Shown here piece by piece: positions 1 to 64,000 of a DNA stretch of 64,000 bases. The stretch lies in NCBI RefSeq assembly GCF_027812955.1, contig NZ_JAPYZV010000002.1, positions 1 to 64,000 on the forward strand, read 5' to 3'. Numbering within the stretch: the stretch's first letter is position 1; every line of letters starts with the position of its first letter. Below the pieces are notes generated by a model. The model had not been told where the DNA came from. It was given only the letters and a program-made list of their open reading frames with translations, and did no database searches. The DNA comes from Pedococcus sp. 5OH_020. GTDB lineage: Bacteria; Actinomycetota; Actinomycetes; Actinomycetales; Dermatophilaceae. The translations under genes were made by a program, and so were the position numbers.

Positions 1-300
1 CAGTCCCACCGCCCCGACCTGGTCGACGGCGTCGGCTTCATCGTCGGCATCGACCGGATGATGAGCGAGGCCCGCGCCCTGACCAACTTCGCCGGCAACT
101 CCGTAGCCACCATCCTGATCGGACACTGGGTCGGCCAGCTCGACCGCCCCCGCCTGGACGCCGTCCTGGCCGGAGACCTCCCCTTCGACGAGTCCACCCT
201 CCTCGACCACGACGACGAGGACGACCAGACACCGGCCGACGAGCACCACCAGAACCACCGGGACGCGACTACCCCACTTCCCCTGCCCGCCCCTCGCTGA
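1..300 (+). CDS. dctA: C-terminal end of dicarboxylate:cation symporter (DctA family), cut by window edge
   Basis: The reading frame is open from base 1 to a TGA at 298-300, so only the last 99 residues are present. They include GIDRMMSEARALTNFAGN, the hallmark last transmembrane region of the DctA/GltP (DAACS) family, in which the conserved Asp and Asn help bind cation and substrate. The protein imports C4-dicarboxylates with protons or sodium at the inner membrane. The tail after TILIGHWVGQLD is acidic and His-rich (DHDDEDDQ, EHHQNH), typical of a disordered cytoplasmic end. The start is outside the window. A strong hairpin follows at 354-392. Dicarboxylate rather than glutamate specificity is inferred from similarity of the GIDR-FMSEARALTN stretch. 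Confidence 0.85.
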   Translation, partial: QSHRPDLVDGVGFIVGIDRMMSEARALTNFAGNSVATILIGHWVGQLDRPRLDAVLAGDLPFDESTLLDHDDEDDQTPADEHHQNHRDATTPLPLPAPR

Positions 301-353
301 GCCGGGGAGCAAACCCCCCCAGAGCCACAGTCAGAGAGCTACAGCCAGAGAGC

Positions 354-392
354 CGCGTCCGGCCGTCACGCCCATGCGTGCGGCCGGACGCG
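354..392 (+). terminator. Hairpin terminator after dctA
   Basis: Twelve bases (354-365) pair perfectly with 381-392, and CACGC (367-371) pairs with GCGTG (376-380) across a CCAT loop, leaving one bulged T. There is no T-tract, which is usual for actinobacterial terminators. The remaining bases up to 560 contain no gene. A GGGAC/GTCCC inverted repeat lies near 407-421, possibly a regulatory site for the next gene; I could not define a clear promoter there. Confidence 0.7.
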
Positions 393-560
393 TTCTACCC
401 ACGGAGGGACATAACGTCCCGAACGGAACACGGCCCACCGCGGTGACCAGCGCAAACGCAGGAAAATGGACGGACTGTCTTGCTATCTGGATCATGCTGG
501 GCCAACAACGCCGAGCACCGGTAGCGTTCTGCGCCGCAGGGAGATCGTGGAGGGTCTCAC

Positions 561-1784
561 ATGAAGACAACGTCTTCCCGCCGTAGCCTCATCGCGTTGG
601 GCGCGTGCGCCGCACTCACCGTGTCCGCCATCGCAGCGGCGGCCGGAATGGCCGACGCCAGCCCACGCCACATGCGCCAGGCCTGGCGCCCGACACACCC
701 GTGGCACAGACCGACCACGACGACGACGTCTGCCACCAGCACGACGACGACCACTTCGAGCACGACCACCTCGAGCACGACCACCTCCAGCACGACCACA
801 TCGAGCACGACCACCACCCCTCCGACGAAATGGCCACCTCCCTCGGGCGTGGTGTACGCGGACCATGTCGCCCAGTGGAACGTTCTCTGCAGCGCAGACC
901 ACTATCTCGCCGACGACCCGATCGTCTTCCCGGGGATGCCCGGCATGTCACACATGCATACCTTCTTCGGCAACACCTCGACCAACGCCACGACGACCAT
1001 CGCGAGCCTGTCCGCGACGAGCCCCTCCAGCTGCGGTCGCGGGATGGGGGCCAGCGACCTCTCCGCGTACTGGGTCCCGTCCCTGATGAAGAAGAACGCC
1101 GACGGAACGAGCTCGGTGGTCAAGACCGAGCAGTCGAACACCGTGTACTACCGACGTGCCGGTGGCGGGCGGGGCCCGGGCGTGCTGCCCTTCCCCGTCG
1201 GACTGCGGATGATCGCCGGCAACGCCAAGGCGACCTCCGACCAGTCCCTGTCCATCGTGCAGTGGGACTGCGGGGGCGGCGGACTCGAGAGCCCCCACAT
1301 GTACCAGTGTCCCGGCACTGCATCAGCACCGATCCACGCGTCCCTCATCTTCCCCAGCTGCTGGGACGGCGTGCACCTCGACAGCGCGGACCACAAGTCG
1401 CACATGGCGTACGCCGCCTCGAACGGCGCCTGCCCGGCCGACCACCCCGTGTCCTTGCCGGAGGTCACCTTCGAGCTCGACTATCCCGGCATCGCCGGTG
1501 GGCCGGCTTACTACCTGGCCAGTGGTGGCATCTACTCGCTGCACGGCGACTTCATCGCGGACTGGAACAACCAGGTCCAGAACGCTCTGGTGGCCTCCTG
1601 CCTCAACGTCCCGCATGAGTGCGGCGACATGAACCGCAACGGGAGCACGCTCTTCAGGCCGAGCTACGACCCCGAGCCGATCACCATCAACCTGAACGAC
1701 TTCCCGAACACCTCGCCCTACGACGGTCACGTCTTCCCAGCACCGGTGACCTCACCGACCACGACGATGTCGATGTCGCACTGA
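561..1784 (+). CDS. Secreted DUF1996 domain protein with Thr/Ser-rich linker
   Basis: 407 residues. The ATG at 561 follows a GGAG/GGAGGG-like ribosome site. Residues 1-33 are a classic Sec signal peptide (KTTSSRRSLIALGACAALT, cleavage near ADA-SP). Residues ~55-92 are a low-complexity linker of T and S triplets, likely O-glycosylated or wall-spanning. From ~100 the DUF1996 domain begins with WNVLCSADHYLADDPIVFPG and MSHMHTFFGN, and contains paired cysteines plus the CWDGVHLDSADHKSHMAY block. DUF1996 proteins are extracellular and of unknown biochemistry, common in fungi and actinomycetes. It ends 56 bases from the end of the convergent giant secreted protein; no obvious shared operon. Confidence 0.88.
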   Translation: MKTTSSRRSLIALGACAALTVSAIAAAAGMADASPRHMRQAWRPTHPWHRPTTTTTSATSTTTTTSSTTTSSTTTSSTTTSSTTTTPPTKWPPPSGVVYADHVAQWNVLCSADHYLADDPIVFPGMPGMSHMHTFFGNTSTNATTTIASLSATSPSSCGRGMGASDLSAYWVPSLMKKNADGTSSVVKTEQSNTVYYRRAGGGRGPGVLPFPVGLRMIAGNAKATSDQSLSIVQWDCGGGGLESPHMYQCPGTASAPIHASLIFPSCWDGVHLDSADHKSHMAYAASNGACPADHPVSLPEVTFELDYPGIAGGPAYYLASGGIYSLHGDFIADWNNQVQNALVASCLNVPHECGDMNRNGSTLFRPSYDPEPITINLNDFPNTSPYDGHVFPAPVTSPTTTMSMSH

Positions 1785-1839
1785 AGGTGGCGGCGCCCGG
1801 CCCGACGCCAAGGCTGGGCCGAGCGACCACCCTCGGGGC

Positions 1840-4800
1840 CTACCCGGTGGCGAACACGACATCCACCCAGTAGTTGGTGCCCGTACCCGACTTGTTCGGG
1901 AACCCGCTCGTGCTCCCGTAACGGAAGACGCCGTTACCTCCACTCACCCCGTTCTTCAGGGCGTGCAGGGGTGGGGTGTCCACACCCACGGAGCTGAGGT
2001 ACTTGGCGTCAGCGGCATACCGCCCCACTGGCGCGAAGTACGAGGCGACGTAGACGGTGCCGGCGGTGATCGCCACGGGCGCGGTGAAGCTCACCTGCTG
2101 CCAGCCCGACGCGCTCTCGCTCGTGAACGTGCCCGAAGCAAGCTTCGTGCCGGTCAGCGACCAGAGGTTGCCGATGTGCGTGCCCGTGTTGCCCGCGCCC
2201 TTGAAGAACCGGATCCCGGTGATCCGGCCGCTGACGTCCGCCTTGAACTTGACCCCGACCTCGACGGCCAGGGTGTCCGTACTCGCCGGAGTCGTCGGCG
2301 TCGCGGTGGCGGCCCAGATGGTGCAGGCGGTACACACCACCCCGTTGGGGGTGACCGCGTTGGACGCCACGGAGGTCGGCCCGGTCCCCACTGCGTTCGT
2401 CGCCGAGACGGTGAACGTGTAGGCGGTGCCGTTGGTCAGCCCCGTGACCACGGTCGTCGTGGCCGGCGGGCTACCCGTTACCGTGCTCGGTGTCTGCGCG
2501 GTGGTCCCGACGAAGGGCGTGACGGTGTAGCTCGTGATGGCGCTCCCGCCGTTCGACGGCGCGGTCCACGTCACGGTGGCCGAGCTGTCGCCGGCCGTGG
2601 CCGACACCGCGGTCGGCGCTGCCGGAGCGGTGGGCGCGGGCGGGGCGGCCGGGGTCACGACGTTGGAGGCGGCCGACGCGGCCCCCGTGCCCACCGCGTT
2701 GGTCGCGGACACCTTGAACGTGTACGCCGTGCCGTTCGTCAGGCCGGGCACCGTCGTCGTGGTGGCCGGCGGGCTGCCCGTCACCGTGGTCGCCGCCTGC
2801 GGCGTCGTCCCGATGAACGGTGTCACCGTGTAGGTCGTGATCGCGCTGCCGCCGTCTGACGGAGCTGTCCACGTGACTACGGCCGAGGCGTTGGCCGCAC
2901 TCGCAGTCACGCCGGTCGGTGCGCTGGGTGCAGTGGCAGCACCCGCTGCGAAGACCAGGTCGACCCAGTAGTTCTCCGAGTTGAACGTGTTGACCGGGAA
3001 GAGGCTCGTGGCGCCGTAGGCGTAGACCCCGTTTCCGCCGCTGACGCCGTCCTGCAAGGCGTGCAGCGGAGCGCTGTCCTTCCCCGCGGTGGCGAAGTAG
3101 CCGCTGTCCCCGGAGTAGTGCCCGGCGGGTGCGAAGTACGACGCGACGTAGACGGTGTTCGCAGTGACCGCCACCGGCGAGGTGAAGAGGACCTGCTGCC
3201 AGCCCGTGGCCGTCTCGCTGCTGAAGGTGGCCGAGGCCAGCTTGGTCCCTCCCGCCGACCACAGCGTCCCGATGTGGGTACCGGTGTTCGCAGCCCCCTT
3301 GTAGAACCGGATGCCCTTGACCATCCCGTTGACGTCGGCCCTGAACTTCACTCCGACCTCCACCGACGACGCGTCCGCCTCGTCCACGGTGGTCGGAGTG
3401 GTGGACGCCGGCCAGATCGTGCAGGCGGAGCATCCGCTGGCCACCGGCCTGACCGTGGCCGAGGCGCCCGAGGCCGGGCCGGTGCCCACCGCGTTGGTGG
3501 CGGACACCGTGAACGTGTAGTCCGTCCCGTTGGTCAGCCCGGTGACTGTCGTGCTGGTGGCGGGCGGGCTGCCGCTCACCGCGCTGGTCGTCTGAGCGAC
3601 AGTCCCGACGAACGGCGTGACCGTGTAGCCCGTGATCGGGCTGCCCCCGTTCGCCGGCGCCGTCCAGCTCACCACCGCCGAGCCGTCGCCGGCTGTCGCC
3701 GTCACCCCGCTCGGAGCGGCGGGGACGGTCGCGGGCGCTGGCGTGACGGCGCTGGACGCTGCCGACTCGGGGCCCGCCCCGACGGCGTTCGTCGCCGAGA
3801 CGGTGAACGTGTAGGCCGTGCCGTTCGTCAGCCCTGCGACCGTCGTCGTGGTCACCGGTGGGCTGCCGGTCACCGTCGTCGGCGTCTGGGCAGCCGCCCC
3901 GACATACGGGGTCACGGTGTAGCTGGTGATCGGGCTTCCGCCGTTGGAGGGTGCCGTCCAGCCGACCACTGCCGAGGAGTCGCCTGCAGTGGCCGTCACT
4001 GCGGTCGGTGCGGCCGGCGCCGTGGGCCCTGTGGGTGTGACAGCGCTGGAGGGACTCGAGGCAGGGCCGGTGCCCACAGCGTTCGTCGCGGACACCGTGA
4101 AGGTGTAGGACGTCCCGTTCGTCAGACCGGTGACCGTCGTCGTGGTGGCGGGTGGGCTGCCGGTCACCGTGGAGGGCGACTGAGCGGTGGCTCCGATGAA
4201 GGGCGTCACCGTGTAGCTCGTGACCGCGCTTCCGCCGTTCGCCGGCGCCGTCCAGCTCACCGCGGCCGAACCGTCACCGGCCGTCGCCGCCACGCCGGTC
4301 GGCGCGGCGGGAGCGGTGGGCGCCGTGGGGGTCACCGAGTTCGACGACGCGGAGACGGGGCCAGTGCCCACCGCGTTGGTGGCCGCCACCTTGAAGGTGT
4401 ACGTCGTCCCGTTGGTCAGCCCGGAGATCGTCGTGCTCGTCGCCGGAGGGCTGCCCGAGACGACGGTGGCCGTCTGCGCGGTGGTCCCGATGAACGGGGT
4501 CACGGTGTAGCTCGTGACCGGGCTGCCGCCGTCGGACGGCGCAGTCCAGCTCACCGTGGCGGTGCCTGCTCCGGGGGTCGCCGTGACGGTGCCGGGAGCG
4601 GCCGGAGCCGTCGCAGCCCCAGTGGTGAAGACGACGTCGACCCAGTAGTTCTCCGAGTTGAACGTGTTGGTGGGGAAGATCGTCGTCGTGCCGTAGCGGT
4701 ACACGGCGTTGCCGCCGCTGACTCCGTCCTTGAGCGCGTGCAGCGGCCCGCTGTCCACCCCGGAGGCGGCGAAGTAGCCGCCATCTCCCGCGTAGTGGCC

Positions 4801-7800
4801 GCCAGGGGCGAAGTACGAGGCCACGTAGATGGTGTTGGCCGTGATGGTCACCGGCGTCGCGAACAGTACCTGCTGCCATCCGGAGGACGTCTCCGTGCCG
4901 AACGTGGCCGAGGCGAGCTTCGTCCCGGTCGACGTCCAGAGGCTGCCGATGTGCGTGCCGGTGTTGGTCGTGGCCTTGTAGAAGCGGATGCCCTTGATCT
5001 GCCCGTTGACGTCCGCCTTGAACTTCACGCCCACCTCCACCGACGACGGGTCGCCCTCGTCGGCCGTCTCAGGGGCTGCGGACGACGGCCAGAGCGTGCA
5101 GGCGGCACAGCTCGTGGCGGCCGGGATGACGCCGACCGAGGCGGCCGAGGTGGGCCCGGTCCCCACGGCGTTCGTGGCGGACACGGTGAAGGTGTAGGCC
5201 GTGCCGTTGCTCAGGCCGGTCACCGTGAGAGTCGTGTCCGGGGGGTTGCCACTGACCGGGATCGGGGTCTGCGCGGTGCTGCCCACGAAGGGGGTGACCG
5301 TGTAGCGGGTGATCGCACTGCCGCCGTCGGACGGCGCCGTCCAAGTGACGATCGCGGAGGCGTTGCCCGGGGTGGCGGTCACGCTCGTCGGTGCACCGGG
5401 TGCGGTGGCGGGTCCGGTGTTCGGGTTGAACATCACGTCGACCCAGTAGTTCCGGGCGTTGACGCTGGCCGTCGGGAAGGTGCTGGTGGCGCTGTTCTGG
5501 AACAGTCCGTTCAGCGTGCCGTTGACGTTGCGCAGCGCGTGCAGCGGGGGGCTGTCCACGGTGCCGTTACCGTCGGGCTGCGGCGACGGATGCGGGAACA
5601 TGTACCCCTCGTCCAGCGCTGTGTGACCGGCCGGTGCGAAATACGACGCGACGTACGTCGTGTTCGCGTTGATCGAGACGGGACTGGAGAACGTCGCCTG
5701 CTGCCATCCCGACGTGCTCTCGTTCGCGAAGGTCACCGACGCGAGCTTGGTCCCGGAGGCCGTCCACAGGTTGCCGACGTGGGTCCCGCTGTTGGTGCTC
5801 GCCTTGTAGAAACGGATCCCGGTCAGGCTGCCGGACACGTCCGACTTGAACTTGACGCCCACCTCCACGGCTCCCGCCGTGCCGGAGTCCGCCTTGCCCG
5901 GCGTCGTACCCACTCCCCAGACGGAGCAGGTGCACCCGACGTTGACGGTCGTGCCGGGCGCGGGCGTCTCCAGGTTGCCGCTGTCGTCCACGGCGCGGGA
6001 CCTGATCGTGGTGCTCGGGTTGCCGTGCGCGACCCAGCTGTAGCTCCAGCTGGTGGTGCCGGTGGCAGGGTGCCACGTGGCACCACCGTCGGTGGAGACC
6101 TCGACACCCGCCACGACGCCGCCTGTGTCGGCCGCGGTACCGCTGACGGTCAGCTTGCCGCCGTCACCGATGGTCGCGCCGCCGGCTGGGGAGGTGATGG
6201 TGGAGGTGGGAGCGGTGCTGTCGGTCGACGCGCTCGCGACGGTGAGACCTGTGGTCACGGCGTACGGCTGCGCGCCCATGTCGGCGAAGAGGTTCACGGT
6301 CGCCTGCTGCATGGTGCGGTCAGGGGTCAGCTGAGGGTCCCCGAGGCCCCACGACCACTGCACGGTGCCGGCACCGAAGACCAGCGCTCCGCTGGCAGCG
6401 CGGTAGAGCGAGAGGTGATGGGTCGCCGTGCTACCGGTCTTGACCGTGCTGCCGTAGTCCGTGAAGATCTCCGCCGATGTCGACGTGGTGGAGGACAGGT
6501 CGAGCAGGCCAGCCGGGCGGAAACCGTTGTCGGGTTCCTCGTCCCACTCGTAGCCCAGCGTCCCCAGACCGGAGCCGAGCGTCACCGTCTGCCCGGTCGT
6601 CAGGCCGGCCACGGGAGTGTTGCGCCAGAACCGCAGCTTGGAGTACTGCGCCGGCACCTTGATGTCGGTCGTTCCGGAGTTCACCAGGAACAGCTGCCCG
6701 GTCAGACCGTTCTGTGGCCTGCCACCGTCGGCGGGTGGGCTGAACCGGGGGTCCGCCCAGGTCCCCGTCCAGGTGGGCGGGTCCTTCGGGTCCACCACGC
6801 CGTCGTAGTGGGTCTCCTTGTAGCAGACCAGGGTTCGGTTGGCGGTGGCCGTCCCGTCGACACTCGACTCGGTCCTGGTCTTCCAGAAGACCTCGTTGCC
6901 GCTGAAGAACGCCAGGTCCACCCCGTTGTCGCGGGCCGCCTCGACGTTGGCCCGCTGGGAGCCGGACCAGTACTCGTCGTGACCCACGGAGAGGAAGGCC
7001 TTGTGGTTGGTCAGCAGCGCACCACCGGCGGACGTGCCCACGTCGATCCCCGTCGTATAGGAGAGGTCGTAGCCGTTCTGCTCCAGGAAGCGGATCATCG
7101 GGTACTCGGAGTACATCAGCCAGCTACGACCCTGGTCGTCGTCCGCGGTGTGGAACGGCCGGTTGTACGACACCTTGGCGGCGCCCTTGTATGCCGCCGG
7201 GCTCCCCGGTGGACAGCTCACCGAGCAGGTGTAGAGGCTGTTGCCGCCGTAGGAGTTGTAGGCCTGCCAGGTCTCGTCGGAGGTCTGGACGAGCAGGTCG
7301 GAGTGGCTGGAGTCGTCACGGACGATGAACACCATGTGGCTCTCGGCGACGGCGTCGTCCCGGACCAGATGGGCGATGTAGACGCCGGACACCGCTGTCG
7401 TGGGAACCGTCCAAGACGCCGACACCCCCCAGTTGCCGCAGTCGATGAGCCCCGTCGAGTCCTGGGCCGTCAGGCACGGCGGCTGGGTCTGCGGCAGGGT
7501 GGCGGAGGGCTTGAGGTTCGCGGCGACCTTCCTCGCTCCGTTGCCCTGGTAGTAGCCGAGCCGCAGAATGTCGTAGTGGTACGACCTGGACGGGGTGTTG
7601 ATCTTGAACTGCACCGTCTGCCCGGGCGTGACGCTGATCGCTGTGGCGAAGCCCTGGATGGTCGACGAGCCCGAACCGGTGATGTCCCAGTCACTGGAGG
7701 GCGTCCCCGGCAGGGTGTTCTCACACGCGATGACGCTCACGACGGGGGGTCCACAGGGTCCGGCAGCCAGCGCTTGGCTCGCCTGGAAGACCTGCAAGGG

Positions 7801-7911
7801 CGCCACCACGATGGCCGTGACCGCGACGAGCGCGCTCAGCGTCGTGCGACGGGCGCGCCTCAGGGCGGAGGAGCTCCTGCCTTTGGAGCCGGGCTCGGGC
7901 ATCTCACTCAT
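1840..7911 (-). CDS. Giant secreted multidomain protein: N,N-dimethylformamidase-like + Ig-like + 4x DUF4082 + 7x FnIII
   Basis: 2023 residues from the ATG at 7911, chosen because GGAAA lies about nine bases upstream and a signal peptide follows (RRARRTTLSALVAVTAIVVAP, cleavage near ALAA-G50). An open frame continues upstream to 8397 but lacks protein-like composition. Residues ~60-560 resemble the large subunit of N,N-dimethylformamidase (LRLGYYQGNGAR, SVGHDEYWS, FFSGNEVFWKTR, with an Asp/Glu/His-rich core). An Ig-like domain follows at ~560-655. Then come DUF4082 at ~660-834, one FnIII, DUF4082 at ~937-1097, four FnIII, DUF4082 at ~1490-1655, two FnIII, and a last DUF4082 at ~1860-2023 that ends the protein. 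DUF4082 modules contain VGVKFKADVNG, GIRFYK and YVASYFAP. No LPXTG or transmembrane anchor is visible, so the protein is probably released or held by binding to a polymer. Substrate unknown; the FnIII/DUF4082 pattern suggests attachment to polysaccharide or another surface. Confidence 0.9.
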   Translation of the reverse strand: MSEMPEPGSKGRSSSALRRARRTTLSALVAVTAIVVAPLQVFQASQALAAGPCGPPVVSVIACENTLPGTPSSDWDITGSGSSTIQGFATAISVTPGQTVQFKINTPSRSYHYDILRLGYYQGNGARKVAANLKPSATLPQTQPPCLTAQDSTGLIDCGNWGVSASWTVPTTAVSGVYIAHLVRDDAVAESHMVFIVRDDSSHSDLLVQTSDETWQAYNSYGGNSLYTCSVSCPPGSPAAYKGAAKVSYNRPFHTADDDQGRSWLMYSEYPMIRFLEQNGYDLSYTTGIDVGTSAGGALLTNHKAFLSVGHDEYWSGSQRANVEAARDNGVDLAFFSGNEVFWKTRTESSVDGTATANRTLVCYKETHYDGVVDPKDPPTWTGTWADPRFSPPADGGRPQNGLTGQLFLVNSGTTDIKVPAQYSKLRFWRNTPVAGLTTGQTVTLGSGLGTLGYEWDEEPDNGFRPAGLLDLSSTTSTSAEIFTDYGSTVKTGSTATHHLSLYRAASGALVFGAGTVQWSWGLGDPQLTPDRTMQQATVNLFADMGAQPYAVTTGLTVASASTDSTAPTSTITSPAGGATIGDGGKLTVSGTAADTGGVVAGVEVSTDGGATWHPATGTTSWSYSWVAHGNPSTTIRSRAVDDSGNLETPAPGTTVNVGCTCSVWGVGTTPGKADSGTAGAVEVGVKFKSDVSGSLTGIRFYKASTNSGTHVGNLWTASGTKLASVTFANESTSGWQQATFSSPVSINANTTYVASYFAPAGHTALDEGYMFPHPSPQPDGNGTVDSPPLHALRNVNGTLNGLFQNSATSTFPTASVNARNYWVDVMFNPNTGPATAPGAPTSVTATPGNASAIVTWTAPSDGGSAITRYTVTPFVGSTAQTPIPVSGNPPDTTLTVTGLSNGTAYTFTVSATNAVGTGPTSAASVGVIPAATSCAACTLWPSSAAPETADEGDPSSVEVGVKFKADVNGQIKGIRFYKATTNTGTHIGSLWTSTGTKLASATFGTETSSGWQQVLFATPVTITANTIYVASYFAPGGHYAGDGGYFAASGVDSGPLHALKDGVSGGNAVYRYGTTTIFPTNTFNSENYWVDVVFTTGAATAPAAPGTVTATPGAGTATVSWTAPSDGGSPVTSYTVTPFIGTTAQTATVVSGSPPATSTTISGLTNGTTYTFKVAATNAVGTGPVSASSNSVTPTAPTAPAAPTGVAATAGDGSAAVSWTAPANGGSAVTSYTVTPFIGATAQSPSTVTGSPPATTTTVTGLTNGTSYTFTVSATNAVGTGPASSPSSAVTPTGPTAPAAPTAVTATAGDSSAVVGWTAPSNGGSPITSYTVTPYVGAAAQTPTTVTGSPPVTTTTVAGLTNGTAYTFTVSATNAVGAGPESAASSAVTPAPATVPAAPSGVTATAGDGSAVVSWTAPANGGSPITGYTVTPFVGTVAQTTSAVSGSPPATSTTVTGLTNGTDYTFTVSATNAVGTGPASGASATVRPVASGCSACTIWPASTTPTTVDEADASSVEVGVKFRADVNGMVKGIRFYKGAANTGTHIGTLWSAGGTKLASATFSSETATGWQQVLFTSPVAVTANTVYVASYFAPAGHYSGDSGYFATAGKDSAPLHALQDGVSGGNGVYAYGATSLFPVNTFNSENYWVDLVFAAGAATAPSAPTGVTASAANASAVVTWTAPSDGGSAITTYTVTPFIGTTPQAATTVTGSPPATTTTVPGLTNGTAYTFKVSATNAVGTGAASAASNVVTPAAPPAPTAPAAPTAVSATAGDSSATVTWTAPSNGGSAITSYTVTPFVGTTAQTPSTVTGSPPATTTVVTGLTNGTAYTFTVSATNAVGTGPTSVASNAVTPNGVVCTACTIWAATATPTTPASTDTLAVEVGVKFKADVSGRITGIRFFKGAGNTGTHIGNLWSLTGTKLASGTFTSESASGWQQVSFTAPVAITAGTVYVASYFAPVGRYAADAKYLSSVGVDTPPLHALKNGVSGGNGVFRYGSTSGFPNKSGTGTNYWVDVVFATG
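1843..5940 (-). repeat. Long-period repeats encoding DUF4082 and FnIII modules
   Basis: Near-identical coding blocks recur inside the giant secreted gene: seven units of about 270-290 bases encoding fibronectin-III modules (each with SYTVTPF-G and GTAYTFTVSATNAVGTGP) and four units of about 490 bases encoding DUF4082. The similarity is high enough at DNA level for unequal recombination, so unit number may vary between strains and this stretch is prone to misassembly. Confidence 0.85.
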
Positions 7912-8036
7912 CTGTAGGTTTCCCATCCACGCGTCGGGGTGAACGGGTGAGGCGCAGCCGGTGCGAGAAGACCGCGACCACCGAGCGCACACCCCCTCGT
8001 CGGAACCACCGGAGCGCGGGGGTGCTGCCACGAAAA

Positions 8037-8084
8037 CCCGTGCCCCGTTCCGCGTCCTCGTCCTTGACGGTAATGGGGCACGGG
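8037..8084. repeat. Ten-base perfect inverted repeat in the divergent promoter region
   Basis: CCCGTGCCCC (8037-8046) and GGGGCACGGG (8075-8084) are perfect complements separated by 28 bases. They lie between the divergently transcribed giant secreted protein (start 7911) and lipoprotein (start 8186). This may be an operator for one regulator acting on both genes, or a leader hairpin. The rest of 7912-8185 shows no gene and no convincing promoter hexamers. Confidence 0.45.
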
Positions 8085-8185
8085 CGACGTCGTGTACAGC
8101 ATCGGTAGGGGGTGCAGCCGTCTCGATGCGGGATATCGTCGGCCACGACGCGGCCGAGGTCCGGCGCGGCCAGGGGGTGTTCCTG

Positions 8186-8932
8186 ATGCAGAGGTCTGTC
8201 GCTCGGCTGGCGCTGTCGTGCGTCGTGCTGACCGGTGCCCTGGCGGGCTGCTCCGACGCAGGCACACCGCGGAGCGCCGGCTCGCCGTCCGCGGTGGCGA
8301 GCCGGAGCGGGACGGTGAGCGAAGCGCAGACCACTCCGGCCCAAGGGCGGCCCACCGGGACGTCGACGGGCAGCAGCACGTCCACAGGGCGTACCAACGC
8401 CCCGGCCGCCAGCTCGACGACACCGCGCGCATCTGGCGGGACGCCTGCGACACCAACGGTTTCGGCGACCAGGCCACCGCAGCCTCAAGACCCCCGCGAG
8501 GCCATGCCGAAGGTGACTCCTACCCGCGTCGTGCGCATCGGCTATGGGCCCGCGTCGGCGCAGGACAGGTCTCGGTTCGCCGCTGTTGCCAAGGCCTCGG
8601 CGGGATTCCTGCTGACCTCGACGGTCACGAGCCTGACGGTGTCGGGTCGGGACGCGGGCGCCGTAGCGGTCTACCGGACGAAGCCGGGCCTCACGAGGAG
8701 CACGATGTTCCAGGACCAGTACATCGTCCAGCTCGTGAACGCCGTGACCCGCGCGCCGTCCACGCCGACCTTCGTCCGCGCGGACGGCCAGGTCATGGCA
8801 CTGTCCACGGGTCGCGTGGCCGTGGCGGGATGGTTCCAGGGCGACGAGGTGGTACTCGTCTACCGCCAGGCCAGGACTCCGGCTCTGGCAGCACTCGCCG
8901 CGGGAGTCCGCTCGTCGCGCGCCGGAGGGTGA
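8186..8932 (+). CDS. Lipoprotein of unknown function with Ser/Thr/Pro-rich linker
   Basis: 248 residues from the ATG at 8186; the frame is open further upstream but only this start places a lipoprotein signal at the N-terminus (VARLALSCVVLTGALAGC, lipobox Cys22), with GGGGG eight bases upstream. Residues ~25-105 are a Ser/Thr/Gly/Pro-rich disordered spacer. The C-terminal ~140 residues (VVRIGYGPASAQDRSRFAAV, AVYRTKPG, QDQYIVQLVNAV, GRVAVAGWFQGDEVVLVYR) form a compact domain I do not recognise. It is predicted to be anchored outside the cytoplasmic membrane. It is divergent from the giant secreted protein across a 274-base region. Confidence 0.75.
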   Translation: MQRSVARLALSCVVLTGALAGCSDAGTPRSAGSPSAVASRSGTVSEAQTTPAQGRPTGTSTGSSTSTGRTNAPAASSTTPRASGGTPATPTVSATRPPQPQDPREAMPKVTPTRVVRIGYGPASAQDRSRFAAVAKASAGFLLTSTVTSLTVSGRDAGAVAVYRTKPGLTRSTMFQDQYIVQLVNAVTRAPSTPTFVRADGQVMALSTGRVAVAGWFQGDEVVLVYRQARTPALAALAAGVRSSRAGG

Positions 8933-8972
8933 CCGCGCCGGACAGCTACCGCTCGCCAGGGTTGACCGGCAA

Positions 8973-9010
8973 CCTGCCGGCCGGCGCGAACAGGGTCGAG
9001 GGCCGGCAGG
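8973..9010. terminator. Inverted repeat in convergent intergenic region
   Basis: CCTGCCGGCC (8973-8982) pairs perfectly with GGCCGGCAGG (9001-9010). It lies between the lipoprotein gene (ends 8932) and the oppositely transcribed epimerase gene (ends 9190), so it can terminate either or both. No supported gene is seen in 8933-9189. Confidence 0.5.
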
Positions 9011-9189
9011 CCCTCACGGCTTTGGACGCCGTGCTGACGCGCGACGAGCACCAGGACCATCGCCGTGTCGTACCGGGACGCCGACGACGAGTCGCTGCGG
9101 GCGTCGGGGCCGCGACCACCGGTGGCGTGGTACCGCCGTCTCGCGGCACAAGTGGCCGGCAGCACCCGTCCCTCGTCGCCGGCGGCACG

Positions 9190-10425
9190 TCAGGGGCGGC
9201 GTGCCGCGGCCACGGTCATGAACGGCCACGGCGGCAGGAGCGGCGCAAGGTAGGCGCCCGTCCCGTGGTAAACGTCGGGCCGTCCCGGCCAGACTGCGCC
9301 GCCCTCCCTGAACTCCTGGTCCAGCTCGTTGACCCAGCTCCCCGAGGGATCGAGGAAGTACGCGGCTGCATGGTCCCAGAGCCGGCGGTACCACGCCTCC
9401 CACTCTGGTTCCCCGGTCAGCCCTCGCAACAGCGCCGTTGCCTGGATGCCCTCGCAGACCGGCCAGTGCAGCCGCACCGTCGACACGGGGGTGCTGTCCC
9501 AGTCCACGGTGTACACCAGGCCCTCCCGCCCGTCGACCCCCCACGAGGAGAGAGCCTTCCTGGCCAGCGCCACCGCTGCCCCGAGCAGCCAGTCGGGGGT
9601 GGGCACCCGTGGGCTGGCATGCACGCCGCACAGCAGCCGTGCCCACTCCAGCGAGTGCCCGTACGTCGCGCCGTAGGGTCTGAAGGGATCGGCGGGGTTG
9701 TCCGCGTTGTAGTCGGGAAGCTCGTTCCACCCGGCATCGAAATGCTCGGGGATGAGCCATTCCCGCCGTCGCGCGTGCTGGTTGATGACCCGGTCGCTGA
9801 TGCGCAGCGCGCGAGCATGCCAGAGGTCATCCTCGAGCGCGTCCCCGATCGCCAGGAACGCCTCGACGCCGTGCATGTTCGCGTTCGCTCCGCGGTACGG
9901 CTCCGGGTCACCCCACTCCGCCGAGTACGACTCGCTGAGCGCTCCCTCGTCCTCCTGCCAGAAGTGCCGCTCAACGACCTCACAGGCCTCTGCCGCCAGC
10001 GCCTCGGCGCCCACAGCGCCGGCGGCGACGGCTGATGCGGCAGCCAGGATGATGTGGACATGCTCGTATGCCGACTTCCGGCTACCTGCCCGCAGCTGCG
10101 CGAACCAGCCTCCGTGGGACGTGTCACGGAAGGGACCGGACAGGGACTGGAGGCCGTGTTCCAGGAGCCGCCCGGCCCCGGGGACCCCGAGGACCGAACC
10201 GAGAGCAGCGACGTGCACCATCCGCGCGGTCAACAGGACCGAGGGCTCTCGCCCCGGCATGGGGCGGCCGTCTGCCCCCAGGTACGCGAAGCCACCCTCC
10301 GGCAGGACGCTCGGCAGCACGAACTCGATGAGCCGCCTGAACCTGTCCTCCGCCCATCCGCGGTGCGTCGGCAGCTGCAGCCACGACGTCGCGGACGTGT
10401 CTGTGCCTACGGTTCCGTCGGTCAC
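9190..10425 (-). CDS. AGE-family (N-acylglucosamine 2-epimerase-like) sugar epimerase/isomerase
   Basis: 411 residues, the usual length for the alpha6/alpha6-barrel AGE family, whose members interconvert sugars at C2 (GlcNAc/ManNAc, mannose/fructose, cellobiose/glucosylmannose, sulfoquinovose/sulfofructose). Visible family blocks are GGWFAQL near residue 100, YEHVHIILAAASAVAAG, ANANMHGVEAFLAIGDALED, ATYGHSLEWARLL and GWRRLWDHAAAYFLD-like helices; conserved His and Trp residues of the barrel are present. The GTG start at 10425 overlaps the TGA of the upstream kinase (GTGA), so the two are translationally coupled. It is the last gene of the sugar operon. The family does not by itself define the substrate. 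Confidence 0.85.
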   Translation of the reverse strand: MTDGTVGTDTSATSWLQLPTHRGWAEDRFRRLIEFVLPSVLPEGGFAYLGADGRPMPGREPSVLLTARMVHVAALGSVLGVPGAGRLLEHGLQSLSGPFRDTSHGGWFAQLRAGSRKSAYEHVHIILAAASAVAAGAVGAEALAAEACEVVERHFWQEDEGALSESYSAEWGDPEPYRGANANMHGVEAFLAIGDALEDDLWHARALRISDRVINQHARRREWLIPEHFDAGWNELPDYNADNPADPFRPYGATYGHSLEWARLLCGVHASPRVPTPDWLLGAAVALARKALSSWGVDGREGLVYTVDWDSTPVSTVRLHWPVCEGIQATALLRGLTGEPEWEAWYRRLWDHAAAYFLDPSGSWVNELDQEFREGGAVWPGRPDVYHGTGAYLAPLLPPWPFMTVAAARRP

Positions 10426-11648
10426 GATGCCCTTCTTGTTGCGTCGGTGAGCGTGCGAGGCGAGGCTGCACAGGCTGCCAGGAAGCCCCCGACGAATGTA
10501 TCCCCGAGGCCGACGGTCGTGGGGCTCGCCACGTTGAGCGCTGGGACCGGAACGCAGGCCAGCCGGCCCCCCGCCAGCGCGGTGATGTCGAGGACGAACC
10601 GTGACGTCTGCGTGTCTGCCGGTGCGGCAGCCATGGCACGCATCGTGGCGGCCGACATCGCGTCCCCGTAGGCGTACCGCGCGGTGGCCATCCCGACGCC
10701 GGTGGCCAGGGGCCCGGCGAAGTCCTGCGCCCTCTCACCGAACGCGACCGCCCAGTGCCGCGAATGGACGACCAGCACCGGCACGAGCAGCTCGGCAGTG
10801 ATGGTGCGCAATGCGTCTAGGACCTGAACGGCGTCGAGCAGGTCGACAGGCGAGCCGAGGACCTGGGTCAGCTCCTCGTCGCTCAGGCTGTACACGTCCA
10901 CCAGCGAGGCCATCTGGCTACGCACGACTTCCGCGAATGCCGGCTCGTGGAACCCCGCGTCCTCGTAGAAGACCAGGGTCCCCCGCTGCGAGCCGCGGAC
11001 GCACTCCTCGATGTATGCCAGGCGCTGACGCAGCTGTGGCAGGCTGCGCATGGCGTTCAGCCCCGAGACGAGCAGAACGTCAGCCTCCGCGACGGCGCCC
11101 TTGAGCTCGCTGCTCAGGGCGAGTCTCTCGTTCGCCGGGTCGTTGACGAAGATCAGCCGGTTGGCGCGCGGTGCCACGAGCTCCAGCCGGTCGGTTCGCA
11201 CGCGTGCGCCGGCGGGGTACTGCACGATGAGGTGTGGGTAGGACGGGTCGTTCCCCTCGCCGACCAGGTAGCTGCATCCTTCCGACAGCAGGCCGCGCAC
11301 CTGCTCGTCGGCATACGTGATGTTCACCAGCGCCGGCTGCCCGAGCCGCTCCATCGCGGACGCCGCCCTGACGCAGGTTCCCCCGAGCGACGTCGTGCCG
11401 GAGAACCTGCTGCAGAACTGGTTGATGACCTCCGGCTCCTCGACGCGACGCTCGCCACCGGAGCCGCCCTGGAGGTAGCCGAGGATGCAGGCGACCAGAT
11501 CGCGCTCCGTCTGGATGGCTGTCCGAGAGAAGAGGTCCGCAGGACCGATGCCGTAGTGCTGGGCGAGCTCCCCCAGCACTACGGCGTCCCAGTCGATCTC
11601 CCGGTCGATGGCTGCGCCGAAGCCCAGGACCACGTCTGCGGTGCTCAA
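10422..11648 (-). CDS. Ribokinase-fold sugar kinase resembling the ADP-dependent PFK/GK family
   Basis: 408 residues if started at TTG 11648, which overlaps the aldolase stop (TTGA) and has AAGGGAAGG about 11 bases upstream. The open frame extends to 11978 but that part is antisense-like to nothing and lies inside the aldolase gene. Motifs are GFGAAIDREIDWD near the N-terminus, TSLGGTCVRAA, LLVSGLNAMRS, and TVGLGDTFVGGF with the catalytic base expected at Asp383. The family transfers phosphate to a sugar or sugar phosphate; the SGLNAM block and length favour the ADP-dependent PFK/glucokinase-like branch over short PfkB proteins, but this is not certain. Sitting between an aldolase and an epimerase, it probably phosphorylates the ketose that the aldolase then splits. 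Confidence 0.75.
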   Translation of the reverse strand: MSTADVVLGFGAAIDREIDWDAVVLGELAQHYGIGPADLFSRTAIQTERDLVACILGYLQGGSGGERRVEEPEVINQFCSRFSGTTSLGGTCVRAASAMERLGQPALVNITYADEQVRGLLSEGCSYLVGEGNDPSYPHLIVQYPAGARVRTDRLELVAPRANRLIFVNDPANERLALSSELKGAVAEADVLLVSGLNAMRSLPQLRQRLAYIEECVRGSQRGTLVFYEDAGFHEPAFAEVVRSQMASLVDVYSLSDEELTQVLGSPVDLLDAVQVLDALRTITAELLVPVLVVHSRHWAVAFGERAQDFAGPLATGVGMATARYAYGDAMSAATMRAMAAAPADTQTSRFVLDITALAGGRLACVPVPALNVASPTTVGLGDTFVGGFLAACAASPRTLTDATRRAS

Positions 11649-12505
11649 TACAGGGCTGCCTTCCCTTCGGCGGAGAACAGCTGGATCTTGTGGGCGGCGG
11701 CTGACTTCATGGCCTGCACGCACGGCGGCTGGATGGAGAGCGGCTCGCGAAGCTTGGTGTCGGCCAGCACTTCTCGCATCTTGTCGTGGTAGGCCACCTT
11801 GATGTCGCTCGAGATGTTGATCTTCGCCACGCCATGCTCGACAGACCGGGCGATCTCCTCGTCGGGGTTCCCCGACCCACCGTGCAGCACCAGCGGCACC
11901 GACACCTTCGCCTCGATGCGCTCCAGCAGGTCGATCTTCAGCTCGGGCTTCATCCAGGAGGGGTAGAGGCCGTGGCACGTCCCGATGGCGACGGCCAGGC
12001 TGTCCACCCCGGTCTCCTGGACGAACCGCACGGCGTCCTCGGGGTCCGTGTAGATGATGTCCGCGGTGCCGTCCTCGGCCTCGTCGTCGGTCTTGCCGAT
12101 GGTCCCGAGCTCGCCCTCGACGCTGATGTCCACCGCGTGCGCGGCTTCCACCACCCGCCTGGTGACGGCGACGTTGTCGTCGAACGGAAGCAGGGACGCA
12201 TCGATCATGACCGAGGTGAAGCCGAGCTGGATGGCGCGCAGGGCCTCCTGGTACGTCGCGCCGTGGTCCCAGTGCACGGCGACCGGGATCGTCGTGCGCC
12301 GGGCACGGTGCAGCACCGAAGGCAGGAAGTCCGGACCGACATGGCGGACCTCGTCGGGATGGATCGCCACGATCAGCGGGGACTCCAGCTCCTCGCAGAC
12401 GTCGTAGATGCCGTTCAGCATCGCGTGGTCGCTGATGTTGAACGCGGGGACCGCGAAGCGGTTCTCGCGCGCGATCTGGAGGAGCTTTACTCCGTTGACG
12501 AGCAT
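11645..12505 (-). CDS. Class II (zinc) ketose-bisphosphate aldolase, GatY/KbaY/Fba type
   Basis: 286 residues, full length for the class II family. VHWDHG supplies two His of the active site (H78, H81) and Asp80; VEGELGTIG carries the conserved Glu, VAIGTCHG and LHGGSG supply the later zinc and phosphate-binding residues. The enzyme would split a ketose 1-phosphate or 1,6-bisphosphate to dihydroxyacetone phosphate and an aldehyde. It follows the permeases in the operon and its TGA overlaps the kinase start. Fructose- versus tagatose- or another ketose substrate cannot be told from sequence alone. Confidence 0.88.
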   Translation of the reverse strand: MLVNGVKLLQIARENRFAVPAFNISDHAMLNGIYDVCEELESPLIVAIHPDEVRHVGPDFLPSVLHRARRTTIPVAVHWDHGATYQEALRAIQLGFTSVMIDASLLPFDDNVAVTRRVVEAAHAVDISVEGELGTIGKTDDEAEDGTADIIYTDPEDAVRFVQETGVDSLAVAIGTCHGLYPSWMKPELKIDLLERIEAKVSVPLVLHGGSGNPDEEIARSVEHGVAKINISSDIKVAYHDKMREVLADTKLREPLSIQPPCVQAMKSAAAHKIQLFSAEGKAALY

Positions 12506-12554
12506 GGGGTCCGTCTCTTTCGTGTGGTGATGGTTGGGTTCGGTGAGTGTCAGG

Positions 12555-13394
12555 TCAGCTCTTGACCGCGCCGGCCGTCATGCCGCCGATGAAGAACTTC
12601 TGGAAGAAGACGAAGAGGATGAGCACCGGAATGCTCCCGAGCACGCTCATCGCCATCATCTCGCTCCACTTGTAGGAGTGCTGGCCCATGAGGAGCTGGA
12701 TGCCGATGGGCACCGTCCGCATGTTGTCCGTGCGCGTCAGGGTCAGCGCGAAGAGGTACTCGTTCCAGGCGATCATGAAGGTGTAGACCGCCACCGACAC
12801 GATCCCGGGAAGCGAGATGGGCACGAGGATCCGCCACAGCGCTCCGAAGGAGGTCGTGCCGTCCACGCGGGCCGCTTCGTCGAGCTCTCGCGGCAGCGTG
12901 TTGAAGTAGCCGGTCATCATGACGATGGCGTAGGGGAGCGTGAACACCATGTACGTGAGGATGAGGCCCTGGTAGCTGTTGTAGAGGCGCAGCGCGACGA
13001 TCAGCCCGAAGTACGGGATGAGCAACGTGATCGGTGGCACGGCCTGGATGCCGACGATGACGACGTTGATGGCTCCTTTGAGCCGGAACTCGTACCGGCT
13101 GAACGCATAGGCGGCCAGGATGGCCGTGATGAGCGTCAGCACCGTCACCGACACCGCGACGAAGTAGCTGTTGAGGAAGAACCGCACCTTCACGGGGTCT
13201 GTGAAGACGCTCGTGTACGCCGCGAACGAGAAGGTGCTCGTGACCAGCCGAGGGGGCCACGCGAAGATCTCGGAGTTGTCCTTGAACGAGCTGGACAGCA
13301 TCCACAGGATCGGGAGCCCCGCGAAGCACCCTCCGAGCAGGAGTCCGAAGATCGCGCCCGACTTGAGGGCCACGCTCTGGGAGCGGCTTGTCAT
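12555..13394 (-). CDS. Carbohydrate ABC transporter permease (MalG-like, CUT1)
   Basis: 279 residues with six predicted membrane segments. The C-terminal half carries the EAA loop (ELDEAARVDGTTSFGALWRI-) that contacts the ATPase. The ATG at 13394 begins two bases before the end of the preceding permease gene's stop region (13397), so the two are tightly linked. It forms the channel with the neighbouring permease. No ATP-binding subunit is encoded in this operon; CUT1 importers in actinobacteria commonly share one ATPase (MsiK-type) encoded elsewhere. Confidence 0.92.
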   Translation of the reverse strand: MTSRSQSVALKSGAIFGLLLGGCFAGLPILWMLSSSFKDNSEIFAWPPRLVTSTFSFAAYTSVFTDPVKVRFFLNSYFVAVSVTVLTLITAILAAYAFSRYEFRLKGAINVVIVGIQAVPPITLLIPYFGLIVALRLYNSYQGLILTYMVFTLPYAIVMMTGYFNTLPRELDEAARVDGTTSFGALWRILVPISLPGIVSVAVYTFMIAWNEYLFALTLTRTDNMRTVPIGIQLLMGQHSYKWSEMMAMSVLGSIPVLILFVFFQKFFIGGMTAGAVKS

Positions 13395-13396
13395 GG

Positions 13397-14332
13397 TCAG
13401 TCCCTCGCTCGCTGGTAACGGACGTAGAAGACGGCGAGGACCATCGCCAGGACGAGCAGCACCACGGCGCTCGCGGAGGCCCATGCGAACTCGTACTTGC
13501 TGAACGCCAGCTTGTACGTGTAGGTGCTGAGCATCTCGGTCCGGTCGAGCGGTCCGCCGCCGGTGGTCATCCAGATGAGGGGGAACTGCTGGGAGGTCCA
13601 GATGAGGTCGAGCAGCGCCATGCTGACGATGATCGGTCGCAGGGACGGCAGCGTGACGTGGACGAAGCGTTGCAACCACGAGGCGCCGTCGACTGCCGCG
13701 GCCTCGTAGAGGTCGGCGGAGATGCCCTGGAGACCGGCCAGCAGGCTGACCATGAAGAACGGGTAGCCAGCCCAGATGTTGACGAACGTGACGGCCGGCA
13801 GTGCGAGGTTGAGGTCCGAGAACCAGGCGACCGGCGTGTCGATGAGCCCGACGCCCTGCAGCCCGTAGTTCACCACGCCGTTGGGGTCCAGCAGCAGGCG
13901 CCAGAGGATGGCGATGATCGCCACGGTGAGCAGCCATGGCATCACGAAGATGGTCCGGAACACCGTCTTCGTCCGCTGGCCGAGGAGGGTCGTGTTGAGC
14001 AGCATCGCGAACGCCAGGCCCAGGAGCAGGTGCACGGCCACGCTGACGGATGTGAAGACGGCGGTGTTGCGGGCCGCGGTCCGGAACAGCGGGTCACCCA
14101 GCACGGTGACGTAGTTGTGCCACCCCACGAGCGAGGACGTCGGCGTCATGATGACGTTGTCGAGGAACGAGTACCTGATGACGACTACCACGGGGACGAT
14201 CATCAGGACGATCATCAGGACGATGACCGGCGAGAGGTAGCCGTAGGGGACCAGCCGCCGCAACGGGAGCGGGCGGCGACGGGGAGCCTCCTGGGTCGGA
14301 GCTGCCCGAGTCGGGATCTGGGTTGCAGTCAC
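13397..14332 (-). CDS. Carbohydrate ABC transporter permease (MalF-like, CUT1)
   Basis: 311 residues. The GTG at 14332 has AGGAGG seven bases upstream. A cytoplasmic Arg/Pro-rich head is followed by six predicted membrane helices starting at PYGYLSPVIVLMIVLMIVP. The EAA motif is visible as DLYEAAAVDGASWLQRF near residue 205. It lies between the solute-binding protein and the partner permease, the canonical CUT1 order. Confidence 0.92.
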   Translation of the reverse strand: MTATQIPTRAAPTQEAPRRRPLPLRRLVPYGYLSPVIVLMIVLMIVPVVVVIRYSFLDNVIMTPTSSLVGWHNYVTVLGDPLFRTAARNTAVFTSVSVAVHLLLGLAFAMLLNTTLLGQRTKTVFRTIFVMPWLLTVAIIAILWRLLLDPNGVVNYGLQGVGLIDTPVAWFSDLNLALPAVTFVNIWAGYPFFMVSLLAGLQGISADLYEAAAVDGASWLQRFVHVTLPSLRPIIVSMALLDLIWTSQQFPLIWMTTGGGPLDRTEMLSTYTYKLAFSKYEFAWASASAVVLLVLAMVLAVFYVRYQRARD

Positions 14333-14385
14333 GTGCGCCTCCTGAGCGTTGGGGCGGACCAGCAGGCCCGCCCCACCGTGCTCCG

Positions 14386-15699
14386 TCAGAACTTCTTGGC
14401 CCAGGCGGCCTGGACGTCGGCCAGCGACTTGTCGACGGGCTGGTTGTTCGCCAGCGTCTGCTGGAGCTGCTCGTCGAAGCTGCGCATCAGGTCCTCCGCG
14501 GTCGGCAGCCCGGTGAACTCGTTGGCCGGGACCCCCTTGTTCCAGATGTCGAAGGCGGTCTTGAACTTGGCGTCGGACTTGACGAAGTCGGGGACCGACT
14601 TGGTGTTGCCCGGGAACGCGTTGGCAACCGAGGACAGCTTGGAGTTCACGTCAGTGCTCATGAGGTACTGAACGAGCTTCCACGCCTCCTTCTTGTGCTT
14701 GCTGTTCTCCGCGACCCCGATGCCCCAGGAGGCGTACGGCATGCCGCGCTTGCCGGTGTAGCCGTCCTGCGCCGGGATGGCGGAGATGCTGAACTTCAGC
14801 TTCGGGTTGTTCTCGCGGATCAGCGTGATGTGGGCAAGGGAGTCGATCATCATGCCGACCCGGCCGTTGGTGAACTGCTCCACCTTGTCCTGCTCGTGCA
14901 TCGTGAGGGTTCCCGGTGCGATGGCCTTCGCGTCGTACAGGTCCTTGACGAAGCTGACCGCGCTCTTCACGGAGTCGTTGGTCACGTCGGGCTGGCCGTC
15001 CTTGAGCATCGAGCCGCCAGACGCCCAGACCCACGACATCACGTCGTTCTGGATGCCGTTCGGGGCGTCCTGGGCCAAGGGCAGGATCCACCCGGCGTTC
15101 CCGTTCCCGGTCTTGGAAACGGCCTTCGCCGCGGCGAGGAACTCGCTGCGCGTGGTCGGAGGCTTCGCGACGCCAGCCTTGGCGAGAAGGTCGTCGTTGG
15201 TGAACATGGGGTAGACGAAGTTCACGACGGGAATCATGTAGGTCTGGCCGTCGACCTTGATCTGGCTGGCCAGCTGGGAGTCGTCGTAGCCGGCGTCCTT
15301 CATCAGGGTCGTGAGGTCGGTGACCGCCTTCTGCTTGGCGAGGTCGTTCACCCACGCCCCGTCCAGACCGACGACGTCGGCCAAGGTCTTGGACGCGGCT
15401 CCGGCAACGGTCTGCTGTTGGGTGGAGGCGTACGGCGCGCTGATCAGCTTGACCTTGATGCCGGGGTTCTGCTGCTCGAAGCCGTCCATGATGCCGCGCA
15501 GGGCGCCCTTCGGGAGCTCCGGCTCCCACCACTGCGAGAGCTCGAGCACTACTGAGCCATCGGCCGCCGTGCCCTTCTTGTCCGCCGCGCCGGCCCCCAC
15601 GGGGGAGCCCTCGCCTCCGGCGCACGCAGCGAGGAGGCTCAGCGCCGAAGCAGCCCCAACCACCACCATCACCCGTGAAGCACGACTCTGTGCTCGCAT
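14386..15699 (-). CDS. Sugar-binding lipoprotein of ABC importer (family 1 extracellular solute-binding protein)
   Basis: 437 residues with a lipoprotein signal peptide (VMVVVGAASALSLLAAC, lipid-bearing Cys26). The body shows the family-1 fold: VLELSQWWEPE, FEQQNPGIKVKLI, ADVVGLDGAWVNDLA, GMPYASWGIGVAENSKHK and KEAWKLVQYLMS. It captures the sugar outside the membrane and hands it to the two permeases encoded next. It is the first gene of the operon; GGAG lies upstream of the ATG and a strong promoter at 15759-15787 precedes it. Confidence 0.92.
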   Translation of the reverse strand: MRAQSRASRVMVVVGAASALSLLAACAGGEGSPVGAGAADKKGTAADGSVVLELSQWWEPELPKGALRGIMDGFEQQNPGIKVKLISAPYASTQQQTVAGAASKTLADVVGLDGAWVNDLAKQKAVTDLTTLMKDAGYDDSQLASQIKVDGQTYMIPVVNFVYPMFTNDDLLAKAGVAKPPTTRSEFLAAAKAVSKTGNGNAGWILPLAQDAPNGIQNDVMSWVWASGGSMLKDGQPDVTNDSVKSAVSFVKDLYDAKAIAPGTLTMHEQDKVEQFTNGRVGMMIDSLAHITLIRENNPKLKFSISAIPAQDGYTGKRGMPYASWGIGVAENSKHKKEAWKLVQYLMSTDVNSKLSSVANAFPGNTKSVPDFVKSDAKFKTAFDIWNKGVPANEFTGLPTAEDLMRSFDEQLQQTLANNQPVDKSLADVQAAWAKKF

Positions 15700-15758
15700 T
15701 ACCGCTCCGTTCCGGCGCTATTTCTGCGCTTAGTTGCTGGTTCATGCTGGTCTCTGCG

Positions 15759-15787
15759 AGATTAGCCGTGAAGTTGCGCACTGACAA
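15759..15787 (-). promoter_or_regulatory. Promoter of the sugar operon
   Basis: On the minus strand TTGTCA (15787-15782) and TAATCT (15764-15759) are separated by exactly 17 bases, close to the housekeeping consensus. The predicted transcript starts near 15752, giving a leader of about 50 bases before the solute-binding protein. The divergent DeoR regulator starts 196 bases away and is the natural repressor candidate; I could not identify its operator with confidence. Confidence 0.65.
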
Positions 15788-15970
15788 GGGCTACGGCAAT
15801 GCGTCTCAACCGCCTTGAGGCAGCGGATCCGGAAGGCTGGCGCCGTGCGCATCACCTGTGCCCAGCGGCGTCAGGACGGTCGGATCGCCAGCTGACTGCA
15901 CACTCCACCTCGGTGCAGGATGGGGCGGGAACACGCAGTGATTACGCACAACCGGGCGTCTCCCAGCACG

Positions 15971-15976
15971 TATGCT
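15971..15976 (+). promoter_or_regulatory. -10 hexamer of a leaderless promoter for the DeoR gene
   Basis: TATGCT ends exactly six bases before the ATG at 15983, and no ribosome site fits between. The transcript should start at or within a base of the start codon. A -35 element at the right distance is weak. Confidence 0.55.
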
Positions 15977-15982
15977 CCCCGC

Positions 15983-16798
15983 ATGCAGGAGGAATCGACG
16001 CGGCTGCCGGCAAGCCGGAAGGCAGCGATCGTGGCGCTGGTCGCCGATGCGGGGCAGGTCACGGTGCAGGCCCTCGCGGAGCGGCTCGGCGTCTCGGCGG
16101 ACACGATCCGGCGCGACCTGGACCAGCTCGACGGCGAGGGTCTGGTCATGCGAGCCCGAGGTGGTGCCGTCGACCCGGCCCGCATGCCGCGGATGGATCC
16201 CGGACTCAACACCCGGATCCAGGTGCAGCCCGCCGCCAAGGAACGCATCGGCGCCATTGCAGCGAGCCTGGTGACGGATGGAGACGTCCTCATCATCAAC
16301 GCGGGCACGACGGCGCTGGCCGTCGCTCGTCACCTGCGCGACCATCGGGGGCTGACCATCGCGACGAACAACCTGCGACTCGCGACCGAGATCTCCCCCA
16401 AGTGCTTCCGCGACCTGTACATGTTCGGCGGCGACGTGCGGTATGCGGCCCAGGCGACGATCGGTCCCGTGGCGTTCCCCGTCACGCTCGGCCGGCCCGA
16501 CCTCGACATCCGCTGCGACCTGGCGCTGGTCACCGTGGGCGGCGTGGCCAGCGACGGTGGGTACTCGACGAGCAACCTGGCTGAGGCCGCGATGATGCGC
16601 GAGATGCTGCACAAGGCCGGGAAGGTGGCGATCCTGGCTGACTCCTCGAAGTTCGAGCGCCGGCTGCTCGCGCAGATCGCCCGCTTGGACGCAGCCGACT
16701 ACTTCATCACGGACAAGGAACCGCCGGCCGAGCTCGCCGGTGCCCTTCGGCGCAACGACGTCGACGTCCTGTACGCACCTGCCCCCGACAGGTTGTAG
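15983..16798 (+). CDS. DeoR/GlpR-family transcriptional regulator of the sugar operon
   Basis: 271 residues from ATG 15983. The N-terminal winged helix (ASRKAAIVALVADAGQVTV, LGVSADTIRRDLDQLDGEG) is the DeoR signature. The C-terminal DeoRC sensor domain has the isomerase-like fold with DVLIINAGTTALAVARHL and VTVGGVASDGGYSTSN, where family members bind phosphorylated sugars. An upstream in-frame ATG at 15920 adds 21 non-conserved residues and ignores the leaderless promoter, so I reject it. Divergent to the sugar operon, it most likely represses that operon until the phosphorylated intermediate accumulates; this is inference from arrangement. Confidence 0.88.
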   Translation: MQEESTRLPASRKAAIVALVADAGQVTVQALAERLGVSADTIRRDLDQLDGEGLVMRARGGAVDPARMPRMDPGLNTRIQVQPAAKERIGAIAASLVTDGDVLIINAGTTALAVARHLRDHRGLTIATNNLRLATEISPKCFRDLYMFGGDVRYAAQATIGPVAFPVTLGRPDLDIRCDLALVTVGGVASDGGYSTSNLAEAAMMREMLHKAGKVAILADSSKFERRLLAQIARLDAADYFITDKEPPAELAGALRRNDVDVLYAPAPDRL

Positions 16799-16972
16799 CA
16801 GGACCCTGCCACCGAGTCACGCCCTCCATCCGGGCGGCCCTCGCGTCACCTTCCGGCGCGTCAGGTCTCTATCCCCGGTGCGCCTTGCTCCGGTGGCCGC
16901 GTCGAGCAGCCAGCCCGGGTCCGCGCCGCCTCGCGTGAGGCGTCATACGCAGACCGACCGGAGTGGAGCTGT

Positions 16973-17344
16973 ATGTCGTTCGCTGAAGCCATCAGAGAGG
17001 GGCTGTCGAAGTACGCGACCTTCGACGGCCGCGCTCGTCGCTCCGAGTTCTGGTGGTTCCTCCTTTTCTTCGCCGCGGTTGCGTCGGGAGCTTCCATGCT
17101 GGATGTCGTGCTGTTCGGCATCGACAGCCACGACCCGGGCCTGATCTCGGGACTGACGACCATCGGCATGCTGATCCCGTCGCTCGCTGTGAACGTGCGA
17201 CGCCTGCACGACGTGGACAGGTCGGGGTGGTGGCTCTGGCTGGGGGTCGTGCCTTTGCTGGGCACACTGCTGTTGACAGCATGGGCTGTGCAGGACAGCC
17301 ACCCGGCCAACAACCGCTTCGGCGCCTGCCCCAAGCCGCTCTGA
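16973..17344 (+). CDS. DUF805 family inner membrane protein
   Basis: 123 residues, typical for DUF805 (YhaH/YiaH-like). The start is preceded by GGAGTGGAGC. The family pattern is seen as YATFDGRARRSEFWWFLLF, LIPSLAVNVRRLHDVDRSGWWLWL and a C-terminal NRFGACP. Four hydrophobic segments are predicted. The function of the family is unknown. The 174 bases before it hold no gene. A minus-strand lipoprotein ORF runs antisense through it (see that entry); this gene is the better supported of the two. Confidence 0.85.
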   Translation: MSFAEAIREGLSKYATFDGRARRSEFWWFLLFFAAVASGASMLDVVLFGIDSHDPGLISGLTTIGMLIPSLAVNVRRLHDVDRSGWWLWLGVVPLLGTLLLTAWAVQDSHPANNRFGACPKPL

Positions 17345-17864
17345 CGCCTCGACTGGGGCGGCGCAAGGCTCCCCTCCTGATTCGCGCAGGGCGACCATCG
17401 CCGGGCAGGTGCCCGCCGGCACGACGCGGGGACGGACGACAGTGGCCCCAGAGGGGCTGGAGAAAGGTGTAGTCGAAGTCGCCGAACGTGATGGTCGCGA
17501 GGAGCTGGCTTCCGGGACCTCCTGCCAGACAGACCACGTGGTACGTGGTCCGCTCCCCGCGGTCGAGGACCGACTCTCGGCAGGCGACCGAGGAGTCCAC
17601 GCTCGTCCCGACGCGGAACCGGGTCTGCGCGGGGGCTGCGACCTGAAGCACGACGTCCTTCCCCTGCCGTGCCGTGGACACGATGGTGACGGACTCTGGG
17701 CTGAAGGAGGGCGCAGCGGTGCCGCTCGGAGTCGTCGCGACGGTGCCGCTTCCGCTCGGCCCGCGGGGAGCCGGACCCGCCGAGCACCCTGAGGTGAGGC
17801 CCAACGCTGCGCCCACGAGCAGGGGCGCGCCGAGCAAGCAGCCGGACCGCCCCCTCGTCAGCAC
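16992..17864 (-). CDS. Putative small lipoprotein with uncertain 3' end (runs antisense into the DUF805 gene)
   Basis: GTG at 17864 with GAGAGGGG about ten bases upstream begins a convincing lipoprotein signal (LLGAPLLVGAALGLTSGC, Cys27). Residues ~50-140 look like a small folded domain with two cysteines (VACRES, TYHVVCLAGG) and the ending TITFGDFDYTF. Beyond ~17460 the residues become Arg/Pro/Gly-rich and antisense to the DUF805 gene, which is not protein-like; the first in-frame stop is only at 16992. I infer that the real gene ends near 17450 and has lost its stop through a frameshift or sequencing error, or is a decaying gene. Function not recognised. Confidence 0.4.
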   Translation of the reverse strand: MLTRGRSGCLLGAPLLVGAALGLTSGCSAGPAPRGPSGSGTVATTPSGTAAPSFSPESVTIVSTARQGKDVVLQVAAPAQTRFRVGTSVDSSVACRESVLDRGERTTYHVVCLAGGPGSQLLATITFGDFDYTFLQPLWGHCRPSPRRAGGHLPGDGRPARIRRGALRRPSRGVRAAWGRRRSGCWPGGCPAQPMLSTAVCPAKARPPARATTPTCPRRAGVARSQRATGSACRWSSVPRSGPGRGCRCRTARHPAWKLPTQPRRRKGGTTRTRSDERGRRRSRTSTAPL

Positions 17865-18222
17865 AGACCTGTCCCCTCTCGATGCGTCACGACGTCGTCC
17901 CCGCGCCTCCTGACCGTCTCCGGGACCCTCTTGATGAGGCGATCCGGCCTCCCCGTTCAGGCAGGTGCAGCCTCGTGGTGGACCGAGTCCTCCCGCGAGC
18001 CACCATTCGCATCTCGAATGAAGGTTGCCATGACCGAGCAGGATCTGTAGAACCCGGCCACAGGGGTCCAAGTCGAGGCCCGGCCAAGAAGAACCAAAGC
18101 GGCCGGAACGGGAGGTAGATCCCGCAAACGGCCCCTTTCAGCACCTCCCTGGAGTAGCGTCCCCGCAAGCTCAGCAGTCCCCACCGCTGCGGCCCTGCCC
18201 CCTCTCCCCAAGGACCACGGCC
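17865..18222. other. Divergent intergenic region without a supported gene
   Basis: 358 bases between the lipoprotein ORF and the DD-peptidase gene. Long frames exist on the minus strand but have random Arg/Gly/Ser composition. TAGCGT at 18155-18160 is a possible -10 for the DD-peptidase, without a good -35. No RNA element was recognised. Confidence 0.4.
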
Positions 18223-19635
18223 ATGTCGAACCCCCCCGCCCGCGTTCAAGCCCCCCGCCTGCCACGCCGCCGGCTCACCTTCCGGCCGACGCGACTCTCC
18301 GGCGAGCGCGGGCGAACACGCACCGTGAGCCGCGCCCTGGTGACCGGCGTAGCAGTCGGCACCATGGTGGCCGCGCTTGCGGCTGTGGCCCCGGCGTCCG
18401 CCAGCCCAGCCGTCAGCCCAGCCGTCACCGCCGCCGCCGCACCACGGTCCGCCCCTGCGTCGACGACGGCTCTGGCCACCTACACGCGTACCAGCGCGGA
18501 CCTGCGGATCTCCTCGAAGCTGACGGGCCGGGTGACCATCACGAGGTTCGGCACGTCCTTCACCGGCTCGGTGATCGACGCAGCCAGCGGCGCGGTCGTC
18601 TGGAGCAAGAACGGCAGCACGGGCCTCATGCCGGCCTCCACCGCGAAGTGGGTGACGGCGACGGATGCCCTTGCCGTCTTCGGGGCGACCGCCCGCTTCA
18701 CCACCAGGGTCAAGCGCGGCTACCAGGCCGACCAGGTCATCCTCGTGGGGTCGGGCGACCCCTCGTTCTCCTCCGCTCAGCTCGCCACGCTGGCCAAGTC
18801 GACAGCCGCTGCGATGAAGGCGCGCGGCCAGCTGAGGGTCCGCGTGTACGCCGACGACTCCCTGTTCCCGACCCCCTCCCTGGCGACCGGATGGAAGTCG
18901 ACGTACATCCCGAACGACACCACGTGGCTGCGGGCGCTGGTCGTCGACGGGCGGCTGGTCACTGACACCACGATCGACGCGGCGAACCTGTTCGCGGGCA
19001 GGCTCAAGGCCAACGGGCTGACTGTGACCCGCATCGGCCGGGGTAGGGCCACCTCCACCGACCCTGTCCTCGCCAGCTCCGCTGGCCAGACCGTGAGCCA
19101 GATCGTGTCCCGCATGATGCTGGAGTCGGATAACGAGCATGCCGAGGCTCTGCACCGTCTGGTGTCCCTCAGGATGGGATACGGAGCCACCTGGACCGGG
19201 GCGCGAACCGCCGCCTCCAAGCGCCTGGCCGCGGAGGGCCTCACCGCCAACGCCCTGTATGACGGGTCCGGGCTCTCGCGCAGCGACCGGCTCACCGGGC
19301 TGCAGCTGAGCCGCATGGTGACCAACATCTTCGAGACCGGCAACACCACGAAGCTTGCGCTGCTCCAGTCCGGTGCCGGCCTCCCGACGGCGGGCCAGAC
19401 CGGGACGCTGAAGGCCTCCTACGGACGGTTCACCACTGCGGCGTCGAAGTGCGCGGTCGGCCGCGTCTTCGCCAAGACGGGCACCCTCTCCGACGCCGCT
19501 GCCCTGGTCGGCTGGACGCGGGGGACGGACCAGCGAGTCAAGGCCTTCGCCTTCGTCGTCAACGCCAAGAGCGCCAGCCTCACCCTGAAGCAGAGCCTCG
19601 ACATGCTGGCCGCCACAGTGGTCGGCTGCTACTGA
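18223..19635 (+). CDS. dacB: D-alanyl-D-alanine carboxypeptidase/endopeptidase (PBP4, peptidase S13)
   Basis: 470 residues. An Arg-rich head and signal peptide (VSRALVTGVAVGTMVAALAAVAPASA, cleavage near residue 60) target it outside. All three serine penicillin-binding motifs are present: S139-T-A-K142, S302-D-N304 and K418-T-G420. It trims peptidoglycan side chains or cross-links in the wall. AAGGACC lies upstream of the ATG. It is shorter in the middle than the E. coli enzyme, as usual for actinobacterial S13 proteins. No operon partner is evident. Confidence 0.92.
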   Translation: MSNPPARVQAPRLPRRRLTFRPTRLSGERGRTRTVSRALVTGVAVGTMVAALAAVAPASASPAVSPAVTAAAAPRSAPASTTALATYTRTSADLRISSKLTGRVTITRFGTSFTGSVIDAASGAVVWSKNGSTGLMPASTAKWVTATDALAVFGATARFTTRVKRGYQADQVILVGSGDPSFSSAQLATLAKSTAAAMKARGQLRVRVYADDSLFPTPSLATGWKSTYIPNDTTWLRALVVDGRLVTDTTIDAANLFAGRLKANGLTVTRIGRGRATSTDPVLASSAGQTVSQIVSRMMLESDNEHAEALHRLVSLRMGYGATWTGARTAASKRLAAEGLTANALYDGSGLSRSDRLTGLQLSRMVTNIFETGNTTKLALLQSGAGLPTAGQTGTLKASYGRFTTAASKCAVGRVFAKTGTLSDAAALVGWTRGTDQRVKAFAFVVNAKSASLTLKQSLDMLAATVVGCY

Positions 19636-19663
19636 CCGCCCTGGCCGCGTCGGTGCGCGCCTC

Positions 19664-19852
19664 CTACTGACGGCCCTCGCGCTTCTCGCGTGCTGCCCGG
19701 ACCTTGGCCTCCCGCTCGCGCCGTAGCCGGCGCATAGGGTCGTCCTCCTCGCCGAGCTGCGCCGGGCCGAAGATGCTCATGCCGATCGCCCTGATGCGGT
19801 ACCCGAGGCGGTACCCCAGGGACAGGCCTTCTCGGTCTGACTTGCGGCTCAC
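19664..19852 (-). CDS. Small basic protein of unknown function
   Basis: 62 residues from a GTG at 19852: SRKSDREGLSLGYRLGYRI, then AIGMSIFGPAQLGEEDDPM and a highly charged helix ending KREGRQ. The composition is clearly protein-like, whereas the upstream extension of the same frame (to 20050) is antisense to the MarR gene and rejected. It looks like a short actinobacterial conserved protein with an Arg/Lys/Glu-rich C-terminal helix that could bind nucleic acid or membrane. It is divergent from the MarR gene, with 72 bases between starts. Confidence 0.6.
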   Translation of the reverse strand: MSRKSDREGLSLGYRLGYRIRAIGMSIFGPAQLGEEDDPMRRLRREREAKVRAAREKREGRQ

Positions 19853-19865
19853 GGCTGTGCTCCAT

Positions 19866-19893
19866 TGGTTAGCGGGCGAATTGTTTGTACACT
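19866..19893 (+). promoter_or_regulatory. Promoter of the MarR/OhrR-like gene
   Basis: TTGGTT (19866-19871) and TACACT (19888-19893) are 16 bases apart. The spacer contains GAATTGTTTGTAC, an AT-rich patch unlike its surroundings, where an autoregulatory MarR-type protein could bind. The promoter sits between two divergent starts. Confidence 0.5.
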
Positions 19894-19924
19894 CATCATA
19901 CTGCTCAGCGACCCAGGGATCGAC

Positions 19925-20365
19925 GTGCCAGCTGCCCACACCTCCGACCTCCTCAGGCTCGACCGGCAGGTCTGCTTCGCCCTTGCCGTTGCCTCGCGCA
20001 ACGTCATCGCGCTGTACCGTCCCCTGCTCGAGCCGTTGGGACTGACGCACCCGCAGTACCTCGTCATGCTCGCCCTGTGGGAGACCTCTCCCCTGCGGGT
20101 CGCCGACCTCGCCGAGCGGATCAGCCTCGAGCCGGCCACGCTCTCCCCACTGCTGAAGCGCCTGGAAGCCAACGGGATGGTGGTCCGGGGTCGCGACCCC
20201 CGGGACAACCGGGCGCTCGCCGTCTCACTGACCGGCAAGGGGGCAGCGGTGCGCAGACGAGCCGAGCGGATCCCCGGAGCGATCCTCGAGCGCCTCGGGA
20301 TGGACGTCACCGAGCTGGAGGAGCTGCGCGACAGCCTCACGCGCGTGATCAGTGCCGCACGCTGA
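19925..20365 (+). CDS. MarR-family regulator, OhrR-like
   Basis: 146 residues from GTG 19925, which has AGGG six bases upstream; the longer frame from 19865 runs through the promoter. LLRLDRQVCFALAVASRNVI with its single Cys early in helix 1, followed by LGLTHPQYLVMLALWE, matches the OhrR subgroup, where that Cys senses organic hydroperoxides. The winged helix is LAERISLEPATLSPLLKRLEANGMVVR with RDPRDNRA in the wing. OhrR usually controls ohr, but no ohr gene is adjacent. It ends six bases from the convergent TetR gene. Confidence 0.82.
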   Translation: MPAAHTSDLLRLDRQVCFALAVASRNVIALYRPLLEPLGLTHPQYLVMLALWETSPLRVADLAERISLEPATLSPLLKRLEANGMVVRGRDPRDNRALAVSLTGKGAAVRRRAERIPGAILERLGMDVTELEELRDSLTRVISAAR

Positions 20366-20371
20366 CCCACG

Positions 20372-21046
20372 TCAGGAGACGTCCTCCAACGCGGCGCGAA
20401 CCAGCGCTCGGGCAGCCCACAGCGACGTCTCCAGCCGCTCCTCCTTCTCCAGTCCACGGACGTCCTGAAGAACGATGAGGGCTTCCCAGCCGACGACCAT
20501 GGCGAGCGCCGACACCAACCTCTCGAACGTCGCCTCGTCGAGCTCTGCGCGAAGCGGCTCCACCGCTCGCTCGATCCAGGCGACCCGCCGATAGCCCCGA
20601 AGCGGAGCTCCTGGCGCCTCCGGTGAACCGTCCACCGTGAGACGGATGAGAGACCGTCCCAACGCCAGCGTCTCGGTCGACATGTTCGCGAGCGCCCGCA
20701 CCATCCTGGCGACCCGCTCCTCGGCGCCTGCGCCGCCATCCACCCGCGGACGTTCCCCCCGCGCGCCGTCCACCGCACCAGCGTCCGGCCCCGCCCGGTC
20801 GGCGGCGTCGATCGCCTCGTCGACCGGTGTCTGGGCCAGCCTCGCCAGCGCGGCGTCCAGCAACAGCTGCTCGAGATTCGGGAAGTACTGGTAGATCGTG
20901 CGGCGCGACATGTCGGCCGCCTTGGCGACCTCGTTGACGGACGGAGCTCGGCCGCCCTCGAGCAGCCCCGCAGCCGCGCTGACAATGGCCTCCCGCGTCC
21001 GCCGGCGCTGCGCCACCCGACCCCTGTCGTCCTCGCTCAGAGCCAC
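20372..21046 (-). CDS. TetR-family transcriptional regulator
   Basis: 224 residues from GTG 21046 with AAGGGGG about eight bases upstream. The N-terminal helix-turn-helix reads RRRTREAIVSAAAGLLEGG and VAKAADMSRRTIYQYFPNLEQLL, a textbook TetR DNA-binding domain. The C-terminal ligand domain is helical with a Gly/Asp/Arg-rich loop at ~75-105. It is divergent from the small monooxygenase gene, and overlapping palindromes at 21092-21118 are the likely operator for both. Confidence 0.88.
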   Translation of the reverse strand: MALSEDDRGRVAQRRRTREAIVSAAAGLLEGGRAPSVNEVAKAADMSRRTIYQYFPNLEQLLLDAALARLAQTPVDEAIDAADRAGPDAGAVDGARGERPRVDGGAGAEERVARMVRALANMSTETLALGRSLIRLTVDGSPEAPGAPLRGYRRVAWIERAVEPLRAELDEATFERLVSALAMVVGWEALIVLQDVRGLEKEERLETSLWAARALVRAALEDVS

Positions 21047-21071
21047 GTCTCGACCCCCTTCTTCCGACCTC

Positions 21072-21118
21072 TTGACAGTCCTTTCCGGCGAGTGTACACC
21101 TATGCAATAAGTGCACAC
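21072..21118 (+). promoter_or_regulatory. Promoter with two palindromic operator half-regions between tetR and the monooxygenase gene
   Basis: A perfect -35 TTGACA (21072-21077) is followed 17 bases later by TACACC (21095-21100) as a weak -10. GTGTACAC (21092-21099) and GTGCAC (21111-21116) are palindromes whose centres are 18 bases apart, and the first covers the -10. Binding of the TetR-family protein there would block transcription of the monooxygenase gene. Binding is inferred. Confidence 0.6.
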
Positions 21119-21157
21119 CAGTGCAACGAACCGAAGATCGCCGAAGTGGAGACAACC

Positions 21158-21520
21158 ATGACAAACAGAGTGAGCGCCGACGCCCGAGTTGCCGAGGCCC
21201 GGAACGACCTGGTGCCCGGGCCCGTAACGCTGATGAACAGCTTCACGGTCCCTCACGGCCGCGACGAGGAGTTCCACGCCATGTGGGACAGGACGAGCAG
21301 GTACTTCATCGCCCAACCAGGCTTCGTGTCGTTACGGCTGCACCGCGCTCTCAGCCCGAGGGCGACGCATCGGTGGGTCAACGTGGCGAGCTGGGACTCC
21401 GAGGCCGACTACCGGGCAGCCCACTCCACCGAGGAGTTCCGGCGGATCGTGACCCAGCCGGGCTGGGAGGAGTTCCCCAGCTCTCCCGTGTTGTACGAGG
21501 TCGTGACCTCGGTCGGCTGA
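21158..21520 (+). CDS. Antibiotic biosynthesis monooxygenase (ABM) domain protein
   Basis: 120 residues from ATG 21158 with GGAG nine bases upstream. It is a single ferredoxin-like ABM domain: VTLMNSFTVPHGRDEEFHAMW, FIAQPGFVSLRLHRAL, HRWVNVASWDSEADYRAAH. Members include quinone-forming monooxygenases and heme-degrading enzymes; the Asn/Trp/His pattern of IsdG-type heme oxygenases is not clear here. Expression is probably induced by whatever ligand releases the adjacent TetR repressor. Confidence 0.82.
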   Translation: MTNRVSADARVAEARNDLVPGPVTLMNSFTVPHGRDEEFHAMWDRTSRYFIAQPGFVSLRLHRALSPRATHRWVNVASWDSEADYRAAHSTEEFRRIVTQPGWEEFPSSPVLYEVVTSVG

Positions 21521-21589
21521 CGTACGGACCGCCACCCCTCGTCGACGTCGCCGTTGCCGGCCCCCCGCCGGCCCGCGAGACTGTCCGCC

Positions 21590-23401
21590 ATGGCTGACGA
21601 CACGGCACCCGCCGACAGGAGCACCACGACGACCCGGACCACCACGGCCTCGGTCACGGACTCGCAGGTGGACAGCGCCGAGCCGGCGGTGGACGACCAG
21701 TGGTTCCGCGAGACCGTGGTGTACCAGGTCTACCCGCGGAGCTTCCAGGACTCCGATGGGGACGGGGTCGGCGACGTGCAAGGCATCATCAGCCGGCTGG
21801 ACTACCTGCAGCAGCTGGGGATCGACGTGCTGTGGCTCAGCCCCATCTACACCAGCCCGCAGGACGACAACGGTTACGACATCAGCGACTACCAGGACAT
21901 CGACCCGACGTTCGGGACCCTCGCCGACGTGGACGAGCTGATAGCCCAGGCCCACGGCAGAGGGATCCGGATCGTCATGGACCTGGTCGTGAACCACACC
22001 TCGGACGAGCACCCGTGGTTCCTCGAGTCCCGCGCGAGCAGGGACAACGCGAAGCGTGACTGGTACTGGTGGCGAGGCCCCCGCGACGGCCGCCACGCCG
22101 GGGAGGAAGGCGCCGAACCGACCAACTGGGAGTCCTTCTTCAGCGGCCCCACATGGGAGCTCGACGAGACCACCGGGGAGTACTACCTCCACCTGTTCAG
22201 CCGTAAGCAGCCGGACCTCAACTGGGAGAATGTGCAGGTACGCGAGGCTGTCTACGCGATGATGCGGTGGTGGCTCGACCGGGGCATCGACGGCTTCCGG
22301 ATGGACGTCATCAACATGATCTCCAAGGTGACCTCCCTGCCCGACGGAGAGCCCCTGCCCGGGCGCCGGCTCGGCAACGGGTCACCGCATTTCCTCAACG
22401 GCCCTCGGATCCACGAGTTCCTGCACGAGATGCACGAGTCGGTCTTCGAGGGGCGGCCCGAGAAGCTGCTGACCGTGGGCGAGATGCCGGGCGTGACAGT
22501 GCAGGACGCGGTTCTCTATACGGACCCGGCGCGACGCGAGGTCGACATGGTGTTCCAGTTCGAGCACGTGAACCTGGACACCCGAGGCCACAAGTGGGAT
22601 CGCACACACGTGGACCTTCGAGACCTCAAGGCCTCGCTGGGGCGGTGGCAGGAGGGGCTGGCGGAGGTGGGCTGGAACTCGCTGTACTGGAACAACCACG
22701 ACCAGCCCAGGGCCGTGTCCCGGTTCGGCAGCGATGCCCCCGAGTACCGGGTTGCTGCGGCGAAGCTGCTCGGCACCGTCCTTCACCTGCACCGTGGGAC
22801 GCCCTACGTCTACCAGGGCGAGGAGCTCGGTATGACGAACGTGCCGTTCGCGACCGCCGACGACTTCCTCGACATCGAGTCGGTGAACTACTTCCGCGAG
22901 GCCGTGTCGGCCGGCTCCGACCCGGAGGACGTGCTGCGCAACCTTCGGCTGGGGAGCCGCGACAACGCCCGTTCGCCGATGCAGTGGGACAGCTCGGAGC
23001 ACGCGGGCTTCACGAGCGGGACTCCGTGGGCTCGAGTCAACCCGAACTACCCGGAGGTCAACGCCGCGTCCGCCGTCGCCGACCAGGACTCGGTGTTCCA
23101 CCACTACCGCCGGCTGATCGGCCTCCGGCACACCGAACCAGCCATCCCGCACGGTGACTTCACCATGCTGGCGCCCGACCATCCCACCCTCTACGCCTTC
23201 ACGCGGTCCTACCGAGGGACAGAGCTCCTCGTGGTCGCCAACTTCTCCCCCGAGAGGCTCGATCTCATGGACGCGTTGGCCGACCTGGACCAGTGGAGCA
23301 GCGCCGACCTCCTCCTCGGCAACCTCCCCGACCCGGCCTCGCACACAGCAGCCCTGCGCCCCTGGGAGGCGCGGCTGCTCCGGCGCCGCATCGGCGGTTG
23401 A
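21590..23401 (+). CDS. Alpha-glucosidase / oligo-1,6-glucosidase-like glycoside hydrolase family 13
   Basis: 603 residues from ATG 21590; GAGACT seven bases upstream suggests a leaderless start. A Thr/Asp-rich head of ~35 residues precedes the barrel, which begins WFRETVVYQVYPRSFQDSDGDG. Catalytic residues are visible: nucleophile Asp239 in GFRMDVIN, acid/base Glu298 in TVGEMPG, and Asp371 in NNHDQPR. VVNHTSDEHPWF and RDNARSPMQWD are typical of the oligo-1,6-glucosidase/alpha-glucosidase group that releases glucose from malto- or isomalto-oligosaccharides, sucrose or trehalulose. No signal peptide, so it acts in the cytoplasm on imported sugars. Confidence 0.92.
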   Translation: MADDTAPADRSTTTTRTTTASVTDSQVDSAEPAVDDQWFRETVVYQVYPRSFQDSDGDGVGDVQGIISRLDYLQQLGIDVLWLSPIYTSPQDDNGYDISDYQDIDPTFGTLADVDELIAQAHGRGIRIVMDLVVNHTSDEHPWFLESRASRDNAKRDWYWWRGPRDGRHAGEEGAEPTNWESFFSGPTWELDETTGEYYLHLFSRKQPDLNWENVQVREAVYAMMRWWLDRGIDGFRMDVINMISKVTSLPDGEPLPGRRLGNGSPHFLNGPRIHEFLHEMHESVFEGRPEKLLTVGEMPGVTVQDAVLYTDPARREVDMVFQFEHVNLDTRGHKWDRTHVDLRDLKASLGRWQEGLAEVGWNSLYWNNHDQPRAVSRFGSDAPEYRVAAAKLLGTVLHLHRGTPYVYQGEELGMTNVPFATADDFLDIESVNYFREAVSAGSDPEDVLRNLRLGSRDNARSPMQWDSSEHAGFTSGTPWARVNPNYPEVNAASAVADQDSVFHHYRRLIGLRHTEPAIPHGDFTMLAPDHPTLYAFTRSYRGTELLVVANFSPERLDLMDALADLDQWSSADLLLGNLPDPASHTAALRPWEARLLRRRIGG

Positions 23402-23493
23402 GCAGCAGTGATCAGGCGCTGAGGCAGGTTCCGGGGTCTACCGACCACCTCACGACGTCAGGAGCCGATGGTCTGCGGGACGGCCCCATCGTG

Positions 23494-24324
23494 TCACGGA
23501 GCGGTGACCTCCCGCAGGGCGGCAAGAACCTTGGTGTCGATCCCGTCCGGAGTGAGACGCATCTCGTAGTTCGCCTCCGAGACCCACCGCTCGAGCGCCG
23601 CCTGCACGTCACCGTCTGCTTCGTGGCCGAGTCGCGCCAGGCGGGCGGCGACCTCCTCGGCCAGCGCACCGGTCAGCGGCTGCACCTCCTCCGGCCGGCC
23701 GAAGAGTAGGTCGTTCATGGTGAGCAGGCGGGCCAGCTCCTCGGGAGCCTGCGGATGGTCGTCGACGCGGACGTCGGCGAGCACACCGCAGGCGTCGTAG
23801 CCGGCCCCGGGCTGGACGGCATACATCGCCGCGCCCTGGCGGCCGCGGGAGTCCCCGCCGGCAGTGTCCCCGGCGAGAAGGGCAGCGAGGAGCCGGTCGG
23901 TCAGCGAGGAACCGGCCGTGGACAGCCAGGCCTCCTCCATGGCGGCCACGACGTCAGCGCCGGTCAGGATGTTCCCCTGGATGGCGTAGCCACCCGTCTC
24001 ATGGCGTCCCGACACTCCACCTGCCCAAGGGAGGCACCCGTCGCCCGTCCAGGTCGCCTGGGAGTCGACCCCCACCACGCCGACCTGCCGGTGTCGGCGA
24101 TCGTCGTCGGGGCCCGTGCACGCCCGGAGAGCCGCCTGCGCGTCCCCTCCGTCGGCGAGCGTGGCGAGCGCCGTCTCGCGGTAGGACACGCGCGCCATGG
24201 CCTGCGTGGCCACCGCGCCGACGCCGAGCCGGGCCTGCGGCACCACGGCACCGACGAAGGGGAACTTGCTGGCCACGGCCACCCCGAAGGAGTCGCCGAG
24301 CTGTCCGACGATGGAGAACGTCAT
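23494..24324 (-). CDS. DUF1028 family protein (Ntn-hydrolase-like fold)
   Basis: 276 residues. TFSIVG, GVAVASKFPFVGAVVP, GVGAVATQA and GYAIQGNILTG are the DUF1028 signature; the family is predicted to have an Ntn-hydrolase-like fold, biochemical role unknown. The C-terminal ~75 residues form an extra helical and acidic region. TACCTT lies exactly six bases before the ATG, so it can be transcribed leaderless on its own although it follows the cation-efflux gene by only 18 bases. It is convergent with the alpha-glucosidase gene across 92 bases. Confidence 0.88.
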   Translation of the reverse strand: MTFSIVGQLGDSFGVAVASKFPFVGAVVPQARLGVGAVATQAMARVSYRETALATLADGGDAQAALRACTGPDDDRRHRQVGVVGVDSQATWTGDGCLPWAGGVSGRHETGGYAIQGNILTGADVVAAMEEAWLSTAGSSLTDRLLAALLAGDTAGGDSRGRQGAAMYAVQPGAGYDACGVLADVRVDDHPQAPEELARLLTMNDLLFGRPEEVQPLTGALAEEVAARLARLGHEADGDVQAALERWVSEANYEMRLTPDGIDTKVLAALREVTAP

Positions 24325-24342
24325 AGCCGCAAGGTAGACCGA

Positions 24343-25239
24343 TCACCAGTCCGTGTCGTGGCAGGAGTCCCCAGCCGCCGGCTCCACCTGCAGCGTCGCG
24401 TGGGCGATTCCGTGCTGGTCACGAAGCACGTCCTGACCGGCGCTCAGGATCCGCTCCACATCTGCCCCGGAGTCCGAGACGAGGTGCGCCGTCGCCACGT
24501 TCATCCCGGAGGTGAGGGTCCAGACGTGCAGGTCGTGGACGTCGCGCACGCCCGTGATGCCGGCCAGGTCGGCGCTGACCCGGGCGGGCTCCATACCCTC
24601 TGGCACGTGCTGGCCGAGCACACTCAGCACCTGCCTGCCCAGGGGCACGCCCCGCACCGCCACGAAGACCCCGATGGCGACCGCTACGGCGGTGTCCCAC
24701 CACGCGTCGCCGGTGCGGCGCACGAGCAGGGCCGCGGCGACGACGCCGACAGAGCCGGCCGTGTCGGCGACGACTTCGAGGTACGCGCCCCGGACGTTCA
24801 GGCTCTCCCTCGCCCCACCACGCAGCAGGAGCCGCGCCACGATGTTGACCACCAGCCCAAGCGCACCCACCACGAGCATCGACCCGGGGCGGACGTCGAC
24901 CGGCTGCCCGATGCGACGCACCGCCTCCACCACGACATAGACCGCGACCCCCAGCATGAGCAGGACCGCCAGGCCGCTGGCGAAGACCTCCGCACGGTAG
25001 GACCCGTACGTGCGCCGGCCGGTGGTGTCCCGGCGCGACGCGACCCGGGTCGCCACGACAGCAGCGGTCAAGGCCACCACATCGGCCGCCATGTGGCCTG
25101 CGTCTGAGAGGAGGGCAAGGGAACCGGAGAGGAAAGCGGCCACCAGCTCCACGACGAAGAACGCTCCGACCAGCGCCGTCGCCACCGCAAGACGCCACCG
25201 GTGTCGAGCACCGGCGTGGTGGACGTGCCCCGAGCCCAT
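24343..25239 (-). CDS. Cation diffusion facilitator (CDF) efflux transporter, zinc/cadmium type
   Basis: 298 residues with a His-rich start (GSGHVHHAGARHRW), then six membrane helices. LLSDAGHMAADVVAL supplies the His/Asp metal site of helix II and YLEVVADTAGSVGVV the second site of helix V, the pattern of zinc, cadmium and cobalt exporters. The C-terminal cytoplasmic domain (DVHDLHVWTLTSGMNVATAHL) is the ferredoxin-like metal-sensing dimer domain. TAGGAT precedes the ATG by exactly six bases: leaderless. Upstream 25252-25400 holds no gene. Confidence 0.92.
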   Translation of the reverse strand: MGSGHVHHAGARHRWRLAVATALVGAFFVVELVAAFLSGSLALLSDAGHMAADVVALTAAVVATRVASRRDTTGRRTYGSYRAEVFASGLAVLLMLGVAVYVVVEAVRRIGQPVDVRPGSMLVVGALGLVVNIVARLLLRGGARESLNVRGAYLEVVADTAGSVGVVAAALLVRRTGDAWWDTAVAVAIGVFVAVRGVPLGRQVLSVLGQHVPEGMEPARVSADLAGITGVRDVHDLHVWTLTSGMNVATAHLVSDSGADVERILSAGQDVLRDQHGIAHATLQVEPAAGDSCHDTDW

Positions 25240-25400
25240 GACTCGATCCTAGGCTGCCCGGCGCAGCGCCCCCCCGGCGACGCCACGGCTGGCCACCGCT
25301 GACCACGGCCGACCATGGCTGGCCACGGACGCCGGCGAGCGGTGGTAAACGGGTCTGGCCGCGGTTGCCTGCCCGTCCCACCGCCTGAAAAGGATGCGGC

Positions 25401-25764
25401 ATGGCTGCGAGACGGGCGAGCCCCCTGCTGACCTGGACCACCCTCGCGTCCGTCCTTGCCCTGGCGAGTCGGCCGTGGCGGCGGCAGGGTTCCCGCAGTC
25501 GTTCGTCGGTGTCGTCATCGCGTTGCTCGTGCTGCTCCCTAAGACCCTTGCGGCCGTCCGCGCGCCCGGCGCAACCGGATCCAGATCAGCCTCAACCTGG
25601 CACTGGGGTCGGCGATGGCCCGCATCGGCCTCACCATCCCGGCCATCGCCGTCGGCTCCATCTGGCTGGAGGGCCCGTTGAGGCTCGGGCTCGGACCGAC
25701 CGACTCAGCTCGCGTTCATCTCGTCCTGCTGGCAGCCTTCGTCTTCCTCGCGATGAACCCCTAG
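25401..25764 (+). pseudogene. Degraded calcium:proton antiporter (ChaA-like) remnant
   Basis: Three reading frames in succession carry pieces of one membrane protein. Frame one starts MAARRASPLLTWTTLASVLALA. Frame two gives FVGVVIALLVLLPKTLAAVRA from about 25501. Frame three gives RRNRIQISLNLALGSAMAR, then IGLTIPAIAVGSIWLEGPL and ends HLVLLAAFVFLAMNP with TAG at 25762. The second and third pieces match the C-terminal half of ChaA-type antiporters, including the conserved LPET-like and SLNLALGSA blocks. Family members are about 350 residues; here most of the N-terminal half is deleted and at least two frameshifts separate the rest, so no functional product is possible. Confidence 0.8.
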
Positions 25765-25840
25765 GCGCAGCCGCCGGTCCGCCAAGGACTCGGCCCCCCA
25801 GGACTCGATACAGCACCTCACCGGTTCGTATGGTGAGCTC

Positions 25841-26377
25841 ATGGTCACCGTGGAAGCCGTGCTCGGCGACATCACCACCCAGTGCGTCGATGCCATCGTG
25901 AATGCCGCCGACTCGGCCCTGATGGGGGGTGGCGGCGTCGACGGGGCCATCCACGCAGCGGCAGGACCGGCGCTTCTGGAGGACTGCCGCAGGGTCCGCG
26001 CGACCACGCACCCGAAGGGGCTGCCGGTGGGCGAGGCCGTGGCCACGGGCGCAGGGAACCTTCCCGCCCGCTGGGTGATCCACACGGTGGGACCGAACCG
26101 CCATCGCGGCCAGGACGACCCTGCCCTTCTGGCCTCATGCTTCACGCGCAGCCTCGCGGTCGCGCGCGACCTGGGTGCTCGCTGCGTGGCCTTCCCGGCC
26201 GTGAGTGCAGGGGTCTACGGCTGGGACGCTGCCGAAGTGGCGGCAGTCGCCACCGACGCTCTGCGAGCCGACCTCGCCGAGCACGACGGTGTGGACCTGG
26301 TGCGGTTCGTCCTCTTCAGCGAGCCGACCCTCGCCGCCTTCCAGAGCGCTCTGTCCGCAGCCGGACCACTGCTGTGA
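25841..26377 (+). CDS. Macrodomain protein, predicted O-acetyl-ADP-ribose deacetylase (YmdB/MacroD type)
   Basis: 178 residues forming one macrodomain. GDITTQCVDAIVNAADSALM with GGGGVDGAIHAAAG and the loop PAVSAGVYGW are the ADP-ribose-binding and catalytic elements of the MacroD group; Asn in the VNAAD block and Asp in VDGAI are the expected catalytic residues. Such enzymes hydrolyse O-acetyl-ADP-ribose or remove mono-ADP-ribose from proteins. TATGGT lies exactly six bases before the ATG, and no ribosome site is needed. It stands alone between the antiporter remnant and a convergent DsbA-family gene. Confidence 0.92.
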   Translation: MVTVEAVLGDITTQCVDAIVNAADSALMGGGGVDGAIHAAAGPALLEDCRRVRATTHPKGLPVGEAVATGAGNLPARWVIHTVGPNRHRGQDDPALLASCFTRSLAVARDLGARCVAFPAVSAGVYGWDAAEVAAVATDALRADLAEHDGVDLVRFVLFSEPTLAAFQSALSAAGPLL

Positions 26378-26387
26378 GGTGACGAGC

Positions 26388-27065
26388 TCAGGCGTGGGCG
26401 CCCAAGTTCTCGTGGTGCTCGTCGCTCGCAGCCTGGATGAGCTGGCCGATGACCTCGACGGAGTGCGCCCCGGAGAGCGCCACCTTCCGGTTGGCCATGA
26501 AGAACGGGACGCCCGTGATCCCGATCTCCCGGGCCGACTCCTCGTCGGTGCGAACGCTCTGGCCGTACTCCTCCCCTGCCAGGACGGCGGAGAGGCGCCG
26601 CCCGTCGAGTCCCGCCTCGGCGCCGAGACGCTGCAGCGTCTCGATGTCGTCGATGGCCTTGCCCTCGCTGAAGTGCGCGCTGAACAGCCGTTCCAGCACG
26701 GCCGCCTGCAGGGCATGACCACCCTGGGCCAGCCCGAGCGCGATGATGCGGTGCGCGTCGAACGAGTTCGCTCGAACCTGTGTGTCGACGTCGATCTCCA
26801 GACCGTCCGGCCGACCCATCACCGCGGGGCGCTCAGCCATCTGCCGGGCGCCCTCGAGATCCGTTCCGTAACGCTGCGCCAGCCACTTCAGGACAGGGGT
26901 CCCGGAGCCTTTCGGGGTCTCGGGGTCGAGCTCGAAGGCGTGGTAGGTGACGGTCACCTCGGCCGGATGCGAGCTCTCGGCAATGGCCAGCTCCAGCCGG
27001 CGCTTGCCGATGTAGCAGAAGGGGCACACCACGTCTGCCCAGACATCGATCTCCACGGCAGTCAT
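26388..27065 (-). CDS. DsbA-family oxidoreductase (FrnE/2-hydroxychromene isomerase-like)
   Basis: 225 residues without signal peptide. The thioredoxin-fold active site is C14-P-F-C17 in VWADVVCPFCYIGKRR, typical of the cytoplasmic FrnE subgroup, followed by the helical insert and the cis-Pro block ITGVPFFMANRKVALSGA. FrnE-like proteins act as thiol oxidoreductases linked to polyketide metabolism or oxidative stress. GAGGAT lies exactly six bases before the ATG. It is convergent with the macrodomain gene, ten bases apart. Confidence 0.9.
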   Translation of the reverse strand: MTAVEIDVWADVVCPFCYIGKRRLELAIAESSHPAEVTVTYHAFELDPETPKGSGTPVLKWLAQRYGTDLEGARQMAERPAVMGRPDGLEIDVDTQVRANSFDAHRIIALGLAQGGHALQAAVLERLFSAHFSEGKAIDDIETLQRLGAEAGLDGRRLSAVLAGEEYGQSVRTDEESAREIGITGVPFFMANRKVALSGAHSVEVIGQLIQAASDEHHENLGAHA

Positions 27066-27219
27066 GGCTCCATCCTCACACGACCCCGTGGGGGACCGGT
27101 ATGCCGCGGGGGCGCGATCACGAGGTACCCCTGCTCCAGGGGGTCAAACGACGCGGTCCCCGTCCGCGGGCGGCGGACGGGGACCCGGTCGGTCATGGGG
27201 CGGTCAGGCGGTCAGGCGG

Positions 27220-28017
27220 TCAGGGACGACCGTAGGTGACGCTGCCGGACCAGATGGACCGCAGGGCCACGGCCTTGCCGCTGCGCGGGCTGTCCCACAT
27301 CATGCCGTTGCCGGCGTAGATGCCCACGTGGTAGGCCGGTGAGCCGAAGAACACCAGGTCACCCGGCTGCGGGTTGGACACCGGAGTCGTCGCGGCCCGC
27401 TGGCCCTCTGCCGTGCGAGGGAGGCTGATGCCGACCTGACGGAAGACGTACTGCGTGAAGCCCGAGCAGTCGAAGCCGGCGGGAGTCGTGCCGCCGTAGC
27501 GGTACATGATGCCCTCGTACCGAGCGGCGATGCCCAGGACACCACCCGTCGCCGGCTTGGTGCTGGCCGGAGCGACGCGATCTGCAGAACGGCTGACGGT
27601 GCTGCCGCTCGCCGTGGAGCGGCTGGCCGTCGAGTGGGCGGAGGCCTGGCGGGCGACGGCCGGCCGGGCAGCAGGGGCGGCGTGCCGGACGTGAACCCGC
27701 TTGGCCTCCGGCTTCGGCTTCGGCTTGGCCGTAGCCTTGAAGTCGATGAGCCCGAAGGCGTCCGTGACAGCCGGCGCCGCGGCTGCGGGAGCCTTGACTG
27801 AGACGGGTGCGGCCACGGTGGCGGTCCTGGCGGCGCTGTGCTCGGCGGTGGCGGCAGAGGCCGGCAGCGCGAACGACGCCACGAGACCGCCCGAGGCGGC
27901 GATGACGGCGGACGTCTTCACGGCAGGCTGGGCGGACTTGGCCACGATGCCGGAGAGCTCGGAGAAGGGGTTGAAACGGCCTGGCGCACGATGACGCCCA
28001 GGAGCGTGAGAAGACAC
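27220..28017 (-). CDS. Secreted NlpC/P60 peptidoglycan endopeptidase under c-di-AMP riboswitch control
   Basis: 265 residues from GTG 28017 with GGAGGT eight bases upstream; the longer frame starts inside the riboswitch. The N-terminal export region includes VIAASGGLVASFALPASAATA. A Pro/Lys/Ala/Ser-rich spacer spans ~70-155. The C-terminal NlpC/P60 domain has catalytic Cys184 in GFDCSGFTQYVF and His230 in YHVGIYAGNG, with GDLVFF between. It cleaves D-Glu-meso-DAP or similar bonds in peptidoglycan. The 5' leader carries a ydaO-type riboswitch, tying cell-wall hydrolysis to c-di-AMP, a known arrangement in actinobacteria. Confidence 0.92.
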   Translation of the reverse strand: MSSHAPGRHRAPGRFNPFSELSGIVAKSAQPAVKTSAVIAASGGLVASFALPASAATAEHSAARTATVAAPVSVKAPAAAAPAVTDAFGLIDFKATAKPKPKPEAKRVHVRHAAPAARPAVARQASAHSTASRSTASGSTVSRSADRVAPASTKPATGGVLGIAARYEGIMYRYGGTTPAGFDCSGFTQYVFRQVGISLPRTAEGQRAATTPVSNPQPGDLVFFGSPAYHVGIYAGNGMMWDSPRSGKAVALRSIWSGSVTYGRP

Positions 28018-28030
28018 GATGAGAGAACCT

Positions 28031-28176
28031 CCAGCGCCTACGAGGTCAGCTGTCGGGTTCGGGTGGAGGTAGATCACCCGGCCCTCACGGTTGCCGCCCG
28101 ACCTTGCGGGCGCTCGCGTGAGGACTTCACCCCAAGGACCGTCCGATGACGGCCCGAAATTGGGTCCCCCGCTCCT
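28031..28176 (-). promoter_or_regulatory. c-di-AMP riboswitch (ydaO/yuaA type)
   Basis: On the minus strand, GGGTGAAGTCC (28132-28122) and the invariant block CCGAACCCGACAGCT followed by GACCTCGTAGGCG (28062-28034) match the conserved core of the ydaO class. The closing helix can form from GAGCG near 28173 and CGCT near 28035. It ends about 14 bases before the NlpC/P60 start and overlaps the region leading to its ribosome site. In known cases c-di-AMP binding turns the gene off. Whether control here is by termination or ribosome access is not clear. Confidence 0.88.
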
Positions 28177-28415
28177 GTCAAGCGGTGTTGCGCGGTCGAC
28201 TCGGGCGTGATGACAGGACTAGGCGGTTTCACATCGAGTCAGCCTCCCCGGTGCTGGAGAGACGACCGCAACCGTACACAAGGGCCCCGCGAAAGTCACA
28301 TTGAGGTCACGGCGGGTCCAGAACTTGGCCAATTCCCCGTATGGGAATCTTCACGCCGACGCGCCGAGACACGTGAGTCGTCCCGGTTGGTCCCGTTGGT
28401 CCCCGTCTGCGCTTC
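28177..28415. other. Upstream region of the riboswitch transcript, no gene seen
   Basis: Holds the unidentified promoter of the NlpC/P60 transcript and the downstream flank of the DtxR-type gene. TTGACA at 28181-28176 is too close to the riboswitch core to be its -35. A short inverted repeat ATTCCC/GGGAAT (28332-28348) may be part of a terminator. No protein-like frame is seen. Confidence 0.4.
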
Positions 28416-29114
28416 TCAGACGAGCGCGCCGAACACGTGCTGCGCCACCTCGTCCGGCAGGGAGACGGCCGTCGAGTCCGGCGCGCCCTCCCGCACGGCC
28501 ACCACGCGACCATCCTCGCGGTGGACCCGCACCCGTTGGCCGGGGAGCAGCCGGGCCACCGTCAAGAGGCTCAGAGCCTCGTGGTCCACCTGCACCGGCT
28601 CCCCGATCCGGCGTACCAGGACCGTCTCCGGACTGTCGCCGGCGAGCTCGGTCAGCGTACGCAGACCCGAACGGAAGTCCTCGGTGGGCTCCTCCTCCCC
28701 CAGCTCGTCCAGTCCCGGGATGGGGTTGCCGTACGGGGAGTCGTGGTGGTCCTGGAGCATCGCGAGGATCTTGCGCTCCACGCGCTCCGACATGACGTGC
28801 TCCCAGCGGCAGGCCTCCTCGTGGACGTACTCCCACTCCAGGCCGATCACGTCGACGAGCAGCCGCTCCGCGAGGCGGTGCTTGCGCATCACCCGCGTCG
28901 CCAGCAGGCGCCCGTGCTGGGAGAGCTCGAGGTGACGGTCACCGGCCAGAGCGAGCAGGCCGTCCCGCTCCATCCGTGCCACGGTCTGGGACACCGTGGG
29001 GCCGGAGTGGCCAAGCCGCTCGGCGATCCGGGCCCGCAGCGGCGGGATGCCCTCCTCCTCGAGCTCGAAGATGGTCTTGAGGTACATCTCCGTGGTGTCG
29101 ATCAGGTCCGTCAC
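28416..29114 (-). CDS. DtxR/IdeR-family metal-dependent regulator
   Basis: 232 residues, full length for IdeR (DNA-binding, dimerisation and SH3-like domains). It starts at GTG 29114 with TDLIDTTEMYLKTIFELEEEG. The recognition helix is in GHSGPTVSQTVARMERDGL. Metal ligands of the family are visible: DRHLELSQHG, then HRLAERLLVDVIG, WEHVMSERVE, and the C-terminal SH3-like part VARLLPGQRVRV. With iron or manganese bound, members repress uptake and activate storage genes. GAGGCT seven bases upstream suggests leaderless transcription. Iron versus manganese specificity cannot be settled by eye. Confidence 0.9.
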   Translation of the reverse strand: MTDLIDTTEMYLKTIFELEEEGIPPLRARIAERLGHSGPTVSQTVARMERDGLLALAGDRHLELSQHGRLLATRVMRKHRLAERLLVDVIGLEWEYVHEEACRWEHVMSERVERKILAMLQDHHDSPYGNPIPGLDELGEEEPTEDFRSGLRTLTELAGDSPETVLVRRIGEPVQVDHEALSLLTVARLLPGQRVRVHREDGRVVAVREGAPDSTAVSLPDEVAQHVFGALV

Positions 29115-29179
29115 GGGAGCAAGCCTCTCACCTGCCGCCGTCACGGCGTGACGCAGCGGCGACGGGAGCGGCCCTCCCG

Positions 29180-30400
29180 TCACGTCGTGCCGCAGGCGCG
29201 CCGGGCGGGGTCGTAACGCGGGACCCAGTACGCCAGCCACCCGGTACCGGCCAGCGTGAGCGCTCCCAGACCGACGCAGGCGACCGCCAGGCCGGCATGC
29301 GCCGTGACCACGCCGATCACCGCGGGCGAGCCGCTACCCCCCACGACGGAGACGAACCGCCAGCCTCCCAGGAACTGCGAGCGGCCGCGCGTGGGAGCCG
29401 TGTCGGCTCCGAGCGTCATCACGATGCCCGAGCCGAGGCCGTTCCCGACGGCCGATACCAGAGCCGCGGCGGTGACGCCCAGGGCACTGTGAGTCAAGGG
29501 GAGAGCGAGCATCCCTACGGCGAGCAGCACCACGCACGGCACAGCGACCCAGATCCGGCCGAACCGGTCCATCACCGAGCCGGCCGGATAGAAGAGCAGC
29601 ATCTCGACCCCTCCCACGATGCCGAAGACCAGGGCAGTCGTGGTCGCAGAGAGGCCGACGTGGGCCGCCCAGAGCGGGACGAGCACGACGCGCGCCGACC
29701 GCGCGGCGCCGATGACGAGGATTCCCAGGCCGAGGGTGAGATAGACGCGCCGGTGCTCCCAGAGCACCGCTCGGGTGCTGGCCTGCGGCTGACCTGCGGC
29801 CTGCGCCTCGTGCTCGGCGGTCAGGTCGGTGGAGACCCGCACCAGCACGGCGGCCCCCAACCCGGCCATGACCGCGACCGCGAAGCCCGCCCGCGGACCC
29901 CATAGGTGCACGATCGGCGCGGCGACGAAAGGTCCGACGAACATCCCGATCCGGTTGACGCCCCCCAACGTGGACAGCGCTCGGGCACGCATGGACTGCG
30001 GCACCGCCTCGATGAGATAGGCCTGGCGCGCCACGAGGAAGACCGAGGACGTGAAGCCCATGGCGAAGACGGTGGTCATGAGCACTGCGAGCGAGGGCGC
30101 CAACAACGCCACGAGCGCCGCGACGGCATCGACTCCGCTGGCCCATACCAGCGCCTTGCGCTCGCCGACGCGGTGGACCAGGGCGCCCGCGGGAACTGCG
30201 AAGAACAGCTCGGCAACCAGCCCGAGCCCCGCTGTCAGTGCCGCAACAGATGGCGTCGCTCCGAGGTCCAGCGCGCTCAGGGTGACGATCGGCACGACGG
30301 CGCCCGCGCCCACCGCGGCTATGACGGTGGGTCCGTAGGCCGGTACGGCGATGGTGCGCAGGCTGAACGGCACGTCGGCAGCGACTCGCGGCGTGGGCAT
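29180..30400 (-). CDS. MFS transporter of unknown substrate
   Basis: 406 residues with twelve predicted membrane helices. The loop VHRVGERKALVWASG corresponds to the MFS motif A between helices 2 and 3, and YPAGSVMDRFGRIW to its second-half repeat. Substrate not deducible; the YPAGSVMDRFGR block is frequent in drug-type exporters. CACAAT lies eight bases before the ATG. It precedes the DtxR-type gene on the same strand by 65 bases, so weak co-transcription is possible. Confidence 0.88.
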   Translation of the reverse strand: MPTPRVAADVPFSLRTIAVPAYGPTVIAAVGAGAVVPIVTLSALDLGATPSVAALTAGLGLVAELFFAVPAGALVHRVGERKALVWASGVDAVAALVALLAPSLAVLMTTVFAMGFTSSVFLVARQAYLIEAVPQSMRARALSTLGGVNRIGMFVGPFVAAPIVHLWGPRAGFAVAVMAGLGAAVLVRVSTDLTAEHEAQAAGQPQASTRAVLWEHRRVYLTLGLGILVIGAARSARVVLVPLWAAHVGLSATTTALVFGIVGGVEMLLFYPAGSVMDRFGRIWVAVPCVVLLAVGMLALPLTHSALGVTAAALVSAVGNGLGSGIVMTLGADTAPTRGRSQFLGGWRFVSVVGGSGSPAVIGVVTAHAGLAVACVGLGALTLAGTGWLAYWVPRYDPARRACGTT

Positions 30401-30470
30401 CGCTGCCCATTGTGGTCCGCCGGCCTGCCCGCCGCTCGTCCGGGGTCAGCGACGGGCTACGTTCTGGGAC

Positions 30471-31193
30471 ATGGCTTTCGTCGTGCCCTTGCGCTTCTGC
30501 GGCCCCCCGGCCTCCGGCAACGGGGGATGGGTGAGTGGGCACCTCTCGCGGCTGGTCACGACCACCGTGGCTCTGCCCGCCGTGACGGTGCGGCTTCGCA
30601 CCCCGCCACCGTTGGAACGGGAGCTGGCTGTGCAAGCGCGGGACGCGGTGGTGCACCTGCTCGACGGCGAGCAGCTGGTCGCGCAGGGAGCCCCGGCAGC
30701 CGCGTTGCCCGGCCCCACCGTGCCGCCCGTCCCGTTCACCGAAGCGCAGCTGGCGGGCTCCGGCTACGAAGGTCTGGCGAGCCACCCCTTTCCCACCTGC
30801 TTCTCCTGCGGCACGGCACGGGCCGCACGAGACGGACTGCGGCAACAGCCCGGCCGGGTCGCCGGCGGAGGCGGCGAGTACGCCTCCGCCTGGGTGCCCG
30901 CGGACGACGTCGACACAGAGACGGTGTGGGCGGCGCTGGACTGCCCGGGGGGCTGGGCCAGCGGCATCGCCGGGCGCGCGATGGTCCTGGGCACCATGAC
31001 GGCGCAGCTCTGGGCGCTTCCCACTCCGGGAGAGCCCCACGTCGTCATGGCGTGGGAGCGCGGCCACGAGGGACGTAAGCACTACAGCGCCACAGCCCTG
31101 TATGGCGCCGACGGCCGGCTCGTGGCGCAGGCCGAGGCCACCTGGGTGGCGGTCGACCCAGCCACCGTCCGACCATCGGAACGCCACTTGTGA
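30471..31193 (+). CDS. Hotdog-fold-like hypothetical protein
   Basis: 240 residues from ATG 30471 (TACGTT seven bases upstream; leaderless-like). PTCFSCGTARAARDGLR, ASAWVPADD, VWAALDCPGGWA and the end GRLVAQAEATWVAVDP resemble actinobacterial proteins with a double hotdog, thioesterase-like arrangement. The CFSCG pair could bind a metal or form a disulphide. No catalytic residue set was recognised, so acyl-CoA or acyl-thioester binding is a guess. The SDR gene follows after 22 bases on the same strand and is probably co-transcribed. Confidence 0.7.
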   Translation: MAFVVPLRFCGPPASGNGGWVSGHLSRLVTTTVALPAVTVRLRTPPPLERELAVQARDAVVHLLDGEQLVAQGAPAAALPGPTVPPVPFTEAQLAGSGYEGLASHPFPTCFSCGTARAARDGLRQQPGRVAGGGGEYASAWVPADDVDTETVWAALDCPGGWASGIAGRAMVLGTMTAQLWALPTPGEPHVVMAWERGHEGRKHYSATALYGADGRLVAQAEATWVAVDPATVRPSERHL

Positions 31194-31215
31194 GGAAGCC
31201 GTCAGGAGGGCAGTC

Positions 31216-31968
31216 ATGAACAAGCTCGCCGTCGTCACCGGGGCCAGCAGCGGAATCGGTGCGGCCACGGCACGCAGCCTTGCCGCAGCCGGCTACGTCG
31301 TGGTCTGCGCCGCGCGCCGTCGCGACCGGCTCACCGCCCTGGCGGACGAGATCGGCGGCCGTGCCGTGACCTGCGACGTCTCCTCGGCGGCAGACGTCGC
31401 CCGGCTGGCCGAGGCGGTGGGCGATCGCCTGGACGTGCTGGTGAACAACGCCGGTGGGGCGCTGGGCCTGGCCCCGGTGGCCTCGACCGAGGTCGGCGAC
31501 TGGCGCGGCATGTACGAGTCCAACGTCATCGGGACGCTCCAGGTGACGCAGGCGCTGCTGCCCGCTCTCGTGGCGTCCGGCGCGGGCACCATCGTCAACG
31601 TCGGGTCGACCGCAGGACGGACGGTCTACGAAGGCGGCTCGGGATACACCGCGGCCAAGCACGCTGTCGCTGCCCTCACCGAGACTCTGCGCCTCGAGCT
31701 GGTGGACCAGCCGGTTCGGGTGACCGAGATCGCGCCGGGCATGGTGCGGACCGAGGAGTTCTCGCTCACCCGCTTCGGGGGTGACCAGGGCCGGGCCGAT
31801 GCCGTCTATGCCGGGGTGGCCGACCCCCTCGTGGCCGACGACGTGGCAGAGGCGATCCTGTGGATGGTCGAGCGACCGGCGCACGTCAACATCGACCTCC
31901 TCGTCATCAAGCCCCGGGCCCAAGCGGCCGCTCATAAGGTGCATCGCGGACCGCTGACCAGCGGGTGA
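31216..31968 (+). CDS. Short-chain dehydrogenase/reductase (SDR)
   Basis: 250 residues from ATG 31216 with GGAGGG nine bases upstream. The NAD(P)-binding motif TGASSGIG (residues 8-15), the NNAG block (VLVNNAGGAL), catalytic Ser in NVGSTAG and Y144-xxx-K148 are all present; Arg residues after the second strand (CAARRRDR) favour NADP(H). PGMVRTEEF closes the cofactor site. Resembles YdfG/serine-dehydrogenase-like SDRs. Substrate unknown. Confidence 0.92.
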   Translation: MNKLAVVTGASSGIGAATARSLAAAGYVVVCAARRRDRLTALADEIGGRAVTCDVSSAADVARLAEAVGDRLDVLVNNAGGALGLAPVASTEVGDWRGMYESNVIGTLQVTQALLPALVASGAGTIVNVGSTAGRTVYEGGSGYTAAKHAVAALTETLRLELVDQPVRVTEIAPGMVRTEEFSLTRFGGDQGRADAVYAGVADPLVADDVAEAILWMVERPAHVNIDLLVIKPRAQAAAHKVHRGPLTSG

Positions 31969-32002
31969 GCTCCACCCACCGGTGGGGGAATGCAACCGGA
32001 TA

Positions 32003-32016
32003 GTTGACTGTTCAAC
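32003..32016. promoter_or_regulatory. Small inverted repeat just upstream of the nitroreductase start
   Basis: GTTGA-CTGT-TCAAC is a perfect inverted repeat ending five bases before the ATG at 32022. Its position and AT-rich character fit an operator for a MarR- or LysR-type regulator; none is adjacent. Confidence 0.4.
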
Positions 32017-32021
32017 CGACC

Positions 32022-32663
32022 ATGACCCAGACCCATGACTCGCTCTCAGCGTTCGAAGCCGACTTCGCCGACCACCTCGAGCTCTCCGCTGATGCACAGG
32101 ACCTGCTCTTTCGCGAGGCCCGGACCGCCAACACCTTCACCGACGAACCGGTAACCGACGAGCAGATGCGCGCGGTCTACGACCTGGTGAAGTGGGCTCC
32201 CACCTCGATGAACAACCAGCCCCTGCGCATCGTGCTGGTCCGGTCCCCCGAGGCGCGCACCAAGCTCGTCGAGCACATGGGCGGCAACAACAAGCCGAAG
32301 ACCTCCGTCGCGCCGCTCGTCGCCGTCCTCGCCGCTGACCTCGACTTCCACGACGAGCTGGGCAAGGTGTTCCCTCACTTCGAGGGCGCCCGCGACCTCT
32401 TCGCCGCGAACGAGGCCATGCGCGAGGGCTCCGCGCGGCTCAACGCGACTCTGCAGGTCGCGTACTTCATCCTCGGAGTACGGGCTGCCGGCTTGGCTGC
32501 CGGCCCCATGACGGGCTTCGACGCCGCAGGCGTGGACCGTGACTTCTTCCCGGACGGCAAGCACCGCACGATCGCCGTGGTGAACCTCGGCCGCCCCGCC
32601 GAGGGCGCCTGGTTCGAGCGGCTGCCGCGGCTCGACTACGACGAGGTCGTCACCACAGTCTGA
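32022..32663 (+). CDS. Nitroreductase-fold malonic semialdehyde reductase-like protein (RutE/HadB family)
   Basis: 213 residues from ATG 32022; a TTG at 32004 is in frame but lies within the inverted repeat. REARTANTFTDEPVTDEQM, YDLVKWAPTSMNNQPLRIVLV and AAGLAAGPMTGFD are characteristic of the RutE subgroup of FMN-dependent nitroreductases, which reduce malonic semialdehyde in pyrimidine breakdown. No other rut genes are nearby, so the physiological substrate is open. No ribosome site is visible, suggesting a very short leader. Confidence 0.85.
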   Translation: MTQTHDSLSAFEADFADHLELSADAQDLLFREARTANTFTDEPVTDEQMRAVYDLVKWAPTSMNNQPLRIVLVRSPEARTKLVEHMGGNNKPKTSVAPLVAVLAADLDFHDELGKVFPHFEGARDLFAANEAMREGSARLNATLQVAYFILGVRAAGLAAGPMTGFDAAGVDRDFFPDGKHRTIAVVNLGRPAEGAWFERLPRLDYDEVVTTV

Positions 32664-32681
32664 AACGTCCGCCTAATCCCG

Positions 32682-32710
32682 TTGCGCGCGGCGCCGAGTC
32701 GACCTAGCGT
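32682..32710 (+). promoter_or_regulatory. Promoter of a short transcript
   Basis: TTGCGC (32682-32687) and TAGCGT (32705-32710) are separated by exactly 17 bases. The predicted start near 32717 is just before an unusually strong ribosome site and a 12-codon frame. Confidence 0.5.
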
Positions 32711-32741
32711 CGAGCTACACGGAAGGGAGGTGGTCCAACAG

Positions 32742-32780
32742 GTGAGTTCTCATTGGACGCGTGAGGTGACTGCGCGCTAG
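32742..32780 (+). CDS. Possible 12-residue peptide (leader peptide or sORF)
   Basis: GTG at 32742 to TAG at 32780 encodes MSSHWTREVTAR. The ribosome site GGAAGGGAGGTGG (32721-32733) is the best match to the anti-Shine-Dalgarno sequence in the window, and a 17-spaced promoter lies just upstream. A hairpin CGTCGA/TCGACG follows close downstream. The next gene in this direction is far away and eda runs convergently, so this would be a free-standing small transcript or a regulatory RNA with a translated peptide. Function unknown. The rest of 32781-32942 holds no gene. Confidence 0.45.
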   Translation: MSSHWTREVTAR

Positions 32781-32942
32781 CGCACGAACGTCGACTGCTT
32801 CGACGGCGCGTCAGGCGCAATCCCAGCAGTTCACCGCAGCCCGTGGGTCCGCGCAGGTCGTCCCCTGTGCACCGCTGAGCCGCTCGATGCGGCACAGCAG
32901 GCCCGCGGGCTGTTCCATGCCCGCCCACCGCGGCCCAGGGAG

Positions 32943-32998
32943 GCGGGCTCAGGAACGCGGGCTCAGGAACGCCGACTCAGGAACGCGGGCTCAGGGAC
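32943..32998. repeat. Four tandem copies of a 14-base unit at the 3' end of eda
   Basis: The unit GCGGGCTCAGGAAC occurs at 32943, 32957, 32971 (two changes) and 32985 (one change). The last copy contains the eda stop codon. Read on the minus strand each copy contains TGA, and because 14 is not a multiple of three the stops fall in all three frames. Confidence 0.85.
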
Positions 32999-33644
32999 GG
33001 AGCGAGGCCGCCTGCGCGGCGAGCGCCTCGATGCGCGCCCACTCGCCCTGGGCGACAGCGTCAGTGGGCGTCAGCCACGATCCGCCGATGCACCCGACGT
33101 TGGGCAGCGCCAGCCAGTCGTGCGCCGTCTGGGGCGTAATCCCGCCAGTCGGGCAGAACCGCAGCTGCGGACACGGCCCGGCAACCGCTGACAGGTACTG
33201 CCGACCGCCGCTGGCCTCAGCGGGGAAGAACTTCATCGCCTCGAGCCCGGCCTCCGCCAGCGTCAGCATCTCGGTGAGCGTGCCGGCGCCCGCAAGCAGC
33301 GGTAGCCCACTGTCCAGAGCGGCCTGCACCAGCCGGGGAGGAGAGCCGGGCGTCACGATGAACTGAGCGCCCGCGTCCTGGACCTGGCGCACCTGCTCCG
33401 GCGTCAGGACCGTGCCGGCACCGACCACCATCCCCTCCACCTGCGACGCGACGGCCTCGATGGCGCCAAGCCCGGCAGCGCTCCGGAGAGTGAGCTCGAT
33501 GACCGGGATACCGCCGCGGAGCAACGCTCGTGCGAGCGGCACGGCCTGCTCCACCTCGTCCACGACCACGACGGGGATCACCGGGGACAGGTCGAGGATG
33601 GCGGCCTCGCCGCTGATGGCGGGCCTGGACGCCGTGGACGTCAT
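32991..33644 (-). CDS. eda: 2-dehydro-3-deoxy-6-phosphogluconate aldolase (KDPG aldolase)
   Basis: 217 residues, full length. It splits KDPG to pyruvate and glyceraldehyde 3-phosphate, the last step of the Entner-Doudoroff pathway. The Schiff-base lysine is K138 in [35 protein letters not shown] and CPTGGIT are the other family blocks. The ATG overlaps the edd stop by four bases (ATGA), so the pair is translationally coupled. Its 3' end lies inside 14-base tandem repeats. Confidence 0.95.
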
Positions 33645-35527
33645 CGGTTCTCCTCAGTACTCGGCACAGCCAGCACAGTATCGTGGTCGTACCGGCGGCC
33701 CAGAGCAGCGAAGACGTGGGCTCCCTCGTCGGCGGGGCCCACCGCGGCTCGCATGGGACCGAACAGCTCGCGCCCCGTGCCCACGCCTTCCTCTGACATG
33801 CGAGGGGAAGGCAGCCGGTCGGCGAGCTGCCGCTCGTCGACGAGGACGTCGAGCCTGCCGGTCAGGGCGTCGACCCGGATGACATCGCCATCCAGGATCT
33901 TGGCGATGGGCCCTGCGTGCACCGACTCGGGGGTGACGTGGATGGCGGCCGGAATGGCGCCCGAGGCACCGCTCATACGGCCGTCGGTGACCAGAGCGAC
34001 GGCGTGGCCACGCTTCTTCAAGACTCCCAGCGACGGGGTGAGGGCATGCAGCTCCGGCATCCCGTTGGCGCTCGGCCCCTGCTCCCGGATGACGACGACG
34101 ACGTCCCGGTCGAGCTCACGGCGTGAGAACGCCTGGAGGAAGGCCACCTGGTCGGTGAAGACTCGGGCGGGAGCCTCGACGACCAGGTCCTCCTCGGCAA
34201 CCGAGGACACCTTGATCACCGCGTGACCGAGGGTCCCCTGCAGCACCCGCAGCCCTCCGTCCGGGGCGAACGGCTCGTCCGCCGCGCGGAGCACGTCCCG
34301 GTCACCCGACTCGGATGCTCCGTCGACGAACCGGAGCGTGCCGTCGACCAGGACCGGCCGCTGGGTGTAGCGGGACAGTCCCGGGCCGGCCAAGGTGAGC
34401 ACGTCCTCGTGGACGAGGCCGGCCTGGAGCAGGGTACGCACGAGGAAGGGCGTCCCACCTGCCTGGTGGAAGTCGTTCACGTCGGCGGGGCCGTTGGGGT
34501 AGATCCGCGCGACCAGCGGCACTGCGGCCGAGAGGTCGTCGAAGTCCTCCCACGTGAGGTCGATGCCCGCGGCGGCGGCCATCGAGATGAGGTGCATCGT
34601 GTGGTTGGTCGACCCGCCCGTCGCGAGCAGCGCCACGACGCCGTTCACGACCGACTTCTCGTCCACGACCTGGCCGATGCCGTACGGCTGCTCGGAGGCG
34701 GCGATCTCCGCAACACGCCTCGTGGTAGCAGCGGTGAGAGCCTCCCGCACGGGCTCGTCAGGGTGGACGAACGCCGCACCAGGCAGGTGCAGGCCCATGA
34801 CGTCCATGAGCATCTGGTTGGAGTTCGCGGTTCCGTAGAACGTGCAGGTGCCGGGCGAGTGGTACGACGCGACCTCGCTCGCCAGCAGCTCGTCCCGTCC
34901 AGCCTCTCCCGCGGCGTACGCCTTGCGGGTCTCGGCCTTCTCGGCGTTGGATCGGCCCGAAGCCATCGGACCGGCGGGGACCAGGGCCGTCGGCAGGTGC
35001 CCGAAGGACAGCGCACCCGCCACCAGGCCCGGCACGATCTTGTCGCAGACGCCGAGCAGGAGCGCACCGTCGAACACGTCGTGCGACAGCGCGATGGCCG
35101 TGGACATGGCGATGACGTCGCGGCTGAAGAGGCTCAGCTCCATCCCCGCGCGCCCCTGCGTGATGCCGTCGCACATCGCCGGGACGCCACCGGCGACCCG
35201 CGCCACCGCGCCCACCTCTCGGGCGGTCTGCTTCATCGCCGCCGGGTAGTGCTCGAAGGGGGCATGCGCCGAGAGCATGTCGTTGTACGAGGTGACGATG
35301 CCGAGGCTGACGCCGGTGTCGGCGGCCATGGTGGCTCGGTCGCTGCCCCCGCACGCAGCGACGGCGTGGGCCAGGTTCGAGCAGCCGAGGTCGGTGCGGG
35401 CGGGGCGCAGGCTCAGCTCGGAGGCGGCGCGGGACATCCGCCGCAGGTAGGCCGCGCGGCCGGCGCGGCTTCGTTCGGTGAGCCGAGAGGTGACCTCGGC
35501 GACGACAGGGTGGACGGTGGGGGCCAT
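33641..35527 (-). CDS. edd: Phosphogluconate dehydratase
   Basis: 628 residues, a full-length IlvD/Edd-type [4Fe-4S] dehydratase that turns 6-phosphogluconate into KDPG. The Fe-S ligands are in [18 protein letters not shown] near the start, [18 protein letters not shown], and [33 protein letters not shown] lies near the C-terminus. The ATG at 35527 has GAGGAG upstream. It is the first gene of the edd-eda operon; a perfect CRP-type site sits 66 bases upstream. Confidence 0.95.
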
Positions 35528-35592
35528 GAGGGCTCCTCGGCGTTTCGGCGGTCAGGACAGGGACCGCGCGAACGGCGTCGTTGGCGCGCGCG

Positions 35593-35615
35593 TGTGACTC
35601 AGTTCACAAGTGTGA
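35593..35615. promoter_or_regulatory. CRP/GlxR-type operator upstream of edd
   Basis: TGTGA-CTCAGT-TCACA (35593-35608) is a perfect match to the CRP-family consensus TGTGA-N6-TCACA. It is immediately followed by AG and another TGTGA, so TCACA-AG-TGTGA (35604-35615) forms a second palindrome sharing a half-site. The position is consistent with cAMP-dependent control of the Entner-Doudoroff operon. The rest of 35528-35693 shows no gene. Confidence 0.7.
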
Positions 35616-35693
35616 CGGCCACTGTCCCCCCGCCGAAGATCGTCCCGGGATGCGGACAGCGCGTCCGCCATCCAGCCCCTGGCCGGGGCACTT

Positions 35694-36374
35694 CTAGGGC
35701 TGTCGCCGCCAGAGCCGCCAGGCGCCGGCCCCATCGAGCGACCCCGAGCCGATGCGCGTGAAGACCAGGCGGTCATGCAGCCGGTTACGCCGCCCGGCCC
35801 AGAACTCGACCTCCTCGCAGACCACCCGATAGCCGCCCCAGAAGTCCGGAACCGGCACGTCGTGGGGGTTCCCACGGTCGGGGAACTGCGCGGCATACCG
35901 CGAGTAGGCCGCCTCGAGCCCGGTACGGCCCTCGACCGGCTGGGACTGACGTGACGCCCATGCGGAAATGCGGGAGGCCCACGGGCGCGACCCGAAGTAC
36001 GCGGTCACCTCCTCCCGGCCCAGCTCCTCGGCGCGGCCCCGGAACCGGATCGCGCGGAACATCGCCGGCCACGTCAACGAGGCGGCCAAGCCACCGGTGG
36101 CGGCGATCTCCACACCTTTCGACGACTGCGTCCCCGTGACGAACCCTGGCCCGCGGTCGTCGAAGAACCGCATCAGCACCGTCCTGACGTTGGGCATCCC
36201 GTCACCGTCGACTGTCGCCACCGAGAGCGCGAGCGGCTCGGGCACGTCGTCCTGCGCGTCGGCCCGCGCCAGGGCCTCGCTCACCCACAGACGCGCCTGC
36301 TGCCACGGGGTGGCGGCGACCTGGGCCTCGGACAGGCCCTCGCCGGTGTAGTCCACGCGTCGCGCATCAGTCAT
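35694..36374 (-). CDS. pdxH: Pyridoxamine 5'-phosphate oxidase
   Basis: 226 residues. It oxidises pyridoxine or pyridoxamine 5'-phosphate to the coenzyme PLP, using FMN. Family blocks are NVRTVLMRFFDDRGPGFVT, SSKGVEIA, PWASRISAWASRQSQPV, VPDFWGGYRV and the C-terminal GRRNRLHDRLVF, which contains the substrate-binding Arg and His. TAATCT lies exactly six bases before the ATG (36381-36386), so the gene is predicted to be leaderless. It lies upstream of edd on the same strand but 166 bases and an operator separate them. Confidence 0.93.
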   Translation of the reverse strand: MTDARRVDYTGEGLSEAQVAATPWQQARLWVSEALARADAQDDVPEPLALSVATVDGDGMPNVRTVLMRFFDDRGPGFVTGTQSSKGVEIAATGGLAASLTWPAMFRAIRFRGRAEELGREEVTAYFGSRPWASRISAWASRQSQPVEGRTGLEAAYSRYAAQFPDRGNPHDVPVPDFWGGYRVVCEEVEFWAGRRNRLHDRLVFTRIGSGSLDGAGAWRLWRRQP

Positions 36375-36421
36375 GCGTCGAGATTAGGGTGAGGGATCAC
36401 CGCCCAGCGACAGGAGGCACG

Positions 36422-36820
36422 ATGCCCAGCAAAGGCAAGGCTGTCGGCACCATCGTCAAGTGGGGCGTCAAGTACGGGCCTCATGTGGTGGTCCTTGCCC
36501 AGCAGGCCAAGGACCCGGCGATGGCTGCGGCGCAGAAGGCTCTGGACCGGCAGAAGGCGAGGCGACGCGCCATCGAGCATGCGGCCACGGTCCAGGACGG
36601 CTCGGTGCTCAAGACGTTCGACCCCCGGGCGGACCACAGCGACCCCGTCTGGGTCGTCTTCGCCGGCGAGGAGCCCATCGCGTCGCACCCTTCCACCACT
36701 ACTCCCCTGCCGGAGCTCGTGGCCAAGAGCGACCTGTCCACTCGTATCCGCCCTGCCGACCTGCCCTCCCCCGCGCAGCGTGTTCGCAAGCAGCTGCCCG
36801 GCCGGTTCGGGCGCAGCTGA
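36422..36820 (+). CDS. Conserved actinobacterial hypothetical protein
   Basis: 132 residues from ATG 36422 with AGGAGG five to six bases upstream. It begins PSKGKAVGTIVKWGVKYGPH and continues with a basic amphipathic region (ALDRQKARRRAIEHAA), then FDPRADHSDPVWVVFAGEEP and a Pro/Leu-rich end. No signal peptide, no motif that I recognise. The FAD oxidoreductase starts three bases after its stop, so they form an operon. Confidence 0.75.
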   Translation: MPSKGKAVGTIVKWGVKYGPHVVVLAQQAKDPAMAAAQKALDRQKARRRAIEHAATVQDGSVLKTFDPRADHSDPVWVVFAGEEPIASHPSTTTPLPELVAKSDLSTRIRPADLPSPAQRVRKQLPGRFGRS

Positions 36821-36823
36821 GCC

Positions 36824-38416
36824 ATGCGGGAGACGGTTGACGCCGTCGTCATCGGCGCCGGCCACCACGGTCTGGTGAGCGCGGCGGTGCTGGCCGATGC
36901 GGGGTGGGACGTGCTGGTGCTGGAGGAGCGCGAGAAGGTCGGCGGAGCCGTGGCCTCGCGCACTGTCGACGGCTGGGTGATGGACGAGTTCAGCGCGTGC
37001 TACCCGCTCGCCGCCGCCTCACCGGTCCTGCGCCATCTCGAGCTGGAACGGCATGGGCTCTCGTGGCAGCGCCCGAACCGCGTGCTGGCGCACCTCGGCA
37101 AGCCGGAGGCGCAGGCCGCCCTGATCCATCTCGACCCCCAGCAGACCGCGGCCAGGCTCGCCGAAGACCACCCCGCCGACGAGGCGAACTGGCTCAGGAT
37201 GGTGGACCAGTACCAGCAGATCCGCGAGCCCTTCCTCGACGCGCTGCTGACCCGCTGGCCGCCGGTGCGCTCGGTGGGCCGCCTGCTGGGGACAGTCGGT
37301 GCGAGGGAGACCCCCCGCTTCGTCCGGACCTTCAGCCTGCCCCTGACACGCTTCAGCGAGGAGGCGTTCGCCGGGCAGGCGGCGCGAATGCTGCTGGCGG
37401 GGAACGCTGCTCACGCCGACATCCCCCCGGAGGCGCCAGGCAGCGGGCTGTTCGGATGGCTCATGGCCATGCTGGCCCAGGACGTCGGGTTCCCATCCCC
37501 CAGTGGCGGGGCGGGTGAGCTCGCCGGAGCTCTGGCGCGGCGGGCGGAGAGCGCCGGTGCACGCGTGGAGACGGGCACGCGGGTGACCCGGGTCGTGACG
37601 TCGGGCGGTCGGGTCGCCGGCGTGGTGACCGAGGGCGGACGGCAGGTCGCCGTACGCCGTGCCGTGGTCGCCGACACCAGCGCGCCCCAGATGTTCGCTC
37701 GGCTGCTGTCCGCCGAAGACCTGCCGCCACGGCTCCTGGACGATCTCGAGCACTTCGAGTGGGACCTTCCCACCGTGAAGCTCAACTACCGGCTGTCGGC
37801 CCCAATGCCCTGGTCGGCGTCCGAGGCTCATGGAGCCGGCGTGGTGCACCTCGGGGCGGACACCGCGGGCCTGACGCGCTGGTTCACCGACCTCAACACC
37901 GGGGTCCTACCGCAGCGGCCGTTCGCGCTGCTGGGGCAGATGACCACGACGGACCCCGGACGCTCGCCGGCGGGCACCGAGACGATGTGGGTGTACTCCC
38001 ATCTGCCGCGCAGCCGCGCCGGCGACGCGGACGCCCGGCTCCTGACCGAGCGGCTGGAGGAGATGATCGACAGCTATGCCCCGGGCTGGCGCGACAACGT
38101 GCTCGACCGGTGGGACCAGCGGCCGTCCGACCTCGAGGCGGCCGACCGGAACCTCACCGGCGGTGCGGTCGGCGGCGGTACGTCGCAGCTGTTCCAGCAG
38201 GCGGTCTTCCGGCCCGTGGTCGGCCTCGGCGGGCCCCGTACGCCGGTCGCCGGCCTCTATCTCGGCAGCTCCTCGGCCCACCCCGGTGGTGGAGTGCACG
38301 GGGCGTGCGGGTACCTCGCCGCCCGGGCTGCCCTCTCCGACCACAGCTGGTGGGGCCGGCCCCGCCAGAAGCTGGAGCTGGCGGCGCTGCACTGGCTCTA
38401 CGGCGACGGCGTCTGA
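36824..38416 (+). CDS. FAD/NAD(P)-dependent oxidoreductase, phytoene desaturase/PYROXD2-like
   Basis: 530 residues. The dinucleotide-binding fold is at the very start (DAVVIGAGHHGLVSAAVLADAG, then VLVLEEREKVGGA). The C-terminal block LYLGSSSAHPGGGVHGACG is the second FAD contact of the CrtI/PYROXD2 group. Members desaturate carotenoids or oxidise unknown substrates; no carotenoid genes are near, so the PYROXD2-like branch is more likely. It is coupled to the upstream hypothetical gene. Its 3' end overlaps the convergent SRPBCC gene by 19 bases. Confidence 0.9.
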   Translation: MRETVDAVVIGAGHHGLVSAAVLADAGWDVLVLEEREKVGGAVASRTVDGWVMDEFSACYPLAAASPVLRHLELERHGLSWQRPNRVLAHLGKPEAQAALIHLDPQQTAARLAEDHPADEANWLRMVDQYQQIREPFLDALLTRWPPVRSVGRLLGTVGARETPRFVRTFSLPLTRFSEEAFAGQAARMLLAGNAAHADIPPEAPGSGLFGWLMAMLAQDVGFPSPSGGAGELAGALARRAESAGARVETGTRVTRVVTSGGRVAGVVTEGGRQVAVRRAVVADTSAPQMFARLLSAEDLPPRLLDDLEHFEWDLPTVKLNYRLSAPMPWSASEAHGAGVVHLGADTAGLTRWFTDLNTGVLPQRPFALLGQMTTTDPGRSPAGTETMWVYSHLPRSRAGDADARLLTERLEEMIDSYAPGWRDNVLDRWDQRPSDLEAADRNLTGGAVGGGTSQLFQQAVFRPVVGLGGPRTPVAGLYLGSSSAHPGGGVHGACGYLAARAALSDHSWWGRPRQKLELAALHWLYGDGV

Positions 38417-38856
38417 GCGTTGGGGTCCCGCCCCTCGGCGATGAGCGCGAGGCGCAGCAGTGACTCCGAGTTGCGACGCTTGAGCGCGGGCTCCTGGACC
38501 GCGGCCGGCAGCATGGTGGCAGGTCCGGAGACGGGGGCCTCGCGCATGGTGATGAGGCATCCGGCCGGGTCGGGCTGCAGCTCCAGCTCGACCTGCGCGA
38601 CACCGAAGGGCCGCGCGGCCGCACGGAGCACCAGCCGTCGCCCTGGCTCGCAGTCGGCGACGCTCGTCTCGTCGTTGAGCAGGATGGGCCAGGCACCCAC
38701 GGAGTGGTGGATCTTGGCGTCGACCTTCGGCCACTCCCCCTCGACGGTCCGGATGCGCGAGGCCCCCACGACCCAGGAGGCGTAGCTCCACGGGTCGGCG
38801 AGGACGGCCCAGACCGCGTCGACCGAGGCTGACGTGTGGTGGGTGTTGGTCGTCAT
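38398..38856 (-). CDS. SRPBCC-superfamily protein (START-like ligand-binding fold)
   Basis: 152 residues. The helix-grip fold is apparent: SASVDAVWAVLADPWSYASWV, DETSVADCEPGRRLVLRAAARP, VELELQPDPAGCLITMREA, and the last helix RRNSESLLRLALIAEG. Members bind lipophilic ligands or act in polyketide or coenzyme Q chemistry; the ligand is unknown. A weak -10-like CACCCT lies six bases before the ATG. It overlaps the end of the FAD oxidoreductase on the other strand, which hints that the two may work together but does not show it. Confidence 0.82.
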   Translation of the reverse strand: MTTNTHHTSASVDAVWAVLADPWSYASWVVGASRIRTVEGEWPKVDAKIHHSVGAWPILLNDETSVADCEPGRRLVLRAAARPFGVAQVELELQPDPAGCLITMREAPVSGPATMLPAAVQEPALKRRNSESLLRLALIAEGRDPNAQTPSP

Positions 38857-39018
38857 GAGCCCAGGGTGTCATGGGTGTCGACGGGCCGCCTCTGGCGCTG
38901 GTGGGCGACCTGCGCCCGTCTGCGGCGTCGCTTAGGGTTGGCTGCGTCAGGTGCCACGAAGGTCCGGGGAGGCAGCGGTGGGGGTGGAGGTCCGCCCGGC
39001 GAACGGGGGGCAGACGCG

Positions 39019-39897
39019 GTGACGGTGCTCGACCCCGTCCTGGAGCGCGCTCGCCATCAGATGGCCAGCGCGCTGCGGTCCAAGGTGGCCGGTGAGGACG
39101 GTCCGGAGAAGGCCAAGGTCATCTGGGAGTCTGAAGGTCCGCGGTGGTTCACCCCGCAGGACCCGATCTGGCGCGTCCACGCGGACGCCTCGATGTTTCC
39201 GGCGGGCATCCGGGCGTTGCTGCTGCAGTCGCTCCATCCCCTGGCGATGGCGGGAGTGGCGGGGCATTCTGGCTACAAGGGCGACCCCTGGGGACGCCTC
39301 CAGCGCACGAGTGAGTTCCTGGCGACGACGACCTTCGGCACGATCGAGGCGGCCGAGGCGCAGATCGCCCGCGTTCGTTCGATCCACGAACGGGTCCGCG
39401 GCAAGGCACCGGGCGGGCGTCCGTACGCGGCGAGCGACCCGCACCTGCTTGCGTGGGTCCACGCCGCCGAGGCCGACAGCTTCCTGACCGCCTTCCAGCG
39501 CTACGCGACGCAGCCCCTCACGGCGCGCGAGGCTGACCGGTACGTGGAGCAGGCAGCCGTCGTGGCTTCGCGACTCGGTGTTCCGCAACCGCCGACGTCG
39601 GTGAGCGACCTGGTCGACGTCATCGAGTCGTACCGCCCGGAGCTGTCCGGCACCCCCGAAGCCCGGGAAGCCGCTCGGTTCCTGCTGGTCCACCCCCCGC
39701 TGCCGTGGGCGGCTCGGCCCGGGTATGCCGCGCTGGCGGCTGGAGCCGTCGCGATCCTCCCGCGGTGGGCCCGTGGACCCCTTCGGCTGCCGTGGCTCCC
39801 GGTGACCGAGCGGCTGGTGGGGAGGCCGGTCGGCGGGGTCGCCACCTCCGTCGTGCGCTGGGCGATGCAGCCGGCTCGCGAACAGCGTCACGGCTGA
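39019..39897 (+). CDS. Oxygenase MpaB-family (DUF2236) protein
   Basis: 292 residues from GTG 39019, chosen because GGGGGG lies about nine bases upstream; the frame is open to 38836. WRVHADASMFPAGIRALLLQSLHPLAMAGVA-H followed by DPWGRLQRTSEFL and the block DPHLLAWVHAAEADSFL are the DUF2236 signature; the two His-rich regions bind heme in the latex-clearing/MpaB relatives. Substrate unknown. Between 38857 and 39018 a TAGGGT hexamer at 38933 could be the -10 of its promoter. It ends seven bases from the convergent MFS gene. Confidence 0.88.
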   Translation: MTVLDPVLERARHQMASALRSKVAGEDGPEKAKVIWESEGPRWFTPQDPIWRVHADASMFPAGIRALLLQSLHPLAMAGVAGHSGYKGDPWGRLQRTSEFLATTTFGTIEAAEAQIARVRSIHERVRGKAPGGRPYAASDPHLLAWVHAAEADSFLTAFQRYATQPLTAREADRYVEQAAVVASRLGVPQPPTSVSDLVDVIESYRPELSGTPEAREAARFLLVHPPLPWAARPGYAALAAGAVAILPRWARGPLRLPWLPVTERLVGRPVGGVATSVVRWAMQPAREQRHG

Positions 39898-39904
39898 GAC
39901 CCCG

Positions 39905-41182
39905 CTACGGCGCCGGATCGCGTGCGTCGTACCGCACGAACCCAGGCTGGAGCCGAGCGAGCGCCACGATCGCAAGCACGCAGGCCATGCCCCCGAGGAG
40001 TGCCGTCCGGCCTTCCCCCACCACCCTGGACAGCAGCCCACCCGCCAGCTCTCCCAGCCGGGGACCACCTGCCACGACGACGATGAACACGCCTTGGAGC
40101 CTCCCGCGCAGCCTGTCCGGGGTGGCCGCCTGAAGGATGGTCGTCCTGAACACCGCGCTCACAGAGTCCGACGCACCAGCCACCGCCATGCTGACGAGCC
40201 CGGCCCACAGGGCCGTCGAACGAGACAGCGCGCCGCCCGACGCCAGCAGCGCGACCCCGAACCCGGCGATGGCACAGCCCCACCCCACGATGGCGACCAG
40301 GATGGCCAGGCCCTGCCGACGAACCCGACCCAGCCGCCCTGAGAAGAACATCGCCCCGATCCCCCCGACCGCGGCGGCAGCGCTCAGGGCCCCGACAGTC
40401 TTGGCTCCGCCCCCGAAGATGACCGCACCCGCGGCAGGGAAGAGGACTCGTGGCTGAGCCAGGAACATCGCGCAGATGTCGGAGACGAACGTCATCCGCA
40501 CGTTGGGGCGAGTCGCAAGGAAGGCGAAGCCGTCCAGCACCGACCGCACACCTGGCCGGGATGGCTGCTCCCCGTCGGCCGAGGGCTCGGGTGGTAGCGG
40601 GTCCAGCCGGGCCAGACCCCAGAGCGCCGCAGTGGTGATGACCGCGTCCGTCGTGTACGCCGCCTTGAACCCGCCCGAGTCCACCAGCACACCGGCGAGC
40701 AGCGGCCCGACGGTCATCGACGCGTTCATGGCGAACACCGACAGTGCGTTCGCAGCCGGCAGCAGGTGACCGTCGAGGATCCTCGGGTAGATCGACGTCC
40801 TGGCCGGTGACGAGACGGCGAAAGCACCGTTCCACAGCGCCACCAAGGCGTAGAGGACCCACACCTGCGTGTTCCCCAGCCACGCCTGGGCCGCACAGAG
40901 GACGCTCGTGGTGAAGGCGATGCTCTGGGCCACAAGGCCCACACGACGGCGGTCGAAGTGGTCCACGAGCGTGCCGCCGTACAGGCCCATCACCACCAGC
41001 GGAACGAGCGCGCAGAACCCGACGACCCCCACGGCCGCCGTCGACCGGGTCAGGTCGTACACCTGCAGGCCGATCGCGACGACCGCGAGCTGCGAGCCGA
41101 CGTTGGACAGCGTGAAGCCCGCATAGAGACGCCGATATGCCGCGTTGACGCGCAAGGGGGTCAGATCCAGCAGCACGGGCAC
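39905..41182 (-). CDS. MFS exporter, enterobactin-exporter-like (DHA3) family
   Basis: 425 residues with twelve predicted helices. The start RVNAAYRRLYAGFTLSNVGSQ and the loop LVDHFDRRRVGLVAQ (motif A) with LWNGAFAVSSPARTSIYPR and LRGRLQGVFIVVVAGGPRLG match the DHA3 group. Members expel drugs, siderophores or peptides; the substrate here is unknown. TAGGGT lies seven bases before the GTG start, and the promoter region is shared with the divergent NYN-LOTUS gene. Confidence 0.9.
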   Translation of the reverse strand: MPVLLDLTPLRVNAAYRRLYAGFTLSNVGSQLAVVAIGLQVYDLTRSTAAVGVVGFCALVPLVVMGLYGGTLVDHFDRRRVGLVAQSIAFTTSVLCAAQAWLGNTQVWVLYALVALWNGAFAVSSPARTSIYPRILDGHLLPAANALSVFAMNASMTVGPLLAGVLVDSGGFKAAYTTDAVITTAALWGLARLDPLPPEPSADGEQPSRPGVRSVLDGFAFLATRPNVRMTFVSDICAMFLAQPRVLFPAAGAVIFGGGAKTVGALSAAAAVGGIGAMFFSGRLGRVRRQGLAILVAIVGWGCAIAGFGVALLASGGALSRSTALWAGLVSMAVAGASDSVSAVFRTTILQAATPDRLRGRLQGVFIVVVAGGPRLGELAGGLLSRVVGEGRTALLGGMACVLAIVALARLQPGFVRYDARDPAP

Positions 41183-41189
41183 GCCTCGG

Positions 41190-41219
41190 ACCCTACGTCT
41201 CGCCCGCGTCCCCTACGGT
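41190..41219. promoter_or_regulatory. Divergent pair of leaderless promoters in a 43-base intergenic region
   Basis: On the minus strand TAGGGT (41195-41190) serves the MFS gene starting at 41182, and on the plus strand TACGGT (41214-41219) serves the NYN gene starting exactly six bases later at 41226. The two -10 boxes are only 18 bases apart, so each promoter's upstream part covers the other's -10 and they should compete for polymerase. Confidence 0.5.
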
Positions 41220-41225
41220 CGCGGT

Positions 41226-41966
41226 ATGGAACGCAAGCCGCAGATCGCGCTGCTCATCGACGCCGACAATGCCCCGGCCAGCTCCATCGACCTCGTGCTC
41301 AACGAGCTGTCCGCCCTGGGCGAGACGAACATCCGGCGGGCCTACGGCAACTGGACCAAGCCTGAGCTGAGCGGGTGGGCGAGCATCCTGCACGACCGTG
41401 CCATCAGGCCGATGCAGCAGCACGACCCGAGCCGAGGAAAGAACGCGAGTGACATGGCGCTGGTGGTCGACGCGATGTCCCTTCTGCATGACGTGCATCC
41501 GGAGGTCTTCGGGATCGTGTCGTCCGATGCGGACTTCACACCCCTGGTGATGCACCTTCGCGAGCAGGGTGCGGCCGTCTACGGTTTCGGCGAGCCGAAG
41601 ACTCCCAAGGCGTTCAGGAGTGCCTGCTCGCGCTTCGTCTTCATCGACAAGCTCGCGGAGGCCGAGCCGGTGTCCGACGCGAGCGCTGCAGGGGCGATGA
41701 CCGTCAAGGTGCCTGGGGCGAAGCTTCGTCAGGACACCGGGCTGGTCAGGATGCTTCGCCGGGCGGTCAGCAGCGCCGCCGGCGAGGACGGTTGGGCTCC
41801 CGTGTCGGCGGTCGGCCAGCAGATCGGCAACCAGTCCTCCTTCGACCCCCGCAACTATGGCTACGTCAAGCTGAGCGCGCTCCTGAAGGCCATGGAGCTC
41901 TTCGACGTCCAGAACGAGGGACAGCCGCGGGTGGCTGTACGGGAGCGGCGGGCCACGAAGCAGTAG
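41226..41966 (+). CDS. NYN-domain RNase-like protein with LOTUS/OST-HTH domain
   Basis: 246 residues. The N-terminal NYN (PIN-like) domain shows its acidic metal site: ALLIDADNAPAS, DMALVVDAMSLL and FGIVSSDADFTPLV. The C-terminal half (ASAAGAMTVKVPGAKLRQ onward, with WAPVSAVGQQIGNQ and YGYVKLSALLKAMELFDV) is an OST-HTH/LOTUS domain, which binds RNA, G-quadruplex or protein partners. Together they suggest an RNA-processing or RNA-decay enzyme in the cytoplasm. Leaderless start. It stands alone. Confidence 0.9.
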   Translation: MERKPQIALLIDADNAPASSIDLVLNELSALGETNIRRAYGNWTKPELSGWASILHDRAIRPMQQHDPSRGKNASDMALVVDAMSLLHDVHPEVFGIVSSDADFTPLVMHLREQGAAVYGFGEPKTPKAFRSACSRFVFIDKLAEAEPVSDASAAGAMTVKVPGAKLRQDTGLVRMLRRAVSSAAGEDGWAPVSAVGQQIGNQSSFDPRNYGYVKLSALLKAMELFDVQNEGQPRVAVRERRATKQ

Positions 41967-42194
41967 CGAGCCGGAGGTGCTCGCCGGGGTCAGCCGATGA
42001 CGATGATGTCGAGCTCGGCTGCGAGCTGAGGGCCCAGCTCGAGGAGCTGCTTTGCCGGGATGGTGCTGCCACGCAGCCACCTCGCCTAGTCGGATCCGGG
42101 CACCAGCACCGCGCATGGTCGCAAATCGGGGGGACAGTGCAGAATGAACTCCCCAGTAGCACCCCCGCAGCGACGCCGAGCCGAGAGGACACCG

Positions 42195-43292
42195 ATGTCC
42201 GACAGCGACTTCAAGCCGGGACTGGAGGGCGTCATCGCCTTCGAGTCAGAGATCGCCGAGCCAGACAAAGAGGGTGGCTCCCTGCGGTATCGCGGTGTCG
42301 ACATCGAGGACCTCGTCGGACGGGTGAGCTACGGCCAGGTCTGGGGGCTGCTCGTGGACAACGAGTTCGACCCGGGCCTGCCACCCGCCGAGCCGTTCCC
42401 GCTGCCGGTCCACACGGGTGACGTGCGCGTCGACGTCCAGTCGGCGCTGGCGCAGCTCGCACCGGTATGGGGGTTCAAGCCCCTGCTGGACATCGAGCCG
42501 CAGGAGGCCCGGGAGAACCTGGCACGCGCCTCCGTCATGGCGCTGTCCTTCGTCGCCCAGTCGGCTCGCGGACAGGGACAGCCCATGGTGCCCCAGCGTG
42601 AGGTCGACAGGGGCAGGACCATCGTCGAGCGCTTCATGATCCGGTGGCGGGGTGAGCCGGACCCAGCTCACGTCGAGGCTGTCGACGCCTACTGGGTGTC
42701 CGCAGCGGAGCACGGTATGAACGCCTCGACCTTCACGGCCCGCGTCATCGCCTCCACGGGTGCCGACGTGGCGGCCTGCCTGAGCGGAGCTGTCGGCGCG
42801 ATGTCCGGCCCCCTGCATGGTGGTGCACCGTCCCGTGTGCTGCACATGATCGAGGGTGTGGAGCAGTCCGGCGACGCCGGTGCGTACGTCAGGGGCGTGC
42901 TGGACAGGGGCGAGCGCCTGATGGGCTTCGGTCACAGGGTCTACCGCGCAGAGGACCCCAGGGCGCGGGTGCTGCGAGCCACGTGCAAGCGGCTCAACGC
43001 GCCTCGGTACGAGGTCGCCGCGGCGCTGGAGAAGGCCGCGCTCAAGGAGCTGCACGCACGCCGGCCCGACCGCGTGCTGGAGACGAATGTCGAGTTCTGG
43101 GCCGCCGTCGTGCTGGACTTCGCCGAGGTCCCGGCCTCGATGTTCACGCCGATGTTCAGCTGTGCGCGCTCCGCCGGGTGGTCTGCCCACATCTTGGAGC
43201 AGAAGAAGACCGGCCGGCTGATCCGGCCGAGCGCGCGATACATCGGCGAGGCGCCGCGCGGCATCGAGGCGGTAGCGGGCTACCGCCACTGA
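42195..43292 (+). CDS. Citrate synthase (type II-like second isoform, CitA/GltA2 group)
   Basis: 365 residues from ATG 42195 with AGAGGA seven bases upstream; the longer frame from 42144 starts in the leader. It condenses acetyl-CoA or another acyl-CoA with oxaloacetate. Active-site blocks are AEHGMNASTFTARVIAST, SGPLHGGAPSRVLHMI, and MGFGHRVYRAEDPRA with its conserved His, plus the C-terminal GWSAHILEQ and RLIRP-A. The short form and the N-terminal GLEGVIAFES match the extra citrate synthase of actinobacteria. A possible -10 is CAGAAT at 42140-42145. It could act as a methylcitrate synthase; this cannot be excluded. Confidence 0.92.
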   Translation: MSDSDFKPGLEGVIAFESEIAEPDKEGGSLRYRGVDIEDLVGRVSYGQVWGLLVDNEFDPGLPPAEPFPLPVHTGDVRVDVQSALAQLAPVWGFKPLLDIEPQEARENLARASVMALSFVAQSARGQGQPMVPQREVDRGRTIVERFMIRWRGEPDPAHVEAVDAYWVSAAEHGMNASTFTARVIASTGADVAACLSGAVGAMSGPLHGGAPSRVLHMIEGVEQSGDAGAYVRGVLDRGERLMGFGHRVYRAEDPRARVLRATCKRLNAPRYEVAAALEKAALKELHARRPDRVLETNVEFWAAVVLDFAEVPASMFTPMFSCARSAGWSAHILEQKKTGRLIRPSARYIGEAPRGIEAVAGYRH

Positions 43293-43360
43293 CCGCTCTC
43301 CCTGACGTGCAACGTGCGTCCGGGTGGTGGACCTCTTGTCCCACGCCTCGGGACGGGTGA

Positions 43361-44494
<1,134 letters not shown>

Positions 44495-44592
44495 CTCAAC
44501 CCGTCCGGCGAACTCGCGCGTAACCTCGGTCCAGCACGGCTCGTTGTCCCCGTGAAGTCACCCCCGGCGGTGACCCGGACGAGGAGTCGACG

Positions 44593-45921
44593 ATGACACG
44601 CGTGACAGGCCTGCCTTGGCGCAGGATCGCTGCCGGGCTGCCGGCGGTGGCGCTGGTGGGGACGGGTCTGGCCTTCGCCGCCACCGGCGGGACTGGCGCC
44701 ACGACGGACGTCGTCTCGGACTCAGCCCCTCTGGTGAGGGTCCCCAACGCGCCCCTGACGCGGCTCGACGCGCCCGTGCTTCCGCCCCTGCCCGCACTGC
44801 CCGCCCCGGTCGAGGTCCGGCGGACCTCCTTCCCTGACGCCGCGGCGCTGCCTGCGTCGATGACCGCCAACAACGGCATCCCCGCAGCGGCGCTGTCCGC
44901 CTACCAACGCGGCGCCCAGGTCGTCGACGCCGCGGACCCACAGTGCAGGGTCGACTGGGCGCTGGTCGCAGGCATCGGCAAGGTGGAGTCGAACCACGGC
45001 CGGTACGGCGGTAACGGCATCGACCGGGACGGCACCGTGCGCCCCGGCATCTACGGCATCCCGCTCGACGGGGCGCACCAGACCGCGGTCGTCCACGACA
45101 CCGACGGCGGGTCGCTGGACCGGGACGGGACCTGGGACCGCGCCGTTGGCCCCATGCAGTTCATCCCCGCCACCTGGCGCACCGTGGGCGTCGACGCCAA
45201 CGGCGACGGGGTCAAGGACCCCCAGAACCTCGCCGATGCAGCCACCGCCACCGCGGTGTACCTGTGCTCAGGGCCTGGCGACCTCAGCACGGACGCAGGG
45301 GCCCGCTCCGCGGTCCTGCGGTACAACCACAGCGAGGCGTACGCCGACACGGTCCTCGGCATCGCAGCCGCCTACCGCGGTGGCTATACGGTCCTTCCGG
45401 CCGTCGCGCTCAGCCACGACCAGCGCAACGGTGCACCGTACCTGCCCTCGGGCGACCCCCAGCCCATGGAGTCCTACGATCCCGCGCTCGCGACCGTGCC
45501 CCCCGGAAGGCCTGCTGTCACCCCGGCCAACGGCGGCAACGCAACCACGTCCTTGTCTGCGTCGGGTGCCAAGGGCGGCACAGCGCGCGGACCTGCAGCC
45601 GGCGGAGGCGCCGAGGGCGCAACCGACGGCACGGGGCGCTCCACGAGCACCCCGACGGTCAGTCCCACGGGTGGTGGCGGGCCGCTCACCGGAGCAGCCG
45701 TCAGCCCGGTCGGCACCGTCGGAAGCGCCGTGGGTGGCCTCACCGGGTCAACCTCCCCCCCGAAGCCGTCGTCCAGCTCCGCCTCCACCCAGATCCCGAC
45801 GGCCGCCGGCAGCAGCACCACCTCGGCGCCAGCCCTCCCGCTGACGGTGCTGCCGAAGAACGGGGTGTGCCCCGATGGCTACCGGCTGAACGTGCTCCGC
45901 ACCCTCTGCGTCAAGATCTGA
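44593..45921 (+). CDS. Secreted lytic murein transglycosylase (MltB/SLT_2 family) with Gly/Ser/Pro-rich tail
   Basis: 442 residues from ATG 44593 with GAGGAG about eight bases upstream. The signal segment is RIAAGLPAVALVGTGLAFA. The catalytic domain spans ~95-265: VDWALVAGIGKVESNHGRYGG holds the active-site Glu, and AVGPMQFIPATWRTVGVDANGDG is the MltB/RlpA-type core, followed by ATATAVYLCSGPGDLS and LRYNHSEAYADTVLGIA. It cuts the glycan strand of peptidoglycan, forming anhydro ends. Residues ~285-410 are a disordered Gly/Thr/Ser/Pro tail, and the end has a Cys pair (GVCPDGYRLNVLRTLC) likely joined as a disulphide. Confidence 0.9.
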   Translation: MTRVTGLPWRRIAAGLPAVALVGTGLAFAATGGTGATTDVVSDSAPLVRVPNAPLTRLDAPVLPPLPALPAPVEVRRTSFPDAAALPASMTANNGIPAAALSAYQRGAQVVDAADPQCRVDWALVAGIGKVESNHGRYGGNGIDRDGTVRPGIYGIPLDGAHQTAVVHDTDGGSLDRDGTWDRAVGPMQFIPATWRTVGVDANGDGVKDPQNLADAATATAVYLCSGPGDLSTDAGARSAVLRYNHSEAYADTVLGIAAAYRGGYTVLPAVALSHDQRNGAPYLPSGDPQPMESYDPALATVPPGRPAVTPANGGNATTSLSASGAKGGTARGPAAGGGAEGATDGTGRSTSTPTVSPTGGGGPLTGAAVSPVGTVGSAVGGLTGSTSPPKPSSSSASTQIPTAAGSSTTSAPALPLTVLPKNGVCPDGYRLNVLRTLCVKI

Positions 45922-45957
45922 CGAACCGACTGCTACCACCGCGGTCCATCGATCGAC

Positions 45958-45974
45958 GCGGCCACCCTGGCCGC
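45958..45974. terminator. Compact hairpin terminator between convergent genes
   Basis: GCGGCCA-CCC-TGGCCGC forms a perfect seven-base stem with a three-base loop, between the transglycosylase (ends 45921) and the oppositely oriented micropeptide (ends 45993). Confidence 0.6.
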
Positions 45975-45992
45975 AGTACGGGCAACCAGCCC

Positions 45993-46079
45993 TCAGCGGA
46001 CCAAACTGGCGACGACGGCGGCGGCGACGACGATCACCAGGACCGCGATGGTCACCCGTCGGCGAAACACCGGTGTCAC
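45993..46079 (-). CDS. Single-transmembrane micropeptide coupled to the MFS exporter
   Basis: 28 residues from a GTG at 46079 that overlaps the exporter's TGA by a GTGA junction. The peptide is Thr-Pro-Phe plus three Arg, then a hydrophobic helix (VTIAVLVIVVAAAVVASL) and a final Val-Arg. The positive-inside rule places the N-terminus in the cytoplasm. Such tiny helices can act as pump subunits, as AcrZ does for AcrB; a role with the coupled exporter is inferred from the overlap. A random frame of this composition ending exactly after the helix is unlikely. Confidence 0.6.
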   Translation of the reverse strand: MTPVFRRRVTIAVLVIVVAAAVVASLVR

Positions 46080-47383
46080 CGGACCGCCTCGGGGACCGGC
46101 TCCGACACGGCCTCCGACTCTGTCTCCGGAAGGGTCCGGATCCGGATGCGCGGTCGGCGCCGAGACTCGTAGGTCACCTGGACATTCTCGTGCCTCGCCA
46201 GCCATACGGCCACTACCAGGACCACCAGCCCAACCGCGATCGTCCCGATCCCGATGGTCCAGCGGGGTCCCCAGACGTCGCCGATCCAGCCGATGACCGG
46301 CGCACCGATCGGCGTACCGCCCATGAAGATGGCCATGTAGAGAGCCATGACCCGTCCGCGCATCGCCGCGTCCACTCTCAGCTGCACCATGGCGTTCGCC
46401 GTGGTGAGTGCCGTCAGGGCGGTGAGCCCCACGGGGACCAGCGCCAGCGCGAAGAGAGGGTAGCTCGGCGCGAAGGCAGCCAGCCCGCTCGCGACCGTGA
46501 AGCCGACGAGGGCCACGAGGAGCACCCGCAGACGCGGCCGGGCGCGTCGCGCCGAGAGCAGCGCTGCGGTCAGCGACCCGATGGCCATGACGGAGCCCAG
46601 CAGCCCGTACTCCTCCGGACCCCGGTGGAACTCCCGGGTGGCCATGAGCGCGGTCGTGAGCTGGAAGTTCATCCCGAAGGTGCCGAGCACGAAGACCAGC
46701 ACCATGACCAGCACGATGTCGGGCCGGCTGCGGACGTAGCGGACGCCCTCCCGCACCGCACCCCGACGGTCGCCGAGGAGGGGAGCGGGTCGAAGCTCGC
46801 CCCGCTTCATCGCGAAGAGGGCGACCAGCACCGCCACGAAGGTCAGCGTGTTCAGCAGCAGGGTCCAGCCCGTGCCGAAGGCGGCGATCGTCAGGCCCGC
46901 AACGCCCGGACCCACCAGACGGCCGGCGTTGAACGACGCGCTGTTGAGCGAGACGGCGTTGGCGAGGCGCTCGCGGGGCACCATCTCGGAGACGAAGGTC
47001 TGGCGCGCCGGGTTGTCCACCGCCGTCGCGACCCCCGTCAACAGGGCGATGGTGTAGACCATCCACAGCTGCGCGAGTCCGGTCAGAGCCAACAGGCCCA
47101 GGACGAGCGAGGACAGCGCCAGACAGGTCTGGGTCACCGCGAGGATGGCGCGCTTGGGGTACTTGTCGGCGATCATGCCGGCCCACGGGGCCAGCACCAG
47201 GAACGGCAGGAACTGCAGCCCCGTGACGACTCCGAGAGCCGTGGACGAGTGGTGCGTGAGCTCGGTCAGGACCAGCCAGTCCTGCGCGACACGGCCCATC
47301 CACGTCCCGACGTTCGAGACGAGCGCACCGGTGGCGTAGATACGGTAGTTGCGGACCCCGAGGGCGGCGAACGTGGGACTCAC
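46076..47383 (-). CDS. MFS drug-type exporter (DHA3 family), MarR-controlled
   Basis: 435 residues with twelve predicted helices. RNYRIYATGALVSNVGTWMGRVAQDWLVL and MIADKYPKRAILAV (motif A), AVDNPARQTFVSEMV and NAVSLNSASFNAGRLVGP are typical of the DHA3 exporters in actinobacteria. The C-terminal ~25 residues are charged (RRRPRIRIRTLPETES). Its GTG start overlaps the MarR stop (GTGA) and its own stop overlaps the micropeptide start. Regulated by the upstream MarR protein, it likely exports a toxic compound that the repressor senses. Confidence 0.92.
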   Translation of the reverse strand: MSPTFAALGVRNYRIYATGALVSNVGTWMGRVAQDWLVLTELTHHSSTALGVVTGLQFLPFLVLAPWAGMIADKYPKRAILAVTQTCLALSSLVLGLLALTGLAQLWMVYTIALLTGVATAVDNPARQTFVSEMVPRERLANAVSLNSASFNAGRLVGPGVAGLTIAAFGTGWTLLLNTLTFVAVLVALFAMKRGELRPAPLLGDRRGAVREGVRYVRSRPDIVLVMVLVFVLGTFGMNFQLTTALMATREFHRGPEEYGLLGSVMAIGSLTAALLSARRARPRLRVLLVALVGFTVASGLAAFAPSYPLFALALVPVGLTALTALTTANAMVQLRVDAAMRGRVMALYMAIFMGGTPIGAPVIGWIGDVWGPRWTIGIGTIAVGLVVLVVAVWLARHENVQVTYESRRRPRIRIRTLPETESEAVSEPVPEAVR

Positions 47384-47844
47384 TCGTTGGCCACCCGGGT
47401 GAGGATCGCCGAGGCCTGCCGGAGGATCTCCTGCTCCTGCGCACTCAGGTTCGCGACACGTACCGACATCCAGGCGTCACGCGTGCGACGGATGTCCTTG
47501 AGCAGCGCGTGGGCCTCGGCGGTCAGCGACAGGATCACCTGGCGACCGTCAGCAGGGTCGTTCGTACGCTTCACGAGCCCGCGCTCCACGAGGGCCGCGA
47601 CGGTTCGGGTCATGCTCGGGGCGCTCACCTTCTCGATCTCCGCAAGCTCACCCGGCGTACGGGGTGCCTCCTCGAGACGGCACAGCACCGAGAACTGGTG
47701 CGGAGCCACGACATGGGTGCTTTCGTAACGCACGCGACGCGAGATGCGCATGCAGGCCAGTCGGAGCTCGCCGGCGAGGGCGGAGACCGCAGAGTGTGAG
47801 AGCGCCGCCTCTGTGCGCGGGGTACGCGCGACGGGTGCGGTCAT
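47380..47844 (-). CDS. MarR-family repressor of the downstream MFS exporter
   Basis: 154 residues from ATG 47844, chosen because GGAGGAG lies eight bases upstream; an ATG two codons earlier is too close to it. The winged helix shows TPGELAEIEKVSAPSMTRTVAALVERGLVKR with NDPADGRQVILSL in the wing. First gene of marR-MFS-micropeptide. A nine-base inverted repeat just upstream (47864-47897) should be its own operator. Confidence 0.9.
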   Translation of the reverse strand: MTAPVARTPRTEAALSHSAVSALAGELRLACMRISRRVRYESTHVVAPHQFSVLCRLEEAPRTPGELAEIEKVSAPSMTRTVAALVERGLVKRTNDPADGRQVILSLTAEAHALLKDIRRTRDAWMSVRVANLSAQEQEILRQASAILTRVANE

Positions 47845-47863
47845 GGTCATCTCCTCCAGGTCG

Positions 47864-47897
47864 ATAGTTAGCATAACTCATTACTTCGGCTAACTAT
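47864..47897. promoter_or_regulatory. MarR operator: nested palindromes upstream of marR
   Basis: ATAGTTAGC (47864-47872) and GCTAACTAT (47889-47897) are perfect inverted repeats 16 bases apart. Inside the left arm AGTTA-GCA-TAACT (47866-47878) is itself a palindrome. This AT-rich block contrasts with the GC-rich surroundings and lies 20 bases before the repressor start, as expected for autoregulation. Confidence 0.7.
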
Positions 47898-47968
47898 TTC
47901 CGGTAGGTCGCCATAAAGCGCCACGGGCACACGCGTCCCGTACCCACGGTGACCGAACCCCACACAGC

Positions 47969-48010
47969 GGTATGCCGGGTGGTCCCTGTAGCGGGACCAC
48001 CCGGCATACC
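47969..48010 (-). terminator. Perfect 18-base-pair hairpin after the purine permease gene
   Basis: GGTATGCCGGGTGGTCCC (47969-47986) and its exact complement (47993-48010) flank a TGTAGC loop. It lies 25 bases past the permease stop, between that gene and marR on the same strand, and insulates them. No T-tract follows. Confidence 0.85.
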
Positions 48011-48034
48011 CGAGCAGTGAGGTCAGTACGTTCG

Positions 48035-49552
48035 TCATTCCACGCCGAGGACCGCCTTCACGGGGTCGATCGCGAAGTAGAGGACGAACAGAGCCGAGAC
48101 GGCCCACAGCAGCGGATGGATCGCCGCGGCCTTGCCGCGGACCACCTTGATGAGCGTGTAGGTGACGAACCCGGCGCCGATGCCCACGGTGATGGAGTAG
48201 GTGAACGGCATCAGGACGATGGTCAGGAACGCCGGGATGGCGATCTCCAGGTCGTCCCAGTCGATGCCCCGCACCTGCTGCATCATGAGGAACCCCACGA
48301 CGACCAGCGCCGGCGTGGCGGCCTCGTAGGGCACGATCTTGACCAGGGGCGCCAAGAAGGTCGCGAGCAGGAACATCCCGCCCGTGACGACGGACGCCAA
48401 GCCGGTCCGGGCGCCCTCGCCCACGCCGGACGCCGACTCGATGTAGGACGTGTTCGACGACACGGAGCCAGCGCCACCGGCGATGGCGGCGACTGAGTCG
48501 ACCAGCAGGATCTTGTCGGAGTTCGGGGGGTTCCCGTTCTTGTCCAGCAGGCCTGCCTCGGCCCCGATGGCCACCATCGTGCCCATGGTGTCGAAGAAGT
48601 CCGCCAGCAGCAGGGTGAAGACCAGGAGCACCGCCGCGATGACGCCGATCTTGGAGAACGAGCCGAGGACCGAGAAGTGGCCCAGGAGCGAGAAGTTCGG
48701 TACGTCCAAGACCTTGTCCGGCAGCGACGGCACGTTCAGCCCCCAGCCGGCGGGGTTGACGACCTTGCCGGTGGCGTCGGTCTGCGACCCGATCTTCCCG
48801 ATCGCCTCGACCACGACCGCGAGGACCGTCGCCCCCACGATCCCGTAGAGAATGGCGCCCTTGACCCGCTTGACCATCATCACGACGATCGCCAGCAGGC
48901 CCACGACGAACACGAGCAGCGGCCAGCCGTTCAGGAACCCACCGATTCCCAGCTCGACCGGGACCGGACCGCCGGCGGGCTTACGTACGAAGCCCGCGTC
49001 GACGAGGCCGATGATGGTGATGAACAGTCCGATGCCGACGGAGATGGCGGTCTTCAGCTGAGCCGGGATGGCGCGGAAGACGGCCTGCCGGAAGCCGGTC
49101 AGCACCAGGACGGTGATGATGACGCCCTCGATGACGATGAGGCCCATCGCGTCCGCCCAGGTCATCTGAGGCAGCTTCGCTATGCCGAACGTCACGAAGG
49201 CGTTGAGCCCCAGCCCCGTCGCGAGCGCGAGCGGGAAGTTCGCGACGACCCCCATGAGCAGGGTCATCACCCCCGCCACGAGCGCCGTGCCGGCGGCGAC
49301 GAGCGTAAGCGCGTGCGGGACGTCCTGCCCGCCGAGGAACTTGCCGGTGCCGTCCTGCTGCGTCCCGATGATCAGGGGGTTGAGGACGACGATGTACGCC
49401 ATCGTGAAGAACGTGACAACGCCGCCTCGGATCTCCCGGCCGACTGTGGAGCCGCGCTCGGTGATGCGGAAGAAGCCGTCGAGACCACCGGTGCGCGCCG
49501 GCGTGGGCTGCCGTACAGGCGCAGCGGTGTTCTTGGGTGAGGGTTTCGCCAT
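48035..49552 (-). CDS. AzgA-type guanine/hypoxanthine/adenine permease (NCS2 family)
   Basis: 505 residues, twelve or more membrane helices. The start ATG 49552 is followed by a Pro/Lys/Thr head, then FRITERGSTVGREIRGGVVTFFTMAYIVVLNPLI, the AzgA signature. GLGLNAFVTFGIAK, DFFDTMGTMVAIGAEAGLLD and SSNTSYIESASGVGEGARTGL contain the residues of the purine site. It imports purine bases with protons. TACTCT seven bases before the ATG suggests a leaderless start, divergent from the DUF2530 gene. No purine riboswitch is seen upstream. Confidence 0.92.
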   Translation of the reverse strand: MAKPSPKNTAAPVRQPTPARTGGLDGFFRITERGSTVGREIRGGVVTFFTMAYIVVLNPLIIGTQQDGTGKFLGGQDVPHALTLVAAGTALVAGVMTLLMGVVANFPLALATGLGLNAFVTFGIAKLPQMTWADAMGLIVIEGVIITVLVLTGFRQAVFRAIPAQLKTAISVGIGLFITIIGLVDAGFVRKPAGGPVPVELGIGGFLNGWPLLVFVVGLLAIVVMMVKRVKGAILYGIVGATVLAVVVEAIGKIGSQTDATGKVVNPAGWGLNVPSLPDKVLDVPNFSLLGHFSVLGSFSKIGVIAAVLLVFTLLLADFFDTMGTMVAIGAEAGLLDKNGNPPNSDKILLVDSVAAIAGGAGSVSSNTSYIESASGVGEGARTGLASVVTGGMFLLATFLAPLVKIVPYEAATPALVVVGFLMMQQVRGIDWDDLEIAIPAFLTIVLMPFTYSITVGIGAGFVTYTLIKVVRGKAAAIHPLLWAVSALFVLYFAIDPVKAVLGVE

Positions 49553-49606
49553 GGGCAGCAGAGTAGGGCCTGCGTGTTGCGCCGGGGTGAAAGATAGGCT
49601 GCGTGC

Positions 49607-49864
49607 GTGAGTGAGTCGCAGCCCGTGACCGGGGCGTCCCCGGGCACGGCCGACGAGCTGCAGCCCCTTGCCGTCAGCAGCGTCACCATCGTCCGGTGGG
49701 GTCTGGTCGCCTGGGGGCTCGCTTTGGTGCTCACCCTGGCGCTGCCGGTCCTGCACAGCGGTCAGCGAAGCTGGTGGCCCTGGACGTGTGTGGCCGGTCT
49801 GGCCATCGGGCTGCTCGGGTATGCGTACGTGCGGCGGGGACGCGGGAACGCCGAGGGCGCCTGA
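49607..49864 (+). CDS. DUF2530 small membrane protein
   Basis: 85 residues with two membrane helices (IVRWGLVAWGLALVLTLALP and WWPWTCVAGLAIGLLGYAYV) ending in a basic tail; the pattern is the actinobacterial DUF2530 family, function unknown. TAGGCT lies exactly six bases before the GTG start: leaderless. Convergent with DUF3027, three bases apart. Confidence 0.85.
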   Translation: MSESQPVTGASPGTADELQPLAVSSVTIVRWGLVAWGLALVLTLALPVLHSGQRSWWPWTCVAGLAIGLLGYAYVRRGRGNAEGA

Positions 49865-49867
49865 CCC

Positions 49868-50608
49868 TCAGACCAGGTCGTAGGCGATCTCGTCGACGAT
49901 CGGCTGTCCGACCGAGACCGGCTCGACCGGTTCCACGTCGACCTCGGAGTGGGCGCCGCAGCCATGGTCAAGGCTTACGACGTGACCGTCGGAAGGCGAC
50001 CAGGCGTTGGCGCACACGCCGAAAAAAGAGCGGAGGGCACCCGCCATCGGCAAGAAGTAGCCACAGGAGGAGCACGGGGCAGGCGCCTTCTCCGCGACCT
50101 CCGAGTGCGGGCCGCTCTCACCCTCGTACCACCGCTGCGCGGCCGCCTCGCGGCCCTCCGCCGAGAGGACCCGCTTGCGCCCCAGCCCCAGCTCGAACTC
50201 GGCCAGCTCGTCGACGTCCTCGTCACCGGTCGCCGCGAACCCTGGCACGAGCAGCGGGTCGTCCTCCTTGTAGGGCAGCACGTCGCCGGCCCCCAGGTCG
50301 CCGGGAGCCAGCCGGTCGGCGTACGGCAGCCACTCGGGTGAGAGGAGAGCTCCCTCCCCCGGCACGAGGTTCGTCTCGCAGACCGTGGCGACCTTGCCCC
50401 GAGGCACTCGGGCGACCGTGATCGCCCACCGCCACCCGGGATAGGCCCTCGCGGTGCAGGCGAAGTAGTGCGTGGCGAGCCGCTCGTCGTCCATCTCCAT
50501 GCCGAGGTGGTCCCCGACGGTGCCCCTTTCGGCGATGGACTCGGCCGCCTGACGGGCCAGGTCGACCGCCCCGGCCAGAACGGCGTCGGCCTTGGCGGAC
50601 GCCATCAC
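49868..50608 (-). CDS. DUF3027 family protein
   Basis: 246 residues. DHLGMEMDDERLATHYFACTARAYPGWRW, ITVARVPRGKVATVCE, LLPGEGALLSP-type and PEWLPYADRLAPGDLGAGDVLPY belong to the actinobacterial DUF3027 family. A zinc-ribbon-like pair CSSCGYF and CANAWSPSDG lies near residue 190. Function unknown. The GTG start overlaps the stop of the cold-shock gene by four bases, so the two are translationally coupled, suggesting a link to RNA or translation. Confidence 0.85.
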   Translation of the reverse strand: MMASAKADAVLAGAVDLARQAAESIAERGTVGDHLGMEMDDERLATHYFACTARAYPGWRWAITVARVPRGKVATVCETNLVPGEGALLSPEWLPYADRLAPGDLGAGDVLPYKEDDPLLVPGFAATGDEDVDELAEFELGLGRKRVLSAEGREAAAQRWYEGESGPHSEVAEKAPAPCSSCGYFLPMAGALRSFFGVCANAWSPSDGHVVSLDHGCGAHSEVDVEPVEPVSVGQPIVDEIAYDLV

Positions 50609-51000
50609 GGCTCCAGCTGGTCGGCGAGGAAGCGCAGCACCTGGGCGACGCGCGTCCCATGCTCCTTGTCCAGACGCCGGCCCCGCCGCAACGAGTTGGA
50701 GGCGTTGTCCAAGAGCTTGATGGCGTCCTCGACGAGCGGCGCGAGGTCCTCCGGCGACTTCCGGTTCGCCTCACGCTTGCCTGCGCTCACTGTGGGGGCC
50801 GCCTCCAGGAGGGTGACGGCCAGCGCCTGGGTCCCGCGGCGGCCCTCGGCCACGCTGAACTCCACGCGGGCGCCGCCCTTGAGCGTCGTGACTCCGTCGG
50901 GGAGGGCGTTCGCGTGCAGGAACACGTCCGTGCCGTCGTCGTCGGAGATGAAGCCGAAGCCCTTCTCCGCGTCGTACCACTTGACCTTGCCAGTGGGCAC
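50605..51000 (-). CDS. Cold-shock domain protein with C-terminal extension
   Basis: 131 residues. Residues 1-67 are a cold-shock domain: GKVKWYDAEKGFGFISDDDG has RNP1, and VFLHANAL RNP2. Residues ~70-131 are a helical extension (LAPLVEDAIKLLDNASNSL) not found in ordinary 67-residue Csp proteins but usual in actinobacterial Csp-DUF3027 pairs. It binds single-stranded RNA or DNA. GTG at 51000 with AGAGGTGG upstream. Confidence 0.9.
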   Translation of the reverse strand: MPTGKVKWYDAEKGFGFISDDDGTDVFLHANALPDGVTTLKGGARVEFSVAEGRRGTQALAVTLLEAAPTVSAGKREANRKSPEDLAPLVEDAIKLLDNASNSLRRGRRLDKEHGTRVAQVLRFLADQLEP

Positions 51001-51128
51001 TGTCCACCTCTTGCTAGGAATGTCTGGCTGCGCTGGATGCGCAAGGCAAGGTTAACGTGCGGCGCCAAATCGCCGGCAGACGCAAAATTCGGTGTGACCC
51101 TGTCGGTGGCCCCTGACAGGATTGCCAG

Positions 51129-52565
51129 GTGCGCGAAACCGAGACCATCCGTGGACCAGGGCTCCAGGAGTTCTGGGCCGGGCTGCCTGCGGAGGGCCGG
51201 TGGTTGCTGTCAACCGTCGCGGTGCAGACCCTGGGTCGCGGCCTGACCCTGCCTTTCACGGTCATCTACCTCCACGAGGTGCGGGGCATCTCCCTCGACC
51301 TCGCCGGCGCGCTGATGGCCTTCATAGCCCTGGTGGCGCTGGCCGTGACCGGTCCAGGCGGCGCGCTCACCGACCGGCTCGGCGCCCGCAAGGTGCTGCT
51401 GTGGGCGACGACCGCTCAGCTGGTCGGGTGCGTCGTCGTGGCGTTCGCCAGGACGCCGTTGGGCGTGGCCGTCGCCTTCGTCTTCATCGGATTCAGCTTC
51501 GGCACCTCCTGGCCGGCGTTCAACGCCCTGGTCGCCGCCATCACGACCGGGCCCGCGCGGCAGCAGTACTTCGGCATCAACTTCGCGCTCGTCAACCTCG
51601 GCATCGGACTCGGCGGCGTCGTCGGCGGCCTGTACGCCGACGTCCACCGCCCCGTGACCTTCACCGTGATCTTCCTCGTCGACGCGGTCTGCATGCTGGT
51701 CCCCATCTGCCTGCTCCTGGGGCCGCTACGCCACGTGCACGGCAGGGCCGAGACACCCCAGGGTCAGAAGGCGGGGTCCGGTTCCTACCTCGCCATCCTG
51801 CGCCGCCCCGGCGTCGCGTGGATGACCGCTCTGACGTTCCTCGGCACGTTCGTGGGCTACGGCCAGATGGAGGCGGGCTTCCCGGCGTTCGCCCGGCAGG
51901 TGAGCCAGGTCTCGACGGGCGTCGTGGGTTTCGCCTTCGCCGTCAACACCTTCGTCATCGTGGCCCTGCAGTTCCTGGTCCTGCGTCGCATCACCGGGCG
52001 GCGGCGGACCCGGGTCCTGCTCGTCATGGCCACGCTGTGGGCACTGGCGTGGTCCGTCCTCGGCCTGACCGGCTACGCCCCGGGCTCGCTGGCGGCAGCG
52101 GCCGGCGTCCTGACGTTCCACGCGCTCTTCGCCCTCGGCGAGACCCTGCTCCAGCCGACCATCCCGGCGATCACCAACGACCTGGCCCCTGACCACCTGC
52201 GCGGCCGCTACAACGCGGTGAACGCGGGAGCGTTCCAGGGCGGGACGATCCTGGGACCGGTGGTCGCTGGCTTCATGCTGAACCACCACTGGTCGGTGGC
52301 GTTCGTGGTGATGATCGTCATGGGTTGCGCCGCGATGTGCCTGCTGGCCCTCATCGTGGAGGGCCGCATCACGCCTTTCGTCAACGGCGTTCAACAGCAC
52401 GACGGCGTTCAACAGCACGACGGCGTTCAACAGCACGACGGCGTTCGACAGCACGACACACCTGGTGCAGCGGTCCAGACAGAGGCGGTGGAGTCACCTC
52501 CGGCCACGGCGCCGCTCGCCTCGGCCGCCAGGCCTCCGGGGCAGCAGAGCCACGACGCCCGCTGA
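51129..52565 (+). CDS. MFS transporter with His/Gln-repeat C-terminal tail
   Basis: 478 residues. Twelve predicted helices; VAVQTLGRGLTLPFTVIYLHEVRG opens helix 1, LTDRLGARKVLLW is motif A and LQPTIPAITNDLAPDHLRGRYNA follows. The MdtH/YceL-like order suggests an exporter of unknown substrate. The cytoplasmic tail contains four copies of VQQHDG, encoded by an 18-base repeat, then a Pro/Ala-rich end. CAGGAT lies exactly six bases before the GTG, so leaderless. Confidence 0.9.
   Translation: MRETETIRGPGLQEFWAGLPAEGRWLLSTVAVQTLGRGLTLPFTVIYLHEVRGISLDLAGALMAFIALVALAVTGPGGALTDRLGARKVLLWATTAQLVGCVVVAFARTPLGVAVAFVFIGFSFGTSWPAFNALVAAITTGPARQQYFGINFALVNLGIGLGGVVGGLYADVHRPVTFTVIFLVDAVCMLVPICLLLGPLRHVHGRAETPQGQKAGSGSYLAILRRPGVAWMTALTFLGTFVGYGQMEAGFPAFARQVSQVSTGVVGFAFAVNTFVIVALQFLVLRRITGRRRTRVLLVMATLWALAWSVLGLTGYAPGSLAAAAGVLTFHALFALGETLLQPTIPAITNDLAPDHLRGRYNAVNAGAFQGGTILGPVVAGFMLNHHWSVAFVVMIVMGCAAMCLLALIVEGRITPFVNGVQQHDGVQQHDGVQQHDGVRQHDTPGAAVQTEAVESPPATAPLASAARPPGQQSHDAR
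52386..52457 (+). repeat. Four tandem copies of an 18-base coding unit
   Basis: GGCGTTCAACAGCACGAC occurs at 52386, 52404, 52422 and, with one change, 52440. It encodes VQQHDG four times in the cytoplasmic tail of the MFS transporter. The copies are identical in silent positions, so they are recent duplications and copy number probably varies. Confidence 0.9.
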
Positions 52566-52571
52566 CGGCCA

Positions 52572-52598
52572 CCCACTCGGACCTTGCGCCGAGGTGGG
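52572..52598. terminator. Bidirectional hairpin between convergent genes
   Basis: CCCACTCGG (52572-52580) pairs with CCGAGGTGGG (52589-52598) with one bulge and an eight-base loop, between the MFS gene (ends 52565) and the aldose epimerase gene (ends 52601). Confidence 0.55.
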
Positions 52599-52600
52599 AC

Positions 52601-53530
52601 TCACCTGAGGCCCGCGGGCCGGACTCCCCAGACGCCGGACCAGCTCTGACCCGGGTCGAGCACGACCAGCCCCTCTCCCGAGTTGAAGGCGTTGGCCGGG
52701 CAGGACATCGGCTCCACCGCGATCCCGCGCGTCCCGACCACCCCCGTGTCCTGCCCTTTGACCGTGAAGACCTGCACCCAGTCGAAGGAACGGTCGCCCC
52801 AGACCACCACGTCCCCCGCCGCGAGTGCGCCCACGACCACCTCCCACGCAGCTGTCGGACCGGATCGGCTCAGGCTCGTGAAGGCGCTGTCGAGAGAGAG
52901 GTTCCCCAACGGTCGCGCGCTCCGGAAGTCGGTCTCCGGAGACACGGCTCTGGTGGTGGTCGGGATGCTCTGGTCGTCCACGAGCACCTCCCGCGCCGCG
53001 GGGATCGTCAGCTCCACCTCCGCCAGACTGGTGGTGCCCAGGGCCACGTACGGATGCTGGCCATACCCGAAGGGCAGCCTCACCGCCCCCACGTTGGTGG
53101 CCTGCGTCTGGACCGTGAGCCCCTGCGCTCCAAGCGTGTAGGTGACCGTCAGGTCCAGGGTCCCCGGCCAGCCGGGTTGGGGATGCAGGCGCGTCCCGAG
53201 CGTTGCGGCAGACCGGTCCTCCGTCTGCGCCAGGAGCCGCCAGGACGCCCACCGCACCAGGCCATGGCTGGCGTTGTGCAGCGTCGGCTCGGTGAGCGGG
53301 AGCTGGTAGTCGGTGCCCTGGAAGGAGTAGCGCCCGTCCTTGATCCTGTTCGGCCAGGGCATGAGGACCTGCCCCCGGCCGGAGAGCGCCATCTCGTCGA
53401 GCTCGTAGCCTGCCAGCACGTGAGCCCCGCGCACCGTATAGGTTCGCAGACCGCCGCCTACCTCGACGAGGGTCGCCTCCTGTTCACCGTGCCGGATGAC
53501 CCACTGCTCACCGCTAGGAGGGACGCTCAC
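52601..53530 (-). CDS. Aldose 1-epimerase (galactose mutarotase family)
   Basis: 309 residues. Interconverts alpha and beta anomers of aldoses. MPWPNRIKDGRYSF, HGLVRWASW, GYGQHPYVAL with the catalytic His, and IAVEPMSCPANAFNSGEGL with the catalytic Glu are the GalM/YeaD-like blocks. No signal peptide. TACGTT lies exactly six bases before the GTG start. It stands alone. Confidence 0.92.
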   Translation of the reverse strand: MSVPPSGEQWVIRHGEQEATLVEVGGGLRTYTVRGAHVLAGYELDEMALSGRGQVLMPWPNRIKDGRYSFQGTDYQLPLTEPTLHNASHGLVRWASWRLLAQTEDRSAATLGTRLHPQPGWPGTLDLTVTYTLGAQGLTVQTQATNVGAVRLPFGYGQHPYVALGTTSLAEVELTIPAAREVLVDDQSIPTTTRAVSPETDFRSARPLGNLSLDSAFTSLSRSGPTAAWEVVVGALAAGDVVVWGDRSFDWVQVFTVKGQDTGVVGTRGIAVEPMSCPANAFNSGEGLVVLDPGQSWSGVWGVRPAGLR

Positions 53531-53617
53531 GCTGTGAACGTACAGCGCGCAGCGGCTCGCGGCTCCCCGGCGCAGAGACAGGTATGAGCCGGTGGTCCCC
53601 GGGGCCCGCTCAGAGCG

Positions 53618-54361
53618 CTAGCTGCGGCGGACCACGCGGACCAGGACGGCTTGAGACCCCGACTTGCGCGCCACCACCAGGACGGTGTCGCCCTTGGCCA
53701 GGTTTGCGAGGTTGCCGCGCGTGTCCGCCGTGATCGCGTACGTGGCCGAGAACCCGTCCTGGCTCTTCACCGTGACAGAGCCGGCGCTGGCAGCCGTGAC
53801 CGCTCCGCGCTGCACCGTCACGACCGTCGGCGTGCCGTTGTCCTGCACGGTCAGCGCACCGTGCTGCACCTCTCCCAGACCGAGTGCGCCTGCCATCAGG
53901 CCACCCATGCCGTCCAGCCCCGACCCACCGTTTCCCCGCGGCACCAGGGGCCCAGGCAGGCGACGCGGCCCGGCGTCGTTGCGGCGTTTGCCGTCGAGCG
54001 GTCCGTCTCCCTGGCGCAGCTGGCTGAGGGGGCCCACTCCGTGGTGGGTGGCCACGGCCCGGGCTGCCACGAGACCGGTGAGGCCGAGCAAACCGAGCAG
54101 GAGCAGTCCGGCGAGCGCGGCCGCTACGACGACGGCGATCGTGCCCCCAGTGGTCGAGGTGGCCTCGTGCCACAGGCCGGCGCGCCGGCGCATGGGCTGT
54201 CGGGCTGCTGCTGGACCGCCGTGTCGCGGCTGAGGGTCGGGAGGCGGAGAGCCGCCAGGCAGCGGTGCCGTGGGCGGGTTACCCCCGGCGCCGGCTGCGG
54301 TCGGGGCATCACCACCGGGTAGCGGGGTGGTGGGATCCGTGGGCCTCTGCGGCTCGGACAT
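53618..54361 (-). CDS. Membrane-anchored protein with Pro/Gly-rich head and DUF5666-like C-terminal domain
   Basis: 247 residues from ATG 54361 (AAGGGAGC upstream); the frame is open to 54667 but that part covers the divergent gene's promoter. Residues ~1-60 are Pro/Gly/Thr-rich, followed by a single membrane helix (TIAVVVAAALAGLLLLGLL). The extracytoplasmic part has a linker (LDGMGGLMAGALGLG) and an OB-like small domain: HGALTVQDNGTPTVVTVQRG, ITADTRGNLANLAKGDTVLV and RVVRRS. This ~80-residue end resembles DUF5666. Function unknown. Confidence 0.75.
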   Translation of the reverse strand: MSEPQRPTDPTTPLPGGDAPTAAGAGGNPPTAPLPGGSPPPDPQPRHGGPAAARQPMRRRAGLWHEATSTTGGTIAVVVAAALAGLLLLGLLGLTGLVAARAVATHHGVGPLSQLRQGDGPLDGKRRNDAGPRRLPGPLVPRGNGGSGLDGMGGLMAGALGLGEVQHGALTVQDNGTPTVVTVQRGAVTAASAGSVTVKSQDGFSATYAITADTRGNLANLAKGDTVLVVARKSGSQAVLVRVVRRS

Positions 54362-54460
54362 GGGCGCTCCCTTCGTCGGCACAAGTATCGACGAACAAGC
54401 TGTGGTGTGGCTGGAAGCCGCCTGAGAGTCCGTCGCTCCTCGGCGCACTACCGTGGTGCG

Positions 54461-56731
54461 GTGGCCGTCACTCCTCCCGCCCCGCCCACGACCGCTCGGT
54501 CGATGGCCGACGACGTGCGGGACCGGTCCGACGGGGACCTCCATGAGCTGCTCCGCCGCCGTCAGGACCTTGCCCGCCCCGCCCCAGCGGACCTGTCGGC
54601 TCTCGCGGCCAGGGCCAGCACCCGGGCGAGTGTGCAGCGCGCGGTGGACAACCTCGACCTCGCGCATCTGCAGGTGCTCGAGGCCGCCATGCTGGTCTCG
54701 ACCATCGACCCGGAGTCTGTCGCCGCTAGCCTGGGGGTCACCTCCACCGCCACGGTGCGAGTGCTTCTGCAGGACCTCTGGACTGTCGCGCTGCTGTGGC
54801 GCGGCGCCGAAGGGCTACGCCTCGTGCGAACTGTCGCCGAGGTCCTCCCACAGGCGGCGGGACTCGGTCCGAGCGCCAGGGAGCAGTACGGTGCCCTTTC
54901 CCCACCGGAGGAGCTGGTGGCCCTCGCGCAGACGGCTCCGCCCCCAGCACGGGCCATCCTCGACCGCCTCACCTGGGGGCCGCCGTCGGCGGTACTGCCG
55001 ATGGGAGCCCCGGACCGTGTGGCGGAAGGCGCTCGTTGGCTCGCTGAGCACCAGCTGGTCCTCACTCCGAGTGCCGACCGCCTCGTCCTACCCCGGGAGG
55101 TGGCCCTGGCCCTGCGGGGCGGGCGAAGTCATGCGCAGCCGGCCCTGGACCCGCCCAGGCCCAGTGGCACCCAGCGCACCGCGCAGGACGTCGACGGTGC
55201 CGCCGGCCAGCAGGTGACCGACCTGCTCTCGTTGGTGGACGACGTCGCCACCGAGTGGGGGCTGCGCCCGCCCCGGGTGCTGCGCTCGGGCGGCCTGGCG
55301 GTGCGCGACCTCAAGCGGCTCGCGTCGGCGCTGGACGTAGACGTGGTCCGGGCGGCCTTCCTGGCGGAGCTCACCTATGCCGCCGGCCTGCTCGCCGACG
55401 ACGGGTCGCTGGACGCCGCGTGGGCACCGACCCCGGCATACGACGAGTGGCAGAAGCAGCCAGGCGACCGCCGGTGGGCGGTCCTGGCCCGTTCCTGGCT
55501 GCTCACCACCCGGGCGCCCCACCTCGTCGGCACCACCCCTCCGGGTGGTGCCGGGACCATCAACGCCCTCGGTCCGCAGGCACACTGGCCCCCGGCCCGA
55601 GGGCTCCGGCGAGACGTCCTGGACCAGCTGGACCAGGTCCCGAGCTGGCTGGCGCCAGAGGCTGGGCAGCTCTGCGAGGCCCTGCGCTGGCGCCGGCCCC
55701 GCCGCCTGCCCGGCAACCTGGACGAGGTGGTCGCCGCGGTCCTCCGCGAGTCGGAGTGGCTGGGCGTGACGGGGCGAGGCGCCATCTCGAGCGCCGGGCG
55801 AGCCCTGCTCGCCGACCAGGACGAGGCGCGCCTGGCAGCCGCGATGCAGCCGCACCTCCCGGAACCCGTCAAGCATGTGCTGCTGCAGGCCGACCTGACC
55901 GCGGTGGCACCCGGGCCCTTGGCCGGCGGGCTGTCGACCTTCATGCGGTTGGTGGCCGACATCGAGTCCCGGGGTGGTGCCACGGTCTACCGCTTCACCA
56001 CTGACTCCGTACGACGGGGCCTCGACGCCGGCTGGTCCGTGGACCAGGTCCTGGGGGCACTGGAGGACGCGAGCCATACTCCTGTCCCCCAGCCCCTGGA
56101 GTATCTCGTCCGGGACGTGGCGCGGCGGCACGGCCAGACCCGGGTGGGAGCCATGCGGGCCTACGTCCGCTGTGACGACGAGACCACCTTGGGAGCCATG
56201 CTGGCCGAGCGCGAGCTCTCGCCACTTCAGCTGCGGCGCATCGCCGCCACGGTACTGGTCTCCCCCGTGGCGGCCGAGACCGTCGTGGAGTTCCTTCGGG
56301 AGAACGGCTTCGCACCCGTCGCCGAGACCCCCGACGGGGGGGTCGTCATCCCGTCCTCCGCAGGGCACCGGACGCCGCTCCAACGCCGTTCCGCCCCGGT
56401 GACCGCACACGCGGTGGACGACGAGCTTGTGTCGACCTTGGTCGTGGCGCTGCGCGCGGGCGAGGAGGCGGCCGCCTTCCAGCGGGAGGAGCGGGCCAGC
56501 CGACAAGGCCCGAGCCTGCCGAGCACCGACCCCACCACCACGCTGGCTGTCCTGCGGGAGGCGGCCGCGGACCGGCAGGCGGTGTGGGTGGGCTACTCGG
56601 ACGCGGACGGGCAGGTGCGGCGTCTGCTCTTCCACCCGCACCGGGTCGAAGGAGGGCGGGTGCACGGCACGGCCGAAGGCTCGCCGCGGACCCTGTCGAT
56701 CCACCGGGTGACGGGGGCGGCTCCAGACTGA
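54461..56731 (+). CDS. Helicase-associated (XPB N-terminal-like) and WYL-domain protein
   Basis: 756 residues from GTG 54461, with TACCGT exactly six bases before it. The bulk is the Helicase_C_3/XPB-associated helical repeat (DLHELLRRRQDLARP, LDLAHLQVLEAAMLVS, VRDLKRLASALDVDV, FMRLVADIESRGGATVYRF), the family found next to XPB helicases in actinobacteria. The last ~60 residues (AVWVGYSDADGQVRRLLFHP, RVHGTAEGSPRTLSIHRV) look like a WYL ligand-binding domain. It likely works with the XPB helicase encoded 1.7 kb downstream. An open frame upstream to 54407 is in the promoter. Confidence 0.85.
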   Translation: MAVTPPAPPTTARSMADDVRDRSDGDLHELLRRRQDLARPAPADLSALAARASTRASVQRAVDNLDLAHLQVLEAAMLVSTIDPESVAASLGVTSTATVRVLLQDLWTVALLWRGAEGLRLVRTVAEVLPQAAGLGPSAREQYGALSPPEELVALAQTAPPPARAILDRLTWGPPSAVLPMGAPDRVAEGARWLAEHQLVLTPSADRLVLPREVALALRGGRSHAQPALDPPRPSGTQRTAQDVDGAAGQQVTDLLSLVDDVATEWGLRPPRVLRSGGLAVRDLKRLASALDVDVVRAAFLAELTYAAGLLADDGSLDAAWAPTPAYDEWQKQPGDRRWAVLARSWLLTTRAPHLVGTTPPGGAGTINALGPQAHWPPARGLRRDVLDQLDQVPSWLAPEAGQLCEALRWRRPRRLPGNLDEVVAAVLRESEWLGVTGRGAISSAGRALLADQDEARLAAAMQPHLPEPVKHVLLQADLTAVAPGPLAGGLSTFMRLVADIESRGGATVYRFTTDSVRRGLDAGWSVDQVLGALEDASHTPVPQPLEYLVRDVARRHGQTRVGAMRAYVRCDDETTLGAMLAERELSPLQLRRIAATVLVSPVAAETVVEFLRENGFAPVAETPDGGVVIPSSAGHRTPLQRRSAPVTAHAVDDELVSTLVVALRAGEEAAAFQREERASRQGPSLPSTDPTTTLAVLREAAADRQAVWVGYSDADGQVRRLLFHPHRVEGGRVHGTAEGSPRTLSIHRVTGAAPD

Positions 56732-56732
56732 G

Positions 56733-57674
56733 TCAGTCGCCTCCCGTCAGGGCCCTCACCACGCGGGAGGGGGAAGGTCGCCCGAGGTGCTCGGCCATCC
56801 AGACACTCGTCTTCACCAGCTGGGCGAGGTCCACACCGGTGGTGACGCCGGCCCCGTCCAGCGCCCAGACGAGGTCCTCGGTGGCAAGGTTGCCCGTCGC
56901 GCTCTTCGCATAGGGGCACCCACCGAGACCCCCGGTGGAGGCGTCGACGACCGTGACCCCGTGACGCAGCGCTGTCAGGGTGTTGGCCAGCGCCTGACCG
57001 TACGTGTCGTGGAAGTGCACGGCAATCCGCTCCGGCCCGACGCCGCGCGCAGAGAACGCGTCGAGCAGCCGGCGCACCTGTCCGGTGGTCCCGACGCCGA
57101 TGGTGTCGCCGAGCGACAACTGGTCCGCGCCCAGGTCCATCAGACGGGTACCCACGTCGACCACCTGCTCAACGGGGACCGGACCTTCCCACGGGTCACC
57201 GAAGCACATGGAGACGTAGGCGCGGACCCAGACTCCTGCATCCCGCGCGCGCGTGACGACCGGGGCGAACATCTCGATCGACTCGGCCACGGTGCGGTTC
57301 AGGTTCTTGCGCGCGAAGGTCTCGGTCGCGCTCCCGAAGATCGCGACCGCGCCCACCCCCGCCTCCAGGGCTCGGTCCAGGCCCCGCTCGTTGGGCACCA
57401 GGACCGGCCGGCGCCGGCCAAGACCCACCTGGCCCAGCTCTGCCAGCACCTCACTGGCGTCGGCCAGCTGCGGAACCCAGGTCGGCGGTACGAAGGACGT
57501 CGTCTCGATGGTCTCGAGCCCGGCTGCCGCCAGCCGACGGACGAACTCCGCCTTGACGGCTGCAGGCACCACCGACTTCTCGTTCTGCAGGCCGTCCCGG
57601 GGCCCGACCTCGTAGATCGTCACCCGGTCAGGCAGCTCGGCGTCGGGCTCTCGCTGCGGCAGTCCGTTGTCCAC
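56733..57674 (-). CDS. Hydroxymethylglutaryl-CoA lyase
   Basis: 313 residues. Splits HMG-CoA into acetoacetate and acetyl-CoA in leucine or ketone degradation. IYEVGPRDGLQNEKSVVP, ETIETTSFVPPTWVPQLAD, VSMCFGDPWEGPV, DTIGVGTTGQVR and HFHDTYGQALAN carry the divalent metal ligands, and GLGGCPYAKSATGNLATED holds the catalytic Cys. CAGGAT lies exactly six bases before the GTG start. It is convergent with the WYL protein, one base apart. No other leucine-degradation genes adjacent. Confidence 0.93.
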   Translation of the reverse strand: MDNGLPQREPDAELPDRVTIYEVGPRDGLQNEKSVVPAAVKAEFVRRLAAAGLETIETTSFVPPTWVPQLADASEVLAELGQVGLGRRRPVLVPNERGLDRALEAGVGAVAIFGSATETFARKNLNRTVAESIEMFAPVVTRARDAGVWVRAYVSMCFGDPWEGPVPVEQVVDVGTRLMDLGADQLSLGDTIGVGTTGQVRRLLDAFSARGVGPERIAVHFHDTYGQALANTLTALRHGVTVVDASTGGLGGCPYAKSATGNLATEDLVWALDGAGVTTGVDLAQLVKTSVWMAEHLGRPSPSRVVRALTGGD

Positions 57675-57764
57675 GCAGCGATCCTGCCACTGCCCGGTCC
57701 GGCGGAACCCTGGGCCTCACCGCGGGTTAGATTTGGCGCACCACCGACCAGCGGAGGACTGCCC

Positions 57765-58448
57765 ATGAGCGAGACGCCCAGGTACGACGACGGCGCCAGG
57801 CCCGACCGCGACCCCACGGCTCCGGTGGAGGACGCGGGCTCCACGGCCGGGGCGGGGTGGCCGGAGCCCGGAACGGCCGAGCGGCACCCGACGTGGAGCG
57901 CCCCGCAGAACCCCTACGGCTCGGTGCCGCCGGGCAGCACGGGCGCCCCGCCGCCTCCACCACAGAACCCCTACGGCTCGGTGCCGCCGGGCAGCACGGG
58001 CCCCCCGCCGCCTCCACCACAGAACCCCTATGCGGCGCCTCCACCGGCCCCTGGGTCGGTGAGCCCATACGGAACGGAATACCCGCCGCAGGGACCACAG
58101 GGCTCATACGGCTACGGCGCCCCGGGCGCCCAGGCGCCATACGGAGCCCTGCCGTACGGCCAGAGCCAGGTCCGGGGGAACAACGGCTCCGCGATAGCCC
58201 TCACCGTGGTGTCGGGCGCGCTTCTCCTCATCAGCTGCGGCGGGGCGTTCCTGGCCGCCGTTCCCGGCCTGGTGCTCGGCATCCTCGGCATGACGAAGTA
58301 CTCCACGGACCCGGTCGGGGCGGTCAGGATGACACGGATCGGCTGGATCGTCTTCGGCGCCGGCCTCCTCGTGAGCCTGATGGCCCTGGTGGGGATCCTC
58401 GCCCTGGGCTTCTCCAGCAACGGCTCGTCCTTCCGCTGGGGGGTGTAG
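57765..58448 (+). CDS. Pro/Gly/Tyr-rich membrane protein (DUF4190-like)
   Basis: 227 residues from ATG 57765 with GGAGGAC upstream. Residues ~1-135 are disordered and rich in Pro, Gly, Tyr, Gln, with two exact repeats of 19 residues (QNPYGSVPPGSTG then Pro run). The C-terminus has two membrane helices: IALTVVSGALLLISCGGAFLAA and IVFGAGLLVSLMALVGILALGF. This is the layout of DUF4190-type actinobacterial proteins, of unknown function. The XPB helicase starts three bases after its stop. Confidence 0.8.
   Translation: MSETPRYDDGARPDRDPTAPVEDAGSTAGAGWPEPGTAERHPTWSAPQNPYGSVPPGSTGAPPPPPQNPYGSVPPGSTGPPPPPPQNPYAAPPPAPGSVSPYGTEYPPQGPQGSYGYGAPGAQAPYGALPYGQSQVRGNNGSAIALTVVSGALLLISCGGAFLAAVPGLVLGILGMTKYSTDPVGAVRMTRIGWIVFGAGLLVSLMALVGILALGFSSNGSSFRWGV
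57906..58019 (+). repeat. Two 57-base tandem coding repeats
   Basis: Copies at 57906-57962 and 57963-58019 differ by one base and a third partial copy follows (to ~58031). They encode the QNPYGSVPPGSTG-Pro run units of the Pro-rich membrane protein. Confidence 0.9.
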
Positions 58449-58451
58449 CTC

Positions 58452-60101
58452 GTGCCCGACGGGCCGCTCATCGTCCAGAGCGACAAGACCCTGCTGCTGG
58501 AGGTCGACCACCCGCGCGCCGAGGAGGCTCGTCGCGCGATCGCGCCGTTCGCCGAGCTGGAGCGGGCACCCGAGCACATCCACACCTACCGGGTCACGCC
58601 CCTGGGACTGTGGAACGCCCGCGCCGCGGGCCACGACGCCGAGCAGGTGGTCAACGCGTTGATCACCTTCAGCCGGTATGCCGTGCCCCATGCGCTGCTG
58701 GTCGACGTGGCGGAGACGATGGACCGGTACGGCCGGCTCACCCTGGAGAAGGACCCTGACCACGGGCTGGTACTGCGCACCACCGACCGACCCGTGCTCG
58801 AGGAAGTGCTGCGACACAAGAAGATCAAGCCGCTCGTCGGCGCACGCCTGGACGACGACCGCGTCGCCGTCCATCCCTCCGAGCGAGGACATCTCAAGCA
58901 GGAGCTCCTCAAGGTCGGCTGGCCGGCCGAGGACGAGGCGGGATACGTCGACGGGGAGGCGCACGCCATCAGCCTGGACAGCTCCGACTGGTCGCTGCGC
59001 CCGTACCAGCAGCAGGCCGTGGACGGTTTCTGGCACGGCGGCTCCGGGGTCGTCGTGCTCCCTTGCGGGGCGGGCAAGACCCTCGTCGGCGCGGGGGCGA
59101 TGGCCAAGGCGCAGGCCACCACGCTGATCCTTGTCACCAACACCGTGTCGGCGAGGCAGTGGCGTGACGAGCTGCTCCGCCGGACGACGCTGACCGACGA
59201 CGAGATCGGTGAGTACTCCGGCGCCCGCAAGGAGATCCGGCCCGTCACCATCGCCACCTACCAGGTGCTGACGACCCGGAGGAAGGGCGCCTACACCCAC
59301 CTGGACCTGCTGGACGCCCGCGACTGGGGACTCATCCTCTACGACGAGGTGCACCTGCTCCCCGCGCCGATCTTCCGGATGACGGCAGACCTCCAGGCCC
59401 GTCGCCGGCTCGGCCTCACCGCCACCCTGGTCCGCGAGGACGGGCGTGAGGCGGACGTCTTCTCGCTCATCGGCCCCAAGCGCTACGACGCTCCGTGGAA
59501 GGACATCGAGGCGCAGGGCTACATCGCACCCGCGGACTGCGTCGAGGTGCGCGTCACCCTGCCGGACCCCGACCGGCTGGCGTACGCCGTGGCCGAGCCC
59601 GAGGACCGGTACCGGCTGGCGTCGTGCAGCCCCGTCAAGGTTCCGGTCGTGGAGCAGCTCGTTCGGCAGCACCGGGGTGAGCCGACCCTCGTCATCGGCC
59701 AGTACCTGGACCAGCTGGACGAGCTGGCCGAGCGACTCGGTGCCGACGTCATCACGGGGGAGACGCCGGTCTCGCAGCGACAGAAGCTCTTCCAGGCGTT
59801 CAGGGTCGGGGAGATCGGCCTCCTCGTGGTGTCCAAGGTGGCGAACTTCTCCATCGACCTGCCGGAGGCCAGTGTGGCGATCCAGGTGTCCGGCACGTTC
59901 GGCTCACGCCAGGAGGAGGCCCAGCGTCTCGGTCGCGTGCTCCGGCCCAAGGGGGACGGACGGACGGCGCACTTCTACACCGTCGTCGCCCGCGACACGG
60001 TGGACGCCGAGTTCGCCGCCCACCGGCAGAGGTTCCTGGCGGAGCAGGGCTACGCCTACCGGATCGTCGACGCGGGGGACCTCCCCACGCCCGCGGCCTG
60101 A
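58452..60101 (+). CDS. XPB-type DNA repair helicase
   Basis: 549 residues, full length for bacterial XPB. SF2 helicase acting in nucleotide excision repair, with 3'-5' polarity in known members. The N-terminal damage-recognition domain (residues 1-170) precedes WSLRPYQQQAVDGFWHGG. Walker A is LPCGAGKTLVGAG (Lys209), Walker B is Y-D298-EVH301, then LGLTATLVREDGRE, QYLDQLDELAERLGADV and FGSRQEEAQRLGRVLRP (motifs III-VI). GTG 58452 three bases after the Pro-rich gene's stop: the two are co-transcribed. Confidence 0.95.
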   Translation: MPDGPLIVQSDKTLLLEVDHPRAEEARRAIAPFAELERAPEHIHTYRVTPLGLWNARAAGHDAEQVVNALITFSRYAVPHALLVDVAETMDRYGRLTLEKDPDHGLVLRTTDRPVLEEVLRHKKIKPLVGARLDDDRVAVHPSERGHLKQELLKVGWPAEDEAGYVDGEAHAISLDSSDWSLRPYQQQAVDGFWHGGSGVVVLPCGAGKTLVGAGAMAKAQATTLILVTNTVSARQWRDELLRRTTLTDDEIGEYSGARKEIRPVTIATYQVLTTRRKGAYTHLDLLDARDWGLILYDEVHLLPAPIFRMTADLQARRRLGLTATLVREDGREADVFSLIGPKRYDAPWKDIEAQGYIAPADCVEVRVTLPDPDRLAYAVAEPEDRYRLASCSPVKVPVVEQLVRQHRGEPTLVIGQYLDQLDELAERLGADVITGETPVSQRQKLFQAFRVGEIGLLVVSKVANFSIDLPEASVAIQVSGTFGSRQEEAQRLGRVLRPKGDGRTAHFYTVVARDTVDAEFAAHRQRFLAEQGYAYRIVDAGDLPTPAA

Positions 60102-60168
60102 AGCTGCGAGAAGCCGACGCCCAGACCGCGTACAGCGAACTCTCAGGTTCCCCGCGCAGACTGGCCGG

Positions 60169-60876
60169 GTGACCACCGCGCGCCCCGAGGCTCGGCTGCT
60201 CGTCGTCGAAGACGAACCGAACATCCGCGAGCTTCTCGCCACGTCGCTGCGGTTCGCCGGCTTCGAGGTCCACGTCGCCGAGGACGGCGCCACGGCCCTC
60301 CATCTGGCGACGACCCATCAGCCCGACCTCGTCGTCCTGGACGTGATGCTCCCGGACATGGACGGCTTCACCGTCACCCGACGGCTCCGGGACACGGGCA
60401 GACAGCTCCCCATCGTCTTCGTCACGGCGCGTGACTCGGTCGACGACAAGATCAAGGGCCTGACGGTGGGCGGTGACGACTACGTGACCAAGCCGTTCAG
60501 CCTCGAGGAGGTGGTGGCGCGTATCCGCGCCGTCCTGCGGCGGACCCGCGGGGAGCGCGACGCGACTGCCGCCCTACGGTTCGAGGACCTCGAGCTGGAC
60601 GAGGACTCGCACGAGGTCACGCGGGACGGACGGTCGATCGAGGTCTCCCCCACCGAGTTCAAGCTGCTGCGGTACCTGATGCTCAACCCCAACCGGGTGC
60701 TGTCCAAGGCGCAGATCCTCGACCACGTCTGGGACTACGACTTCCGCGGCGAGAGCGGCATCGTCGAGTCCTACATCTCCTACCTGCGGCGCAAGATCGA
60801 CCTGGATGGCCTGCCGCCCCTGATCCACACCAAGCGCGGCGTCGGCTACGTCCTTCGCAAGCCGCCGGAGCTCTAG
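60169..60876 (+). CDS. OmpR/PhoB-family response regulator (TcrA/PrrA-like)
   Basis: 235 residues from GTG 60169. The receiver domain shows VVEDEPNIRELL, phosphoacceptor Asp58 in VVLDVMLPDMDGF, and FVTARDSVDDKIKG with GGDDYVTKPF. The C-terminal winged helix is LRYLMLNPNRVLSKAQILDHVW and YISYLRRKIDLDG-LIHTKRGVGY. CAGACT lies exactly six bases before the GTG, so leaderless; AACTCTCAG sits 31 bases upstream. The histidine kinase follows after three bases. Confidence 0.95.
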   Translation: MTTARPEARLLVVEDEPNIRELLATSLRFAGFEVHVAEDGATALHLATTHQPDLVVLDVMLPDMDGFTVTRRLRDTGRQLPIVFVTARDSVDDKIKGLTVGGDDYVTKPFSLEEVVARIRAVLRRTRGERDATAALRFEDLELDEDSHEVTRDGRSIEVSPTEFKLLRYLMLNPNRVLSKAQILDHVWDYDFRGESGIVESYISYLRRKIDLDGLPPLIHTKRGVGYVLRKPPEL

Positions 60877-60879
60877 CCG

Positions 60880-62364
60880 GTGTCCAGCCAGCTCGGCCGT
60901 CCCACGGTCGGAGCCACGGTGACCAGACATCTCCAGGCGCTTCCACTGCGGGTCCGCCTCGTGTCCGTGCTGCTCCTCCTTCTCCTCCTGGCCCTCACCC
61001 TGACGGCAAGTGCCACGGCCGCCCTGATGCGCCAGGACCTGATGAGCCGGGTCGACCAGGACCTCGACCGCGCGTATCCCGCCGTGGCGCAGCAGGCCCT
61101 GGACACTCTGCGGAGCCAGAGTCCGAACCGCCTGCCCAGCGGGTACGCCGTGGTGTTCTACCCCACCGACGGGTCGCAGGCGGTCGAGATCGACCCAACC
61201 GGTCTGAGCTCCAAGCCGGAGGTGCCCGAGGACCTCCCGCTGAAGGACCCCCGCGTCTCGTCGACCAAGCCCTTCACCATCGGCTCGCAGGACGGGGACG
61301 GAGAGTGGCGAGCGATCGCAGGCCGGCTCCGCAGCAACACGGCGACGTTCGTCGTCGCGGTGCCGCTTCAGAGCGTCGACCACACGGTGCGCCGGCTGGT
61401 ACTGGTGGAGCTGCTCATCGGCCTCACCGTCCTGGCTGCGTGCGCCGCTATCGGCTGGTATGCCGTCCAACGGGCCTTCCGGCCCCTCCAGGAGATCGAG
61501 GACACGGCCGCCGCCATCGCCCACGGCGACCTGGGCCGGCGCATCCCGACCCGCACGGCGAAGGACGAGGTGACGTCGCTGTCCCGCTCGCTCAACGTGA
61601 TGCTCGCCCAGATCGAGCAGTCCTTCGCCGCACGGGAGGCGTCCGAGGAACGGATGCGCCAGTTCGTCGCCGACGCCTCACACGAGCTGCGCACTCCTCT
61701 GGCGGCGGTCCGGGGCTATGCGGAGCTGTACCGCCAGGGCGCGGTCCGGGAGCCTGCCGAGGTTGCGAGCGCGATGTCGCGGATCGAGGGTGAGGCCGGA
61801 CGGATGGGAGGTCTCGTGGAGGACCTGCTCATGCTGGCCCGGCTCGACGACCAGCGGCCGCTGCGGATCGCCCCCGTCGACCTGGTTGTCCTGGCGGCCG
61901 ACGCGGCTCAGGACGCCAGAGCGATCGACCCCTTGCGGCCCATCAGCGTCGTGGGGCTGACCGGTCCGCTGCAGCCGACCCTCGTACCTGGAGACGAGGC
62001 GAAGCTGCGGCAGCTCCTGGCCAACCTCGTCTCGAACGCCTTGAACCACACCCCACAAGGCTCACCGGTCGAGATCGCCGTCGGCACCAGGAGTGCCGGT
62101 CAGCAGGCCGTGCTGGAGGTGCGCGACCGCGGTCCGGGAGTCGACCCCGCGAAGGCCCGCAAGGTGTTCGAGCGCTTCTACCGCGCCGACCCCTCCCGCG
62201 CCCGCGGCGCAGGGGGCGGCAACGGGCTCGGGCTGGCCATCGCCGCAGCGATCGTCGCCAGCCACAGCGGCCGTATCGGCGTGGCGGAGACCCTCGGTGG
62301 TGGTGCCACGTTCGTCGTGGAGCTTCCCACAGCAAACTCTCAGCCGGGGCCCAGCCAGCCTTGA
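60880..62364 (+). CDS. Sensor histidine kinase, two-component partner
   Basis: 494 residues. Two membrane helices (VSVLLLLLLLALTLTASATAA and VELLIGLTVLAACAAIGWY) enclose an extracytoplasmic domain of ~125 residues. HAMP follows (RAFRPLQEIEDTAAAIAHGD). HisKA with phosphoacceptor His268 in ADASHELRTPLAAVRGY and HATPase with NLVSNALNHTP, GPGVDPAKARKVFERFYR and GLGLAIAAAIVASHSG are complete. It phosphorylates the preceding regulator. Its sensed signal is unknown; the HtrA protease gene is next. Confidence 0.95.
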   Translation: MSSQLGRPTVGATVTRHLQALPLRVRLVSVLLLLLLLALTLTASATAALMRQDLMSRVDQDLDRAYPAVAQQALDTLRSQSPNRLPSGYAVVFYPTDGSQAVEIDPTGLSSKPEVPEDLPLKDPRVSSTKPFTIGSQDGDGEWRAIAGRLRSNTATFVVAVPLQSVDHTVRRLVLVELLIGLTVLAACAAIGWYAVQRAFRPLQEIEDTAAAIAHGDLGRRIPTRTAKDEVTSLSRSLNVMLAQIEQSFAAREASEERMRQFVADASHELRTPLAAVRGYAELYRQGAVREPAEVASAMSRIEGEAGRMGGLVEDLLMLARLDDQRPLRIAPVDLVVLAADAAQDARAIDPLRPISVVGLTGPLQPTLVPGDEAKLRQLLANLVSNALNHTPQGSPVEIAVGTRSAGQQAVLEVRDRGPGVDPAKARKVFERFYRADPSRARGAGGGNGLGLAIAAAIVASHSGRIGVAETLGGGATFVVELPTANSQPGPSQP

Positions 62365-62415
62365 CGTCGACGGGCTTGACTGGTTCGACCAGGCCAGAAA
62401 CAAGGAGCGAGTGCA

Positions 62416-63954
62416 ATGAGCCAGACCCACCACGAGGCCCCACCGGAGCTCTCTGGGGAGGCGCGGCGGCCTCCCCAGGACTCCGGTCAGGCGCCCGTCC
62501 ACAGTGAACCCGTCGACAGGGACCCCCGCGACCCGTTCGCCCGGCCCGCGGCGTCCCACGATCCGGCGCCCGCGCCGGTCTGGTTCGGCCAGACGCAGGA
62601 GCTGCCTCCCTCGCACTCCGCCTTCGGGCCGGGTGCCTCGGGTGCCGGCGGCTTCGGCCCCGGGCCGGCGCCCGCTGGTGGCGACGGCTACTCCTCGATG
62701 TCGCCACCACCTGCTGGGCCGCCCCCCTTCGCGTCCACGCGGAGCGGGTCAGAGCCCGCCCAGCCGGGCAAACGCCGTCGGTGGACGGAGCTGACCGCCG
62801 TCGCGGCGCTTGCCGCCCTCCTGGCGAGCGGCGGCACGTACGCCGCGACCCAGCTCGACGAAGGCTCGCCGGCGTCCTCCACTGCGAGCACGTCGTCGCC
62901 GGGTCGGGGCACGCCCTCCGCACCCGTGGTGCAGGCCGACGCGACGAACCCCAACTGGACCGCCACCGCGGCAGCCGTGGCGCCCAGCGTCGTGGCCATA
63001 ACCGTGAAGTCGGCGCAGGCCGAGGGCCAGGGCTCCGGCGTGGTCATCGACTCCAAGGGCCACATCCTGACGAACAACCACGTCGTCACCGGCGCCGGGT
63101 CGGACGCCAGCATCACGGTCACGCTGAACGACGGTCGCACGTACAAGGCGACGATCGCCGGCACCGACCCGAGCACGGACCTCGCCGTGATCACCCTCAG
63201 CAACGCACCAAGCGACCTCAAGCCGGTCGCCATCGGTGACTCGGACGCCCTCAAGGTAGGCGACCCGGTGATGGCCATCGGCAACCCGCTGGGGCTCGCC
63301 GGGACGGTGACCACCGGCATCGTGAGCGCGCTCAACCGCCCGGTGACCACCCAGGCGGAGGACAACAGCCAGCCGCAGAACCCGTTCGACCAGGGTGGTC
63401 CCGGACAGGGCCAGCAGGGCAGCAGCGACACGGCAGAGGTGGTGACGAACGCCATCCAGACGTCCGCCGCGATCAACCCCGGGAACTCCGGTGGCGCGCT
63501 CGTCAACGCCTCGGGCCAGCTCATCGGCATCAACTCGGCCATCGCCAGCCTCGGCTCGTCCGGCAGCAGCCAGAGCGGCAGCATCGGGATCGGCTTCGCG
63601 ATCCCGGCCAACGAAGCGAAGAGCATCGCCACCCAGCTCATCGACAAGGGCAAGGCGGAACACGCCTTCCTCGGCGTGAGCCTCGCGGACGGCACAGCCT
63701 CGGACGGCGCCAGCCAGCGAGCCGGCGCTCAGATCACGCAGATCACCTCTGGCACACCCGCGGCTCAGGCGGGGCTCAAGGAGGGAGACGTCGTCATCGC
63801 GGTGAACGGCGAGCGCGTGGACTCCTCCCTGTCGCTGGTGGCCAACATCCGCGAGCGCGCTGTCGGGGACAAGGTGAAGCTGACGGTGCTGCGTGGCGGC
63901 AAGCAGGTGACCGTCACGGCGACCCTGGTAGCAAAGAGCACGGCCACCCAGTGA
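62416..63954 (+). CDS. HtrA-like S1C serine protease (PepD/DegP type) with cytoplasmic Pro-rich head
   Basis: 512 residues from ATG 62416 with AAGGAG upstream. The Pro-rich head (~1-115) is followed by one membrane helix (LTAVAALAALLASGGTYAATQ), so the enzyme faces the outside, anchored. The chymotrypsin-fold catalytic triad is His222 (LTNNHVV), Asp255 (STDLAVI) and Ser358 (NPGNSGGALV). The C-terminal PDZ domain (AFLGVSLADG to KVKLTVLRGG) follows. It degrades or refolds misfolded envelope proteins. The order regulator-kinase-HtrA matches actinobacterial envelope-stress modules such as MprAB-PepD. Nothing is seen in 63955-64000. Confidence 0.95.
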   Translation: MSQTHHEAPPELSGEARRPPQDSGQAPVHSEPVDRDPRDPFARPAASHDPAPAPVWFGQTQELPPSHSAFGPGASGAGGFGPGPAPAGGDGYSSMSPPPAGPPPFASTRSGSEPAQPGKRRRWTELTAVAALAALLASGGTYAATQLDEGSPASSTASTSSPGRGTPSAPVVQADATNPNWTATAAAVAPSVVAITVKSAQAEGQGSGVVIDSKGHILTNNHVVTGAGSDASITVTLNDGRTYKATIAGTDPSTDLAVITLSNAPSDLKPVAIGDSDALKVGDPVMAIGNPLGLAGTVTTGIVSALNRPVTTQAEDNSQPQNPFDQGGPGQGQQGSSDTAEVVTNAIQTSAAINPGNSGGALVNASGQLIGINSAIASLGSSGSSQSGSIGIGFAIPANEAKSIATQLIDKGKAEHAFLGVSLADGTASDGASQRAGAQITQITSGTPAAQAGLKEGDVVIAVNGERVDSSLSLVANIRERAVGDKVKLTVLRGGKQVTVTATLVAKSTATQ

Positions 63955-64000
63955 CGACCTGCAGGCGACCAGAGCTGGCTACGACGATTCCCACGTAGCA

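Follow-up and report, generated by a model that had tools for sequence, protein, structure and literature searches.

Which sugar is channelled into metabolism, and by which chemistry, is the question raised by an operon of Pedococcus sp. 5OH_020, a soil-type actinobacterium. Its seven genes were all recovered at positions 9190-16798 by profile searches of the open reading frames of the window, i.e. the whole stretch of 64,000 nucleotides that was analysed. The minus strand encodes a solute-binding protein of the SBP_bac_1 type (14386..15699; PF01547), the ABC sugar transporter permeases 1 (13397..14332) and 2 (12555..13394; both PF00528), a class II ketose-phosphate aldolase (11645..12505; 286 aa; PF01116, 304.6 bits), a sugar kinase of the ADP-dependent glucokinase/phosphofructokinase family (10422..11648; 408 aa; PF04587 ADP_PFK_GK) and an aldose-ketose isomerase of the AGE superfamily, YihS/mannose isomerase subfamily (9190..10425; 411 aa; PF07221, 313.1 bits). 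A DeoR-family regulator (15983..16798; PF00455/PF08220) is encoded divergently on the plus strand and has an alternative in-frame ATG at 15920. The TTG start of the kinase gene overlaps the aldolase stop codon within ...TATTGA, and the GTG start of the AGE gene overlaps the kinase stop codon within ...TCGTGA; the gene content and the GTGA/TTGA overlaps given in a preliminary description of this DNA were thus borne out. As the operon contains no ATPase gene, a shared ATPase is assumed. The intergenic region 15700..15982 would harbor the divergent promoters of the regulator and the operon; no operator was found in it. A recurring candidate promoter motif, CTCCCACC, was rejected, as it proved to be coding sequence at the start of the solute-binding protein (QWWEPEL) in the window and in the other relatives read out; the QWWEPEL stretch recurs near the start of this protein in many relatives.

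The gene order of divergent regulator, solute-binding protein, two permeases, aldolase and kinase recurs across 106 distinct kinases from many genera, nearly all actinobacterial, which is far beyond chance. This is the outcome of the comparison of neighborhoods across actinobacteria that had been proposed earlier; five loci without a called kinase ORF (L063, L064, L085, L088, L111) were excluded. The aldolase is encoded in all 106 loci, and in L034, L037, and L045 kinase and aldolase are both doubled. The solute-binding protein and two permeases are present in at least 102 loci and the regulator in at least 97, these counts being lower bounds because short contigs and a simple ORF caller lose genes. 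A query with the single kinase gave 1/396 in a phylum-wide draw, the window itself only, and 35/396 in a draw from the order, two of which are fragments (G687, G547). No kinase relatives were found among viral contigs and plasmids. No description of the operon was found in the literature searched, in line with the earlier claim of a pathway that is not described; the operon is thus conserved yet apparently undescribed.

The gene behind the kinase is not constant. According to called ORFs combined with tblastn, this slot is occupied by an AGE enzyme in 7 of the 106 loci and by a cupin resembling phosphomannose isomerase (PMI) in 55; 41 loci have neither and three end at this point. By tblastn, the cupin immediately follows the kinase in L044 and L127, is partial in L107, and distant in L075 and L144. 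AGE is therefore an exchangeable part and not the signature of the operon, whose core consists of transporter, aldolase, and kinase. Hence, the isomerase-kinase-aldolase logic of the preliminary description holds for the gene families, while AGE as its constant mark does not. A YihS-type AGE gene is located elsewhere in the genome in all 12 tested operon genomes with an empty slot vs 13 of 18 with a cupin, a contrast that is not significant (Fisher p 0.066, kinship ignored); the base rate of such genes in the order is 115/198 genomes.

Enzymes of the YihS/mannose isomerase subfamily isomerize free sugars, and roles of the catalytic histidines are given in the portion of PMC7762179 considered here. 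The window AGE is 38% identical to YihS and keeps its catalytic residues, namely three His, Arg55, Asn172, and Glu251. The best curated model is that of D-mannose isomerase (NF051846) with 445.5 bits, which is below the 600-bit equivalog cut-off that none of the 198 genomes of the order passes. The protein forms a clade of its own on a long stem, with Leu at the position of YihS Trp51 and Pro, Asn, and Pro at those of Arg238, Gln362, and Gln379, which we take to be sulfonate-binding positions.

These three replacements bear on the breakdown of sulfoquinovose or a relative to sulfolactaldehyde by a variant of the sulfo-EMP pathway, which is most improbable for this operon. In its favor, the step logic is the same, the AGE has the noted identity to YihS, sulfo-EMP2 has a PF01116 aldolase, and Arthrobacter sulfo-EMP clusters likewise lack a sulfoquinovosidase and have ABC import; however, these clusters use homologs of YihS, YihV, and YihT together with a sulfolactaldehyde dehydrogenase. 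As had been claimed, profile searches found neither a semialdehyde (sulfolactaldehyde) reductase nor a dehydrogenase in the window operon. In relatives, whose unlabelled ORFs were sampled, an SDR gene (L034, L037, L045, L106; L034 and L106 are one contig) is the one redox gene labelled in the chains that follow the kinase, and a GFO/IDH gene occurs in Promicromonospora (L079). A sulfoquinovosidase is likewise absent from the operon, as previously stated, and the genome has only a partial YihQ match (32% identity over 235/678 residues). The solute-binding protein has only distant similarity (48.7 bits) to SmoF, which binds sulfoquinovosyl-glycerol. A YihV query of 33 genomes was uninformative, returning several proteins each (best 90.8 bits) that are presumably general PfkB-type kinases.

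The cupin, a PMI relative, retains most of the residues that are named in PDB titles as mutated in Salmonella PMI (K86, H99, K132, E134, H255, E264, R274): K86 is kept in 57/58 rows and H99, K132, E134, H255, and E264 in 58/58 each. Arg274 is replaced by Leu, Met, or Ile in 58/58 rows, Lys280 by Gly, Ala, or Ser, and Gln97 by His in 58/58. In the part of PMC4718643 consulted, a B. subtilis PMI with Lys at the position equivalent to Gln97 had no activity with mannose 6-phosphate until Gln was restored.

The assignment of the kinase to the ADP-dependent family, already proposed in the preliminary description, is supported by sequence, profile, and predicted fold. PF04587 is matched with 85.9 bits vs a curated cut-off of 27, and the predicted model (pLDDT 92.7) has ADP-dependent sugar kinases as its best 22 Foldseek matches, with TM values up to 0.81 to the glucokinases of T. 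litoralis and P. furiosus. ATP-type ribokinase-fold proteins come next with TM values of about 0.4-0.5. Functional residues were mapped by alignment to 5k27, to which the spacings fit, and with the residue list of PMC7948494. As far as this source was covered, fructose 6-phosphate is bound by Lys179, Asn181, and Arg212 (AncMsPFK numbering), with Lys179 and Arg212 holding the phosphate, and His replaces Asn181 in glucokinase (PMC7948494). Lys179 falls on kinase position 137, which is D, Y, H, N, or E and Lys in 0/106 sequences, and Arg212 on Asp170 (Asp in 105/106, Asn in 1/106). Asn181 corresponds to His139, which is invariant in 106/106, and Glu90 to Glu66, present in all 102 rows with a letter at this position. 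Judged by this alignment, the sugar site is of the glucokinase and not of the fructose-6-phosphate type, and an ADP-dependent phosphofructokinase is disfavored, as Lys179, Asn181, and Arg212 are absent from all 106 kinases. The catalytic Asp383 of the GXGD motif (106/106), Glu229 of the HXE motif (106/106), and Glu259 of the NXXE motif (106/106) are invariant. The His of HXE is not kept (Y, F, V, L, I, M, or C at 227), and Asn256 of NXXE, found in 101/106, is Ser in the five kinases of the window clade; these two changes make the nucleotide donor uncertain.

The glucokinases of this family phosphorylate O6, not O1. A glucokinase-type site would also suit ordinary hexose entry, the main rival reading and a rather unlikely one. 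In it, the kinase would serve as a hexokinase that phosphorylates mannose or fructose at O6, the next step would fall to a housekeeping phosphofructokinase, and the operon would supply one more fructose-1,6-bisphosphate (FBP) aldolase. The isomerase would then interconvert either mannose and fructose or their 6-phosphates. The relationship of the cupin to PMI fits this reading, whereas its loss of Arg274 and Gln97 argues against a phosphorylated substrate. With 261.3 bits, the aldolase exceeds the cut-off (215.6) of TIGR00167, a general model for ketose-bisphosphate aldolases; it falls short of the FBP aldolase equivalog TIGR01859 (269.6, cut-off 343) and stays below the cut-offs of the FBP and TBP equivalog models; its nearest NCBIfam model is PRK08185 (382.9 bits, cut-off 405). 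Against an extra FBP aldolase stand three other PF01116 aldolases elsewhere in the genome, an operon without a phosphofructokinase gene, the constant pairing and joint doubling of aldolase and kinase, and a motif that is unlike GatY/KbaY in 101/101 rows. This family motif is His49-Pro50-x-Glu52, with His49 and Glu52 in all 101 rows where GatY/KbaY have Thr and Thr; it presumably lines the distal pocket. The Zn-binding His and catalytic Asp residues are conserved in 101/101 rows as well. Position 263, which we take to be that of the Arg contacting the 6-phosphate in FBP aldolases, is I, V, or L in 94/101 rows, R in three, Q in two, and E in two. These counts refer to 101 rows, with 8 rows not adjoining a called kinase set apart.

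The glucokinase-type residues of the kinase, the loss of Arg274 in the cupin, and the His49-Pro50-x-Glu52 motif of the aldolase point to a route for unphosphorylated sugars. In the preferred reading, to which we assign roughly an even chance, the operon encodes an inducible route in which a free aldose is converted to a ketose, the ketose to its 1-phosphate, and the latter to dihydroxyacetone phosphate (DHAP) and a free aldehyde. The sugar would be brought in by the ABC importer, and the free aldose and ketose would be interconverted by the slot enzyme, AGE here and the cupin in most relatives; at loci with an empty slot, the isomerase may be encoded elsewhere, or none may be needed where the ketose itself is imported. 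The kinase would phosphorylate the free ketose, presumably at C1, and the aldolase would split the ketose 1-phosphate into DHAP and an unphosphorylated aldehyde. That the aldolase splits the sugar in two is probable; inducibility, reaction order, the C1 position, the identity of the sugar, and ADP as donor are inferred. The likeliest sugar pair is D-mannose/D-fructose, in which case fructose 1-phosphate would yield DHAP and D-glyceraldehyde.

This free-ketose route is supported by the core synteny over 106 kinases, by an AGE subfamily that acts on free sugars, and by the YihS-type AGE genes elsewhere in all 12 empty-slot genomes. The O6 preference of the family's glucokinases and the 41 loci without either isomerase beside the kinase count against it. 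No gene for glyceraldehyde handling was found in the window operon and no Dak1 match in the genome. A DhaK gene lies next to the operon in L048, L060, and L062, but was rejected as support for a triokinase, as these loci form a single small group and a PTS-type subunit accompanies DhaK in L060.

That the same mechanism serves a sugar other than mannose/fructose is improbable; candidates would be D-lyxose/D-xylulose among the pentoses, a 6-deoxyhexose, or some other rare ketose. YihS-type AGEs also take lyxose/xylulose according to the portion of PMC7762179 covered. An RbsD/FucU-family gene (Pfam) overlaps the kinase gene in L095, with a like-sized ORF at this place in L103 and a look-alike, judged by eye, in L105; some relatives have a sulfatase, an SDR, and a second kinase-aldolase pair. 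However, redox genes specific for an aldehyde are not widespread in the operon, and mannose/fructose enzymes are among the nearest characterized relatives of both isomerase types. The earlier suggestion of an uncommon sugar did not gain support, mannose/fructose being at least as likely.

Compared with known systems, the operon resembles sulfo-EMP (YihS-YihV-YihT) of E. coli and Arthrobacter in combining an AGE isomerase, a ribokinase-fold kinase, and an aldolase with DHAP and a C3 aldehyde as its products (proposed here), and in a regulator adjoining the pathway genes. It differs in its kinase, which belongs to the ADP-dependent family instead of PfkB, in its PF01116 instead of PF01791 aldolase, and in lacking a sulfolactaldehyde enzyme. 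A PF01116 aldolase is shared with sulfo-EMP2 (SqvD-SqiK-SqiA) of Bacillus urumqiensis, in which, as described in the part of PMC9594981 consulted, SqvD is a FucI homolog and SqiK a PF00365 kinase, in Firmicutes. The class II assignment made earlier is correct (PF01116) but, contrary to what had been supposed, does not by itself separate the operon from sulfoglycolysis; the different kinase family and the AGE residues do more. The AGE-family D-mannose isomerase (NF051846; P. geniculata enzyme) and the window AGE have the three catalytic His residues of YihS-type enzymes in common; the latter differs in its sub-cut-off score, its separate clade, Leu at Trp51, and Asn at Gln362. E. coli YdjH-YdjI likewise pairs a kinase, for octuluronate, with a PF01116-type class II aldolase that is annotated as acting on a ketose 1-phosphate. 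However, YdjH aligns with the window kinase over short stretches only (26 bits), and YdjI, 37% identical to the window aldolase, lacks the His49-Pro50-x-Glu52 motif. Archaeal ADP-dependent glucokinases and phosphofructokinases share fold, catalytic Asp motif, and sugar-site residues with the window kinase, which differs in being bacterial, about 50 residues shorter, without the HXE His, and encoded next to an aldolase within a catabolic operon. Vertebrate fructolysis proceeds via ketohexokinase, aldolase B, and triokinase. The chemistry proposed here, from fructose via fructose 1-phosphate to DHAP and glyceraldehyde, would be the same, with another aldolase class and another kinase family. An actinobacterial counterpart with a ketohexokinase that uses ADP and belongs to the family of archaeal glucokinases, a specialized class II aldolase, and interchangeable AGE and cupin enzymes feeding in mannose is an unlikely, fully specified form of this proposal.

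A kinase family chiefly known from glycolysis in archaea is here linked to one particular catabolic operon of bacteria, in which, if ADP is the donor, sugar activation would be driven by ADP. Unrelated isomerases swap within one slot of the pathway, and across many actinobacterial genera the operon poses a concrete and cheaply testable substrate question.

All seven genes of the sugar operon, which the preliminary description had claimed to contain overlapping genes, were found at 9190-16798, with the overlaps confirmed. The host genome (4.43 Mb, 32 contigs) encodes the operon kinase as its sole PF04587 protein, and a literature search of open-access papers found no description of such an operon. 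In single-protein searches, the kinase was detected in 35 of 396 genomes from the order, representing 17 of 109 genera and with two of the 35 being fragments, and in one of 396 phylum-wide genomes, which is that of the window itself. When an alignment of 31 kinases was used to scan the named collection, 255 stretches were confirmed by tblastn; the best 80 of these 255, which were read, comprise by title 78 actinobacterial stretches and two Anaerolineae MAGs. Merging both sets gave 110 loci with a kinase ORF, 106 of them distinct, while five loci in which no kinase had been called were excluded. The class II aldolase is encoded at all 106 distinct loci, the solute-binding protein (SBP) and two permeases at no fewer than 102, and DeoR at 97 or more. 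Median identities across 90 complete loci are 49% for the kinase, 65% for the SBP, 68% for the aldolase and 73% for permease 2. The window SBP shares a median of 65% identity with the other SBPs, most of whose loci lack an AGE gene, which suggests a common ligand.

The AlphaFold model of the kinase is confident and its best structure matches are all ADP-dependent kinases. PMC7948494 reports residues that determine specificity in AncMsPFK and glucokinase. With these placed on the kinases via HMMER alignments, the family showed glucokinase-type letters at the diagnostic positions, which argues for an unphosphorylated sugar as substrate, whichever hydroxyl is phosphorylated and whichever nucleotide is the donor. 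The nearest curated model of the aldolase is PRK08185, which has no named function, with a score slightly below the cut-off. Metal and catalytic residues are unchanged across 101 distinct main-copy aldolases, as are H49, P50 and E52 (each 101/101), with D51 in 96/101; GatY and KbaY have T-P-G-T in this motif. The motif is compatible with a substrate without 6-phosphate. In fructose-1,6-bisphosphate (FBP) aldolase, Arg259/331 presumably binds the charged group of the substrate. In the main rival reading, which stays plausible, phosphorylation would take place at O6 and the aldolase would be a spare FBP aldolase. In L034 (7362-17983), L106 on the same contig, L037 and L045, the operon encodes two adjacent aldolases, the second carrying G49 and K51, along with a second ADP-family kinase and an SDR dehydrogenase, which fits a paired kinase-aldolase function. 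A sulfatase gene lies just past DeoR in L034/L106, and the doubled operon possibly serves a sulfated or second sugar.

At the 106 loci, the slot behind the kinase holds a phosphomannose isomerase (PMI)-like cupin in 55 cases (one partial, L107), an AGE in seven, neither in 41 and a contig end in three; loci at first labelled empty were rechecked by tblastn, and in two of the 41 (L075, L144) a cupin lies at another place of the stretch. In 27 of 44 rows with the cupin directly after the kinase, its start overlaps the kinase stop by four bases. The predicted cupin structure (pLDDT 90.9) has only PMIs among its first 17 Foldseek matches, and the L033 cupin reaches only 50.2 bits against TIGR00218 (cut-off 116.2), which has no match in the window's own genome. 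Cupin residues were counted over 58 rows, near-identical ones among them; we take Arg274 and Lys280 of PMI to bind the charged group of the substrate. On the kinase tree, obtained by a quick method and with long branches, the distribution of AGE requires two or more changes, which starred branches force, and that of the cupin seven or more. At L063 (genome G687), the kinase match is an 82-residue fragment and a PMI-like cupin is retained, perhaps representing a decayed operon. At the Promicromonospora locus L079 (11308-13148), the place behind the kinase is taken not by a cupin or AGE but by genes for a GFO/IDH oxidoreductase and a TIM barrel resembling xylose isomerase.

A YihS-type AGE is present in 27 of the 32 kinase-bearing genomes examined: it is encoded elsewhere in the genome in 12/12 without an in-slot isomerase versus 13/18 with the cupin (p 0.066), and is the slot copy in the two AGE-slot genomes. 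The single YihS-type AGE of the window's own genome is the operon copy. In the AGE tree, the operon AGEs of Phycicoccus and Terrabacter form one clade (100/100) apart from those of Propionibacteriaceae (L093, L117), both groups being flagged as long branches. In YihS numbering, the window AGE keeps the subfamily's catalytic residues R55, Y111, N172, H176, H248, E251, W316, E320 and H383, and differs from YihS by H49S, W51L, R238P, Q362N and Q379P; among 19 other AGEs of the order, P379 occurs in nine and N362 in none. Gln362, Gln379 and Arg238 of YihS are presumably involved in binding the charged group of its substrate. Judged from these residues, the window AGE is not YihS-like at the five sites. 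It shares 40-47% identity with the 19 AGEs and 38% with YihS, and it forms a clade of its own, mannose isomerase being a candidate identity. A very long ORF (about 2020 aa) resembling a secreted repeat protein lies at 1840-7902 (-), and near the AGE of two Terrabacter loci (L065, L066) lies an ORF of roughly 1650 aa. The window also encodes a DUF1028 protein, whose C-terminal domain may bind peptidoglycan, at 23494-24324 (-), and a KDPG aldolase family protein (PF01081) adjoining an IlvD/Edd-family dehydratase (PF00920) at 32991-35527 (-), by family a putative Entner-Doudoroff pair.

Several relatives carry accessory genes, namely DUF4432 (function unknown) between kinase and cupin or behind the cupin in Cellulomonas-like genomes (L076, L084 and others), an RbsD/FucU-family gene behind and overlapping the kinase (L095:7673-8095; like-sized ORFs in L103 and L105) and an aldose 1-epimerase between DeoR and SBP (L075:4399-5394). 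Mutarotases are known within two of these families, and such genes, if mutarotases, would fit the handling of free aldoses. DhaK and DhaL homologues lie downstream of the operon in L048, L060 (4646-7022) and L062, and L060 has a DhaM-type EIIA-man/HPr protein as well.

The kinase residues, the cupin residues and the free-sugar chemistry of AGE each point to a substrate without 6-phosphate. In the likeliest chain, an aldose would be isomerized into a ketose, which would be phosphorylated to the ketose 1-phosphate and cleaved into DHAP and a free aldehyde. Mannose and fructose are the preferred sugar pair, because the nearest characterised relatives of both isomerase types are mannose/fructose enzymes.
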